From the NCBI GenBank assembly GCA_945643635.1, contig CALZFC010000248.1, forward strand, positions 6,907,501-6,971,500: DNA of 64,000 nt, given 5' to 3'. The notes below the pieces were generated by a model that saw nothing but the letters and a program-made list of their open reading frames with translations, was not told where the DNA came from and made no database searches. This document shows, piece after piece, positions 1 to 64,000 of this stretch; position 1 is the stretch's first letter, and every line of letters starts with the position of its first letter. This DNA comes from Allodiplogaster sudhausi. Taxonomy: Eukaryota > Nematoda > Chromadorea > Rhabditida > Diplogasteridae. A program made the position numbers and the translations under genes.

Positions 1-21
1 AGGCCTCGGCGAGCTGTGGTG
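1..21 (+). repeat. Partial duplicate of the Ly6 exon start
   Basis: The first 21 bases repeat the start of the exon at 130-150 with one mismatch (GAGCTGTGG against GAGCTATGG) and then diverge into AT-rich sequence. It is a partial exon duplication or an assembly overlap at the contig edge. Confidence 0.6.
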
Positions 22-867
22 CGAATTACTTAATTAAATTTTCAAATAATAATATTAAAATTAAGAAAGTAAAAAAATTTAAACTAATTAAGTAATTAAT
101 TACTTAATTTTTAATTACCCTTTCTAAAAAGGCCTCGGCGAGCTATGGTGCCAGGCTGGCGGCGCGGCGCGCGCCTTCGCGCCCGTGCAATGCGTCGAGA
201 GGACGCTCGAGTGCTACAAGTACGTCTGCGAGGACGCTGACGACGGTGAGGACGGGAAGATTTTGGGCTAGAATTTTTTTCTCTCTCTTACTATCTCTCT
301 TATCTCTCTCTCTTCCATTATCTCTCTCTCTCCGTCTTCTCTCTTTTTCTCTCTTATCTCGCTCTTTTCTTTCTCTCTCTCCTCTCTTATCTCTCTCTCG
401 CTCTCTCTCTCTGTCTTCTCTCTTTCTCTCCTTGTTATCTCTCTCTTCTCTGTCTTCTTTCCCTCTCTCTCTTCTCTGTCTTCTTTCCCCATCTACCTCT
501 TCTTTGTCTTCTTTCTCTCTCTTCTCTCTCTCTCTACTCTCTTTCTTTTGCTCTCTCTCTCTCTCTCTCTCCAGCGTCCTTCATCGCTCGTGGTTGTGGT
601 GTAAGCCTCGCGACATCGGCAACTGGGCTGCCGAACGAAAGCTGCTATCAGGCAAAGAAATTGCTTCTGTATTTTTGCCTTCTCTTGGCGGGAAAGAAAA
701 AAATCAAATTCCAGGCAATGGAGGTCTGCCAAATGCTCGGTGGACGAGGGACGTGCCATGTCTGCGCCAATGAACATCTCTGCAATGGAGTGGCTAGCCA
801 GAAAAGATGGGAACCGAGAGTAATTCTTGCTATCGTATCAATCATACTTCTCCGCATTTGCTTATAG
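1..867 (+). CDS. Ly6/uPAR-like three-finger protein, 5' partial
   Basis: Two exons are visible, 132-245 and 575-867 (stop TAG at 865-867); the 5' end with the signal peptide lies outside the window. Read in phase 1 the first exon gives GLGELWCQAGG..., and the phase-1 junction continues into ...FIARGCG.... Ten cysteines follow the three-finger order: WC, QC, EC, VC, RGCG, SC, VC, TC, VC and finally LCN. The closing LCN motif and the hydrophobic C-terminus (VILAIVSIILLRICL) fit a GPI-anchored or membrane-tethered Ly6/uPAR-domain protein, an extracellular receptor or modulator type. Between SCYQ and VCQM, 652-714 could be a 63-nt GC-AG intron that keeps frame; otherwise an odd Lys-rich insert remains. 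The 245-575 intron is almost entirely a (CT)n tract that doubles as polypyrimidine tract. Family assignment rests on cysteine spacing only; ligand unknown. Confidence 0.72.
273..573 (+). repeat. (CT)n-rich tract within the Ly6 gene intron
   Basis: About 300 bases of nearly pure pyrimidine (CTCTCT with TTC and TAT interruptions) run directly into the acceptor CTCTCCAG at 574. The tract therefore also serves as a polypyrimidine tract. Long open reading frames over it are low-complexity artefacts. Confidence 0.9.
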
Positions 868-936
868 AAGAGAGAGAGAAAGAGAGAAAGAGAGAGAGGC
901 GAAAGAAAGAGAGAGACGAAAGTAAGATCGTTATTG

Positions 937-942
937 AATAAA
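937..942 (+). terminator. Poly(A) signal of the Ly6-like gene
   Basis: AATAAA lies 70 bases past the stop codon, after a GA-rich 3' UTR. Confidence 0.6.
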
Positions 943-949
943 AACATTG

Positions 950-1440
950 TTTGCGTTGTATTTACATGCTTTTATCACTGTCATAATAATAATAATAAAT
1001 GTGCCACTTCTGCAACATGTGACGGACGGGTTTCGCTTCTTGTTAAAAGAATAAAAAGAAATTGTCTCATCTAATTTTTTTTGAGCCATAGCAACAGGAT
1101 TAAACTTGCAAATGTATCAAATTTGCTCAGCAGTGTTCATGACAATTTGGTTGTTCAGATATGTTCACTCGAATGATGATTGGCTTCTCTTCCTGCATTG
1201 ATATAACTGGCTTGCTTTCTTTTTTAGCGTCGAACTCATTTCAACTTTCACTACGAAATTTCTGACACATTTTCTTGTTTGCGTAATGCGGTTCCCTCCA
1301 ATGTACTTCTTGATCTGATGCGCTTTTTAATGTAATGTAAGGCACAAAACACAATGAGATGCCTTTCAGGCTTTATCGCGGAGGCCTCCTAGTTGGGCTT
1401 CTCCGTTGGGATGTCCCTCTCCTCCAGCCGCCTTCTCCAT
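950..1440. other. Intergenic AT-rich stretch
   Basis: No coding exon is seen. It holds a short run of AAT trinucleotides near 985 and then sequence related to the 3' flanks of the phosphatase copies (compare 2390-2460 and 4890-4990: a shared stretch with AATGTAATGTA and GATGCCT). Confidence 0.5.
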
Positions 1441-1447
1441 CTCCTTC

Positions 1448-1795
1448 TCAGCCTTTGCCTTCTCCTTCGCCCGCTTTCATGGCGTCCCGAATCTTTTGCT
1501 TCTCCTTCCGCATCACGTCTTCCTTGGCAGACTCGTCACTGAAAAATGTAGAGACTACAAATTTGTTTGTAGATTTAATTGATACTACTGATACTACAAA
1601 TATCAGGAAAAACCCATTTTTGCTAAGATATATTTGCCGGCTCAATAACAATATATTTTTTGTTATTTTTGAATGCATACATACCTCACGACTTGGTCGC
1701 ATTTCATGGAGAACTCCTTGACGCCGAGGGAGTCCTTGCGAGTCGCGTCAACGGCCTGCAGGTGTACACCGGCCACGACGAAGAGTGCGAAGGAA
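1448..1795 (-). pseudogene. Receptor-phosphatase 3' exons, copy A
   Basis: Two regions match the last two exons of the intact phosphatase gene at 5019-5427. Region 1685-1795 encodes ...FALFVVAGVHLQAVDATRK..., and 1448-1538 encodes a Lys/Glu-rich tail (SDESAKEDVMRKEK...) with its own stop. The donor after the first (GTATG) and the phase-2 junction are kept. The acceptor that should precede the first exon is lost: the intact gene has TTTTCAG then CAACTAG, here the sequence reads TTTTCAATTTTCC. No upstream phosphatase exons are found within 1800-2090, so it is a truncated copy, probably dead. Confidence 0.7.
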
Positions 1796-1861
1796 AATTG
1801 AAAATTAATTAATTAATTACTATTAGCGAGAAAATAAATCAATGAATAGAATCAAGAATCA

Positions 1862-2027
1862 AGAAAATTATTTGTCTGCCATCTTACGGAATCATTCGAT
1901 TTACCCATTCTCTCTGTCAACTCCAAGAATCAATCGATAAAAGAAGAAAATTATTTGTCTGCCATCTTACGGAATCATTCGATTTACCCATTCTCTCTGT
2001 CAACTCCAAGAATCAATCGATAAAAGA
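1862..2027. repeat. Tandem duplication of about 83 bp
   Basis: The unit starting GAAAATTATTTGTCTGCC occurs twice head to tail, 1862-1944 and 1945-2027, practically identical. A diverged single version lies in the matching intron of the intact phosphatase gene near 5530-5610 (CATTCTGTCTATCAACTCC), so this is duplicated gene-family intron sequence. Confidence 0.85.
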
Positions 2028-2471
2028 AAAAACCTAAATTATATTGGCAAAGCGATTCAGCAAGTGTCCATGAAGGTGGTGTCTGGGGAGCATGAATATG
2101 GGAAAATTACCAAGACGAATTTTCTGTTCTTTTCAAAGAGAATCAATTTTTATCTTATTACCCACACGCGTTTTTCAATCATATCCCCATAGACCTTGGC
2201 GAGATTTTCACAAAGTGTTGCCTATATTCTGCAACAACCTCGCCAGTATTTTCTTTCTTAGTTCACTCCCAACTTTTTTTTCAATAATCATATTTCTGAC
2301 ACATTTTGTTGTTGTAATTTTACCTTTCTTTGTTCCGCTTTTTGATGTCCACCATCCCATTTTAATGTTATTTTTTCATGTTCTTTTTAATGCGATGCAA
2401 GACACTCAACACAACAAGATGCCTCTGAGGCTTTTATCGCGGAGGTCTTTGTTCTCCCTCTTGACTCGCCT

Positions 2472-3052
2472 CTAATCCGCCCTCTCCTTCTCCCTCTCTT
2501 CTTTCTTTTTCATCGCCTTCCGCGCCGCTTTCATCGCTGCCTCTCTCTCCGCCTTAATGGCGCCCTCTTTCGCAGTCTCGCTCCTGAAAAATGAAGAGGC
2601 TAAATTCTACCATTTTTTTTACTGCAAATGGAGAATCAATGAATACCATAAAATATTTTTAATCCATTTTTTCAACGATTCATCTATTTATCGACCAGTT
2701 TGTTTAACAGTTTTTTTTAAAATCCATACGCGATGATGTCGTCGCAGAGCTTGGAGAAGTCCTCGACAGCGAGCGATTCCTTCCGAGTCGAGTCGGCGGC
2801 CTGCATGTGGACGCCGGCCACGATGAACATCGCGAAGGCGAGCTGTTGTAAATTAATTAATTATTTGATTATCAGCGAGAAAATCAATAATTCACCAGGC
2901 GAATAGAATCACGCAAAGAATCAAGGATTGAAGAGAGTGGAAGGGAACCGGGAGGGGAAAAGTAACCTCAGCAGGAAGCTGTCTTCCGGAGATCCCTTGA
3001 GGAGAACAATAGGAAGACTGATGATTAAATGATTAAATCGGCCGCTTTTATA
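2472..3052 (-). CDS. Compact phosphatase-family gene, copy B (possible 70-residue product)
   Basis: The family promoter and first exon (TATA at 3045-3052, 5' exon ending at 2967 before GTTAC) are followed directly by only the last two family exons, 2730-2842 and 2472-2583; the whole ectodomain and catalytic region are absent. The acceptor ACAACAG, the donor GTATGG, the phase-2 junction and the stop TAG (2472-2474) are intact. The first ATG in frame (2830) would give a 70-residue protein beginning MFIVAGVHMQAADSTRK and ending in a Lys/Glu-rich charged tail. This looks like an internal deletion of a paralogue that left a potentially transcribable mini-gene. It may equally be a pseudogene; no function is proposed. 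Confidence 0.5.
3045..3052 (-). promoter_or_regulatory. TATA box of copy B
   Basis: TATAAAAG on the minus strand, followed by the same start-site context (CTCCTCAAGGGATC) and first-exon donor as the intact gene and its divergent partner. Confidence 0.7.
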
Positions 3053-3264
3053 CGCCCACGAATGCACCTGGGAATTCCAAATTTACGCATAATTAAGTTG
3101 TTAACAAAGAAAATTTAATGTTTCACGAGTTTGGAAGGTGAAAATTAACAGCTTGTCGGCACTTTTCACAGAAATCTCGAAATGTAGTTAAATTTTGCAA
3201 ATATTATTGAATTTTTGAGATTCCGCTTAGAAAAGTACACTTATTTGCAAAGTTCGAGAGCAAA

Positions 3265-3315
3265 GATTGCCAGCATCCTTCCTTTTCATCCTCGTGGAAT
3301 GTGGTCGTCTTATGT
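3265..3315 (+). repeat. Family upstream element, copy 1
   Basis: It contains TTGCCAGCATCC and CCTCGTGGAATGTGGTCG followed by TCTTATGTCCCTC. Related copies lie at 10393-10445, 10816-10868, 11866-11920 (inverted), 12776-12832 (inverted) and 18785-18825, all near family promoters. It could be a conserved promoter-distal element or a hitch-hiking repeat. Confidence 0.6.
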
Positions 3316-3662
3316 CCCTCTGGTTTTTATGAACAGAAACCAAGAAATAAATAATTCCTGGGATAAACTTTCTCCGGTTATTTCTCGGTGATTGTATGCG
3401 GAAGTAAACAAAAGAATACAAAAAAATCCTTGAAAAGTTTTATGTGAAGATTAAGAGTGTTTATTCATTGACAATAAGAACACCGAACAGCGTTGCAATC
3501 CAATTGGAAGGGTGTTTCAATTTTCAAAATCTTTTTTTTTCTCTGTCTACTTGCAGTGAAAAATATCTATCAGTACATGAGCGTTTTCGTATCAGCACTA
3601 AAGAATCCGTTTTAATCCCATTTCCAAATAAAAAGTTTTCAGGGCAATATATATTTCGTTTT

Positions 3663-4074
3663 ATACCGTATTTTCTCTATTAGTGCTCCCGGGGGCACTA
3701 TTTTTCAATCCCCTTGCGAGAGGGGGCACTATTAGAGGGGGGTTCTATTAGAGGGAGGGTTACTATTTTTCAATGTGATTGGCTAAATGTTTGTAAACAA
3801 CGTAGCTCTTCTTCAATTGAATCATCACCGGAAGATCCATTTTACTGTAAATTTTGAATGAATTAGTAATTAATTCATTGGGAAGAGCCTCCAGAATCCT
3901 TTCGAGGTACATCTCGAGGCGAGGTATTAGACTAATAGGGGGGCACTATTGGAGGGGGGGGGGGGGTTCTATTAGAGGGAGGGGTACTATTTTTCAATAC
4001 CCTCGCGAGAGGGGGGCACTATTAGAGGGGGGGTTCTAATAGAGGGAGGGGCACTAATAGAGAAAATACGGTAT
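3663..4074. mobile_element. MITE-like element with 24-bp perfect terminal inverted repeats
   Basis: The ends 3663-3686 (ATACCGTATTTTCTC...) and 4051-4074 (...GAGAAAATACGGTAT) are perfect inverted repeats. The interior carries several G-rich units of the form GGGGGCACTATTAGAGGGG with TTCTATTAGAGGGAGG, and two copies of CTATTTTTCAAT. At about 410 bp and without coding capacity it is a non-autonomous DNA transposon. A target-site duplication is not clear. Confidence 0.75.
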
Positions 4075-4079
4075 GTATG

Positions 4080-4980
4080 TATGTATGAGCAATGCAAATT
4101 TGAGATTCCACTTTGAAAACTACACATATACATATATTTAAAATTTCAAGAGCATGAAATTACCAATTCTTTCACTAAAAAATTTATGGACATTAGAACG
4201 CCATGTAGTGCATTTATAGTTTGCAAAATTTTATTAAATTTTTAGTAGTAAAGGAGCCCCCACTCCCTCCTCCACCTTACACATGGTTTTCATCTCTTTA
4301 TACGTGAATTCGATGATTTGGAATCGACATTGAACGTTTGAAAGATCAAATCGAATACGTTTTACTACTGTAGAAAGATTACCCGGAAGGCTCCTTTAAT
4401 AATAATCTTCATTCTAGCACATCAACTATCTTTTAAATCAATCATCTTTAATAAATCAATTAAGCCTCTTTTCAAGTAATAATTTTTTTCATCCAATTAA
4501 CTGCAAAGATTACATTAAAAAATTAGTCAATTGTTATTCGGCAAAAAACTCTAAAAAGTGCATAAATTCCATCAAGGTCATTAATTTTCCAAATTATTTT
4601 TGTTATTGTTATTTGTTACCCCGAGTAATGGATAATCGAAGTTTTTGTTAATTAAATGAATAATTGATAAAACAGTTTCTTTATTACCGATCTCTTACAA
4701 GCTTTATTATATTTTAATCTCATCCTGATGAATATTCACCGTCATATCGCAAGCAAAAAACACATCTATCTCTCCTTCTCTCACAATCAGAAGAGTATTG
4801 TTTTATACTGACTATACCATTCACCAAGTGTCAAATTCAATTCCCTTTTCTTGTTTTCGTTTACTGTTCATCTTTCCCTGGTTTCCCCCATTTTAATGTA
4901 CTTCTTGATTTGATGTGCTTTTTAATGTAATGTACGACACAAAACACAACAAGATGCCTCTAAGGCTTTTATCGCGGAGG
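4080..4980. other. AT-rich gap downstream of the receptor phosphatase gene
   Basis: No coding signal is visible. It contains the 3' flank of the phosphatase gene; several AATAAA-type motifs are present but none can be chosen with confidence. Confidence 0.5.
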
Positions 4981-5018
4981 CTTTTTGGTTGGGCTTCTCC
5001 CGACGCTCTTCATTGTCT

Positions 5019-8000
5019 CTACATTCCCACTCCTCCAGCCGCCTTCTCCATCTCCTTCTCAGCCTTCGCCTTCTCTTTCTCTTTCTTCGCCAGCTTGGCA
5101 GCTTTCTTCTCCATCCTTTTCGCCATCGCCTCTGCCTTCTTCTCTCTTTCGACGTCTTCCTTGGCGGACTCCTTACTGAAAAATGTAGAAAAAATATTTG
5201 TTAAAAAAAAAAGATATTTGTTTGTAAATTCAATTTATAGGACAAATATCAGGAAAACCCATTTTTGCTAATTTATAATTGCTAGCTCAATTTTGTTTAT
5301 CGCATACTTACCTAACCACCTGGTCGCACTTCATGGAGAATTCCTTGACGTCGAGGGAGTCTTTGCGAGTCGCGTCGGCGGCCTGCAGGTGAACACCGGC
5401 GACGATGAAGAGCGCGAAGGCTAGTTGCTGAAAAATACTTAATTAATTATCAGCGAGAAAATCAATAATTCACCGGGTGAACAGAATCAAGAATCAAAAA
5501 ATTGATTAAGAATTTAAGGTACCAATTATTCGACTATTTTGTGTGCCACCTTACGAAATTATTCGATGTTCTCATTCTGTCTATCAACTCCAAGGATCAA
5601 TCAATAAATGTACACTGACACTTGGCTCTTGAATAGCACCGTGGCGGCGGTAGCGGATCGACTTCGCAAGGGCGTACACGATGTCCGTGGTCAGCTCGAC
5701 CTTCTGGAAGGCGAGCTTCAGCAGCATCTGCAAGAAGTCATTTTTATATTTGTTTTATTTTGATCTTATTTTTTAAATGTTTACCTGGACAAGAAGGAAC
5801 GCGCCCGTGCGCCCGATGCCTCCGCGGCAGTGCACGAGGAGGCGCTCGTCAATGTGGGTCACCGTTTTGTAGACACGGAACGCGACATCCTGCAATGATG
5901 GACGGGTGGGCGGAGCTTAACACGATAACGCTTAGGTGGGCAAACATTCCAGTATAACCACACTGTCATCGGAGCTTACGCTCCATTAGGCCAAGTGGGA
6001 GCAGCTAGATGTTTCAGAGCTAAGAGTAAACAGCATCGATGAGGAGCCCAAACTTACGAAGATGTCGGATCGCTCGGTGGGAATGTCATGGTCGGTCCAA
6101 TCATGGTAGTGGAAGTGGTGCAGAACGTACGTGCCCGACTTACCCGACTCGTCACCCTTCAGCGTGATGACCACCTTACGATAGGCGTAGGACTTCTGCA
6201 AAAATCGTTTGTCGAATTTTGTCACGATGACTCCCCTCGCATCTCATTCTTACCCCTCACTTCCCACTTTGCGGTGCATTCCACAAATGCCCATATTATT
6301 TCTTGTGCCACATAAGCATATGTTAATTAGCATTGTTGTCAATGTGGCTTTTGTTTGACTTTAAAAGTCAGTTTGCTCGACAGCGCTCCTTGGGAGCGGT
6401 TGCTCCTCCCTCCCTCGTATTATTTTATTGTTGCCTTCGGGCCAGTTGCTTGATAAAAGCAAGTCCAGTTTCGCCAGTCCCAGTCCTCTTCACATCCAGT
6501 CGACAGATAAGAAGCCGGGAGAGCTTCATTACAATTTTCAATGGTCCTTTGATTATGTCCCCCAAAAATTTGCGACTAGGTGTATTCTTAAACTTTTAAA
6601 ATTTTCCGCCAAAAAGAAACCTTGTCCTCGACTTCCGCAACACGCACGTCGACCGTCGCATTCCCCACCTTCATCTGCGGAAGCGCGTACTTCTTGAGCT
6701 CGAAATAGTCGCAAGGCGACTGTAAAAATCGGCGGACGATTTGAATCTTTCTTTTCGTTCCGTCAGTAAATTTATTGTATTTATTTTTCTTCATTATTCC
6801 CCTTTCAATTAATTGATGACAGAGTCCTGCATTTAAGGAAGAATTTAAAACTAAATCCGTTCAATAAAGAAAAAAAAATCGATAGATCGAGAAAAGCAAA
6901 CGGACATCACCGACGATTTCGCCATTCTGCGTAAGCTGCATGATGCAGCGAACGTCGGCGTACACGAGGCTCAAGAAGAACAAGCCGTAGATGTCTTTTG
7001 ATGGGCACTGAAAATTGTTAATTTTGAAGATAACATTTTTTTGATCTACTATACATTGTTCTTTATTATCTGTATCTCACGGCCATTCAAACCGCGCGGG
7101 ATATTGGAATTCATATAGGGCTGCTACGCAAACTCGCAGTTTGTATGAACTCGAAATTGGCAGGAAGGTGCATCCTAATGCTTTAGCATAGTGGGCTGCT
7201 ACGCAGTGCAAGCAAGAAACACTTGCTCCTTTTGAAATATACTTATGAAAACGCGCCTGCGCCGCGATGAAGAGCTTCTCGTCGTCGAGCCAGTTCCAGT
7301 GCATTTGCTCCTTGCTCGGCAGCTCTGTGTCCACGGCAGTCGCGGCGATCAGCGGAACGTCGGAGAAGCTGTACAAGATTTTTGATTACCGATTTATTGG
7401 CGATCAAATTGGATAGAAATCAACTGTTGTGCAAATTTTGCGCAGAAGCGGCGATTTCGCAACGATTTGACACTTTTGAAAATAAACGTGCGAAATGGCA
7501 CGTACGCTCCAAGCACTTTCTTGGGACCGCCCTTCGGAATGAGCTGAGAGGCGGGGACATTGCGCACGTCGCTCTTGTCAAATTTGAGCCAGCGGTCGAG
7601 GAGAGCCCGAGGGTCGCACTTGGACAGGACGGTCGGCAGGGTGGCTGCAGGGATTGCTATTTAATTTATTTCATTAATTTATTTCATAACCACTTCTTGA
7701 ATTTTTAGTTAATTGTATACTTATGTTAAATGTATTTCATCATCATGATTTTTTCCTAATTCCTTTCCAGTGCTCATGATTACGCTTGCATCTAGCATTT
7801 TAAAAAAAATAAATTTTAATAAGTCACCCCTAGCAATCTTCCGGAGCTCGCGGTCGAGCATGCCCTTTCTGTAGTAGAAGACGGCAGCTCCGAGGCCAAT
7901 CACTAAAGTATGCTCAAATTGGCAAATGTATGGAGATTGTTCTTTTACAATCGTTAAAATAGATATTAAAAATAGAAAATAAATTGTTGGTAATAAAAAA

Positions 8001-8934
8001 TTAGCATTACGGAGAATGAGGAGTACGAAGGGGGCAGGGATGATGGCCGCGTACGGAAACTTGTCGTTTTTCTCCTTTTCATCATCCCATCTTTTTTCCA
8101 ACTCCTCGCGCTCCTTTTCTTTTTCCTTTTCCGACTTCTCATCTAATATTTTCTTCATTGCCGCGCCAATCGTCGTGTACCACGCGCTCTTCCGATCCAA
8201 ATTCCATTCCTGAAAATAAGTGGAATAGATTATGGTGTATTTCATTTCAACATATTGTTTAGACCTGATTCAGGGCGTTACAGGCGCGTCCAACTTCGCT
8301 CAGGCAGAAGCACTCGAAAATGGGAGACGAGATGTCGAAAGGCTCAGCCTGAAATTGAAATAAATCATTATTTATTTATTTCTCATTTATTTTTCATTTC
8401 AACTACAAAGCAAAATTGCAAGTACGAACATTTTAAACCTTGACGCAGGTATTGTTTAGCATCTCGTCGGGGAGCTTCTCCACACAGCCGAAGCCTGTTC
8501 CGTTTGAAACTTCAAGCTTGTGAAAATCGTAGAAGATCTTGGTTTTACAGAAGGAGAAGATACCAGGGCAGGCCACGCGAGGATCGTCGCCCTTCTGGCA
8601 GCGATGCTGGAAATAGAAGAAATGTTTAACACAATTTGATCGGTTTTCTTGTATTTTTTTATTTTTTATTTTTTATTTTTGCTGGAACAAAAACAATCAA
8701 AAGCCGACATTCGGGTCGGGCGTCGTTGTGGGCGGACGAGTCGTAGGGTGCGCTGCCTGATACTTTGCCACTGCCTCCGCCAGAAGCCGTTCCTGAACAT
8801 TTTGCAAATTTAGATTAGGCTAGACATTTATTTGCCCATATGTATGTCTGAAACAAAAGATCACTGCTATGTCAGGATCGGTGGTGCAGCTAGTCTTCGA
8901 GCGACTGTCGCAGAAGCATCTGAACCTGAAAGAA

Positions 8935-8972
<38 letters not shown>

Positions 8973-10112
8973 AGGAGGCATTCAAAATGTATGTACCAGT
9001 TATCTTTGTTAGAGTCCATAATGCATCCGTCCCTAACAGAAGAGCCCTTGCCGCAGCCTTCGAAGTCTTTATCGTGCTTGGCCTCCGTGTCGTACACCTT
9101 GTCCACCGTTAGTTTGATCCGAAGAAGACAGTACGGAGCGTCAGCAGAGCACTTATCGTGATCTTTACCATTGAGACATTTTCCGAGAGGTCCCTGAATG
9201 TGACACGTTTTTAAAACCAGTGGACTTTTTTGTGAATTACTTCAACCCATCGACTTTCAACACTTCTATCGCATAATAAAATGCTCTTTTTCTTGTGCAA
9301 TTTCGAATGTCATTAAAGTGTTACGGGAGTCGCATTGGAGAACCCGGCTACAGGAGCCGCGTCAGAGAGTCCAAGGAGAAGGAGGAGAGGAAGAGAGATG
9401 AGCAGAAGAGGGAAGAGGCGAGTCATTTCTGCAATAGGGAGGAAAGTTAGAATTGTGATATCTATATTAGGATGGGAAAGCGAGGGGGAAAGGGAAAAGT
9501 GAAAAGGGAGGGTGAGGGGAACAGTGAAATGGAGAAAGGGGAGAGGAAGAGTGATAGGAGAATGGGAGGGGGAAGAGTGAAAGGTGAACGGGGAAGGGGA
9601 AGAGTGAAAAAAGAGGGGAGGGGAAGAGTGAAAGGTGGACGGGGAGGGGAAGAGTGAAAGGAGAACGGGGAGGGGGAAGAGTGTAAGGTGGACAGGGAGG
9701 GGGAAGAGTGAAAGGGGGAGGGGGAAGAGTGAAAGGGGGAGGGGAGTGGGGGGGGGGAGAGAATGAAAGGAGAACGGGGAGGGAAAGATCAGATATGAGA
9801 GAGAGAGGGAGGGAGAGGAAAGAGTGAAGAAGAAAAGGATGTGAGGGAAAGACTTGATGGACAATGGGAAGCTGCAGAGGAGGAAGAGAGTGAGAGGGAA
9901 AGTTAAAAGGTAAGGGACGACTAGAAATTGTAGAGGGGTGGCGGAGAGTGAAAGAAGAAGGGGGAGGGGGAGAATGAACGGAGAACGTGGGGAGGGAGAA
10001 TGGAAGGAGAACGGGGAGGGGAAAGTAACCTTAGTAGTAGCAGCTTCCGTCGATCCCTTGAGGAGAACAAACGGAAGAATGATGAGGAAATGACAAATCA
10101 GCCCCTTTTATA
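5019..10112 (-). CDS. Receptor-type protein tyrosine phosphatase with novel 8-Cys modules
   Basis: Minus-strand gene, start ATG at 9426, stop at 5019. Exons: UTR ending 10030; 9325-9428, 8997-9193, 8865-8925, 8709-8792, 8439-8606, 8265-8348, 8011-8209, 7828-7902, 7506-7644, 7257-7368, 6906-7007, 6621-6719, 6058-6195, 5785-5889, 5620-5727, 5312-5427, 5019-5175. Coding sums to 2046 nt (681 residues) with every junction in phase. Order: signal peptide MTRLFPLLLISLPLLLLL; two 8-cysteine modules (residues about 35-120 and 150-232) joined by a Thr/Pro linker; charged stalk; membrane span (IIPAPFVLLIL...); cytosolic phosphatase with FIAAQ, DWTDHDIP, VHCRGGIGRTG and the Q-loop AIQEP; Lys/Glu-rich tail. 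The nucleophile Cys and Arg are present, so catalysis is plausible; the WPD loop reads WTD and no clear pTyr-recognition loop is seen. The intron at 7256 seems to use a GC donor. The 6906 boundary is approximate. Ligand and substrate unknown. Confidence 0.82.
5785..5889 (-). other. PTP signature exon
   Basis: The exon encodes DVAFRVYKTVTHIDE followed by RLLVHCRGGIGRTGAFLLVQ. It matches the HCxxGxGR(S/T) loop of class I Cys-based phosphatases, with nucleophilic Cys, phosphate-binding Arg and the Thr after it all present. Confidence 0.93.
6058..6195 (-). other. WPD-loop exon of the phosphatase
   Basis: It encodes VVITLKGDESGKSGTY and then HHFHYHDWTDHDIPTE. This aligns with the family pattern HFxxxxWPDHGVP; the general-acid Asp is kept, but Pro is Thr and the following Gly is Asp. 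Confidence 0.85.
8011..8209 (-). other. Stalk and membrane-span exon
   Basis: It encodes a Lys/Glu-rich heptad-like stretch (KSEKEKEKEREELEKRW), then YAAIIPAPFVLLIL. The span is completed by the next exon (7828-7902, IGLGAAVFYYRKG), which ends in a basic stop-transfer sequence. Confidence 0.8.
8439..8606 (-). other. 8-Cys module, first half (receptor)
   Basis: It begins HRCQKGDDPRVAC, then FSFCKTKIFYD, GFGCVEKLP and NNTCVK: five cysteines. The next exon, 8265-8348, adds FECFC and GRACN to give eight. The same two-exon unit is repeated three times in the divergent gene at 14579-16218. Confidence 0.85.
8938..8969. repeat. (AT)n microsatellite in the receptor gene intron
   Basis: A TATATA run inside the intron between the 8865-8925 and 8997-9193 exons. 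The matching run in the other palindrome arm (14228-14272) is longer, a visible length difference between otherwise near-identical arms. Confidence 0.85.
9460..10020. repeat. Purine-rich intron 1 of the receptor gene
   Basis: It holds imperfect repeats of GGGGAGGGGAAGAGTGAAAG, mirrored as pyrimidine repeats at 13205-13740 in the right arm. Open reading frames crossing it are compositional artefacts. Confidence 0.85.
10102..10112 (-). promoter_or_regulatory. TATA box of the receptor phosphatase gene
   Basis: TATAAAAGGGG on the minus strand, about 75 bases upstream of the first-exon donor. The mirrored copy in the other arm is at 13124-13134. Confidence 0.75.
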
Positions 10113-10905
10113 CGGCCAGAATTGCATAAAGGAATTCCTGTTTTTCGCATAATTAGGGTAAAAAACAAGGAAACTTCAATGTTTCGTGACTTTGAAACGT
10201 GAAAAAATTACAGTTTATCAGCTCTTTTCAAAGAAACCACGTGATGAGAATTTAATTTTTTGATATGCAATAAAATAGGTTTATTTGCATGTTTCCCAGA
10301 AAACATAGTGATCTTTAATTTTGCAAATTTTCTGGGATTTTTGAGATTCCACGTAGGAAAGTACACGTATTTGCAGAGTTCGAGAGGAAAGATTGCCAGC
10401 ATTCTTCCTCCTCATCCTCGTGGAATGTGGTCGTCTTATATCCCTCCGCTTTTTGTTATCCCAATCCAAGCAATACATAATTACTTGGGTTGTTTACTTA
10501 GTGATTCCATGTGGAAGATTGATGAAAATTAATGGGTGAATTGGGCGAGTTTTTTTTTCGGAATATCAGTGCTGAACTTCTATGTGAGGGGATTTCTTCG
10601 CATTTTTCAAGGTACGATTTGCTTGTAAATTTACATTTATGAGATTCCACGTAGGAAAGTACACGTATTTGCAATGCATTTTGGGAATTCCAGTTTTTTG
10701 CTTAACTGTCTTGGCAACAAGGAAGTTCAATTTTCTGCATTTTTCCAGAAACCACTAGTGAATTTACATTTATGAGATTCCACGTAGGAAAGTTTGCAAA
10801 GTTCGAGAGAAAAGATTGCCAGAATTCTTCCTCTTCATAATCGTGGAATGTGGTCGTCTTATATCCATCTGCTTTTTGTAAACTCAATCCAAGAAATAAA
10901 TAGAG

Positions 10906-11824
10906 GGAGAATGAAAGGGGGAGGGAGTGGGGGAATGAAGGAAAAAGAGAATGAAAGGGGAACAGTGTGGGGGAGAATAAAAGGAGAACGGGGAGGGGGA
11001 GACCGAAAGGAGAGGGGGAGGGGAAAGTAACCTCAGTAGTAATAGCAGCTTCCGTAGATCCCTCGAGGAGAACAGGCGGAAGATAAATATTCACATTGTC
11101 CAAGGATTTTCTAGCGAACATTAGGAGCACTTTAAGCCGATTTTGAATTATTTTGAAATAAAATGCAAATTTTCAAAAAAAAGGCATATTTAAATTAATT
11201 TTCGAAATCATAATATGCACATACATATTTATTGCCATTATCAATGATTAAACTTTGATAAATTAATCATTGTCTGGATTGTTCGAACGAAAGTTCGTTG
11301 CTGGAGAAAACTAAAGACTTTCAAAATAGTCATCACGTAAGCTCCAGAAAGACCTCAAACTTCGAATGTTATTGGTTCTCCTGCCTCCGATACGAATGTT
11401 TTGCTCCATTTTCGAAAACTGCTTCATCTAAGATGCCTAGGAGACAAAATTATTTCCAAATTGTTGGAAATCATTTCGTTGTTTCTTTAAAACAAAACGA
11501 GCTGGCCTCTGCACGCGGGATGCATATATACAGTGGTAATTTACAGAAATATAGCCCAAAAGTGGTAAAAATAAAGAATTTTAATTTAAAAAAAAAGTGA
11601 AAAGTAAAAGTTTTTCAGTTCTTCTTCGTAGAAAAATGGAAAGTTCGTATTCCGTTAAACAAAAAACACTTTCATGTTCAAGTAGACAGGCAAAAAAGTA
11701 TCTCGGAAAATTGGAAAATCAATCCATAGTAGTTGAGCACCGATGTTCCGAATAAACGCTCCCAAGTTACACCATTAATTTTCAAGGTGAGAGAACTTCC
11801 AGGTTTAATCGTAAACAGCTCAAT
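10906..11824. other. Spacer between the palindrome arms
   Basis: It is a single-copy loop of the inverted duplication: AG-rich at 10905-11030, another first-exon-like stretch at 11030-11085 (AGTAACCTCAGTAGTAATAG, CCTCGAGGAGAACA), then AT-rich DNA. The part from about 11370 to 11765 has a diverged inverted relative at 18165-18545, upstream of pseudogene copy D. No gene is supported. Confidence 0.6.
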
Positions 11825-14223
11825 GAGTTATTTATTTCTTGGATTGAGTTTACAAAAAGCAGATGGATATAAGACGACCACATTCCACGATTATGAAGAG
11901 GAAGAATTCTGGCAATCTTTTCTCTCGAACTTTGCAAATACGTGTACTTTCCTACGTGGAATCTCATAAATGTAAATTCACTAGTGGTTTCTGGAAAAAT
12001 GCAGAAAATTGAACTTCCTTGTTGCCATGACAGTTAAGCAAAAAACTGGAATTCCCAAAATGCATTGCTGGCCATCATGCAAATAACTCGTGCGTATTAA
12101 GCCGATTTTATAATTTTAGAATAGAATGCTATATTTTCAACAACAGAACCATTCTATTTAAATTAACTTTTAAAACCATAATATGTACAAATTTATGCAC
12201 ATTAAACTCTGTCAAATTTAATCAAAATCTGGATTGTTCTTTTTCGTTCATAGCTAGAGATTACTTGATGAAGGCGTTCAAAATATTCATCACATGTGCT
12301 CAGGAGAGACGATCGAATGTTAATAATTCATCAGGACCTGATACGAAGCAGATTAAGCTTGTTTTGCATCATTTTTGGAATCTTCTTATCTAAGATAATT
12401 ATAGGGGTCAAACTTTGCCTTAAAAACAAAATATATTTCCCAAAAATGGTAAAATTACGCGATATTACAAAGTTAGTGGAAAATTGGACTTTTCAAGTAA
12501 AGATTGCAAGAAACGTAATTGTTGTATTAGATGTAAAATTCGTATTCTGCATACCAAAAAAAGCACTTGAAATCATTCAAGGGCAAGTATACAAGCAAAT
12601 GGTACCTTGAAAAATGGGAAGAAATCCCCTCACATAGAAGTTCAGCACTGATATTCCGAAAAAAAAACTCGCCCAATTTCACCCATTAATTTTCATTAAT
12701 CTTCCACATGGAATCACTAAGTAAACAACCCAAGTAATTATGTATTGCTTGGATTGGGATAACAAAAAGCGGAGGGATATAAGACGACCACATTCCACGA
12801 GGATGAAGAGGAAGAATGCTGGCAATCTTTCCTCTCGAACTCTGCAAATACGTGTACTTTCCTACGTGGAATCTCAAAAATCCCAGAAAATTTGCAAAAT
12901 TAAAGATCACCATGTTTTCTGGGAAACATGCAAATAAACCTATTTTATTGCATATCAAAAAATGCAAAAAATTAACAAAATTAAATTCTCATCACGTGGT
13001 TTCTTTGAAAAGAGCTGATAAACTGTAATTTTTTCACGTTTCAAAGTCACGAAACATTGAAGTTTCCTTGTTTTTTACCTTAATTATGCGAAAAACAGGA
13101 ATTCCTTTATGCAATTCTGGCCGTATAAAAGGGGCTGATTTGTCATTTCCTCATCATTCTTCCGTTTGTTCTCCTCAAGGGATCGACGGAAGCTGCTACT
13201 ACTAAGGTTACTTTCCCCTCCCCGTTCTCCTTCCATTCTCCCTCCCCACGTTCTCCGTTCATTCTCCCCCTCCCCCTTCTTCTTTCACTCTCCGCCACCC
13301 CTCTACAATTTCCAGTCGTCCCTTACCTTTTAACTTTCCCTCTCACTCTCTTCCTCCTCTGCAGCTTCCCATTGTCCATCAAGTCTTTCCCTCACATCCT
13401 TTTCTTCTTCACTCTTTCCTCTCCCTCCCTCTCTCTCTCATATCTGATCTTTCCCTCCCCGTTCTCCTTTCATTCTCTCCCCCCCCACTCCCCTCCCCCT
13501 TTCACTCTTCCCCCTCCCCCTTTCACTCTTCCCCCTCCCTGTCCACCTTACACTCTTCCCCCTCCCCGTTCTCCTTTCACTCTTCCCCTCCCCTCTTTTT
13601 TCACTCTTCCCCTTCCCCGTTCACCTTTCACTCTTCCCCCTCCCATTCTCCTATCACTCTTCCTCTCCCCTTTCTCCATTTCACTGTTCCCCTCACCCTC
13701 CCTTTTCACTTTTCCCTTTCCCATCCTAATATAGATATCACAATTCTAACTTTCCTCCCTATTGCAGAAATGACTCGCCTCTTCCCTCTTCTGCTCATCT
13801 CTCTTCCTCTCCTCCTTCTCCTTGGACTCTCTGACGCGGCTCCTGTAGCCGGGTTCTCCAATGCGACTCCCGTAACACTTTAATGACATTCGAAATTGCA
13901 CAAGAAAAAGAGCATTTTATTATGCGATAGAAGTGTTGAAAGTCGATGGGTTGAAGTAATTCACAAAAAAGTCCACTGGTTTTAAAAACGTGTCACATTC
14001 AGGGACCTCTCGGAAAATGTCTCAATGGTAAAGATCACGATAAGTGCTCTGCTGACGCTCCGTACTGTCATCTTCGGATCAAACTAACGGTGGACAAAGT
14101 GTACGACACGGAGGCCAAGCACGATAAAGACTTCGAAGGCTGCGGCAAGGGCTCTTCTGTTAGGGACGGATGCATTATGGACTCTAACAAAGATAACTGG
14201 TACATACATTTTGAATGCCTCCT

Positions 14224-14275
<52 letters not shown>

Positions 14276-14395
14276 TTCTTTCAGGTTCAGATGCTTCTGC
14301 GACAGTCGCTCGAAGACTAGCTGCACCACCGATCCTGACATAGCAGTGATCTTTTGTTTCAGACTGTTAATGTGTTATATCAATGTCTAAGATAA
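11825..14395. repeat. Right arm of large inverted duplication
   Basis: Inverted near-copy of 8840-10905. It contains the promoter and first exons of the plus-strand secreted paralogue. The segment 12070-12600 has no counterpart in the left arm. Confidence 0.9.
13124..13134 (+). promoter_or_regulatory. TATA box of the secreted paralogue
   Basis: TATAAAAGGGG, mirror of the receptor gene promoter. The two genes are divergent, with promoters about 3.0 kb apart. Confidence 0.75.
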
Positions 14396-16540
14396 ATCAG
14401 CCTAATATTCAGGAACGACTTCAGGCCGAGGCAGTGGCTCTGTATCAGAAAGCACACCCTACGACTCGTCCGCCCACAACGACGCCCGATCCGAATGTCT
14501 CTAATAAATGAATTTTTCAATATATTTAAGAAATATCAAAAAGTACATCAAAGTGAGTTTAAACTTATTTTTTTCCAGCATCGCTGCCAGAAGGACGGTG
14601 GTCCTCACGAGGCCTGCCCCAATTCCTCCTTCTGCCACACCAAGATCATCTACGACCCTGGCAGTTTCCAGTCTCTCAACCATGCTGGCCTCGGCTGCGT
14701 GGTCAAACTCCCCGACCAGATGCTAAACAGTACCTGCAGCAAAGTTTAAAATGCTCTTAAATGCAATTTTGTTTTATATTTCTAAATGAGAAATAAATAA
14801 GCAATGATTTAATTCAATTTCAGGCTGAGCCCTTCAACATCTCGAACCCGATTTTTGACTGTTTCTGCCCGAGTGAAGTCGGCCACGCCTGCAACGCTCT
14901 GGACGATGTTCATCTAAGCATCTTCAAAGACATTTTACTGATATGACAAATATATATAAAACTTGCTTTAGGCGATGAACTCGATTCGGAAGAAAAAGTG
15001 GGAGATCGAGGGAGGGAACATGCTGGCAGAAGTTATCAAGGAAGTTGTCAAGGAAGAGGCAGTCGAGATGTATAAGCTGTCACAAATTACGACACCCGAC
15101 CCGAACGTCATCTATTTTTAAAAATAATTTAGTGAAACATAGGATATTGTTAAAACTAATTTGTAATTCAGTTTTCGCTAACTATAAAGAATGTTTAGTT
15201 AGAAATATGTAGCATTTACACCCAACACGTAACTCCTAAAAAATGTAAAATAAAAATGGGGCAAAACAATTAATGAAAAACTGCTGTTCTTCTCGGTTCC
15301 AGCACTACTGCCTGAATGGCTCCTCTCCGGTTGTCTGTTCTGCTTCCTCGTTCTGCCACTCCAAGATCTTCTTCGACCCGGCCGGCCGCTACCAAAACAA
15401 TCACACTGGATTTGGTTGTGCTGTAAAGCTGCCAGAGGGAAGCCCAAAGAACGGATGTCGCAAGGTTGTGTTTATTATTGCATTATGTTTTAAAAACGAT
15501 TAAAAAAATTACTTGCAGCTGGAGCCTTTCCTCCTCTTCAAACCGGCGTTCGAGTGTTTTTGCCTAAGCGAGATTGGCCACGCATGCAACAACTTGGATG
15601 AGGTCAACTTGTAATCTGAAATGCTGCAGGATATCCTCTAGATATGCCAATACTCTATGAGGGAAGGGTTGTCTGTTTATTTCAGTTATAAAATTGTTTT
15701 AGGCGACGAATATAAAGCGGAAGGACATTTGGTATCGCAAAAGCCTCGAACTGCTAACTGAAGCTGAAGAGGCGCAGACTACGACTCCACCGCCCACAAC
15801 CACGGCCGATCCGAATGTTGATTTATTTCTTTAATGATATAAAAATCTTTCAAACATCTATTAATTCTAGCACCGCTGCCTGGAGGGCGCCGCTCTTCTC
15901 GTGGCCTGCAATGGTTCCTCCTTCTGCCACTCCAAGATCTTCTACAACCCGGAAACCCTCCAGCCTTCCAAGCGAATCGGCCAAGGCTGCGTGGAGAACC
16001 TCCCCGACGAGGCACTCAACAACAGCTGCCAAAAGGTGTTTAAATAACAACTTCCTAAGATAAATATAAAAAAACGCAATCACTTAAAAAGTTGTAGTAC
16101 TGTTTGTTTAATATTTATTTATATTTCATAACAGGTTGAACCTTTCGACATCTCGGATCCGGTCTTCGAGTGTTTCTGCCCGAGCGAAGTCCGCCACGCT
16201 TGCAACGCTCTGGACGAGGTAGAATCAAGCTTTGAAAACACTTTTACAGAAAAAAAAACAGAAAAGAAGTTTCTTGTTTTAGGAGATGAACTTGGACCGG
16301 AAGGCAAAGTGGGAGGGCAAGGGCGGGAAGATGCTGACAGAAGTTGTCAAGGAAGTGACCAAGGAAAAGGCAGTCGAACTGGCACTCGAGAACTGTAAGA
16401 AGGAACAAACTGCAGCCCCTCTGTGCACTACAGCCCCTCCGTCCATTACAACGGCCGATGAGAACGTCAGATCATATCCTTGTTTTTCAATACTTTTTCG
16501 ATACTAAAAATATGTACTATGGGTGCAAAATGCAAATAAA
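13124..16540 (+). CDS. Secreted protein with four 8-Cys modules
   Basis: Exons: UTR ending 13206; 13768-13871 (ATG at 13770), 14003-14199, 14285-14345, 14413-14496, 14579-14743, 14824-14907, 14972-15106, 15303-15464, 15519-15602, 15703-15816, 15871-16035, 16135-16218, 16283-16507 (TAA). Coding is 1662 nt, 553 residues. The signal peptide and first module match the receptor phosphatase almost exactly. Three further modules follow, each encoded by three exons with phase-0 borders: a five-Cys exon (HRC...FCHSK...GC...C), a three-Cys exon (EPFxIS..F.CFCxSEVGHACN) and a linker exon ending in a Thr/Pro stretch and DPN. There is no membrane span or phosphatase exon; after the last linker the frame runs through an unused donor-like site (AAC/GTCAGA) to a stop, then AATAAA. 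It is predicted to be extracellular. I do not recognise the module; a soluble antagonist or co-ligand role is inference. Confidence 0.8.
16535..16540 (+). terminator. Poly(A) signal of the secreted paralogue
   Basis: AATAAA 28 bases after the stop codon; it supports termination here rather than splicing to missing phosphatase exons. Confidence 0.6.
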
Positions 16541-17565
16541 GTCAAGTTAGTTGTATTAAAATATGAACATGTATGCAAAAATATGAAAATATGCATGATC
16601 ATGCAAATTTGGTAAATTTAGTTCAGGCTGCCCTATAGAGAACACATCATTAAATGGCTTAATTAACTACTTATTAAAACGAAGTTACAGTTTCTCTTTC
16701 TTTCGAATATGAAATGTTCAGACGACCTCCGGCTCTCACAACGCGCTCTTCCTCGGCTGCCCTCTCGGAAGGTTCCTCCTTCTCCTCCTCCTTCTGGCTG
16801 GACCCTCCTTCTCTCTTCCATTCTCTCCCACGCATTAGTCACCGCTTCCAAACAGTCCATAAATGTTTTGAGTTATGACATGACTTTTTGTTACATCAGC
16901 GAATCAGCGCAATTGGGAAGGAAAGTTGTCACCAAGGAAGGGTCAAAGTGAAAAGGAATGCTAATGTGCGAATTACTTTGTACATATTTTGAATGTATTA
17001 ACTTCGCAACGTAAACATTGTTTTAATTTTTCAGAGTTTATTCATTATGAATGCTTATAAATATGTATGTACATATCATGATTTTAAAACTTAAATCTAA
17101 ATATGATTTTTTTTGTTGAAAATATTGCATTTTATTCTTAAAATTATACAAAATCGGTTCGTCCATGGAAAATGTAATCATTTGTTTGCATAATGGACAA
17201 GGAAAGCATTTGGAAATTGCACTTCGTTTCGGACACTCGAGAATCCATGGACAATTATTAATTTTTTTGTATAACGTTTAATGATGGACATTTTTTCTTG
17301 AGAATAAATTATGTTAATACATTTTCAACCACTAATATAAAAATAGAGATTATTTCAATAGAGTAGAACGATTATGAAATAAGTGTGAAGAAGCTCGTCC
17401 GCACATTCATATCAATTCCGTTACATCTCCTCGTGATTTCCCATTTTAATGTTCATATTTCCAATACATTTTCTTTTTCATTTTACAATTCATCTTCCAC
17501 CCGCTACCCCCCCCCCCCTCTTTAACTACCCATTCCCCATGTACTTGACTTGATGCGCTTTTTAA
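16541..17565. other. Gap without supported gene
   Basis: AT-rich. A splice-like segment at 16730-16775 (TTCAG then ACGACC, donor GTTCCT) is too short to support. Near 17500 there is a run of C and sequence resembling the 3' flank of the phosphatase copies. Confidence 0.5.
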
Positions 17566-17569
17566 TGCA

Positions 17570-17935
17570 ATACAAAACACCAGGCACGATTAACTTCTCG
17601 GAGCTTTATTCCGAGAGGCCTCCTAGTCCGTCTTCTCTTCTCTTTCGGGTCCTCCAGCGGCCTTCTTCTTCGTCTCTCTCTTCCTTTGCGGACTCGACCC
17701 TGACAAATCTCGAATTCAGAGAATACAATATTTTTTGAAATTCAGTTGAGTCTACAAAATATATTTGTCGGCCCAATTAGTTTCATAGTATTTTATTTTT
17801 GTTTTTGAATACATTTAATTTTCATCGCAGGGCTTGGAGAACTCCTAGACGCTGAGCGAGTCCTTTCGAGTCGCGTCAGAGGCCTGCAAGTGGGCGCCGG
17901 CCACGATGAACAGGGCGAAGGCGACCTGCTGAAAA
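17570..17935 (-). pseudogene. Receptor-phosphatase 3' exons, copy D
   Basis: The penultimate-exon match at about 17825-17932 reads QVAFALFIVAGAHLQASDAT, then hits an in-frame TAG (17845-17847) where the intact gene has a sense codon. The tail-exon match at 17615-17715 is short and diverged. The stop makes it a pseudogene. Upstream (18165-18870) lies family 5' flanking sequence in the same order as at the other copies. Confidence 0.7.
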
Positions 17936-18159
17936 TTATATAATTAATTAATTATAACAGAAACCCAATAATTTGCTTGATGCAAGGAATCGAGAATCAC
18001 GACATTCATCACAGTAAGAAAAGATCAGAGATAAGAAAGAGTGTGTAGGAGAAAGGGAATGCTAGGGTAGGATGTTGAAGAGGAAGAAGAGAGGGAAAGG
18101 AAGAGGAAAAGAGAAAAGGGAAGGGACGATTGATAACTGAAGAGTGAACGGGGAAGGGA

Positions 18160-18880
18160 GATACGTATTCATTGGGGCGCTTATTCGGAACATATGTGCC
18201 CTCCCCTCCTTCTGAAGGGGTTGGGGAGATCTTACAATTTTTAAAATTACTTTTTTGCCTGTTTTTTTGTAAAGCGGAACATGAATTTTACGTCTATTAA
18301 AACAATTATGTTTTTTTTGTAAACTTTTATATGCACTCTCACTATTCTACAAATTTAAGTAATATCGCTTATTTTTACCATTTTGGCCAATATTTTGCCT
18401 CAAATTACCGCTGTAAATATGCATCCCGCATGAAAAAACAAACGTTGTTTTGTTGTTGTGAAATAACGAAAATGAGTTCGAACAACTTGGATGCAATTCT
18501 TGCCCCCCCTGCTTCGTATCGGGGCAGGAGAATCAATAACAATCGATTTGATGTTTTTTCTGGAGCTTATTTGATGAACATTTTCATTCGAATAATACAG
18601 ACATTGATAATAATTTATTTATTGGGAATGCTTGTCATTATTTTAAAACTTAAAGTGAAAAGGGAAGGGACGAGTGGGATATGAAGCGTGAAAGGAGAAG
18701 GAGTATAGGAGAGTGAAACGGAACCGGGAGGGAGAAGTCAAGTAATGTACTTTTTTGAGACTAATGTTCGTCAATCATTCATCCACTTCATCCTCATGGA
18801 ATGTGGTCGCCTTATATCGCTCTGTTTTTTTAACTCTCGCTCTGCCAAAGCAATAAAAATTCATTTATTATAAAACTCAC
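18160..18880. repeat. Diverged upstream segment of the phosphatase family
   Basis: It contains GCGCTTATTCGGAACAT and GTAAATATGCATCCCGC, inverted relatives of 11730-11765 and 11515-11560, and at 18795-18820 the GTGGAATGTGGTCG motif found upstream of the other copies. Confidence 0.6.
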
Positions 18881-19033
18881 TGATTGTGAGAACTCCGCAC
18901 AGCGGTGCTATCCTATAGGTGGGAGGGGGAAATTTGTTTCCAAATTTCAAAAAAATTTTACGCCAGTCTACTTGCTCTTGAAAGATTTCTAGCACTGCAT
19001 AGCGATCCCCTCTGCCCCTCCCCGTTGTAGGTA

Positions 19034-19593
19034 CAGTCCCGCTCAACATTGTTGGGTCCGGTATTAATAGTATTAATAGTATTAATATAAATAATACAAA
19101 CTCTAATAGCGCGCTGAATACGCATTTTCGTGCCATTTCGCGTAGGAGTTTACCTATTTCGACCATGGAGATTACGACTGTGAAGACCGTTTTCAAAAAT
19201 ATGCCGAAATGGCTGGGATCTCATAATATTGCATTTAAGTTGGCCGTGTTTGGGTTCCAAACGGGCTGGCTTCAACTCTTGGACTACAAAGTGCAAAATA
19301 AAGTGAAAATTTCAGAGCACTTCTTACCTTTTTTGAGTTTCTTGTTTTATTTCTTTTGAGTTTCTCATTTTGTTTATGTATAAATGACAGAAAAAAAAGC
19401 AAAAAATTTTTTTCGTGCTTGCAAAAATCTGTTCTCAAAAGGGTATCGAACCGAGACCCTGAGATTGCCGGTCAAAGACTTAGCAATACTCTACATACGA
19501 TACAGGCAGATCTGATTATACCTCTCTTTGGACAGCGTCGATTGCTCACAAAGGAAACGTCGTTTCTGAACACGTTCGGTCATACTTTAGTGG

Positions 19594-19631
<38 letters not shown>

Positions 19632-19883
19632 AGGAATGCGAGTGGACGAGAAAGAAGGAGAGAGGGAGAAAGTGAAAGAGAGACCGGTGGAGCGAGAAAT
19701 AGAGAGCGGGAGAGAGAGAAAGGGATAGAGAGAGGGCGAGAGAGCGAGGTGAAAGAAGGTGCAGGTGCTGTTAGCTGACAATGAGAAAAAATCGTTGATC
19801 TAACGACATACCGCAGCTTCAGCCTTGAAACGGTGACGCAGAGTAGATGTAGTCGACGCTGCACCTTCTTTCGCCTCTCTTTC

Positions 19884-19914
<31 letters not shown>

Positions 19915-20482
19915 GTTTTCCACTAAAGTAGGAAACAGAGAGTGCTCAGAATCGACGTTTCCTTTATGAGCAATCGACGCTGTCCAAAGAGAGGTATAAT
20001 CAGATCTGCCTGTATCGTATGTAGAGTATTGGCAAGTCTTTGACCGGCAATCTCAGAGTCTCGGTTCGATACCCCTTTGAGAACAGATTTTTGCAAGCAC
20101 AAAAAATTTTTTTTGCTTTTTTTTTTCGTCATTTATACATAAACAAAATGAGAAACTCAAAAGAAATAAAACAAGAAACTCAAAAAAGGTAAGAAGTGCT
20201 CTGAAATTTTCACTTTATTTTGCACTTTGTAGTCCAAGAGTTGAAGCCAGCCCGTTTGGAACCCAAACACTGCCAACTTAAATGCAATATTATGAGATCC
20301 CAGTGATTTCAGCATATTTTTGAAAACGGTCTTCACAGTTGTAATCTCCATGGTCGAAATAGGTAAACTCCTACGCGAAATGGCACGAAAATGCGTATTC
20401 AGCGCGCTATTAGAGTTTGTATTATTTATATTAATACTATTAATACTATTAATACCGGACCCAAAAATGTTGAGCGGGACTG
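19034..20482. mobile_element. Long foldback (TIR) element
   Basis: The ends are CAGTCCCGCTCAACAT (19034) and ATGTTGAGCGGGACTG (to 20482). Arms of about 550 bp are near-identical inverted copies; both would encode the same 64-residue frame starting MEITTVKTVF, so those frames are repeat artefacts. The arms flank a centre with (GA)n, then (CT)n. TAGGTA directly abuts both ends (19028-19033 and 20483-20488): either a 6-bp target-site duplication or a TA duplication with chance matches. No transposase is seen, so it is non-autonomous. Confidence 0.85.
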
Positions 20483-20489
20483 TAGGTAC

Positions 20490-21120
20490 TATGTATCTTG
20501 CTTACCTAGATAACAACATGTTTCAAACATGCTGCAAAATAGGCTTACCATTAATCCTCTTTGTATTGGGTGATACGATAAGGTTTAATTTCGGGTGTTT
20601 TTCACACATGACTAAATGTTATTTTTAACAAATTGGAAGTTTTAAGACCCATTGTTCAAAGTGAAAAAATGCTCATGTCAGAATTAAGAAGTTTTCTAAT
20701 TGTCCTTTTTTCGAATATTAGACTTTAGTACCGATTTGGATTTTTTTTGTATTTCATCACTTAATTACCATTAATGAAATTTCGTTAGAATGCTCCAGAC
20801 AATGATTTGCATAATACTATTTAAATGCGCATGGTCCACATGACAAAATTAGAACAGTCACAACCTAATTTATTCAATCCTGATTACATTTAAATGCACG
20901 CACGAATCGAAACACGAAATTTTCATCTTCACAATTTAAATTACATCGATATATATATATGGAAAAAATTACCAGTTGGTTGAATATTTATTGCCCATGT
21001 GATTTTTGCAAAAAAAACATTATCATTAAATGATGTTTATTTACTGATTTTGGTAAAGCAGTTCGTTGTCAGCATTCAAAGAGCAATCAAAACATTTCTT
21101 TACGCGAAGAGAAGGGACGA
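20490..21120. other. AT-rich intergenic stretch
   Basis: No coding exon found. The 3' UTR of the minus-strand gene at 21125-21803 must begin here. Confidence 0.5.
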
Positions 21121-21124
21121 GGAT

Positions 21125-21803
21125 TCAGTTTGCGGGGATAACGGTGACTTTGTTCGGAGCAGAAGCGAATTCCTTCGTGTGGGTGCGTGCTTCTCGCCCG
21201 GAACTGCTGCCATTCTTCTTCTTCTGCAACTTCTTCCACGCGAAGATCAGGGCTAAAAGTAGAGTTAATATCAATCTTGGATATACATATAAAAGCAATA
21301 ATAAGGAACAAAAAAAGACATTATATCGCGAAGATAGACTAACATCTCAGAAACATCAAGCATTATCTAAGTAATAACTGTTTTGGAGATTAACCACCGC
21401 AGATGACAACGAGAAGCGTAGCGAGAGCGAGGGTTGGCGACTGGATGAAAGACTGGCCAAAGGCCTGATTCTCGGTGGCGAAGGGCAAGTCGGCAGAACG
21501 CTCGTTTCTTGCACGGTAAGCCTGAACCTCCCTCTTCTGCCATTTCTGGTAGAATTCTGTGACGCTCTCCTCCTTCTCCGGCACGTCCGTCCATTCCTGA
21601 TAGAATTCGGTGACCGTCTCCTCGGCCTCCTTCCTCCTCTTCTCCTGGTCCTCCCGAAACTTCACCATCGCCTCATGGTATTCCCGCTCGTTGATGTAGT
21701 AATTGTTAAAGAATTTAATCACCCACATCCCGGGCGAGGGAATGTAGACCGGCACAGACGCAATCCAGTCCGAGACATCGCGCACGATGGAGTCGATTCC
21801 CAT
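21125..21803 (-). CDS. Small single-pass membrane protein, unknown
   Basis: Two exons, 21395-21803 (ATG at 21803, MGIDSIVRDVSDW) and 21125-21252 (stop TGA), joined in phase 1, give 178 residues. Features: a charged region at residues 48-100 with two similar motifs, VTEFYQEW and VTEFYQKW, about 20 residues apart; a hydrophobic segment near residues 120-143 formed across the splice junction (ALATLLVVICGGALIFAW); and a basic stop-transfer KKLQKKK, with a short tail ending VTVIPAN. There is no signal peptide, so a type III orientation is possible. A TATA box sits upstream, as in the phosphatase family. I do not recognise it and propose no function. Confidence 0.7.
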
Positions 21804-21912
21804 TCTGGTGGACGAGGCGGAGGAGGATTGGACAGGAAGCAGATAAGAAGAGAATCAGCCGCCTCCGCAGCAGAGCAGAAAGCGATGAAGACGAGAACTG
21901 AAGAGAAGCAGC

Positions 21913-21922
21913 CTCTTTTATA
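21913..21922 (-). promoter_or_regulatory. TATA box of the small membrane protein gene
   Basis: TATAAAAGAG on the minus strand, about 110 bases upstream of the ATG at 21803. Confidence 0.65.
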
Positions 21923-21959
21923 CGAACAAAGTTGTACTGAATTTGATTAGCAAATTTAT

Positions 21960-23249
21960 CATTAAAAGTTCACATTTGCATATGATATTCCTGATCATGA
22001 TTTCATCACGCATGTGTTTATTAACATATACTCATTTTATTAACATTCCCGAATAAGTGGAATTACAATATAACATCCAACATTGTTGAGTCAGGAATTA
22101 ATAGGATTAGTTAAATTAATTTAAATATTTCAAACTGGAATTGCAAAGTGATGAGGACATGCCGTGCGATTTCCTCGAAGGGATTTATGTCTTTTTTTAA
22201 ATATCAGTTAATAAATTGGTGGCATATTCATTTATTCAGTTATTTCATTCACTAAAATTTTTACCTCAAACGCACCACTAACAATGAGGTATGCACGCCT
22301 AAACAAACACGCACTATCGCGTCCGGATTAAACAGCAAGCACCTGCCTGGCTGGTCGACGAGGGCGCCGAAGTGCCACCATGAAGGCGATGCGAACTCGC
22401 GTTCCTGCGACGGCTGCTGTCACCATTTTTCACGTCATAATTAATGCATCGAATAAATAAATAAAGAAAAAAAATTGACAAAGTTTTATTTCTCTAATCG
22501 TCTTTTTAAGCGCGAAAGTGGTGCACAGAGAACGCTGAGGATAACGCGTTCACTTGAATTCATCCGCTTTCCAATAGTAAAAGAAACGCTGAGAATAGAA
22601 GATTTTTTATCTCTGATCTTTTAAAGTCTCTGCTTACGTCCCTACACTCTCATTGTCAGTAATTCCTCCATTGGCCGTTCATGCCCATTCGTCAAAGGCA
22701 GGCGAGATTTATTATGAACATTTGTAAGAAAAAAGTTGTGGTTTATTACAGTAAAATTAGTATTAATAATTGAATTATTCAAAAACCTTATCAACCTGAA
22801 AGGTAGGCTATATCAAAGAAGCATAAGCATATCTCGCCTAGGCAAATGCAATGCCAAATTAAAGCAATTATATTTATAACAAATATGTATGTACCTGGCA
22901 AACAACGAAATATCTTTTTCATACATAACAAAAACCAAGCAAACTTAGATAATGATTCAAAGACATGAATATACTCTTCCTTATACAAGTAGACCTCAAA
23001 AATTATGCAGATATGACAGAAAGTAGATTGGAGAAGAGAACACGGAAGGAGAGTGAACGGGAACACAAATAAGCTCAAAAATAATTGGCAGATTAGAGAG
23101 TATTGCTTCAAACAACGTAGAATGCAGAATGATTTCCATATTGGCGACTGGCGACAATGAAGCGGAGAAAGCAATGAAAGATTATTATAACTAATAAGAT
23201 TTCATAATTAGGTAACAGACGGGAAAAAACAAATTTGAATCCCCGCGCT
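21960..23249 (-). other. Dishevelled 3' flank and 3' UTR
   Basis: No conserved coding. A 127-residue minus-strand frame at 22791-23174 begins just past the dishevelled stop and is Cys/Leu/Ile-rich, typical of UTR. TTTATT (AATAAA on the minus strand) occurs near 22484, 22706 and 22742; the true poly(A) site cannot be chosen. Confidence 0.5.
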
Positions 23250-26200
23250 CTAAAGATTATCGACAAAGAACTCGCACGGATTGTTCATGGCTATCCGAAA
23301 GGATGCCTGCGAGCCGGCGCGCTGCACGGCCAGCAGCTGCTCGGAGGCCAGTGCCGACGCGCCAGGCGCCGGCGGAATCACGACGGTTGGACGGGTGCTG
23401 GAGCGAAAAAATATAGGCGTTTGAATTTCGCGCCAAATTTTCTTTTCTTGCCAGGAATCTGTTCTGCTTAAAAGGAGCTATTCGATAAAAGATTCATAAG
23501 ACTCTAACCTGCATCGATGATCGCTGCTGCCGCTGCCGTCGCTAACCTGTAGGAAGTGGATGAATTCATATCCTCTTACTCTCTATCTCTCTCCCTCGCA
23601 CGATTCCTGACTGTCTCACCATCTCTCTGCCTCTCACTCTCTTAGTATTCCTCTCTCTCTCTCTCACTCCCTCTCTCTGCGTCTTTCTCTTTCTTTCAGT
23701 CTCTCTCTCTATCTCACTCTCTTTCTCTCTCCCTCTCTCTGCGTCTTTCTCTCTCTTTCACTTTCTCTCTCTCTATCTCACTCTCTTTCTCTCTCGGTCT
23801 GTCCGTCTCCACCTGCGAGTGCATGTCCTGCTGCTGTAGCTGCTGAGGGGGTGGTGCTGGCGCGGGTGGCGGCGGATATCCCCGTCCGTACGGCGGCAAC
23901 GGCGACATTGGCATTGAAGCGTAGCCGCTCACCTGTTCATTAGGAATACGTGCTAATCATAATTAATATTAGCATTGTTGCTATTCAAATTATTATAATT
24001 CATTTATTAAGTACGATTATGATTAAAGACCCTTCTTCTTCTTGTTCACACCTATTCTAATATGGGCATGCAACAATTAACAATTTGTAATAATTATTTT
24101 TTTTTAATTGTCACCTTAAATAGAGACATGCACATGTGCATATATGTATGTAAATACATGCAAATTTGTGAGCTAATTAGATTCTTTCACTGCTTTTCCA
24201 TCCTTTAAAATATATTTACGGTTCGGGCGGCATAGTGCAAGCAGACATAGAAAATATAGACCTGCCATCAGTAAGACGCCATAATTGAATTCCTTTCCTT
24301 GTACGTACCTAGATGTGCTTACGTAAATTTTCTTCAAAATGTCTGCTTCTCTTGTACTTTTACTCGTTCAGAAAAAAAGCATTTATTAGTGTGCGTTTTG
24401 GCATGCGCTAATCTCACAATCGAAAAGGCATTCAAACGATTTTATAAAGTGCTAAAGGCGAGGTGAACAATTTGGAGGATGGCAAAGCCAAATAAAGTAT
24501 GTGTGTGAATTTTTTTAGACACGACTTTACGATATCAGGAAAATTAAACTTAGGAAAGTGAACTGGTAAAGAAAATATATATGGAGTGATGGTACAAACG
24601 CTGACTAGTTTTGAGAATAATATATCGAAACTCAGGCACTTTTCTGTGTATCTTTCTCCTCCAAAATGTGGGTGCGATAGGCAAGGCAAGGGAATCGAAA
24701 CAGGCAGAGTACGAGGAACAATCTGAGTGTGTGTGTTAGAGTGCGTAGGTTGACAATTACAATCTGTGTTAGAGACAACGGGAATTGTCAAGTCGTACAT
24801 TGACAATTCTCGGTTGTTTTGTTATCTAACATTTCTTTTTTTTCTGTTTGAATTAACCAGTGAACCTGCGCACTCTGTTAAAATCATGCGAGAGATGTAG
24901 GAAAACAAAACAAATGATGCAGAGAACAGATGAGGGGTAAATCACGTATGTAAATGATATACATATGTATAAGGTGGACAATCGCTGACAACAATAAATG
25001 CTACTACGCACATTGTAAGGATCTCTAATCAACGACACACGGGTATATATGGACATTTATCAAATCCGTACACACCTTCTAAATATGTTTTACCTCCGCT
25101 ATTTTCATTACAATTCAAATGCTACTCTTGCAATTTTGCTGACTTATTAATCGCATTCGTTAAAAACCCAAGATATTTCGCCTCCTTATTAACATACGGG
25201 ATTACAATTCTGTTATCTAAGTATGTTTGATTAAAAATCTCAAAATGCGAAAATAGATAGCTGATAAAAAGGTGCTAATAAAGTGAAATGAAAGAGATCT
25301 TTTCAAAAGCATTTTCTGGTGTCTAATTACAGTATGCTGAAGTCGGTGCGGGACCAATTACTCAAATGTTGACCAGATAGAATTCCGGGATACCGTATGG
25401 ATCTGCGGAGGGTGGCGGCGGCGGGGCTCTCATGCCGCCGCCCTGGAGATGGGGTGGGAGATGATGATGGCTGACCATGGAGGGTGCAGTCGCCTTGTTG
25501 TTAGCGGCCGCCGCTGCCGACGCTGCGCCCACGGTCCACTGGAAGGGCTGGCCAGTGCCGCCGAGTACGGTAGCACCGGTAACGACGCCCTGTCCGGAAA
25601 GCACGGCCGCCGCCTGCTGCTCGTCCATGAGAGCCCGATGGCGGGTGACATCTGGGAGAAAGAAAAAGATATTAGATATATGGTTTTTTGGGAAAAAGTT
25701 TTTTCACAAAAAAATTAAAATTGTGGTAAAATATTTAGCAATAATTTACTAATTATACTAATTCTTCACCTACATACTATTATTGCCTGACAATGAGATC
25801 AATCTAAAGTGCTTGGCAAGATGGCATCGTATGACAAAAAACTGTGGAGTTAAAAGCTCAGAGTCGGGAAAATCTAATGGCCAGGCAAAACTTTCTCTTA
25901 TTATGTATGTACATAAGTATGAGGTTGATTGTAAGATAGTGAGAAGGGGGTGGTGAAATGACATCACAGCAAGCGATAGTGAGCACACTACAACATTGCG
26001 TAAGATTCATGGAGACCACTTAAATTACTAATAATTTTAGTTAAGTAAAACCAAATTTTGATTCAGATAAGATTAGGGCAACTTTTTTTGTTCAACAGCT
26101 CACCCGCATACTGCTCGCCGACGAAGTGCTGAACAGGGTCTGGTGCAACGACACCGATACGGGAAATGGGGGGGGGGGGTTTCACAAAGAACCATCCTAG

Positions 26201-28739
26201 ACCGTGGGTGGAGACATAAAGTCATCTTCCTCTTCTACTCACCCGCATACTGCTCGCCGACGACGTAATAGCACTGCTCGGTGAAGGTGATCTTGTTGAC
26301 GACGTGCGCGATCGCGCCCGTCTTCAGGAGGCGAGACGCGAAACGGCGGGCGTCCTAATATGTTTAAAAAGTAATCTCAATTATGAAACAAAATATAATT
26401 TTATTATTTTTTTTCAAAAATAAAAAATAACTACAGAATGTTAAAATTACAAGCAAAGATGATGATATTACGACAACCCTTTAGTAAATAAAGCTCTTTT
26501 TTTATGATAATATAAGTTCAATCGAATCATTTATTAGTGACTAATTTCTAAGCAGAAAATATATATATTTATGCTGAAATTGTAGATAAAATAAATTTTT
26601 TTTAAAGTATGCACCTTCCGTTCCCTGAGTCCATCGATATGATCAAGGAGCCATTCGACTAGATCAGAGCCTGACATACAAAAAAAATATTGTTCGAAAC
26701 AGCATTGTTTCGGCGCGAAACAGATTGTTTATATTGTTTAATAGTATAAATATAAGAAACAATATTGTTTGATATCTCAAACAATTTTGTTTCAGTTTCG
26801 CACCAAAACGATTATTGTTTCAAACAATTTTTTTCTTTGTGGAAAAAAGGAGAATTTGTTTTGTTGATACCTAAAATAGAAACTCGGTAACGTCTCCTTT
26901 CTGACAGCAACCAATAAAAAAAACAGGAAGAAAGATTCCAATAAAAATATTTTTTCTTTCGAAAAAATACAGACATGGCACTTTTTATACTACTTAATTC
27001 CTTAGTAAAATGAATTTAAAGAAATGCTGTCCTGAATAAAACGCACCAAGAAAAGACATTGGAATCGAAATCTTGAGCCACGTTCGATTCTTGATGTCGA
27101 GACCCGAGTTTTGTCGCAGCATCGCCTGCAAAAAGGAGGCGTCTTTTTAAAGACTAGAATTAATTAGGCAATTATAAAAACTAAACCAAAAATATAATAA
27201 AAGTTTAATGAAAGTGAAGTATAATATTTATATTTCTCTCTATTTCGCTCTCCTTCGTTCTTTTCTCTCTCTCACCCTCTCCTTCTCTCCTCTTCTTTCT
27301 CTCTCTCTATCTCTCCCACTTTTTTCTCTCTCTTCTCCCTCTCTATCTCTCCTCCCTCTCTCTCTATCTTCTGTCTCCCTCTCTCTCTCTCCCTCTCTCT
27401 CTCCCACCCTCACCTCAATAATCGCTCTCGGTTCCGAGTTCTGTCCGAGTGTCTGGCCAACAACCGTGTTCTGGCCATTGCTGCCCGTGCTCGTTGCCGT
27501 GGAGGAGGAGGCCGGCCGCTGCGCCTGCGCATGATGCGCATGGCTTCCGCCCGGCAGCATTCCCCGCCCGTCTCCCGGCAAAGGCGTCGGCGCGCCCTCG
27601 GAGCCTCAAGATTTTATTACTATTACTATCACCAGTAAATTTATTATTACTATTAATATAAAAGTTATCAGAATTATCAATATTAAATTTATTATTACAA
27701 TTCACATTATAATTATATTGGAACTTCCGCACTTGAGGTCAATCAGTTTTGTGTTCATTCTCCGCTAGCCGATATATTGTACCGGTTGGGAGAAACCACC
27801 GGTATGATTCGAGCAAAAAAAAAAAATATATATATGCATATTTAATATTTAATAAAAAAAAATGTAGATTAGTTTAGAATATTGCTGCAAGAGAAAATAT
27901 TGCGAAGAAAAGAAATGAATCAATAAGTAGGTCAGACACCTTCAAGTATGCTCGGCATCCCTCGCATTGCATTCGTGTGCTGGATCCACGCGCCAGTGTC
28001 GATGGGCCGGACGGGCTCGTCTGTGCAAAACAGCCAGAGGAATAATACAATTCAGATTCAGGCATTATAAAAGATACAAATTAATCGTTAAAAATATTAT
28101 TATTATTATTATCACTCCTACTCTTATCAAATTGGACAAAAACGACTACAAAGAAAAGTAAAAATGTTATAGAAAAATGTAAATTAGTAAATTTCAAGGG
28201 TAATACAGAAAACCGAATGAGAAAGAGAGAGAGAAAGAGAGAGCGAGAGAGAGAGAGAAAGAGTAAGAAGAGAGAAAGATAATGAAGAGAAGAGGAGAGA
28301 TGAGCAAAGAAGACAATGAGATTGGAGACGGACAAGAAGAAAAAGAGGGTGCACAAATAGCGCGTTTTTTTTCGAATAAAAAAAACCAACGCCACTAGGA
28401 GAATGACTATTATTATCGTTATTATAATTATTGTTATTTGATCAACTCGACCAACCTCGGTGGTTGTAGTGGTAAGGAATGGTGAAGCAGCTGCCGCCCC
28501 TCGACTGGTCGAGGCTCTTGGCAACCGTCAGTCGAATCGGCCCCTTTCTCTCCACGGCTTCTCTTTAACAAAACAATCGAAATCTCTTATGAATGCAAAT
28601 TGGATAATATGAAATCTCTCTCTCCCTCTCTCTTCTCTCTCTCTCTCATCGCTCTCTCTCTCTCTCTCTCAACTCTTTCTATCTCTCATCTCTCTCTCTC
28701 TATCCTCACCTCTGTCCAGTATACGTCTCTCCTCTGTCG

Positions 28740-28781
<42 letters not shown>

Positions 28782-29041
28782 CCTCAACACATCGACCGCC
28801 TGGTCATTGGTGAAGTTGTCGAATGCGATGTCGTTGACCTGCAGAATCATGTCGCCCGGATCTATTCGGCCGTCCAGCGCGACGGCACCTCCTTTAATTG
28901 GGCAAAAAAATCTATTTCAATTTCCCAGATCACACACCCTGGTGTCTCAGGAAAAAAATACCGAATTAAAATTTTTCTTCTTTTGCATTTCCTCTTTAAC
29001 TTTCTCAGACTCTCTACCTCTTTTCCTCCCTCCCTCTCTCA

Positions 29042-29076
<35 letters not shown>

Positions 29077-30521
29077 AACCTTTCATCACATTCGCTACGT
29101 AGATGCCGTTGTCGCCAGATGCCGAACTCTGGCCAACGATGGAGATGCCGAGAAAGTTGACAGTGTCCATGTTCAGTGTCACCTGAAACAAAAAAATTAA
29201 TTTAAATTGAACGCCAATTTGCGAGAAGGGTATTTTCAAACTTTCATTTTTTTAAGTTTCCCGCCAATCACCCAAAACTAACCGTTTGAACATGAAGCGA
29301 CATGGAAGACTCCGTGATCGATGAGAAGGAGGACGCTCGTGAAGGCCGTCGGTGCTGTCTGAGAGAAAAGCGACTCAGTGGAACAACAAATTGTTAGGCC
29401 AGTAAGTAAGGCAGTGAAAATGGCGGGAAATTCAAATTCAAATTAATTTAAATCTTCCCGCCAACTCTCTCTCTCTCTAACCTCGGCGCTTGCCTCCGCC
29501 GCCGCACCATTCTCTCGTGCTGCCGAGATACCGAGGTCAGGTCGGTCGAGATGGAGCCCCTGCGAAGAAGAGAGAGATGAGTTTATTTAATGATTAAATA
29601 AAGCGACTGTAAAATAATTGACGATTTATATTTATATATAATATATATATATATATTCATTTATTATTTTTAATATTCTATATATATACATAAAAAAAGC
29701 ATGCGCTCAACCATCTTCTATGAGTTTCGCAATTTCAACTAACTAGAGCCATTAATCGATAAGAGTGCACATCAGCCATTCTCTCTCTCTCTCTCTCTCT
29801 CTCGCTCTCTCTCTCTTTCTCTCTCTCTCTCAATCCACAGCGGGCCCTTCTCCAATGCTCACCCCCCCCCCCCCCCCTCACAAAAAAAAAACAATCCCCA
29901 TTGCTCCTTCCAGCCGAGATACATAGATCCCCCTCTCCTCTCTCTGCCCTTTTCCTGACTCTTTCTTCTTCGCCTCGGTCATGGTGCCCGTGCTCCTGAC
30001 GGCGACAGCCCCCGCTATCTCGTCCTCCTTCCGTCCTCCTCCTCCTCTGATTCCGTAGATGCCCCCCGCCGAGTCCGTGTCCGTGGTCGTTGAATACGGA
30101 GTCGTGGTGCTGCCATAACCGCGCCCTCTTCCCACTCCGCCATAATCCGAGCATGAATCGGTCGTCTCACCACCGTCGCCGAGGTAGCCGCTCATAGTTA
30201 GTAATCACGGTTCAAAATTGGCGCGCTGTTTTCATCGGGTCCCTTGACGATTGTGCACTTGTATTAGATGACAATGAATGTTCTGGTAGCAGCGAAGAGC
30301 GCGCTAGAACAAACCGGCGCCAATATTGAGCGGAAGTGAGGCGAGGTCTTCTTCGCTGAAACTCCTCTTTGGCGCGAGGGGGTTGGGCTGTGCATTCCAA
30401 TAAGCCTTATGTCTCTCTTTCTCTAGCTCTCTCTCTCGTTTTCTCCCTCTCTATTTCTCCCCTCTCTATCTCGTCCCTCTCTACATCTCTTTCCCTAGTT
30501 CTCCCTCATTCTCGCTCTCTC

Positions 30522-30567
<46 letters not shown>

Positions 30568-30638
30568 TCTCTAAATTATTCCACTCCACGTCTGGCTAAA
30601 GTCTTTTCTCTCTCCCTCTCTCTCTCTGTCGCTCGTTG

Positions 30639-30679
<41 letters not shown>

Positions 30680-33600
30680 AACTCGTCCCCGCGGCGCTTC
30701 TAATACACACCGATCCATCACCTCGTTGGCAGCTACCACCTGATCCAACATCACTTTTGTCTCTTCCCTATCTGAATGAATGAATTTATTACGGTATTAA
30801 AGTATTAATACACGTGATAACGAATAATAAGAAGTATACCAACAAAAACACAATGGAAAGATAAATATATACGGCCGAACACTTAGAACAAAAGCTTAAA
30901 CAGAATAATGATAATAAAACTAACAAATGAAATGCTAAAAAGGGATGGAAGATGAGCCCTTGTGGTGGTTATTGAAGGATATTGGGGCCCTAACAAAGAA
31001 GGAGTGACTACGGCATTTGAGCTTGGACGCCGGGACATGGAGCTTGAACGAGAGACCTCGAGTTTTAGAGTGCTTGAAGACTAGATAGTGGGGGTTCTTG
31101 CGGGACAAGGTAAGGCGGCCAAAAATTAATTTACGCACTAAATCTAGATCTCTATTTTCGCGCCTGACTTTAAGGGAAGGCAATTGGAGTTGGGAATTCC
31201 TAGCATGACTGTCTGGAAGGGAGTCAAAGGAATAACTAAAGCAACGGGTAAAAACGCGACGACTGAAATAATTCTGAACCTTCTCAATTATCTTGATATC
31301 TTTAATCAAAAAAGGGGAATAAACACAAGTAGCGAATTCCATAATGGATCGAACGTAAATAACATATGCAGATGTAAGGACTGATGGATTCTTAGATCGT
31401 AGAGCTCGAAGAATCATGTACAACTTAGACATAGCCTTGGTGGTAATTTGTTTACAATGCTCCGAAAAAGTTAGCTTTGTGTCAACAATTATTCCCAAAT
31501 CACGGACCAACTCAGAGACTAAAATAGGGGTGCCATTAAGGAAATAAGGAACTCTAGGATTCGAATTACCAATATGGAGAACAGTGCACTTTGAAATAGC
31601 TAGCGGTAACTGCCACAAATCAGCCCAATTCGCGACGACATTAATGGCATTCTGCAGACAACTTCTATCCTCATTACGTGAAAACGACTTATAAATTTTA
31701 ATATCATCAGCAAAGCACTTAACGAAAACACCCGTCGGAGATAGTGAATGGGGTAGATATAAAAAATATATTAAAAAGAGAAGAGGGCCACATACACTGC
31801 CCTGGGGAACGCCGCTAGAAACAGGCCGAGGGAGGGAGAGGGTGTTGCCAACTCGAACAGCAAACGTACGATTAGATAAAAAGGACTTAAACCAGGTCAC
31901 AACTTTAGGAGGAAAACGAAAGTGTTCAAGCTTATAAACGAGCTTAGAATGAGATACTCTATCAAAAGCCTTAGCATGGTCAAAATAAATAACGTCAGGA
32001 GTGCGAGAATTAGAAAGAGATCTTGTCCAGTACTCCACCGCATCAAGCATCTGCAAATCAATGGATCTACCAGGCCTAAACCCGTACTGCTCGTCAGGGA
32101 GGATGTTGGTCTTTTCGCACCACTTATAAAGGGATCGACATAAAATACGCTCAAATACACGAGAAAAGAAACACGTAATGCTTACAGGTCTATAGTTCGA
32201 AGGATCAGAAAAGGGCGGTTTCTTTCGAATTGGAACAACAATGGATTGCTTCCAGAGAGAGGGGACAACAGGGTGACAATAAAAATAATTAAACAAATAC
32301 TCGAGGCATTCACTAATAGGGAGAGCAAGTTGTTTAATGAAATGCAAATTGATATGATCAGGTCCTTTGCAAGAAGAATTTTTTCATCTCTCAATAACAC
32401 TGCAAATTTCATGACGTGGAAAAAGGAGGTCGAGTGGTGGGACATGGTGGGGACTCTTAACTAAAATGGGTGGTAGACTTGAATCATTTGGGACAAAGTG
32501 ACTAGCAAATGTTGAAGCCAACAATTCGGCCTTTGCCAGATCATCAGAGTAGCAATTACCGGATTGATCAGTTAATATGTCTACTCCTCTTATAGAGTCA
32601 GAAGTTCTATTACGAATATATCTGAAAAGTTTCTGATATTCATGGACTCAATTATATTCTTCCCTACATTTCTAGCATACTTATTAACAGCTGCATTATA
32701 AATCTTATTAATATTCCTAAATACAATGCGCGACTCATCGGTATCTAGAAGAAGAGAGCGCTGCCAAGCCTTAAAGCGTTTAGATCGAAGCCTATGGATA
32801 TGTTCAGGAAGCTTTTCTCCGTGTAAAGTGACCCGCTTATATGGAACAAAGCAATCTTCAACAAACTTCAGAGCTGACGCGATAATACAATACATGTTAT
32901 CAATATCGATATGTCGATGCAAGAGGCTATTCAAACGTAAGCTAAAAAGAAACTGATTAGCAGCAGAATAGTCGACAGAATGATAGTCTCTAACAAAAGT
33001 ATAACCAGGGTACGCGAAATGTAAATTAATGTGAGCGGAAACAGAAAAGTGGTCAGAATTAGCAAAGGGAGGACCAACTGCAGCATCAGTTAACAACCCG
33101 GGCGAATTGGACAGTAGGAGATCAAGGGTGTGGCCATTGGATGTAGGGGATGGCGTGTGCATCGCAAGAAGAGAGGTCTGAACTAAATCTAGAAAAGCCT
33201 TAGATTGAGCGGAGGCAGTAAGATTGGGCGATCCAGAGTGCCAATCAATGTCAGGATAATTAAAATCACCTAGCAGGATTGTTGGGTGCGCGCAGGTGGA
33301 GAGGTCTCTAATATGCTTGAGAAGATGGGAATTAGCTTCTGCCAAGGACGATGGGGCCGGTAAACTAATATGATACGAAAGACTTCTTCATCTAAGAAAA
33401 TATCAACAGAGAGTAGTTCGAATGCTGAGGGGTGTGAGATGCTGAAGATAATCTTAAAAGATAAACAAGTACTAATAAAGAGGGCTACACCACCTCCTTT
33501 CCTTCTATGTCTGTCTCTACGCAATAGGCTATAATCAGATATTTTCTCAGCTAGCAAAAACGAGTCAGGAATATTGGAGTGTAGCCACGATTCGGTGAAT

Positions 33601-34764
33601 GCTAATATGGGAACATTTTGGCTAAGTACAAAACTAAGTTCGGCCGTTTTATTGACTAATGATCTAGCATTGTATAAGTCAATTCTACATTTTCTGTATT
33701 GCATCCTTCGATCATCTTCTCCTAGTTTTGCCGAAGAGGAGCGTAGCGGTTGGGGTGAACGAAGTTGGCCGGAGTGGGAAGGAGAGGACGGCGAGTAGCG
33801 GGTCTTGACTGGCGAGAGTGCGAGGTGCGATCGGCCTGGCCTGGCTGTGCGAAGAACTGCGAAATATCAGGTGGAGGGCGACGGGTCACTGGATTGATTC
33901 CCCTCTGTGCGAAAGTGAGGCTGGGGCGGAGGTAGCAACTCTCAAAGCCAGGGAAGGAGCGGAGAAAGCGACGAGCAGCAAGTGCTCGTTGCTGTGACTC
34001 CGAGTTAGGCATCACGATCTTGACGAGGGGGATGCCGACCCTTGCCGGAAGGCGGTAGACTGCAACCGGAGCCACCGGGATGCCGAGGTAATCGAACATC
34101 TTCTCCACAGCAAAAGTGTCGGCCTTGACGGCCGCCATAGGGGAGGAGGAGGGAGACTGAAGGGGAAGGCCAGCGAGAACCATGGAGCGGAGACGCTCTT
34201 TCCTGTCCTCTCGCTCTTCGGGTGTTTCCGCTGTGTAGTCCCAGTTGCTAGAGGCAGCAGTAGGGGGGTTGGAAGGCGCGGCTGGCAGGGGAGTGGGGGC
34301 ATTGACGGCAGAGGGAGAGGCCATGGGGACATCGTTGGAGGAAGGCAAAGGGGGAGAGGAGCGAGCGGAGACGACTTCGGCCAGCTGGGCACGAGTCTGC
34401 GCGAGCTGACCTGATAAGTCCGTGATCAGTCGCTGCTGCTCCTCGACCTTCGCAGCGAGTTCGGTATGGCCGTTGAGGAGCTGCTCGATTGAGTCGAAGA
34501 GAGCGTCAGTGTCCGCCTGGGGTGTGGCCGTTGAGTTGGAGGGACTGGGAGGATTCGACTCTTGCCGTTTGCGCTTGAGAGACGGCGGAGCATTCTGGAA
34601 AAGTGAGCGAAGGCGAGCAGCCACAGAGGGAGAAGAAGTCATCGTAACTGTTTCTGTGCCCTAAGAAAGTAGAGATGTAACCCCGGGCACAAGGGTTGAT
34701 CATCATTGTTCTTCACTCTATCTCTATGCCCTCTATTTCTCTATTTTTTTTCCATTTCCCTCTT

Positions 34765-34795
<31 letters not shown>

Positions 34796-34830
34796 TATAA
34801 TCTCACTCTTTTTCTCTCTCTCTCATCCTA

Positions 34831-34883
<53 letters not shown>

Positions 34884-37275
34884 CTCTATCGTTCTCTCTC
34901 CTACTGCGCTACTCTTCCATGTCACCGTCAGCTAAAGAGGAAGATGTCATGTTCTTCCATCCCGCACGCTCTTCGCGAAATAGACAGAGAAGACAACGTT
35001 TCAATTCCGTGAAAGAACACAGAAAAAAATCGGCTCCCGCAAGAACCAACAACCGCAACTGTTAGTGCACATGCCCACTTGCTTCAATGCTACCAAGAAA
35101 AAAAAAGTAAATAAAACTTAATTAATTAAGCAAATAAATATTTATTTATTTCTTTTTATTGTTAATTTCTAATGATGAAAGCAAAGAAGATCTTACCCAC
35201 ATAAATTAAAACAAAATATATCTCTCCTCGGGACCACGAACCTTAAAAAATATATTTGCCCTCGGGACCACGAACCTGTCATCATCGTCCGATGCAAGGC
35301 GCGCATCGCTCTCCGAGCCGAGTGTCGAGTCCTCGTATCGACGGCCGCGATGTCCTAGAAAGGAAGAAAAATTTATTTATTTATTTATTTATTAAAATAG
35401 ACATTCAGGTAAAAGCAAAAAAAAATGTTATTTAAATTTTTTTGCTTATAATTTCAGCTTCCAAAACAACTGGCATTGTAAGAATAATAATTAAGTTGAA
35501 AAAAGCATACAAATGTCCCATCATTCATCGTGCCCTCTCGTTTTTGTAAATATTTTCAAGGACATTCTCATCGTCTACTAGCCGGAACTTCTATTCCCTA
35601 TCTACGAAGTGCTCTATATTCACCGGCTTTGCTTTGTGAAGATGCACATTTCTACGACCGGTTCTTCTTTAAACCACCTGCTCCATATATCTCCACAAAT
35701 TTTTGTTACATTTTTAGATTGATTTTATTTTTTTATGAAATGCGAAAAACCACCAAATCTACATATCTTCAAATTCAATTTTAACATTTATTTTTTGGAT
35801 ACAAAACTTTTTTCTTATCAATTCCCCTCGCACCAATCAAATAAAAGGACGCGCCACCACTGAGAGCGCTTGTCAGCGAAAGGTGACTCTGTCGGTTGAG
35901 GAATCCGACGATATGTCTCTTGTTTCCATTTCCGTTTCCGTTGTTTAGCGTCTGGATATTTCCGTTGTTTAGCGCCTTGATATTTCCGTTGGTTAGCGTC
36001 TGAGCATTACCGTTATTTAGGGTCTGGGCACTTCCTTTGTTTAGCGTCTCGGCATTTCCGTTGTTTAGCTTCTGAATACTTCCGTTGTTTAGCGACTGGA
36101 CGCGAGTTGCTCTGTTTAGCGCCGCCTTTTCCTCTTGCTCTTTCGACTGCGCTTCATGCTTGCGCTCCTCGCCATCGTTGTAGCTGTTCAAGAAGACCGT
36201 CGCTGAGCGGCTTCCACTGTACCTCTTGGCCTTTCTCAGCTTGGCCTCGTCCGGCAGCTCGTTCACCATTTCTGGTGCTGTTGTCCCGCATTCCGGCAGT
36301 GGCTCTAGCCGCCGGCGTCCAGCTCCTCCGCCATTCAGCATGGACAGTGGCCGGCGCGGCGCTGTTTGGCGCCGTGCCAAGTGGGCCTGGGATGATGATG
36401 ATGTCATCAGAGACATGGCCGATGCAGCTGATGAAATAATGCTAATCGGCTCGACCAGCCTCTTCATCTTGGCCGCGTCCAGAGTTTCCGATCGATAGAC
36501 CGGTCGCTTTTTTCCGTGCATCGGACAGTTCTCGATGGCGGACGCCCGGCGAGCCTGTTCAATCTCAGCTTCCAGCTGCTTCCTCAGCCTTGCTTCCTCC
36601 GTCTGCTCCGCTTTTCTCTTCTCGATCGCGTGCAGAAAGCTTGTGCTCGTCTTGTTCGCTGTGTACTTGCGCGCCTTTCGTGCCGGGACCATGTCATCCT
36701 TTTGCTGCTGCAGCTGCTTCTTATCCGATACGGTAATGACGCGATCGAGCCCGGAGACGAGCGACGCGACACGACGGACGACAAGTCCGAACGCACCGCG
36801 ATGCGTTGCGGTCGCGTCGCGGTCGGCAAATGCGGTCATGTGTGTGTGATAGCCTTTAAATTGAAAAGCGCACCTTTTTTCAAACACGCGGCTTTGGCGG
36901 GAAAAGAAACATAACGTAGAAAACAAAGAATATTATGATAGTGCTAGTCATGAGGCCTTTGAAGTAAAATAACAGGAGACAGACTGCTGAGGCGGCAAAG
37001 CTGAAACAGACTACATTTCAAGGCCGGTGGAGGGACATATCATCAATCTCTCTTTGCCTCTCACCTTGCCTCTGGCCTTTTTCTCCATTCCTAATTTGTC
37101 GCTCTCTCTCACACTCTCTCTCTCTCCGACTCTCTCAGTCTCACTCTTCTCTCGTTCTTTCTCTGTTTCTCTATCTCTCTCTCTCTCTTTTCCAAGGGCA
37201 TTTGTGCAGCTGATGCATGATCAAGTTTCAAAACAGCACGCGCAAAAAATGAAGCCTGAGATGTGAAAGGGATAG

Positions 37276-37318
<43 letters not shown>

Positions 37319-39617
37319 GGAAATCAGGAAGCAGAGAAGCTGAAGGAAGCTGTCAAGGGACTATTGTCGAGGATCTACTTGAAAGCTGCCTCCTTCACAA
37401 GGGGACTAATGAGCACTAAATGGATACAAAATAATAACACTCGACGCGAGAAAATAAAAAAAAGTGAGAGAAAAGAGAGAAGAAAAAGAGAGAGGGGGGA
37501 GAGAACGAGTGAGGGAGAGAAAGAGTGAGAAAGAGAAAAAGAAAGAAAGAGAGAAATAGAGAGAGAGGGTGCAAGGTGAACTAAAATAGAGAATTACGTA
37601 ATGAGGCGATGCAATGTTGGGGGCCTTTGGTTATACTGTACGAACCCAAGCCGCATGACAAAAGAGTTCTAAATACACGAGAGCAGAACTCACTACTTTT
37701 CTGTGTATCTAGAGCACGCTGCAAAAGAATGGTTAGAATGGAGAGGGAGAAGAAGAAGAAGAAGAGAGAAGGAGAGAGAAGTGGGAAAGATGGGAAATAG
37801 AGTGAAAGTGAAGGAGAGAGTGAGAGTGATAAAGTACCATATCCGCAATCAACGGAATGTGAGGAAATAAAGAGATGGCGATGTTGAGAGACAGAGTTAG
37901 AGAAGAAGAGAGAGGGACAGAGAGAGATAGAGTAAGAGGAGAAAGAGAGTATGAGAGATTTAAATGCTAGAGAAAATAGAGGGATTCAAAATTGTTAACA
38001 GAATATATATAAGAGAAGAGAGGCGCCAGCGCAAAAGTCTGCAAAATGAGAGATAAACTGGCAAACAAAGGCAGCTGCTAAAAAATCAAATGTGCAGATT
38101 TTGGCCTCCTTCTCAAATCATCCATTAATTGTTGTGAGGAAGAAAAAAAACAACTAAAATAAATTTCGGGTGCTCAGGGACGCATGAATATTATGAAATT
38201 TAAGCTTTTTATTGTAATGTGAATTCATAAATAACCATAGTTATGTCTAGGCAATTTGTAGGTTGCAGATTAGCTCAAGGATACCCGAATAAAAAAAAAG
38301 CTTTAAAAAAAAATGCTGAAGCGATAGAGAGCGAGAGAGAAGAAAGAAAGCAAGAGAATTTGATGGAGAGATAAACATTAATATATATGTACATACATAT
38401 ATTAATTTTGATCTCTCTTGCTCGCTCGTTAGATATATAAATAAATAAATAAATAAATATGTATATATATATATATATTCGTATTTATGTAAAACGGATG
38501 ATTCATAAAGCACTTTCTGTGATGTCACAGCAGCGCATCCATTACATCGAAAATTTCAGCAACAAAGAAGTAACTGAGCAGGACAAACAAACGTGGCCGA
38601 ACTTCCGTACCTTTCTATTTTTGCTCTCTCCCTCTCCCTCCCTCTCTCTCAATCTCTCTCTCTCTCTCTCTGTGTCTTCCTCTCTCTCCCTCTATCTTTT
38701 TCTCAAGAAGATATGCCTTCGATTGCGAGTACCTATTGTCAGTTAAGTGAGTTAAAACGATAAGATATCCTCCTACAGCCAGAGACTACAAAGATACAGA
38801 ACAAGAAGAGAGGAAAGAGAGAGAGAGAGAGAGAGATCACGGTGATCCTAGCGCGGATAACTGTTATCACTCTGAACGAAGAAGAAGAGGTGGAAGAAAA
38901 GCCGAGAACTTTCCAGACTGTCAATATACATTAACATGTGGAGATAACGTGAAGGGCATTTTAAAGAAATAAGCTTTATGACGAAAGAAAATCAATTTCG
39001 AAATGGCAGTAATGATGACTAAAAAAAATGGAATAGTGAACTGACTGAGTCAAGCAAATACACATATTAAAATTTGTTTATTTTTTAACGTACATAATTA
39101 GGTCTCCGGCCTGGATCTAGACCAAGAGGAGGTAGATAATGGACTTAAACCCGATGTTAGCAAGATCGCCCTGCTTCCTGATCATCTCTCCCATGCCATA
39201 GGGGCCATATATCAGAGCAGAGCAGGGCCGCTGAGTGAGTCGGAGTGGCAGAAAAGTGGAGGGGCCCTCCTGTGGCTTTCATTCTTAGATCAGAGGGGAG
39301 AAGGAGAGAGAGAGAGAGAGAGAGGAAGAAAGAGAGAGAGGAAGAGTGAGAGAGAAACAAGGAGAGGGAGAGAGTGTATGAGAGAAAGAGAGGAAAGAGT
39401 CTAGCCAAAAGGATGCCAATGACAACGTGGAATGCGATGTGGCTGCTAATATATGAGGCAAAGCTACAGGATTCAAGGGTGGGGGGGGGAGTGGACCCGG
39501 AGACGAATATATGTAAGAATGGTGAGTGAAGAGCAGAAAGAAACAGAGAGAGAGAGAAAGAGAGAGAGGATAAGACAGAGAGAGAGAAAGAGAGAAAGAG
39601 AGCGAGAGAGAGAGAGG

Positions 39618-39660
<43 letters not shown>

Positions 39661-39808
39661 GACAAGACATCACAGAATGGTCGGGGGATAGGGATGGCTG
39701 GACATGTGCCTTGCACAAGTGCGCCCCGATGAGTGTTTGAGAGTGTTCGCTCACTGTGAACGAGCACCCGAGTGCGGAATGTGGACGGTTTGTAGGTGGG
39801 ACGGCAGT

Positions 39809-39847
<39 letters not shown>

Positions 39848-39894
39848 GAGAGAGAGAGAGGGAAAGAGAGAGAGGGAGAGAGAGAGAAAGAGAG

Positions 39895-39950
<56 letters not shown>

Positions 39951-41091
39951 GCATACAGATCGGAGAGAGGAGGAAACTGAGTGATGGGCTATAGAAAATG
40001 TAGGTAGACTGCGTGGAATACATACATATGAATATCTGCAAAGAAAAATGCCTAATTGCAGAGAAACTACTAGCTGGATCTGAAAGCGTCCAATTTGGCC
40101 TCTGTGTGAGGCAGATTTTGGTTATAATTCGTGAAATTGGGAGGGGATTTAGGGAGAGGGGGGGGGGGGGGTGAGATGGGATAAGAGAGAAAATAAAAAG
40201 GTAAAACAGAAAATACGGAGAGAGAGAGAGGGAGAGACGAAGTCGTAGTACGAAACATAGAGATAATGTAGAGAGAGAGCTGGGTGGGGGAGGAGAAAGA
40301 GAGAAAAATAGATAAAGAGTGAGAGAGTGAGAGAGGGAGAGTGAGAGAATGAGAGAGGGAGAGTGAGAGAGGGAGAGGGAGAGTGAGAGAGGGAGAGTGA
40401 GAGAGGGAGAGTGAGAGAGGGAGAGAGGGAGCGAGAGAGTGAGAGAGTGAGAGAGTGAGAGAGGGAGAGAGGGAGTGAGTGAGTGAGAGAGTGAGAGAGG
40501 GAGCGAGAGAATGAGAGAGTGAGAGAGTGAGAGAGGGAGAGGGAGAGTGAGAGAGTGAGAGAGGGAGCGAGAGAATGAGATAGGATGAAGCAGATCTGTC
40601 GGACAGGCATCGCCAGCGTACGTATCACCTCGGCATCGCAATAAAACACAGCAATTAAGATCGGGCGGCGATATGTGCGTAGAATTTGATATCTCTTCCC
40701 TTTCACTCTCCGATCTCTCTCTCCCTCCCTCTTTCTCGCTCTCTCTCTCTCTCCCCTTTTTCTCGCTCCCTCTCTCTCTCTCTCTCTCTCTTTCATTCTC
40801 ACTCTCTTTCTCTCTCGTTTTTGCTCTCTCACTCTCTCTATCTCCCTGTTTCTCTTTCTCTCCACCTCTATTTTTCGCTCGCTCTCTTTTCCTCCCTCTA
40901 CCTTAGCAACCCTCCACATTCCATCTCCACTTTGCAACATCGCATTAAGCTTCAATACATCTCGCCTCTGGTTATACTCTCAACCTTTGTCTCGGAGCCG
41001 CCTCTGTCTCTCTCTCCCTCTCCCTCTCTATACGTCTCTCTCTCTCTCTGTATTTCTCTCTTTCTTTCTCTATCTCTCGCTCTCCCTTGCT

Positions 41092-41122
<31 letters not shown>

Positions 41123-44100
41123 CCGCTCTCGCTGTAAAACCTTTCGCCTTCCGCGCATTCCAAACAAATGCGCAAAAGGACTAATGCGTCGTGACGGAGC
41201 AAAGAGAAAAGAAAGAAAGAAAATGAAAAGCAAGCCGGCCGAGAAGAAGATCAAGAAAGCGATCTATCCATTAAAAAAGATTTCTCGTCCAGTTTAAAAA
41301 AGGTATGTCCCGGCCAAACTTTAAGCAAGAATATTATAAACTTAAGATACTTATATATTCTGTTAAAATTGTTTACGCTGGAAGTACTTGTGTGAATATA
41401 ACTTTTTAAAACTTTTATATCAGTTGTAGTCCAATTTAACAGTGTGCTCCTTTTCTATGATGTTTTTATGCTTTAAAAAATATATAAATTTAAGAATTGA
41501 GTGATTCATACAAAGTGACAGCAAATATTTAGTGTGCGGTGGTTCTTTGTCGGCGGCTTTTAGAAGCATTTGGAGCTTCTTGTGCAAACATCAAGGCTCT
41601 TGTCATAGTGGATAGATAATGAAAGATGTGCTAACTTTGTCTCTCTCTCTCTCTCTCTTTTTAATAAGCATTTCGCACTCTGTTTTCTCGCCTTCTTCCT
41701 CTCTATTTCCCTTTCTCCATCTTTTGTCATGACTTTTTCTCTCCATCACCTTCAGCTCTATGTCCCTTGTTCTAGACAAATCTCACAATTCTCCAAGAAG
41801 ATAAAACTGTCGTGTACCTGAGAGTTTTCTCTCTTTCTCTCTCTCTCGCTCCCATTCTCTTTCTCTCTATATATCTTTCTATTCACTCATACTCCATAGA
41901 ACAAGATAAATTAGCGATAGATTCCGAAAGCTCTAAAAAATCACGAGTTGCAGGCAATGTTGTAAGAAGAACATGAATTAGTAACTGATCAAAAAATAGG
42001 AGAAATACACCGAAACGTCGTTAGTGTACTACCTAAAGCAGATAGAAATACATACGTACATATTTTTCTGAATTCTACTTTTCTTCCGAATTGTTCAGGC
42101 TAAATACGACAAGAAATCTCTGCTCAAATGACATGGCAAAAGGACAAACGTGCAAAAATTTTCGGTTCCGAATATTGCGCAGCTTTCCAATAACAACGTC
42201 TGCATACTTTCACCTTTCTTTTAAATTTTCGATTGCTCATTGTCAGTAATTAAATTCCCTTCACAAAATTCCAAGTTCATGCTCTTTCCAGTAGAGGAAC
42301 ATTTGAATATTTTCACGTTTATTCGTAAATATCCGATTTTCGGGGCAATCATGCTCTTTTTCGTATCCCAAATTCATTCCATATACCGTATTCCAAATTG
42401 TTCTCCTCTACCGTATCCCGCTCGTACCATTCATCGCCGACATCCCGTAGTGCTGTCCTCCGGGTGGCAGCCGGCTACGGTAGTCGCCATAGTGGCCCAC
42501 TGCGCCCGCTCCTCCTCCGCCATGATGCGCTCCACCAGTTCGATGATGGAAACCCGTCGTGAGCGGTCCACTCACCATGGAGTCGGACTCGGTGCTCACT
42601 GCAGTAAACAAGCTGATATTTACATAGATTTATTAGATTAGCGCAAAAACTAGCTTTTAATTCCCGCTTTTTGCTTAAAAGAAGCGCGAGAGATAATGTG
42701 TGATTTAGAGAGACGCGAATACAATGGTCAGTAAAGTTCAAATAGATTACAGTTGGTGTATCCAACATATAGGTTGGATTACTAGAAAGAATTTCTAACC
42801 TAGAAGCAGAAGAAGATAGTTTATCATAGCCATTAAGTGTGGGAAATATTCTGCTCTGAATTTCCCACATTTTATGGCTATGATAAACTACATATATCAT
42901 CTCCATCTAGATTAGAAATTCTTTCTAATAATCCAACCTATAAGTTGTATACATGAAAATGCTTTTGCTTTTTTCTTATAGAATGAGAAGGCGAAATATT
43001 GCAAGAATACAGAAGGATTTGAGAAGTTACATATGCTATAGAAAATTCAGACATCAAGGCTAATATAAAACAAAAAATATATAAATAAATGAGCATATAT
43101 ATTAAGTGATATAAATAAATAAGAAATAAATTTTTTTTAATTAGGTGAAACTGACTCGTACTGTCGAAATGATGTCCGCCGTAGCTGCGATAGCCGCCGA
43201 AACTCACAGGAGGCGCGGGACCGGGCACCTGATTTTTAAAGTTTGTTGTTATAAAGAATAATCTTGCAGTACCTTTGCACCTTTCCCATATCCCCAGTGT
43301 TAAGGGAGAAACAACAAGTATTACAGTCATAACATTTCAACAACACGAGGAAAGAGATGAAAAGAGGCAACACTTTTGCATTGCTGTTTAATGTGCTTTC
43401 AATAAATATTTTATCCTTTGTGGAAAGAGAGCGAGACTATTGAGCTAATAAGAGGAGATTGAACGAGAACGAGATAGAGGGTAAGAGATAGAGGGAGAGA
43501 GAGAGAGTGGAAAAGAAGCAGAGAAGAGAGCCAACATTGTAGTGCCTCGCTCCGGCTGCGCCTGCCCTGAGGGCCGAGCTGCTGTCCGAGTGGCTCGAGC
43601 CCTCGGTCGTGATGAGGTACAGCTCAAAGTTGCCGTTGCGCGCCCGCTGAAGCACCTGCCCGTCGTTGAGCATTTCCTGCTTCACTTCACTGAAAGGGAA
43701 CACAACAATTCGGGTCCATATCTTTAAGGGTCTCAAAAATATATAATTTTGAATTCCCGCCTTTTATCCTGAGAAAAAGGCGAAAAGGCGGGAATTCAAA
43801 ATCCATAGCCAAAACAGTTACACATCAATAATAATTGTTCACTAACGTCGCGCAGTCCTTGTCCACCGTCTTGCAGTAGTACTTGAAGTTGTGACGATTG
43901 AGCACACGCTAAAAGATGATTTTTTTTCCGAGTTAAAAAAAAAGATTTTTTAGGCGGAAAACTTTGAGCACATCATTGCTATTCTTTATTACGAAAAAAA
44001 ACTTGAAATGCATATAAATATATAAATCATACAAAGTGTCCATTTTCGCTTACTCATCATTGCACTTTATGAGGAAAGGATGAATAATTTTAGAAAAACA

Positions 44101-47100
44101 AAACGAAAAAAAAATTAAATTCATTTTAGCAAACCTTAAAGTCCTCGAGAGTGATATGCTCGGGAGGCACGTCAACGATAGTCTTGTACGGCGTCTGCTC
44201 GTCGTCAATGTAGTAGAATACCTGGAGAAAGCGAATATGGATAGGAGTGAGTTACGATAGAACGGTTAAACTATTATAAATAAATAATTCTTTTATTAAC
44301 TCCTTTTATATTTAATATACACTTTTAATTAAAGCAAATGATTACCTCCAAATTGTAGCGCGAAATAAATAAAAGGACAGATATTGCGTTGAAAAACTGG
44401 AAAAAATATTCTATAGGTAAGTGCAATTAATAATTTGCTAGTTCGATCCTGCCCCGGGGAAAAAATGAGAAGAAAAGAAAACTTTAGTATGATTAATACA
44501 TCTATGTATGTATAAATTGTGTGCCTTGCCTTTGTTTGTACGGGCTGATCGAATGCGGTCGTGCTGCCGACGACGACGTTGTGATCACGACGGTCGCCAC
44601 TCATACCGCTTGCCTAGGATAGGTATTTTATTTTTATTTTACTATTATTTAATTATATTTTAATTTTTTTATATATTTTACCTGCTTTATTTACTAAAAC
44701 ATTTGAAGGTATTTTATCAATTTTTCGATATGGACAAAGAGCATTCGAACTAGTTAATATTTGCTAATACATGAACTATTTAGAAAAAAAAAATTTGTGC
44801 CTCATTTGTTTTGGTTTTAGTAATGCATTGATATATTTAAAAAAAATGCTATATAAAAAAGAGAGAGAAAGTATAGGTAGTAGAAGAATATACATAATCT
44901 ATATAAATATGTATAGAATATCTTTTAAATTAATTAATTAAGTAATTTTTTTTTTGAATTTCGCGCCAATTTTTTTGAATTTCGCGCCAACGTACCGATG
45001 AGCCGCGCGACATTGGCCGAGCGTCCACGCCTCCTCCAACGGGCGGCAGCACCGACGACGAGTCGCCGCTGCTGTCTGAAGATGGACAGGAGAGATAGAG
45101 GGTTGGTTTTTTTTGTAAGAATGAGCATAATTAGGCTACACTTTTGACTCCAGCCTAATTAGGATCATTTTTAATCACCTTCATTGCAAATTGAGATTTC
45201 CTCTCGGCATTCTTCTCTCTTTTCGTAGTCAAATTAGAAGCCGAAAATAATAGAGTTTAGAAAGTGAAACGTTAAAACAAAAGAAAAAAAGGAAACTAAA
45301 TTAAGAGTGCCTGTCAGTATCGTTCGATCAAGGCTTGCCCTAGGAATTTTTTTTTCGAATTTCTTCACCAAAATTAATTACAGTATACAACTCGACGTGG
45401 CGAACAAAATAGGCTACATTTCAAAGTTGAAAAAAAATTTTCGCATGAGACCCAGTACAGTAATCTTTTAAATTACATTGGTCATAAGTCGCTTCAAACT
45501 TATGATTAGACAACCATCGAGCTATCATCGGATAGCTGATTGGACGGGCTTTAATTTTCTTGTTGATGATGTTTTCATAAAATTTGAATTTGGCCCTAAA
45601 AGACGGCCCTAAACATTTTCGGTGGTGGTTTTTGGCAAAATTTTGCATTTTCAGTTCATTTCCACAAAACCGCTAATACATATTCTTAAAGTGCTTGAAA
45701 TTTGCTACAATATATGTCTCTTTCAAAAAAATTAAGCGTCCCGGACTATGGTTCCTAAACGCTTGAACATGATCTTGCGTAAACTGTAACACCGTGCAAG
45801 CGCATTCTTCGATCCATAACTGCGCTCAATGTCAATATTACAAAATCGTAAGTATATCATCTAAGAGCTCTCACGGAGATCTTCAAATATTACATAGATT
45901 ATTTTATTGAAAAGTTTCAATTTATATGGGAAATTTCGTTATGTACAATTAGAAGGCTTAAAAAATTATTTTAAAAACGTTTTCGCCTGTCGAAACATAC
46001 ATCATAAGAAAGAGGATGAAATTTGGTACAAGATGGAGCCCTTTCAATGGTATTCCATGCATACAATCTTTTGTTATAAATCATAAAAATAGTGCCAGTA
46101 GCGGCGCTGTCATTTCGCCCAAGAATTCACATTTTAGGTTATTCGAATTAGAATATTCCAACCCTTTTTTTCTACAGTTTTTCCATAAGGCGTTGTTATC
46201 ATACTCTTATGGCTTATAACAAAAGATCGTATGCATGGAATTCCACTGAAAGGGGTCCATCTTGTGCCAAATTTCATCCTCTTTCTTATGATGTATGTTT
46301 CGACAGGCGAAAATGTTTGTGAAGTAGTTTTTTAAACCTTCTAATTGTACATAACGAAATTTCACATATAAATAGAAACTTTTCAATAAAATAATATATG
46401 TTACATTTGAAGATCTCCGTGAGAGCTCTTAGATGATATACTTACGATTTTGTAATATTGACATTGAGCGCAGTTATGGATAGAAGAATGCGCTTGCACG
46501 GTGTTACAGTTTACACAGGATTATGTTCAAACGTTTGGGAACCATAGTCCGGGACGCTCAATTGTTTTGAAAGAGACATATATTGTAGCAAATTTCAAGC
46601 ACTTTAAAAATATGTAGGAGCGGTTTTGTGGAAATGAACTGAAAATGCAAAATTTTGCCAAAAACCACCACAAAAAAGGTTTAGGGCCGTCTTTTAGGGC
46701 CAAATTCAAATTTTATGAAAACATCATCAACATGAAAATTAAAGCCCGTCCAATCAGCTATCCAATGATAGCTCGACGGTTGTCGAATCATAAGTTTGAA
46801 GCGACTTATGACCAATGTAATTTAAAAGGTTACTGTACTGGGTCTCACGCGGAAAATTTTTTTCAACTTTGAAATGTAGCCTATTTTGTTCGCCACGTCG
46901 AGTTGTATACTGTAATTAATTTTGATGAAGAAATTCGAAAAAAAATTCCTAGGGCAGGTCGTAATAGGGCCCTGCTCGAGTCTTACTGACACCCTCTCTT
47001 AAATACAAACGGAAAGATCATGGGAATAGGAAAGCAAGAGAGATGAGTGCATAGAGAAAAATGGTAATTTTGAGCTAGTGCGCCCAAAGCACTGGTGAGT

Positions 47101-47388
47101 GAAATTCGAAAGAAATTCTTTCTTTTTTTTTTACGAAATCGGAAGAATAGTTTTTTTCGTAGTTTCGGCGACCGTGGGATATAATATTACTATTAAAAAA
47201 ATATTTTAAAAAAAATTTAGGTTGATACCTCTCGAGACCGTATATTGCGATTGAAATTTTTTTTGTATTTTTTCCGCACCTTTCGACTGCGCATTTGAGG
47301 AAGAGCCGAGCGAGAGGCGCGATGCGGCCGCGGCGATGACCGTCGTGGCATCTGTCGCGGCAGAGGCTGTCGAGGAGTCGAGCGCCGT
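23250..47388 (-). CDS. dsh: Dishevelled, Wnt signalling scaffold, 5' partial
   Basis: Twenty-four exons from 47280-47388 down to 23250-23397 (stop TAG 23250-23252); junctions stay in phase over 2700 coding nt (about 899 residues). Exons: 47280-47388, 44996-45075, 44530-44613, 44135-44221, 43847-43908, 43536-43689, 43162-43228, 42428-42598, 35276-35354, about 29960-30190, 29482-29559, 29283-29358, 29080-29182, 28783-28891, 28456-28562, 27940-28020, 27414-27604, 27047-27125, 26615-26670, 26243-26354, 25374-25651, 23813-23932, 23509-23546, 23250-23397. Dishevelled is the cytoplasmic hub that polymerises through DIX, binds Frizzled through DEP and PDZ, and relays canonical and planar-polarity Wnt signals. 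All three domains, the basic region and the C-terminal [11 protein letters not shown] are present. About 90 Ser/Ala-rich residues precede DIX. The first exon was not found and the 29960 donor is a guess. Confidence 0.92.
23575..23800 (-). repeat. (GA)n tract (sense strand) after a dishevelled donor
   Basis: CTCTCT on the plus strand, GAGAGA on the dishevelled sense strand, starting just downstream of the donor at 23812. Similar tracts follow donors at 27413, 28782, 29079 and 29481. Confidence 0.85.
23933..25373 (-). other. Dishevelled intron (1.4 kb)
   Basis: AT-rich, no repeats of note except short TATG/CATA runs around 24130-24160. Small frames here have no coding signal. Confidence 0.55.
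26101..26127 (-). repeat. Partial duplicate of the DEP exon 3' end
   Basis: CTCACCCGCATACTGCTCGC and the following CGACGA repeat 26239-26266, the end of the DEP exon with its donor, about 139 bp away in the downstream intron. It copies the last codons (VGEQYAG) and the splice site. Confidence 0.8.
26243..27125 (-). other. dsh: DEP domain exons of dishevelled
   Basis: Exons 27047-27125, 26615-26670 and 26243-26354 encode [60 protein letters not shown] and [15 protein letters not shown]. This is a complete DEP fold including the basic helix used for membrane and Frizzled contact. Confidence 0.95.
26683..26845. repeat. Short AAACAATTTG-family repeat in a dishevelled intron
   Basis: It holds inverted units of ATTGTTTGATATCTCAAACA and TTGTTTCAAACAATTTTTTT. 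The same units form the ends of the larger element at 54418-56548, so this is a short relative. Confidence 0.7.
27232..27410. repeat. (CT)n tract in a dishevelled intron
   Basis: Pure pyrimidine run with TC and TTC variants, purine-rich on the sense strand directly after the donor at 27413. Confidence 0.9.
28200..28345. repeat. (GA)n tract
   Basis: GAGAGAAAGAGAG repeats within the dishevelled intron 28021-28455. The orientation is opposite to the neighbouring (CT)n tracts. Confidence 0.85.
28456..29182 (-). other. dsh: PDZ domain exons of dishevelled
   Basis: Exons 29080-29182, 28783-28891 and 28456-28562 give [59 protein letters not shown] and [11 protein letters not shown]. The carboxylate-binding loop FLGISIVG is intact and the match to the class-defining dishevelled PDZ is nearly residue for residue. 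Confidence 0.95.
28615..28778. repeat. (CT)n tract beside a PDZ exon
   Basis: Long CTCTCT run ending 4 bases from the donor of exon 28783-28891; GAGAGA on the sense strand. Confidence 0.9.
29283..29559 (-). other. dsh: Basic and Ser/Thr-rich region of dishevelled
   Basis: Two exons encode [20 protein letters not shown] and then [20 protein letters not shown], corresponding to the conserved basic stretch and the SSFSSIT(D/E)S(T/S)MS motif just before the PDZ domain, a known kinase-target area in the family. Confidence 0.9.
29960..30190 (-). other. dsh: Gly/Ser-rich dishevelled exon with atypical acceptor
   Basis: It reads [18 protein letters not shown], then a Gly/Thr-rich sequence. The acceptor ACTATGAG lacks a pyrimidine tract but follows TACTAAC, a perfect branch-point-like motif, and the phase matches both neighbours. 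The 3' boundary was chosen only by phase (donor GTCAGG). Confidence 0.6.
30410..30682. repeat. (CT)n tract between dishevelled exon and retrotransposon
   Basis: Two nearly perfect (CT)n runs, 30520-30565 and 30640-30680, separated by a short unique stretch. Confidence 0.9.
30935..33704 (-). pseudogene. Retrotransposon ORF2, endonuclease and reverse transcriptase, frameshifted
   Basis: The endonuclease begins [14 protein letters not shown] with ESWLHS and [11 protein letters not shown]. The frame breaks near 33345-33360, and resumes with [15 protein letters not shown] and NSDHFSV (catalytic Asp/Asn and SDH). It breaks again near 32590 and between 32350 and 32450. The reverse transcriptase part is an open 470-codon frame ending at 30935: [34 protein letters not shown] (motif A), [19 protein letters not shown] and [11 protein letters not shown] (catalytic FADD). 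At least two frame breaks make it non-autonomous as read. There is no RNase H. Confidence 0.85.
33722..34642 (-). CDS. Retrotransposon ORF1 protein
   Basis: 306 residues from ATG at 34642 ([15 protein letters not shown]). Order: basic N-terminus; a coiled-coil-like stretch (residues about 48-92, [20 protein letters not shown]); a Pro/Ser-rich linker; then a domain at about 160-250 with [29 protein letters not shown] and FAQRGINP, resembling the RRM-like RNA-binding part of CR1/Jockey ORF1 proteins. No CCHC knuckles are seen. The frame is fully open, so this half is less decayed than ORF2. Confidence 0.8.
   Translation of the reverse strand: MTSSPSVAARLRSLFQNAPPSLKRKRQESNPPSPSNSTATPQADTDALFDSIEQLLNGHTELAAKVEEQQRLITDLSGQLAQTRAQLAEVVSARSSPPLPSSNDVPMASPSAVNAPTPLPAAPSNPPTAASSNWDYTAETPEEREDRKERLRSMVLAGLPLQSPSSSPMAAVKADTFAVEKMFDYLGIPVAPVAVYRLPARVGIPLVKIVMPNSESQQRALAARRFLRSFPGFESCYLRPSLTFAQRGINPVTRRPPPDISQFFAQPGQADRTSHSRQSRPATRRPLLPTPANFVHPNRYAPLRQN
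34716..34910. repeat. (CT)n tract upstream of the retrotransposon
   Basis: CTCTCT with TTTC interruptions, beginning where the retrotransposon 5' sequence stops. Confidence 0.9.
35226..35277. repeat. 17-bp direct repeat at a dishevelled donor
   Basis: CTCGGGACCACGAACCT occurs at 35226-35242 and again at 35261-35277, the latter covering the donor of the 35276-35354 exon. Confidence 0.8.
35276..35354 (-). other. dsh: Acidic dishevelled exon
   Basis: It encodes [20 protein letters not shown] then SDDDD, in phase between the 42428-42598 and 30190 exons. The introns on either side are 7.1 and 5.1 kb and carry the nested gene and the retrotransposon. Confidence 0.75.
35781..36839 (-). CDS. Nested uninterrupted gene with 8-residue tandem repeats
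   Basis: An open frame runs 36926-35781. I prefer ATG 36839 (MTAFADRD, 352 residues) because a perfect E2F-type site lies just upstream, within the longer reading. Features: two related basic motifs, [20 protein letters not shown] (residues about 58-77) and [20 protein letters not shown] (about 202-221); a Glu/Lys/Arg helix after the first ([20 protein letters not shown]); [11 protein letters not shown]; then about nine copies of LNNGN-x-x-T (residues about 250-320); and a C-terminal hydrophobic stretch. It lies entirely within a dishevelled intron, same strand, with no intron of its own: an intronic nested gene or a retrocopy. I recognise no family. The length, complex composition and non-microsatellite sequence argue for a real gene. 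Confidence 0.68.
   Translation of the reverse strand: MTAFADRDATATHRGAFGLVVRRVASLVSGLDRVITVSDKKQLQQQKDDMVPARKARKYTANKTSTSFLHAIEKRKAEQTEEARLRKQLEAEIEQARRASAIENCPMHGKKRPVYRSETLDAAKMKRLVEPISIISSAASAMSLMTSSSSQAHLARRQTAPRRPLSMLNGGGAGRRRLEPLPECGTTAPEMVNELPDEAKLRKAKRYSGSRSATVFLNSYNDGEERKHEAQSKEQEEKAALNRATRVQSLNNGSIQKLNNGNAETLNKGSAQTLNNGNAQTLTNGNIKALNNGNIQTLNNGNGNGNKRHIVGFLNRQSHLSLTSALSGGASFYLIGARGIDKKKVLYPKNKC
35918..36106. repeat. 24-bp coding tandem repeat
   Basis: About eight units of TTTCCGTTGTTTAGCGTCTG with four variable bases, in frame with the nested gene and encoding LNNGN-x-x-T. Some units differ at third positions and some change residues (LTNGN, LNKGS). Confidence 0.85.
36893..36904 (-). 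promoter_or_regulatory. E2F-type site upstream of the nested gene
   Basis: TTTGGCGGGAAA (plus-strand reading) is a perfect E2F/DP consensus, 54 bases upstream of the preferred ATG. It suggests cell-cycle-linked transcription (inference). Confidence 0.5.
40310..40592. repeat. Higher-order GAGAGTGAGAGAGG satellite-like array
   Basis: Unlike the plain (GA)n runs, this tract has a longer period: GAGTGAGAGAGGGAGA units with regularly placed T and GGG, repeated over about 280 bases. Confidence 0.8.
40690..41135. repeat. (CT)n tract opposite to the 40310 array
   Basis: CTCTCT-rich with short unique interruptions. With 40310-40592 it forms an inverted purine/pyrimidine pair around a 100-bp centre. 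Confidence 0.85.
42764..42950. repeat. Long hairpin in a dishevelled intron
   Basis: An inverted repeat with a tight loop (about 42850-42860). The inner stem pairs TATCATAGCC at 42822-42831 and GTGTGGGAAAT at 42838-42848 with ATTTCCCACATT and GGCTATGATA downstream. After an internal loop the outer stem pairs TTGGATTACTAGAAAGAATT with its complement at 42908-42930. Arms of about 80 nt give a MITE-like or precursor-RNA-like foldback. Confidence 0.8.
43536..44221 (-). other. dsh: DIX domain exons of dishevelled
   Basis: Exons 44135-44221, 43847-43908 and 43536-43689 encode [18 protein letters not shown], then [20 protein letters not shown], then [18 protein letters not shown] and FELYLIT. This follows the DIX pattern YxxDDExTPY ... 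LxDFKxxL ... FK, used for head-to-tail polymerisation with Axin. Confidence 0.92.
43746..43806. repeat. GGCGGGAATTC hairpin
   Basis: ATTTTGAATTCCCGCCTTTT is followed after about 20 bases by its perfect inverted copy. Related GGCGGGAA/TTCGCGCCAA sequences occur at 23425-23437, 29257-29265, 29421-29464, 44954-44990 and 36893-36904. Confidence 0.85.
44530..47388 (-). other. dsh: N-terminal extension exons of dishevelled
   Basis: Exons 47280-47388, 44996-45075 and 44530-44613 encode [17 protein letters not shown]..., [20 protein letters not shown] and [16 protein letters not shown] before the DIX domain. Phases 1 and 0 match at both inner junctions. The Met in ASGMSGD could alternatively be the start, but the exon is preceded by a good acceptor (ATCCTAG). 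Confidence 0.7.
45336..46956. mobile_element. Second long foldback element in a dishevelled intron
   Basis: TGCCCTAGGAATTTTTTTTT at 45336 and its inverted copy ending AATTCCTAGGGCA at 46956 bound an almost complete palindrome, arms about 790 bp, centre near 46140. Both arms contain the same 75-residue frame ([11 protein letters not shown]...) with a few differences, so those are repeat artefacts. There is no transposase and no obvious target-site duplication. It lies in the intron between 45076 and 47279. Confidence 0.85.
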
Positions 47389-48215
47389 CTTAGGGAGAAA
47401 ATAAATAAATAAAAATTATGCTTGTTTATATTTATGTATCTCTCTTTTTTTGTAGTAAGCTACATTAAAATATGTAAACAACAAGCGCAGTCTTCATAAA
47501 GGATAGAATAATAATTATGCTAGTTTTTATTTATCTCTTTATTTATTATTAAAATATATTCTTCATAAATTAAAGAATAATAATTAGGAAAGTCTATATT
47601 TATCTCTTTATTTACAATTATTAAAATATATTATTCATAAATAAAATTTAAAAAAATATATGCTCGTTTATATTTATCTCTCTTTTTTTGTTGTAGTAAG
47701 CTACATTAAAATATGTAAACAACAACAAGGAAAGTTGTAAAAAAAATTATGTATGTATAAGGCTTTTAATATTTTAAATCTGTTTGTTGATTATAAGTAC
47801 ATAAAAAAAAAATTATCTAGCCACAATATAATAATAGACAAGAAAAAAAGCCGATTTTGAAACGTGTACTAAAGTATTTCGTACATGTATGTACATTAAA
47901 AAAATTTTCATCGAATCACTTGAAAGTGTTTTTACATATTTAGACGAATTCTCCTTTTTTTATACTTTGGTTAATGCATAATAATAATAATAATTCTCGA
48001 TACAGTCTCAAACCTCGCCAGGAGACGATACTTCTTGCGGCATTCCCGGGATGCGCCGGTACGCTGTCTCTCTCTCTTCTCAGCTTTGACTGCTTTCTCT
48101 GCTCTCTCTGCTCTCTCGTAGATGAGTGGCTGGAATGAGAAGATAGCTACGAGCGGCAAGTTCAAATAACTTTCGAAAACGAAGCAGACACTTCCGCTGT
48201 ACATGTTTACATCAG
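47389..48215. other. Upstream flank of the recognised dishevelled exons
   Basis: AT-rich, with imperfect direct repeats at 47400-47720 (GTTTATATTTATCTCTCTTT and CTACATTAAAATATGTAAAC each more than once). The missing first exon(s) of dishevelled may lie here or further right. Confidence 0.5.
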
Positions 48216-48249
48216 TTAAAGAGAAAAAGAGCTCGACGCGAACTGGCAG

Positions 48250-48251
48250 CT

Positions 48252-48298
<47 letters not shown>

Positions 48299-49027
48299 GA
48301 GAGATAGAGAGAGAGATATGGAGAAGGCGAGGGAGAGAGAGAGGGAGAAAGAGAGAGAGAGAGAGAGAGAGTGAGAGAAGGAAGAGGGAGAGAATAGGGA
48401 GAGAGGGACAGAGGAAGGGTAAGAGAGAAACTATGAGAGCGAGAGAGAGAGCGAGAGAGATAGATGATGAGGGTGAGAAAGAAAAACGGAGAAAATCAGA
48501 TGGTGGAAACAAAGAAAACAACATGGCTTTCACAAAAAATACATTCTGCTCATGTCAGATTGCTGCTGAAAACGATAATTGCGGGGCTACGCGACAAATT
48601 CAACATAACACATGTTTCGTTCCCAATTCTCTCTAAACCATTCTCTCTCTCTATCTCTCTCTCTTTCTCTCGCTCTCTGTCTCTCTCTCTTTCTCCTTCG
48701 CTTTCTCTATCTCTTTCTCTGTTCTCTCATTTCCACTACTATTTCCGCATCCATTCTCGCATTCACATCTTCTTACTAAGCCCATATAATCTCATTAGTA
48801 GTGCCAAATAGAGGAGCGCGCGACGCATTCTGGATACTATTCTGTACAATGAGAGAGCGAGAGAGAGAGACAGAGAAAGAAAGTGAGAGGACAAATATGT
48901 GAGAGAGTGAGGAGAGTGCGAGAGAAATAGAGACACAGGGGCAAAGAGATGGCAATAAAGTCCCTAGCACTAGAGCCCGATTCCTTTCCCGCAATGGACA
49001 CAACAGAGAGCATAGTGGTTGCGTGTT

Positions 49028-49064
<37 letters not shown>

Positions 49065-50223
49065 AAGAGATTAAGAGAGAGAGAGTAAGGGAGAGAGAGG
49101 AAGAAGAGCGAGAATTAGAGAAAGAGAGACAAAGGCAGGTTTCAAAATAAAAAGTGCATGATCAATTGCGAGTCTTGAGGGTGAAACGAGATAAATGAGG
49201 AGTTAGAGTGCTATATTTTAAAATTGGGATGGAGAGAGAAGAAGAAAAGGGAGATGCAAGGGAGAAAAAGGATTCGATTGAGATGTAAATATATTGAGAG
49301 AGACGAGAAAGTGAGAGAAGATAGAATGAGCGAGAGAGGGAGCAGAGAATGAGAGAGAGAGAGAGAGAGAGAGGAAAGAAAAAGAAGCATGGAAGAGAAA
49401 GGAATCGGATGGCAAAACCAATGAAGTGCTGCTCTCGGCCTCGCGCAATTCCGGGGATCATTTCAATTGTCCTCGAGTGGAAACGCAGTAGGGTTGGCAA
49501 GAAGAAAGGAAATGGAAGCGAGAGAGGGAAGAGAGAGAGAAGCAGAGAAAAGAGAGAGAGAGAACAATCGAAAGAGAGGGCGAGAATGGAGAGAGAGAGA
49601 GAAAGAGAGAGAGAGGGAGGGAGACGAGAGAGAAGAGATAAAGGGTTGAAGAGAGAGAGAAGTGAGGCGGAGAGAGAGAATGAGAGAGAGAAGCGGAAGA
49701 ATGAGAGAGAGAGAGAAAGAGAGAGAGACGGAAAGAGAGTGAGCGACCAAAATTTTTCCTGGCATCCTGATATACGTGGCCTTTCATAAAGATGCCCGAT
49801 ATCCATGGAATACCACCAGAATCCTCCGGCATCGAGATATGGCATGCTTTGAGATATCCGGCCGCCCTCTGTCGGGAGGCCATGAAAATTGAAGGAGGGG
49901 GGACAGAGAGAAAGAGAGAAAGAGAGCGAGAGAGTTAGAGAAAGAAAGAGACAGAGACAGAGAGAGAGAGTGAGAGAAAGAGATCGAGAGAGAGAAAGAG
50001 AAAGAAAGAGAGAGAGGGAGAAAGAAGAGAGAAACAGAGATAGAGAACGGAAGATGACGGATGTCTATCGCTGAGTCTGCAGCCGCTGCCCTCATTCGAA
50101 TCGGCCTGGTCGATGCCATTGTTAGAAGGCATAACGGAGGAAGTTAGAGAGAAAGAGAGAGAATGAGAGAGAAAGAGAATGAATTGGGAGGGAGAACGAG
50201 TGAAATAGAGAGATAAGCAGAGC

Positions 50224-50255
<32 letters not shown>

Positions 50256-50457
50256 GAGAGAAAGAGAGAAAGAGAGAGAGAGGGGGAGCGTAATTCGCTC
50301 TCTCGCACATTCGTCAAATTTTTTCGATGCTTCTCTCGCTAGAGAAGATCCTTCAGGGTCTCTTAATTTTGCGCATTCCTAGCTCTTACTCTCTCTCAGT
50401 CTCTCTTCCTCACACTCTTTCTCTCTCTGTTTCTCTTTCTTTTTCTTTTTCTCTCTT

Positions 50458-50509
<52 letters not shown>

Positions 50510-51159
50510 ACTCTCTCGCTTACCCTGAGGCACGAATTTCCTTGCAGCGGAAGGGGATGGCTCTCGCGCAGCGCCACGCCAGGGCTAAGGAGAGCAGATG
50601 GCCCCAGGGGACAGTCAGTGGAAAGGAGAGGGAGAGACAGAGAGAGAGAGACAGAGAGGGTGAGAGAGAGAGTGAGAGAAAGATGCCGGAGGGAAAGCAA
50701 GGAGTAAAGAGAGAGAATGGAGGAGACAAAGAGACAGTGCGTATATGAGACAGAACAACAGAGAGAGTGGTAGAGAAACAGAGAGAACGAGAGACGAAAG
50801 CAGATACTTTCCAAAGCATTGCTGCGAAAGGTCAGATTCGAAAGGGTTATGGGAATCCACGACGTCATAAAGAACAGTAAAGAAGTATAGGAGAGAGAGA
50901 GAAAGAGAGAGAAAAAGAAAGGGAGAAAGGGAAAAAAGAGAGAGAGGGAAAAGATAGAAAGATGCGCTGAGTAAGAAGTGATAAAGGACCGTGGGAGAAC
51001 GAGATGCTCGCCAGTAATAGAAGAAGGAGCAGCAGGAGCAGCCTGTATGTGCGCAGGAAGCCTTTATCTTTCTTTCTCTGCTCTCTCTCTCTCTCGCCCT
51101 TTCTCTCTCTCATCTTCTCTCTCTCCTTCTCTACTCTCTCTCTCCCTTTCTCTCTCCTT

Positions 51160-51190
<31 letters not shown>

Positions 51191-51374
51191 TCTCCTCCCC
51201 CTCGACTTTCCTTGACTAGGATGACCACTACTATCCGCTGTCCTCTAGTCGTCACACTCTCTCTCTCCAACTCTCATGCTATCTCGCCCTGTCCATCTCC
51301 CATTTCCACATCCCTTCAGCCAGCGCATCGCCATTCGCAGTTGCACTCAATGGCACGCATAACAGAGAGCGGAT

Positions 51375-51444
<70 letters not shown>

Positions 51445-51445
51445 A

Positions 51446-51492
<47 letters not shown>

Positions 51493-51614
51493 CCTTTCTT
51501 TCTCTTTCTCTCTCTTACTCTTTCTCTCTTATTCTCTCTCTTCTCTCTCTTTCTCTCCCTCTTATTCTCTTTCTCGCCTCTCTCTCTCTCTTATTCTCTC
51601 TCTTTCTCTTTCTC

Positions 51615-51661
<47 letters not shown>

Positions 51662-53220
51662 GGCATTCTCTTGCAACTTCTTACGACGTTAACTCCGATC
51701 GATCCATGGGACGGGGGATAGTACCGAAGCGAGCATTTGAGGGCACTCTCTCCAAGGAGGAAATAGGTACCAGAGAGATAGAGAGAGAGAGAGAGATGAA
51801 CAGGCAGAAGCAGAGAAAGACAGGCGGAGAGTGAGTCAGACAGAGAGACAGAGACGCTGGTAAACGAGGGAAGTTGGGGGGGGGATGACGCGATTGTATC
51901 AAGCGTTCTTCGAACGAATGCAGGGACCTTCATGATTTCATATATGTATGTAGGTATGCATACCGCCAATGTTCTAGTGAGCGATTTGGTATAAAAAGGA
52001 AGAGAAAAAGAAGAACAACCTCGAATTTTCGGACAGCAACGTCCAGTTTGCTAATTGTAAAGAGGAAATACATGGAGAGAGAAAAGGAAGCGACAGAAAA
52101 AAAAGTTAAAAAAAGAAGTGAAAAGCGCCAACGTTCACCGAGCAAAAGAAAAAAAAGATGTACAACCATTCTTGTCACTTGTATAACGAAGGTGAGAGCA
52201 AAAGAAGAAGCAAAGAAAAAAGACGCTCGAAAAATATCTAATTAAAAAAATATTTAAAGCTGCCTGAGGTCCCGACGCGAAGACTGCTAATTAGATGCCT
52301 GGAAAGTGTCTCACATGGACGAAACACAAGTACAGGCCACTTAGTACATGATGGTAGATGAGCTCTGCGCTGCAAGGTACGAAGGAGGTCAGAGAAGCAC
52401 AAATGACACCAACTGTTCAACACTAATTGAACGACATCAACTTTGGGCACTTTGACGAAATCGCTGGTGTTTTCTCTTAGGCTTTCATTCTCTCTCACTC
52501 TCTCTCTCATTCTCTCTCTCTCTCACTCTCACTCTTTGTTCTTACTTACCCTACTCACTTTTCACTCCAAAACTCTCTCTCTCTCTCTCACTCTCTCGCA
52601 CTCCCCCGATCGTCCATTTACATGTATGTATGTACATACAATGATCCCCTTGCATTCCATCAGCACATTGGCCCAATAAGCGAATAAACAGTTTAATGGA
52701 ACACCACTAATTATTCAAGCAGATCAGTCATAAATCAAGTATTCGTCATTGCTAGAGAGAGAGAGAGAAACGAGCTTTTCTTTTTACAAAGTCCACTTCA
52801 GCACTTGACTGGAGAATGCCAAGGTTCAGAGAAAAAAAATCGTCAAGAAATTTGTTTGTCATCGGAGAAAATTAATGTAGCACATTCGGAAAGAGTTGGG
52901 AATACAAATCGTTCTCTCTCTCTCTCTCTCTGCTTCTCTCTCTCTCTTTCTCTCTTTCTCTTTTTCTCCTTCTCTCTCTCTCATCCTCTCTGACTCTCCC
53001 GCGCTCCCAGGATCCGCTGCTGCATTCCATCTCTCTTCCCGTGCGCTTTCCTCTTCCTGTCTGCTATCTCTCTCTCTCTTTCTCTGCATCTCTGCATACT
53101 CTCTTCTCTCTCTCACCCTTCTCATTTCTTTGCAGCACGGAAGAACGATGCTCCTAGCAGTGTTCTGCCTGCTCATTCTTATCTAAACACCTGGGCGCCC
53201 CAAACGGCCAGAGGAGGCTA

Positions 53221-53264
<44 letters not shown>

Positions 53265-54410
53265 TTCTCTCTCTCTCTCGCTCTCTTTCTCTCTAACTCG
53301 AGAAATTGATCAGTGGGCTTGTGAGCTCTACTCTGCGAGAGAGCGTGCCAACGTCAGAGGTGACAGAGAAAAAGCGTAAAGAAGTGAGCACAACAGATGA
53401 GGTATGAACTGCGCTCTCGCGGGTTGCACAACGCGAAGCGATCAGGGTGAGGGCACGGGAGGATGAGAGAGTGAGAGAGAGTCAGAGAAGGAGAGAGAAA
53501 GAGAGACAGAGAGAGAGACAGAGAAAGAGAGAGAGAGAGAGAGCGCTAGAGAGAGAGAGAAAGAGAGAGAAAGAAAATCCGAGGGTAATTAAAGAGAGAG
53601 AGAGAGAAAGAGGGCGAAAGAGAGAGTGAAACAAAGAGAGAAAGAGAGAGAAAGAGAGAGAAAGAGAGAGAAAGCAGATTGCCGCCGAGTCCGCCTGGTC
53701 ATTATCAACAAATCACATTCAAATGTCACGGCGCTAATGACCACGCTGGAGGAATAGGCAGGATCAGGAGGAAGGCGAGGATGATACCATGCAAGATGAA
53801 GGAAAGGAAAGAGAGAGAGAGAGGGGGAGAGAGAAAGAGATAAATGATCAAAGACAGAAACAAAATAGATATCAGCAGAGAAAACGAGAGAATAAAGGAT
53901 AAGCAAGATGAGAGAGAGAGAAAAAAAGAAAGATAGAGCGAGCGAGAGAGAGAGAGCGAGAGAGCGAGAGCGAGAGAGCGAGAGAGAGAGAGAGAGAGCG
54001 AGAGAGCGAGAGAGAAAGGATCAAGGAGGCACACAGATGCTGAGAGCATTAGCCGGTAGCGAAGCCGTTTCTCACGATCAGCAGCAGCAATTTCCATATG
54101 GCCCACTACGAGTAGACTCTATTTATTTGTGCTTAGTTAGAAGTGGGAGAAGTGGAAGAAGAAAGAAGAAGTAGTCGAGGGCGGGGAATTAGTCAGAGAG
54201 TTGGTCAGAGGAAAGAGAAAAAAAAGAGAAAAAGGGAAGACAAATCGGAGGATTTATGTATATACATATGTACATACTACATACATCTATTAGAGCAAAA
54301 TGGCGGCAAGCAGGAAATAAATAAATTAATAAATAATAAAAAAATGAGAAAATTCGTCAGATAAAAAAGGGAAGAACAAGTAATTGAAGAGAGAAAAAAA
54401 GACAATAAAT
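48250..54410. repeat. Purine/pyrimidine microsatellite field, part 1
   Basis: (GA)n runs at 48255-48470, 49030-49130, 49345-49740, 49900-50045, 50130-50285, 50625-50790 and 53455-53680. (CT)n runs at 48640-48740, 50380-50520, 51070-51210, 51365-51660, 52480-52610, 52910-52990 and 53220-53300. Between them are unique islands of 80-250 bp (for example 49740-49890, 51660-51780, 52240-52480). No gene is supported; long frames in both strands are the repeats themselves. Confidence 0.8.
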
Positions 54411-54417
54411 ATGTATG

Positions 54418-55420
54418 TACACACAAAAAACATTGTTTGATATATCAAACAATTTCATACAAACAATTTGTTTCAGTATTGCACCAAAACAATGCTGTTC
54501 CAAATAGCCAACAATCATTGTTTGATGCGCGATTGTTTGGCATATCAAAAAATTTGTTTCAACGAAATTGTTTGGCATATCAAACAATCGCAGCGCAGCC
54601 ACCTTGGCTCCGCCCCTTTCTGCTTGCGCACATATTTTTCATGGCATTTTAGCCGTTTTCTTATATTCTCCGATAAGTTTCGATGCTAATTACCAAACTT
54701 TTTCGATATATAATTAGCTAACCCTCTTACACACCCTCTCCTACATTCTCTCCGTCTCTCTCTCTCTCTCTCTCTCTCTCGGTGCTATCAGGAATCTCAA
54801 ACACGACCCACAAACTAGCCAGTTAATCGTCTTTTGCAGCTATTATTGCGGTTTTCGCTATAAAACAGTTTAAATTGGGGGTAAAACGTGAGATCAAAAG
54901 CTGCAAAAGTTGAAAAACTGGCTAACCTTGTTTGTGGAGTCGTGTTGAAGCCGTCGTCGTTGTATCTGGAATTAGAATTAAGAACTTTGCTCCCGCCAGG
55001 ATCCGAACCACCACCACGCGCGGCCCGTACCCATGCCAATAACACAACACTACCCGCGCTAGTGATCTAAATGTTGAAGAACTTATCCAGACGGAAAGGG
55101 CGGCGCCCATAGAGAACGTTGAGAAGAGAATGGAGAGAGAGAGAGAGAGACGGAAAGAGGAAAGAGACAGAGTAAAAGAGAGAGAGAGGTAGAGGTAGAA
55201 CTCTACGAACTCGGTCTCGCCATCTGTGTCAATTTTGCTAAGAGCCAAAAGGTTTTTTCGAGAGTTTTACTGCTCAACGTGACTTATGTTGCGTCTCTTT
55301 CTATCCTAAATGTTTCTACAGAGAAAGGCGGTTTTTTAAGCTATTGAATGTTCTATAACAGTATGTCTGAACGACATCCGAGGTCTGAGGTGGTCACGTA
55401 GACAGGCGCACCTGTGGCTA

Positions 55421-55457
<37 letters not shown>

Positions 55458-55788
55458 AAGGGAGAGAGAGAAGAAAGGGAGAGAGGGAAAGAAAGAAAGA
55501 ATTAAAGAAAGACGGAAAGAACTATCTTTCTCTTTATAAGTGAACACTGTTCGTGATGTCAGGAGTTGGCCGTGTTGCAAAAGTTGGATCCCTCGCCTTT
55601 GTGCGTGTAATCAAACCGCTCAACGGTATTTATCCGCATCTCTCTGTACCTCATTAGAACCGCCTTTCTGTGTAGAATCTAATGACATAGAGAGAGAGTG
55701 ACCTTTCCGTCTCTCAATAGCGATCACAGCAAAAGAAACACACAAACTCACAAATCTCAGAAACAGTCGTTTCTGAGATTTGTTAGTT

Positions 55789-55824
<36 letters not shown>

Positions 55825-56548
55825 GTGAAAGAGAGAGAGAGAGAGAGAAAGAGATAGAGAGAGAGAGAGAGAGAGAGTGAAGGGAGAGAGAGAGGGATAG
55901 GGAGAGAGAGAGACCATATTGATTGATAATTGAGCGCAGAAACGACTGCGTGTGAGATTTGTGAGTTTTTGTGTTTCTTTTAATGTGAACGCTATAAAGA
56001 GACGGAAAGGTCACTCTCTCTCTATGTCATTACATTCTACACAGAAAGATGGTTCTAGTGAGGTACAGAGAGACGCGAATAAGTAAAGTTGAGCGGTTTG
56101 ATTACACGCACAAATGCGAGGGATCCAACTTTTGCAACACGGCCAATTCCTGGTTCACTTATAAAGAGAAAGAGAATATGTTGACTAATGGTACCCAATT
56201 GAACGGCGTACTGTCGGTTTTTATGAAAAATAAAACGGGCAAAACATGTTGGGAAAACATTGGCCACATATGGGTTTGAAACCTTGTGTCGCTGCTCGAC
56301 GTTGCCTAACTCGCCAGATCGGACGTGATCACTACTTCGCCATCGGGGCTGTTATGCGGTTGTTCGATATATCAAACAATTTCCATGAAACAATCCAAAC
56401 AATTGCCTCGGAATGGATAGCGTACAAATCGGTAAAACAAATTGTTTGATATGCCAAACAATTTTTTTGAAACAAATGTTGTTTCAAACAATTCATAAAA
56501 CAATCGTGCACCAAACAATGTTGTTTCAAACAATTTTTTTGTGTGTGT
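54418..56548. mobile_element. TIR element of the AAACAATTTG family
   Basis: The left end TACACACAAAAAACATTGTT (54418) and the right end (AATTTTTTTGTGTGTGTA, to 56548) are inverted repeats. Subterminal units ATTGTTTGATATATCAAACA recur near both ends. Inside, 55528-55780 and 55930-56178 form a second inverted repeat around (GA)n. No transposase found. A short relative is at 26683-26845. Confidence 0.7.
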
Positions 56549-56629
56549 AGTTCAACCCAAAAAGTTCCGCATTGTTGCATCATGCGTTTGCAGGCATATC
56601 TTTGTAAACTTAAACAAAAACAGTCTTCT

Positions 56630-56962
56630 ATGTAGAAATAAAAAAATTCAATATATTGTCTTGAAATTGACTCTGAACGAATTGGAACGAAGATGAAGTA
56701 AATGATATGTATAAAGAGTCTAAGACAAAGAAATGAAGATTTCGCGAGTTAGAGATAGAGAGTGAGAGAAGGAGAGAGAGAGAGACGGATAGAGAGACAG
56801 AGAAAGAAAGAGAGAGAAGAGAGAAGAGATTTGAAGAGAAAATGAATGCCAACAAATCAAAAGAAAGGAATCCGACATACTTAACTGTGTAGGAAGACAT
56901 GAAAGTTTTCGAAACAACAAGTGTTCCACTCGTTTCACAAGAAGGATGTTTCTTTCCTCTTG

Positions 56963-57021
<59 letters not shown>

Positions 57022-57296
57022 CCACTCTCTCCCACTCTCTTCCTCAATCTCCTTTTATCTCTCTCTCTCTCTCCTTCTCTCACTCTCCATCCTTCGTTTT
57101 CTCACTCATTACAAGTCTTTCCAGGAGACTATTCTCATTCGTTTTCGCTTCTAGTTGTCGTTCCAAAATTCAAGAGGTAGTTGGGATACGAGTGGGAACT
57201 TTTCAAAATCTTTTTTTTTCTCTATCTCTTTTATCTATCTCCATCTCTGACTTCCCCACTCTCTTTCTCTCTCTCTTTCTATCCCTCTCTCTCTCC

Positions 57297-57327
<31 letters not shown>

Positions 57328-57546
57328 CGTCATCCCCTTGCTGCCGGCATTACTGCAGTCTGTTATTGAATGCGAAAAGCGGGTACTCTCGACTGGATGG
57401 CGGCCGCCCTCGGGCAGGGGTGGGAGAATGAGGACGTGATCGGGCATGTTGTGTATGAGTCGTGTTCGTGGGGAAAGAGAGAGAGAGAGGGAGAGAGAGA
57501 TAAAGAGAGATAAAGAAAGAGAGAAAGAGAGAGAGAGAGAAAGAGA

Positions 57547-57604
<58 letters not shown>

Positions 57605-57607
57605 TTG

Positions 57608-57638
<31 letters not shown>

Positions 57639-58522
57639 GCGAACAATTGAGATTAAAATGCAGACTGTTGTTTATAATAAACGAGCATGAAAAGCAAACA
57701 AAAGGGGGAACAGAGCCAGAGAGAGCGAGCGCTACAAGTGAACAGTGAACGAGCGAGAAAGAGCCTTCAAATGTTGGAGGGTAGTGAGTGAGAGAAAGAG
57801 AAAGTAGAGAGAGAGAAGTAAAGAGAGAGAGAGAAAATGAGTGAGGGAGAGAGAGATGAAGAGAGAGAGTGAGTGAGAGAGAGAGAGTGAAAGAGAGAGA
57901 GAGAGAGAACGAGTCCTATACAACTAGAGAAGACGAAGAATGGCGAGGAAGAATAAGTGTGTCTCTCCACTGGCCAGAGCCAGGCATGTTGTCCATCACT
58001 CACTGTCATCTCTCTCTCTCTCGTGATGCTAGCCGGCATTTTGGGCGGTGGACGGAGGACTGAGGAGGAGGAGGGGGGGGGGGGGGGAAGGAGGGGAGAG
58101 TACCATCTCTCTCTCTCTATCTCTCTCTCTTTCTCTTACTCTCTACTCCTTTCTCGCTCTCTTACTATCTCCTACATCTGTTCTCTCTCTCCCTCTCACT
58201 CTCGCTCTCACTCTCGCCCTCACACACTCTCTCTACCGCTCTCTGCTTCTCTGTTCTTCACTCGTCTCTCGCTTTCTCTCTTTCTGTTCCTCTTTCTCTC
58301 TCTCTCTCTCTTTCTCTAGCTATCTATCTGTTTGCATTCTTTTCAGCGCATGTAATTCCTAGCGCCAATTTCGAAAATTCACCCAGTTCGTCGTCGCCAT
58401 TACTTCCCTGTCATCAAAATGGTCCCTCTTTGTCTCTCTCTATCTCTCTTTCGCTCTTCCTATCTGTCTGTCTGTCTCTCTCTCTCGCTCTTTCCGTCTC
58501 TCGCTGCCTCTCTCTCTCTCTG

Positions 58523-58562
<40 letters not shown>

Positions 58563-59439
58563 TCATTTCGCGCGACCACAGCAACAACCGTCTTTCTTTT
58601 TTCGCATCTAGTAGCTTCCGGTTGCTCCTATTTTCCATTCACGAGTCTGTCATATATTCGAAGGAGGAATCCGTGAGAATTAGAGAGATTGGGAGAGATA
58701 GAGACATTGAGAAAGAGAGAGCAAACGGAGAGGAGAAAGACATTTGAAGAGCGAAAATATCAATACAAAATATCAAAAGATAAGGATGAGCGTCCCTGAT
58801 TTCCATTGGAATAGTGCATTTAATAAACTATATAGTCGCTTTGCAAAATTCGCGGAACAAGAAAGATACTATAATAAGTTGTAAACAAATGAATTAAACA
58901 AAACAAAAAAAAAACAAATGCAGTTATCTTAAAGCGAATATCACTGCTGATCATGCAAGTCATAAACAATGATAAATACATTTCACAATCATATGAAAAA
59001 ACATTCACTCTTTACGTAAAATATATAAAGAAAAATATGTATATAAGACAGGGAAGGAATCAACACAAATAATATACAGTTTCGTATTAAATAGCTCCAT
59101 GAACAGACCAGACCTGGCAGTTAGACCAGTCATCCTTATGGAAATTTGCAATGAAATACGACAGCGTTCGTTATATGTATATGGCAGCGAAATTGCGGTT
59201 AAACAGTCAGTAAATTTTCAATTATTATATTCATATGTATATACATTATATATTACAAAAAAGTAATAATAATAATGATTAAGCGAAAGACTCGCAAACC
59301 AATGTAATTAGATTTATATGGACCTATCGACAATCTGAACAAAACTCGCAAACCTCCATGCTCTCTTATTCTGTATTCCTTCCTCTCTCCCTCTCTCTCT
59401 TTTTCTTTCCATCTCTCTCTCTCACTCTCGCTCTCTCTC

Positions 59440-59486
<47 letters not shown>

Positions 59487-60132
59487 CAAGGAAAGGACAT
59501 CTGGGCAGTGCTGGTCTGGTGGCGCAGCAGCCAGCATGTCAGAGGGGAAGCGGCCATTTGCCCGCGTCTTGTGGTGTCACTTATGAATCGATCAGAGCGA
59601 GGGACAATGGAAAGTGGAGAGAGAACAGAGAGAGAGAGGAGAGAGAGAGCGATACAAAGAAGGAAAGAGGAACGCAAGGAGAGATTGAATGCAGATGGAA
59701 AGTGAGAGAGAGAGAGAGAAATAGAGAGAGAGAGAGGAGAGCGAGAGAGAGAGAGAGAGAGAGAGAGAAGCAAAAAAGTTCTGCATCGCGCAACCACCTA
59801 GTATGTCTACGATGCGGATAGAAAGAACGAGAGAGAACAAGAGAGATAGAGAGAGAGAGCGGAAGAGACAGAGATATAGATAGAGAGAAATGAAAAAAAA
59901 GTGTTCGCTTCTAGATAGCTGCAAAGGAATGCAGCGATTTCATGGAGAAGAAAACGCGAAGGAGGCATAAAAAAGAGCACAGCGATAACATTAATAGCAT
60001 GCTTCCTATCAAATAGAGCAAAGGGTAAATAGACACGAGACTGTAGTTGAAGTTGTAAGAAGAAAGGTTCCGTTGAAAGAAGCAGGGGAAAGCAGCTCAA
60101 GCTGACAATCATACGCTGTGAGATAGGGAGAA

Positions 60133-60167
<35 letters not shown>

Positions 60168-60478
60168 GAATCAGAGAGTGAGAGAGAGAGAATCAGAGAG
60201 TGAGAGAGAGAGAATCAGAGAGAAAGAGAATCAGAGAGAGAGAGAGAGAGAGAGAGAGGTGAGAGGGAGGACGAGAGAGAGAGAGAGGCATAAGAAGCAG
60301 AGAAAAAGGGGGCATGATCAACGCAAGCGGCATGCTGATTGCCACTGTTGGCCAAGTGGCTTAGTGGCCAATTAACGGACGAAGGATGAAGCTGCTGTGT
60401 AGAAGTGAAGCCAGCTGAAACTTCTCTCGATGAAGGGCGGAAAATGGGGAAGACGGACTGCTGATGAGTCTAGTGGTC

Positions 60479-60529
<51 letters not shown>

Positions 60530-62178
60530 GGAGATCGAGTGAGAGATGCAGGGAGAAAGAGAGAGAGATATAGCGAGAGAGAGAAAAAAGAGAGAGAGAG
60601 ATCGAGAGAGAGAGAGAGATAGCGAGAGAGAGAAAAAAGAGAGAGATCGAGAGAGAGATCGAGAGAGAGCGAGAGGCAGAGAGAAAGATAGAGAGAAAGG
60701 CAGACAGAGGGAGAGAGTAAGAGAGTGAAAGAACAATCGAGAGAGAGGGAAAGAGTGAGAGAGTGAGAGAGATGGAGAGAGAGAAGTAGAGGTGATGGGA
60801 CGCTAACGTGAAAATGTGACTAATGGAACTAAGGAGCCGCTGTGGTGTCAATGGAGAAAAAGAATTAAAGGTGTGAAAAAGAGTGAGAGTGGAGAGAGAG
60901 ACGCAGAGAGCGAGAGAGAGAGAAAGATAGACAAAAGAGAGAGAGAGAAAAAGATACAATGAGAGAGAGAAAGATAGAGAGAAAAGAGAGGAAGAGGAAA
61001 AGAGGAAAAGACACTAAGAAATGAGATGGGTTCCACTCCTTCTATTCCTCCTCCTCCGGAACCTTTCACTTCTCTCCGCTCTCGACCCGGAGAAGGCGAG
61101 CACAGGAGGATGATGATGATGAGCGAGCAGTTGCCTTGTCGTTAGTTATGATGGAGAGAGAGAGAGAGAGAAAAAGAGAACGATCGAGAGAGAAGGAAGG
61201 AAGAGAGAAAGAAAAGGAAGAGAGAGAGAGAAAGAGAGAGAGAGAGAAAAAGCGAGAGAGAGAGAGAGATAAAGCGAGAGAGAGAAAAGTGAAAGACTAA
61301 AACGAGAGAGCGTGGAAGAGTTCAAGAGATAGTTGATACTTCAGAGAGAAAATCAAGTAGAGACGCATTGAAAAGCAAAGTTAAGGAGCAAAAGGTGGAA
61401 GGATGAGCACGAGACAACAAAGATCAGAGCACATCTTTGAGAGGTTTAGTTGGAGAGAGAGGGAAGGAAAGAGTGTGAGAGAGAGAGAGAGTCCGGAAGA
61501 AAGAGACAAAGACAAGACATATATCGAGATAGCGGGAGAGAGAGAGAGAGTGAGAGAGAGAAAGAGAGAGAGGGAGAGAGTAAGAGAGAGAGAGAGAGAG
61601 AGAGGGAGGGAGAGAGAGAGAGAGAGAGAGAGAAATAGAGACCCTGATTGTGAGTGCGTGCCCCTCTTGTTGCTCGGTGCCTCGTCTGCAGATGCCGGAA
61701 GGAGCCGAGCGGTGCTCTTCGATGGGATTAAGTCGAGAGTAGGAGGAGGGCGTGAAATTGTAGACGCGAACAGGGGGCCCGAGGGGATGGCATTTGGAGG
61801 AGACAATGAGAGAGAGAGGGAGGGAGAGAAATAGAGAAAGAGAAAGAGAGAAGAGAAGGACAAGAGAAAGAGAAAGATAAAAATGAGAGAGGGAGAAAGA
61901 GAACGAGAGAAAGGGAAAGGGATATAGAGAGAGAAAAGTTGGAGAGAGAGAGAGTGAGAGCGAATAAGAAAGTAAATGAAGAGCATAAAGGAGACGGACC
62001 TGGAGAGTGAAGTGGAAGCTTCTAAAGGGCTCAGGGGTCTGATGATGACTGCAATTGCTTTGACAGTGGTAAGAGTGAGCTTATGCCATAATTAGTGACC
62101 GTAAATGAGAGCGACTAAAGAAGAAGGAGGGCCCTTAGGCCAGCCGATGGTCAACTGAGGGGGCACTTGATAGGCCCC

Positions 62179-62229
<51 letters not shown>

Positions 62230-63017
62230 GAGAGAGAGAGGAATTGAATATGACAGAAAAGCGGTGCAAAGGGAAAGAAGAGAGAGTGAAAGAGAGAGAA
62301 AGAGAGAGAAAGTGTGAAGGACGGTACCTCTGCGAAACAACAGCCAGAACTCCCGCTGGGCTGATTTCATGAGAAGAGGCTGAAGAGAACTGGACGAAGA
62401 CGTTTCCGCAAGGTTCTTGCTTACATTTAGAGAAGAGTGGGAGAGCGAGAGGGGTGGAAACAAAAAAAGGAGAGCTGGAGATAGGTCGAGAGAAAGGGTA
62501 TGTGAGAGAGAGAGAGAGAGAAAGAGAGAGAAAATACGCGAGAGTAGAGATAGAGTTGAGCCAGAGAGAGAGAGAGAGATAGAAAGGCAATTTAAAAAGT
62601 AGGAAATTGGTGGACGACAAGTTGGCTACGTGCCAACAGAAAGCGTATCCCCTGCCAAAACTAATTTCATTAAATTGAAAGGTTGACGGCGTGAAACGAC
62701 GACGAGTGAAATGACAGAGCAGCGAGCCATTCATCAAGAGAGAGAGAAAGAGAGAGAGAGAAAGAGAGAGAAAGAGAGATAACGAGAAAGAAAGAGAGAA
62801 AGAGAGAAAGAGAGAAAGAAAGAAAGAAAGAAAGAGAAAGCGAAATTTAATTGAAGTGGCGGAGAGGGAGAGGGTGGAAGATTGAAAGAGCCATCTTACA
62901 TAAAGAATGAAAGCGTTGTCCAAACTTTGCAAAGAAGCCATCTACTTTATTCTCTGTACTGCGAATGACGGGAAATGGAGGTGAAGATGAAAGAGAACTT
63001 CCCAAACCCTTCCTCTT

Positions 63018-63053
<36 letters not shown>

Positions 63054-63110
63054 TGCTCTCCACAATTTCCACACTCTCTCCATCCAATCCTCTTCCAGAA
63101 ATCGCTCTCT
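56630..63110. repeat. Purine/pyrimidine microsatellite field, part 2
   Basis: (CT)n runs at 56960-57110, 57230-57330, 58105-58320, 58430-58565 and 59380-59482, plus 63018-63050. (GA)n runs at 57478-57640, 57780-57910, 59600-59770, 60120-60290, 60480-60780, 61150-61300, 61480-61640, 61800-61970, 62180-62240 and 62735-62840. Unique islands between them (57340-57480, 60290-60480, 61640-61800, 61980-62180, 62320-62470) carry no supported exon. 58740-59350 is plain AT-rich. Confidence 0.8.
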
Positions 63111-63111
63111 T

Positions 63112-64000
63112 CTACACGTAGTCAATAATGGCCGGATTGTTCTTTCCCCGAGTCGTCTTTTTTTCTTTTTTTTTCGTCTTCTTATTCGTCGACTTCTTGT
63201 CCTTCTTCTTTGTCTTTTTATCAACGCTCTCCTCCACTTCCTCCGCAGACGCGTTTCCATTCTTCTTGCCCTTTTTCTTCATTGCGTCCGGCTGGAAAAA
63301 AACATTAAAAAAATTGAAAAAATTAAATTAAATGTAACAAAAATATATTTAAGAGCCAAACTAAAAAAGAGAGAGAAATAACCTTCTTTTCTTTCTTTCT
63401 TCTTCTTCCTCTCGTTGTCTTTCTTCTTCTTCTCTCTCTCATCGTCTGCCGCAGTCTTTTCTTTAATCAATATAAGATCTCTCTTACAATAATGTGTTCA
63501 TGTGGAGGAAGTAATAATTCTTGAATGATTTACGAATATTTCCTATCACTATAACTTTAAAATGAGCGCTTCATGATTGCCTTCGTTCTTGGCCGAGTGA
63601 GACGAGCCGGATGAGCAGCTAGCTGCCACTGCTCATCCGGCTCATGCTCGAGGCTGGAATTGGCATTGTAAGAAAAAATTAGCAAAAAGTATCATTGTAT
63701 CACTGAAAAGTATCGTTTTGTCACAAGTTAAAAAAAGGGAGCAAAAAGTATGATTGTATCACTGAAAAGTAGTATCGTTATGTCTCACAACTGTTGCTGC
63801 TATCGTTTGTCTTACAGCTACATAAATTACTAATTAGTATTTTGCAGCAACAAAAAAAGCGTAATAAAATCGTATTATATTCTTTTCTTTTCTTGTTCTT
63901 GTTGTCTACTCACCGCTGCGACTGCTGCTTCCACTACGACTATCACTGCTTGCGCCCGAACTGTTGTTGTTTGAGCTGCTCAAGGAGTCTAATGAACGGG
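63112..64000 (-). CDS. 3' end of a Ser-rich/Lys-rich protein gene, partial
   Basis: Three minus-strand exons are visible: 63914-64000 (RSLDSLSSSNNNSSGASSDS..., donor GTGAGT), 63383-63460 (EKTAADDEREKKKKDNERKK..., phase 1) and 63112-63291 (MKKKGKKNGNASAEEVEESV then Lys-rich, ending NNPAIIDYV with stop TAG). The first junction is in phase; the second is not with the obvious splice sites (phase 1 meets phase 0), so one boundary is wrong, an exon is missed, or a frame error exists. The Ser-rich then strongly basic composition suggests a nuclear or nucleic-acid-associated protein, but no domain is recognised. The gene continues beyond the window. Confidence 0.55.

What the first reader, a model, noticed from the sequence alone, without database searches (positions are those of the whole stretch)
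5019..10112. Receptor tyrosine phosphatase with an unrecognised 8-cysteine ectodomain
Seen: signal peptide, two 8-Cys modules (pattern C..C..FC..GC..C..CFC..C), Thr/Pro linker, membrane span and an active-site-intact PTP domain in one phase-consistent 681-residue model. Known receptor PTPs carry fibronectin III, Ig, carbonic-anhydrase or MAM ectodomains; this module matches none that I know. It may be a lineage-specific receptor class in which an unknown ligand controls tyrosine dephosphorylation.
Basis: partly seen in the sequence, partly recalled or inferred. Interest (0 to 1): 0.86.

Follow-up and report, generated by a model that had tools for sequence, protein, structure and literature searches.

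The report
Phosphatase receptors paired with surface twins
A worm-like genome carries many copies of a cell-surface phosphatase receptor with an unfamiliar cysteine-rich outer part, several of them sitting back to back with a second surface protein whose outermost domain is almost a copy of its own, as if the two were kept matched to recognise the same partner.

Summary
The modules have no Pfam match up to E 10 and no PDB match below 0.02.

Head to head with this gene (A) lies gene B (13770..16838): same signal peptide, four modules, GPI-like tail, no PTP. The window's own genome (352 Mb) gives 218 exon-level module matches and 169 PTP matches. Of 35 listed PTP places, 26 have a module within 5 kb upstream on the same strand, so the fusion recurs.

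Of ten divergent pairs examined, nine showed module 1 on both sides; in seven it matched at 80% or more, while unpaired A-B modules average 40%. Module 2 shows little such matching. Module 1 varies fastest between loci.

Best reading: paired receptors, one PTP-signalling and one GPI-like, whose recognition module is kept matched by gene conversion. Ligand, activity and transcripts are untested; neutral conversion is the main rival.

The parts
5019..9426 (-). Gene A: receptor-type PTP, 17 exons, 681 aa
   Evidence: Pfam PF00102; PDB RPTP-alpha/LAR
9325..9426 (-). Gene A exon 1: signal peptide (MTRLFPLLLISLPLLLLLGLSDA...)
   Evidence: hydropathy
8865..9193 (-). Gene A module 1 (exon 2 8997-9193, exon 3 8865-8925): the pair-matched module
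8709..8792 (-). Gene A exon 4: linker with Thr/Pro stretch
   Evidence: 88% nucleotide identity to gene B exon 4
8265..8606 (-). Gene A module 2 (exons 5 and 6)
   Evidence: dN 0.25, dS 0.67 against gene B module 2
8011..8209 (-). Gene A exon 7: module-type linker and first part of the membrane span in one exon, which ties ectodomain to receptor
7828..7902 (-). Gene A exon 8: rest of membrane span and basic juxtamembrane stretch
5312..7644 (-). Gene A exons 9-16: PTP domain (P-loop HCRGGIGRTG in exon 14, 5785-5889; WTD loop in exon 13, 6058-6195)
   Evidence: exon 16 against its three copies dN/dS 0.04/0.59, 0.22/0.57, 0.13/1.25
5019..5175 (-). Gene A exon 17: Lys/Glu-rich tail and stop
13770..16838 (+). 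Gene B: 14 exons, 578 aa, signal peptide, four 8-Cys modules, hydrophobic GPI-signal-like C-terminus, no PTP
   Evidence: tail conserved in seven B genes of other loci
14003..14345 (+). Gene B module 1 (exons 2-3): 195/197 and 61/61 nt identical to gene A module 1
16722..16838 (+). Gene B last exon: GPI-signal-like tail TTSGSHNALFLGCPLGRFLLLLLLLAGPSF...
8271..10652 (.). Left arm of inverted repeat (upstream region and exons 1-6 of gene A)
   Evidence: 90% over 2417 columns with 12565-14901
12565..14901 (.). Right arm of inverted repeat (upstream region and exons 1-6 of gene B)
1300..1941 (-). Copy of the last two PTP exons and 3' flank; acceptor AG not present
   Evidence: 71% to 4895-5608
2356..3362 (-). 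Internally deleted copy: block like the gene A upstream region (2933-3362) directly joined to the last two PTP exons (2356-2936)
17536..18024 (-). Copy of the last two PTP exons with an in-frame stop, convergent with gene B

Best explanation
Genes A and B are one unit of a large family of divergently transcribed paired receptors. A is a type I receptor PTP with two 8-Cys modules; B is an ectodomain-only, GPI-like surface protein with more copies of the same module. Module 1, the outermost, is the recognition surface: it changes fast between loci, but gene conversion between the two inverted gene starts keeps it nearly identical within a pair. The two proteins of a pair would therefore see the same partner (or each other). 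B, without a cytoplasmic domain, would compete for, present or cluster the ligand, and A would turn occupancy into dephosphorylation, by ligand-driven change of PTP clustering or by displacement from contacts. Shown: anatomy, family, pairing, within-pair matching of module 1 in seven of nine testable pairs, its fast change. Inferred: gene conversion as the cause, GPI anchoring, catalytic activity, shared ligand, direction of signalling.
For: A and B share exon 1, exons 2-3, introns 1-2 and the upstream 1 kb at 99-100%, while exons 4-7 are at 76-88%. In nine pairs with module 1 seen on both sides, peptide identity is 98, 96, 84, 80, 91, 92, about 99, 34 and 28%; unpaired A-B comparisons average 40%, maximum 66, n=43. 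For the first five pairs the true matching is the best of 120. Module 2 shows little pairing effect (64 against 58%, and 72 against 71%). PTP exons average 80-90% among A genes. In L009/L010 exon 2 to exon 3 is at 98-99%, the 400 nt before it 66%, farther upstream 42%. Median dN/dS among seven A genes: module 1 0.81 (1.13 without shared Cys), module 2 0.56 and 0.19, PTP exons 0.08-0.28. 26 of 35 listed PTP places have a module upstream on the same strand. The tail of B is conserved in seven other loci. In Xenopus CEACAM paired receptors conversion is confined to the ligand-binding N exon in some pairs, and paired genes have opposite orientation (PMC5112662, passages).
Against: Two of nine pairs are unmatched: L011/L019 (34% peptide because L011 loses frame; exon 2 DNA 74%) and C75 (28%, one copy with a stop). 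Breakage does not go only with mismatch: the matched C242:3.68 Mb pair has a stop in one copy, and L032's module 1 matched L017 in two pieces 13 nt apart where 15 are expected, so it is probably frame-shifted. A tenth pair (C53) has no detectable module 1 on one side. Three A genes (L012, L013, L014) had no B partner in the stretches fetched on the expected side. Downstream of module 1 identity falls only gently in L009/L010 and L018 (87 and 79%, 81 and 81% in module 2). Among B genes dN exceeds dS for module 1 in only 1 of 15 comparisons (5 of 15 without Cys). Pairwise NG86 values are not independent, and misalignment can raise dN. Neutral conversion between inverted repeats could homogenise gene starts without function. 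No transcripts, no binding or activity data, no usable fold (pLDDT 33.8).
Confidence: 0.5

Rival explanations
1. Neutral palindrome homogenisation: divergent duplicates exchange sequence because their starts form inverted repeats; module 1 is merely the nearest coding part, is under weak constraint, and drifts between loci. No matched recognition.
For: In the window the 97-100% tract includes the upstream region and introns; module 1 dN/dS is near 1, as relaxed constraint would give; identity declines gently downstream in two pairs; relaxed constraint was reported for converted SIGLEC11/16 exons (PMC5701461, passages).
Against: In L009/L010 and L018 the stretch just upstream of exon 2 is far less alike (66 and 50%) than exon 2 itself (98 and 89%) although it lies nearer the centre; the Cys scaffold is kept in module 1; with shared Cys dropped dN exceeds dS in 12 of 21 A-A comparisons.
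Confidence: 0.33
2. Self- or kin-recognition haplotypes: module 1 of B is itself the ligand of module 1 of A (homophilic, in cis or in trans), and each pair is one recognition specificity, as with linked receptor-ligand genes.
For: Head-to-head linkage, near-identity within pairs and high divergence between loci; many copies on many contigs. tgrB1-tgrC1 of Dictyostelium encodes two polymorphic membrane proteins of an allorecognition system (abstract in listing).
Against: No polymorphism data, no binding data; tgrB1 and tgrC1 are not near-identical to each other (recalled).
Confidence: 0.12
3. Artefact: the 681-aa model joins two genes, or gene A is a dying copy, or the palindrome is an assembly error.
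For: One GC-AG intron and weak donors; several paralogs and tails are broken.
Against: Exon 7 carries both module linker and membrane span; 26 of 35 PTP places have modules upstream; PTP exons change with dN far below dS; pairs recur on several contigs with differing identity.
Confidence: 0.03

Closest known systems
CEACAM and SIGLEC11/16 paired receptors (vertebrates)
   Same: Two surface proteins with near-identical ligand-binding domain but different tails, kept alike by gene conversion; in Xenopus conversion of some pairs is confined to the N exon and paired genes lie in opposite orientation (PMC5112662 passages; PMC5701461 passages).
   Different: Ig folds with ITIM/ITAM signalling there; here an unknown 8-Cys module and an intrinsic PTP domain against a GPI-like partner, in several separate head-to-head pairs.
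Brassica S locus SRK and SLG
   Same: [quoted passage not shown] the catalytic domain is the least diverse part (PMC10316313 passages).
   Different: Kinase, not phosphatase; SLG is secreted (recalled); one multiallelic locus with a separate ligand gene (SCR); here many paralogous loci and no ligand gene seen.
RPTP gamma/zeta with GPI-anchored contactins
   Same: A receptor PTP binding a GPI-anchored surface protein in cis or trans (PMC10815196 passages).
   Different: Carbonic-anhydrase/FN3 ectodomain and tandem PTP domains; contactin is not a homologue of the RPTP ectodomain (recalled).
tgrB1/tgrC1 (Dictyostelium)
   Same: Two polymorphic membrane proteins forming a recognition system (abstract in listing); divergent neighbours (recalled).
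   Different: No PTP; partners not near-identical (recalled).
ET module (Pfam PF01684, nematode 8-10 Cys) and Ly6-like domains
   Same: Recalled similarity of Cys order and of the C-terminal Cys-x-Cys ... Cys-Asn ending.
   Different: No Pfam hit up to E 10 for the five distinct modules of the window.

Membership tests
Classical PTP catalytic domain | Pfam Y_phosphatase above gathering score | tested here: met
   102.3 bits against cut-off 20.9
Classical PTP catalytic domain | P-loop CX5R, general-acid Asp, Q-loop Gln | tested here: met
   HCRGGIGRTG, WTD (not WPD), QEPSQ; aligned to RPTP-alpha and LAR; which Gln is catalytic is recalled
Classical PTP catalytic domain | KNRY pTyr-recognition loop | tested here: not met
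   Pfam match begins at profile position 30 of 234; by eye LGAFSD at the expected place; motif recalled. It bears on substrate fit, so activity stays open
Receptor-type PTP | Signal peptide, ectodomain, single span, cytoplasmic PTP in one protein | tested here: met
   architecture recurs. No transcript
Known RPTP subgroups (FN3, Ig, MAM, CA ectodomains) | A named ectodomain family | tested here: not met
   No Pfam hit on the modules and none above cut-off outside the PTP in the whole protein; no PDB hit below 0.02
ET module PF01684 | Pfam hit | tested here: not met
   none at E up to 10 for five distinct modules, whole gene B, or an artificial majority sequence; HMMER filters drop weak hits
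Paired receptors | Near-identical ligand-binding domain with different tails | tested here: met
   module 1 matched in 7 of 9 testable pairs; that it binds the ligand is assumed
Paired receptors | Shared ligand and opposing or complementary output in the same cell | not testable with these tools
   needs expression and binding data
GPI-anchored proteins (gene B) | Signal peptide and C-terminal hydrophobic tail after small residues | tested here: met
   tail conserved in seven B genes of other loci; no dedicated predictor run

The most novel reading that the evidence does not exclude
A genome-wide set of linked receptor-phosphatase and surface-tag pairs in which module 1 is the tag and its own receptor: a polymorphic self-recognition system built on tyrosine dephosphorylation, with gene conversion keeping tag and receptor matched while positive selection moves each pair away from the others.
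Probability: 0.15. Interest if true: 0.95.

Novelty: new variant of a known kind. Interest (0 to 1): 0.78.

Why it matters
Receptor PTPs are known with a limited set of ectodomain types, and for many the ligand is unclear. Here a class with an undescribed module points by sequence alone to a likely partner, the neighbouring gene, and to the residues that may carry specificity. If true it would show the paired-receptor principle, known from vertebrate immunity and plant self-incompatibility, working through a phosphatase in an invertebrate, and it offers natural matched and mismatched pairs for a direct binding test.

Tried and rejected
Fusion of two genes: rejected because exon 7 joins module linker and membrane span and 26 of 35 listed PTP places carry modules upstream.

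Known ectodomain family: none found by Pfam or PDB sequence. Weak PDB rows (two CD276 chains 0.023 and 0.026, TNFSF13 0.73) and weak Pfam rows below cut-off (Insulin_TMD 0.11, ETRAMP 0.18) taken as chance.

Homologues outside: the protein searches gave none for the whole protein (7993 candidates scored, E up to 0.01), one distant PTP protein, P0001, for the PTP part (848 candidates), none for gene B (5940 candidates, E up to 1). The lack of ordinary animal PTPs suggests that this collection holds few animals, so it says little about lineage. Genome contigs with gene B: 21 pattern matches, no relative. Viral contigs, phages and plasmids were not searched.

Structure: one AlphaFold job on gene B module 3 read through its 54-nt intron gave pLDDT 33.8 and is unusable; no fold search was run.

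The tail copies at 1.3-2.9 kb as alternative last exons of gene A: not favoured; one lacks the acceptor AG, one abuts a copy of the upstream block.

Papers: ten searches, of which some aimed at nematode PTPs or such modules; where lists were long only the top rows were shown. None of the shown rows described a nematode PTP with such modules; that is no proof of absence.

Rows dropped: L011A (module-1 frame lost), L014A in the exon-13 row, and L018A has no exon 14 because the stretch ends.
Full report
What is in the window. All introns are GT-AG except intron 10 (GC-AG), which the frame needs. The protein has a signal peptide, two 8-Cys modules, a linker with a Thr/Pro stretch, a hydrophobic span, and a PTP domain (PF00102, 4e-29, residues 392-597; best PDB matches RPTP-alpha and LAR). 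The catalytic Cys, Arg and Asp are present; the loop reads WTD, and the KNRY loop is not recognisable (motif recalled, judged by eye).

Is it more than chance. Module 2 is unmistakably repeated in the neighbouring gene (0 of 2000 shuffles reach the score, for each of three modules). Module 1 against module 2 of the same gene is weak (359 of 2000 Cys-fixed shuffles reach the score), but a profile of the other four modules scores module 1 above all but 27 of 5000 Cys-fixed shuffles, the Cys spacing is reached by 17 of 100000 random placements, and both modules have an intron between Cys 5 and Cys 6. Module 2 of gene A differs from modules 2, 4 and 3 of gene B with dN below dS (0.25/0.67, 0.26/0.63, 0.44/1.88), and PTP exon 16 differs from its three copies likewise (0.04/0.59, 0.22/0.57, 0.13/1.25), so both parts have been under protein-level selection.

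The neighbour. On the plus strand, 13770 to 16838, gene B has 14 exons and 578 residues: the same signal peptide, four modules, charged linkers, and a hydrophobic tail of GPI-signal type, with no PTP and no Pfam hit. A and B stand head to head in an inverted repeat (8271-10652 against 12565-14901, 90%). The upstream 1 kb, exons 1-3 and introns 1-2 are 99-100% identical; from intron 3 on identity is 76-88%. A module linker like those of B stands in A's exon 7 together with the start of the membrane span, which ties ectodomain and receptor into one transcription unit.

The family. The window's genome is held without a name (G000, 351.8 Mb, 382 contigs). The ectodomain gives 218 exon-level matches at E up to 10 (586 candidates, 150 scored) and the PTP 169 at E up to 1 (270 candidates, 129 scored); the tool calls such counts lower bounds, one gene gives several, and weak ones may be chance. 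Of the 35 places's printed (cut) list that I took to cover the WPD-loop exon, 26 have a module place within 5 kb upstream on the same strand (not every printed module row was typed in, and two PTP places share modules with a nearer one). Fetched stretches show A genes with the order module 1, linker, module 2, linker/TM, PTP at L009, L011, L012, L013, L014, L015 and L018, and the B-type tail at L010, L016, L017, L018, L019, C41 and C242:3.68 Mb.

The pairing. I examined ten divergent neighbour pairs: the window; L010/L009; L015/L016; both genes of L018; L011/L019; C41 (L024/L025); C60:416/430 kb (L032/L017); C242:3.68 Mb (L030+L034/L031); C75 (L028/L029); C53 (L026+L035/L027). One partner is A and the other B in the seven where both types are known (the window, L009/L010, L015/L016, L018, L011/L019, L032/L017 and C41; the C41 PTP is a more distant one). 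Module 1 was seen on both sides in nine. Peptide identity: 98, 96, 84, 80 and 34% for the first five; 43/47 for C41 and 47/51 for L032/L017 (in the latter five residues between two pieces were left out, and L032 is probably frame-shifted there); C242:3.68 Mb differs by one stop in 70 residues and is 99.6% over 1182 nt; C75 is 16/58. So seven of nine match at 80% or more. Both exceptions have a broken module 1 (L011 loses frame, and its exon 2 is still 74% alike in DNA; L029 has a stop), but so do two of the matched pairs. In the first five pairs plus four other genes, unpaired A-B comparisons average 40% (n=43, maximum 66), and the true matching is the best of 120. Module 2 shows 64% within against 58% between for its first exon and 72 against 71% for its second; PTP exons average 80-90% among A genes. 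L012, L013 and L014 had no B partner in the stretches fetched on the expected side.

Where the tract lies. In L009/L010, exon 2 through exon 3 is at 98-99%, the preceding 400 nt at 66%, and farther upstream 42%; in L018, 89 and 86% against 50 and 60%; in L015/L016, 92 and 89% against 83 and 80%. Downstream the fall is gentler: module 2 exons are at 87 and 79%, 81 and 81%, 74 and 77% in the same three pairs. In the window the tract also includes the upstream region (97-100%). So the peak sits on module 1, not simply on the palindrome centre, with a shoulder towards module 2. The closest case that I read is Xenopus CEACAM, where conversion in some pairs is confined to the N exon of oppositely oriented genes (PMC5112662, passages).

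Rate. Among seven A genes (L011A dropped), median NG86 dN/dS is 0.81 for module 1 (dN above dS in 9 of 21), 1.13 with shared Cys dropped (12 of 21), 0.56 and 0.19 for the two exons of module 2, and 0.08-0.28 for three PTP exons. Among six B genes module 1 gives 0.68 (1 of 15; 0.82 and 5 of 15 without Cys) and module 2 0.62, which is less striking. These are pairwise, non-independent values over about 50 codons; they suggest, but do not prove, diversifying selection.

Mechanism. The simplest reading is a paired receptor: A reads a ligand through module 1 and carries its own enzyme; B carries the same module on a lipid-type anchor and has no enzyme. Matching would make sense if both must keep the same specificity, whether B is a competitor, co-receptor, or the partner itself. 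RPTP gamma and zeta bind GPI-anchored contactins (PMC10815196, passages), so a GPI partner of an RPTP has precedent. The neutral rival, conversion between inverted starts with weak constraint on module 1, is the one to beat; the low identity just upstream of exon 2 in L009/L010 and L018 and the kept Cys scaffold speak against it but do not exclude it.

Known or new. RPTPs, paired receptors and gene conversion are known. An RPTP class with this module, in head-to-head pairs with matched outer modules, I did not find in the rows shown by ten paper searches, and there is no Pfam match for the module. C. elegans is reported to express 57 PTPs, most unstudied (PMC10909979, passages), so unannotated relatives may exist in databases that I could not search. 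That the organism is a nematode is inference from short introns and TTTTCAG-like acceptors.

Noticed in passing
window 1300-1941, 2356-3362, 17536-18024: Three extra copies of the last two PTP exons; 2356-2936 abuts a copy of the gene A upstream block, and the copy at 17.5-18.0 kb also has blocks like the A/B spacer upstream (18172-18830): repeated internal deletions of the same gene.
   Followed up: partly
window 30938-34660, minus: Non-LTR-type retroelement: reverse transcriptase (PF00078, 1.7e-33; 30938-32383) and endonuclease (PF14529, 2.1e-10; 32593-33387) open frames; the frame at 33725-34660 was not searched.
   Followed up: partly
window about 19040-20490: Long inverted repeat around GA/CT tracts, seen by eye: a foldback-type element beyond gene B.
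   Followed up: no
window 21128-21854, minus: Possible single-span membrane protein with two TEFYQ-W repeats; no Pfam family above cut-off for 21393-21854.
   Followed up: no
window 3692-3765 and 3981-4056: Direct repeat (89%) of a GGGGGCACTATTAGAGGGGG-type sequence downstream of gene A.
   Followed up: no
L015 (C60:387-389 kb): A second PTP copy with TM but no module detected and a stop before the span, directly downstream of a complete A gene.
   Followed up: no
C268:351444-354214 (+) and 363566-366264 (-): Two A-type copies with equal-scoring module 1, but tail to tail, not head to head: matching may not need divergent orientation. Not fetched.
   Followed up: no
C41:976-979 kb (L025, L033): A gene with a distant PTP (45-50% identity in two exons) still has a module 1 at 91% to its divergent B neighbour, so pairing spans PTP subfamilies.
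   Followed up: partly
P0001 (789 aa, source lgn): Only hit to the PTP part in the protein collection: a protein with two PTP matches, 25% identity, origin not shown.
   Followed up: no
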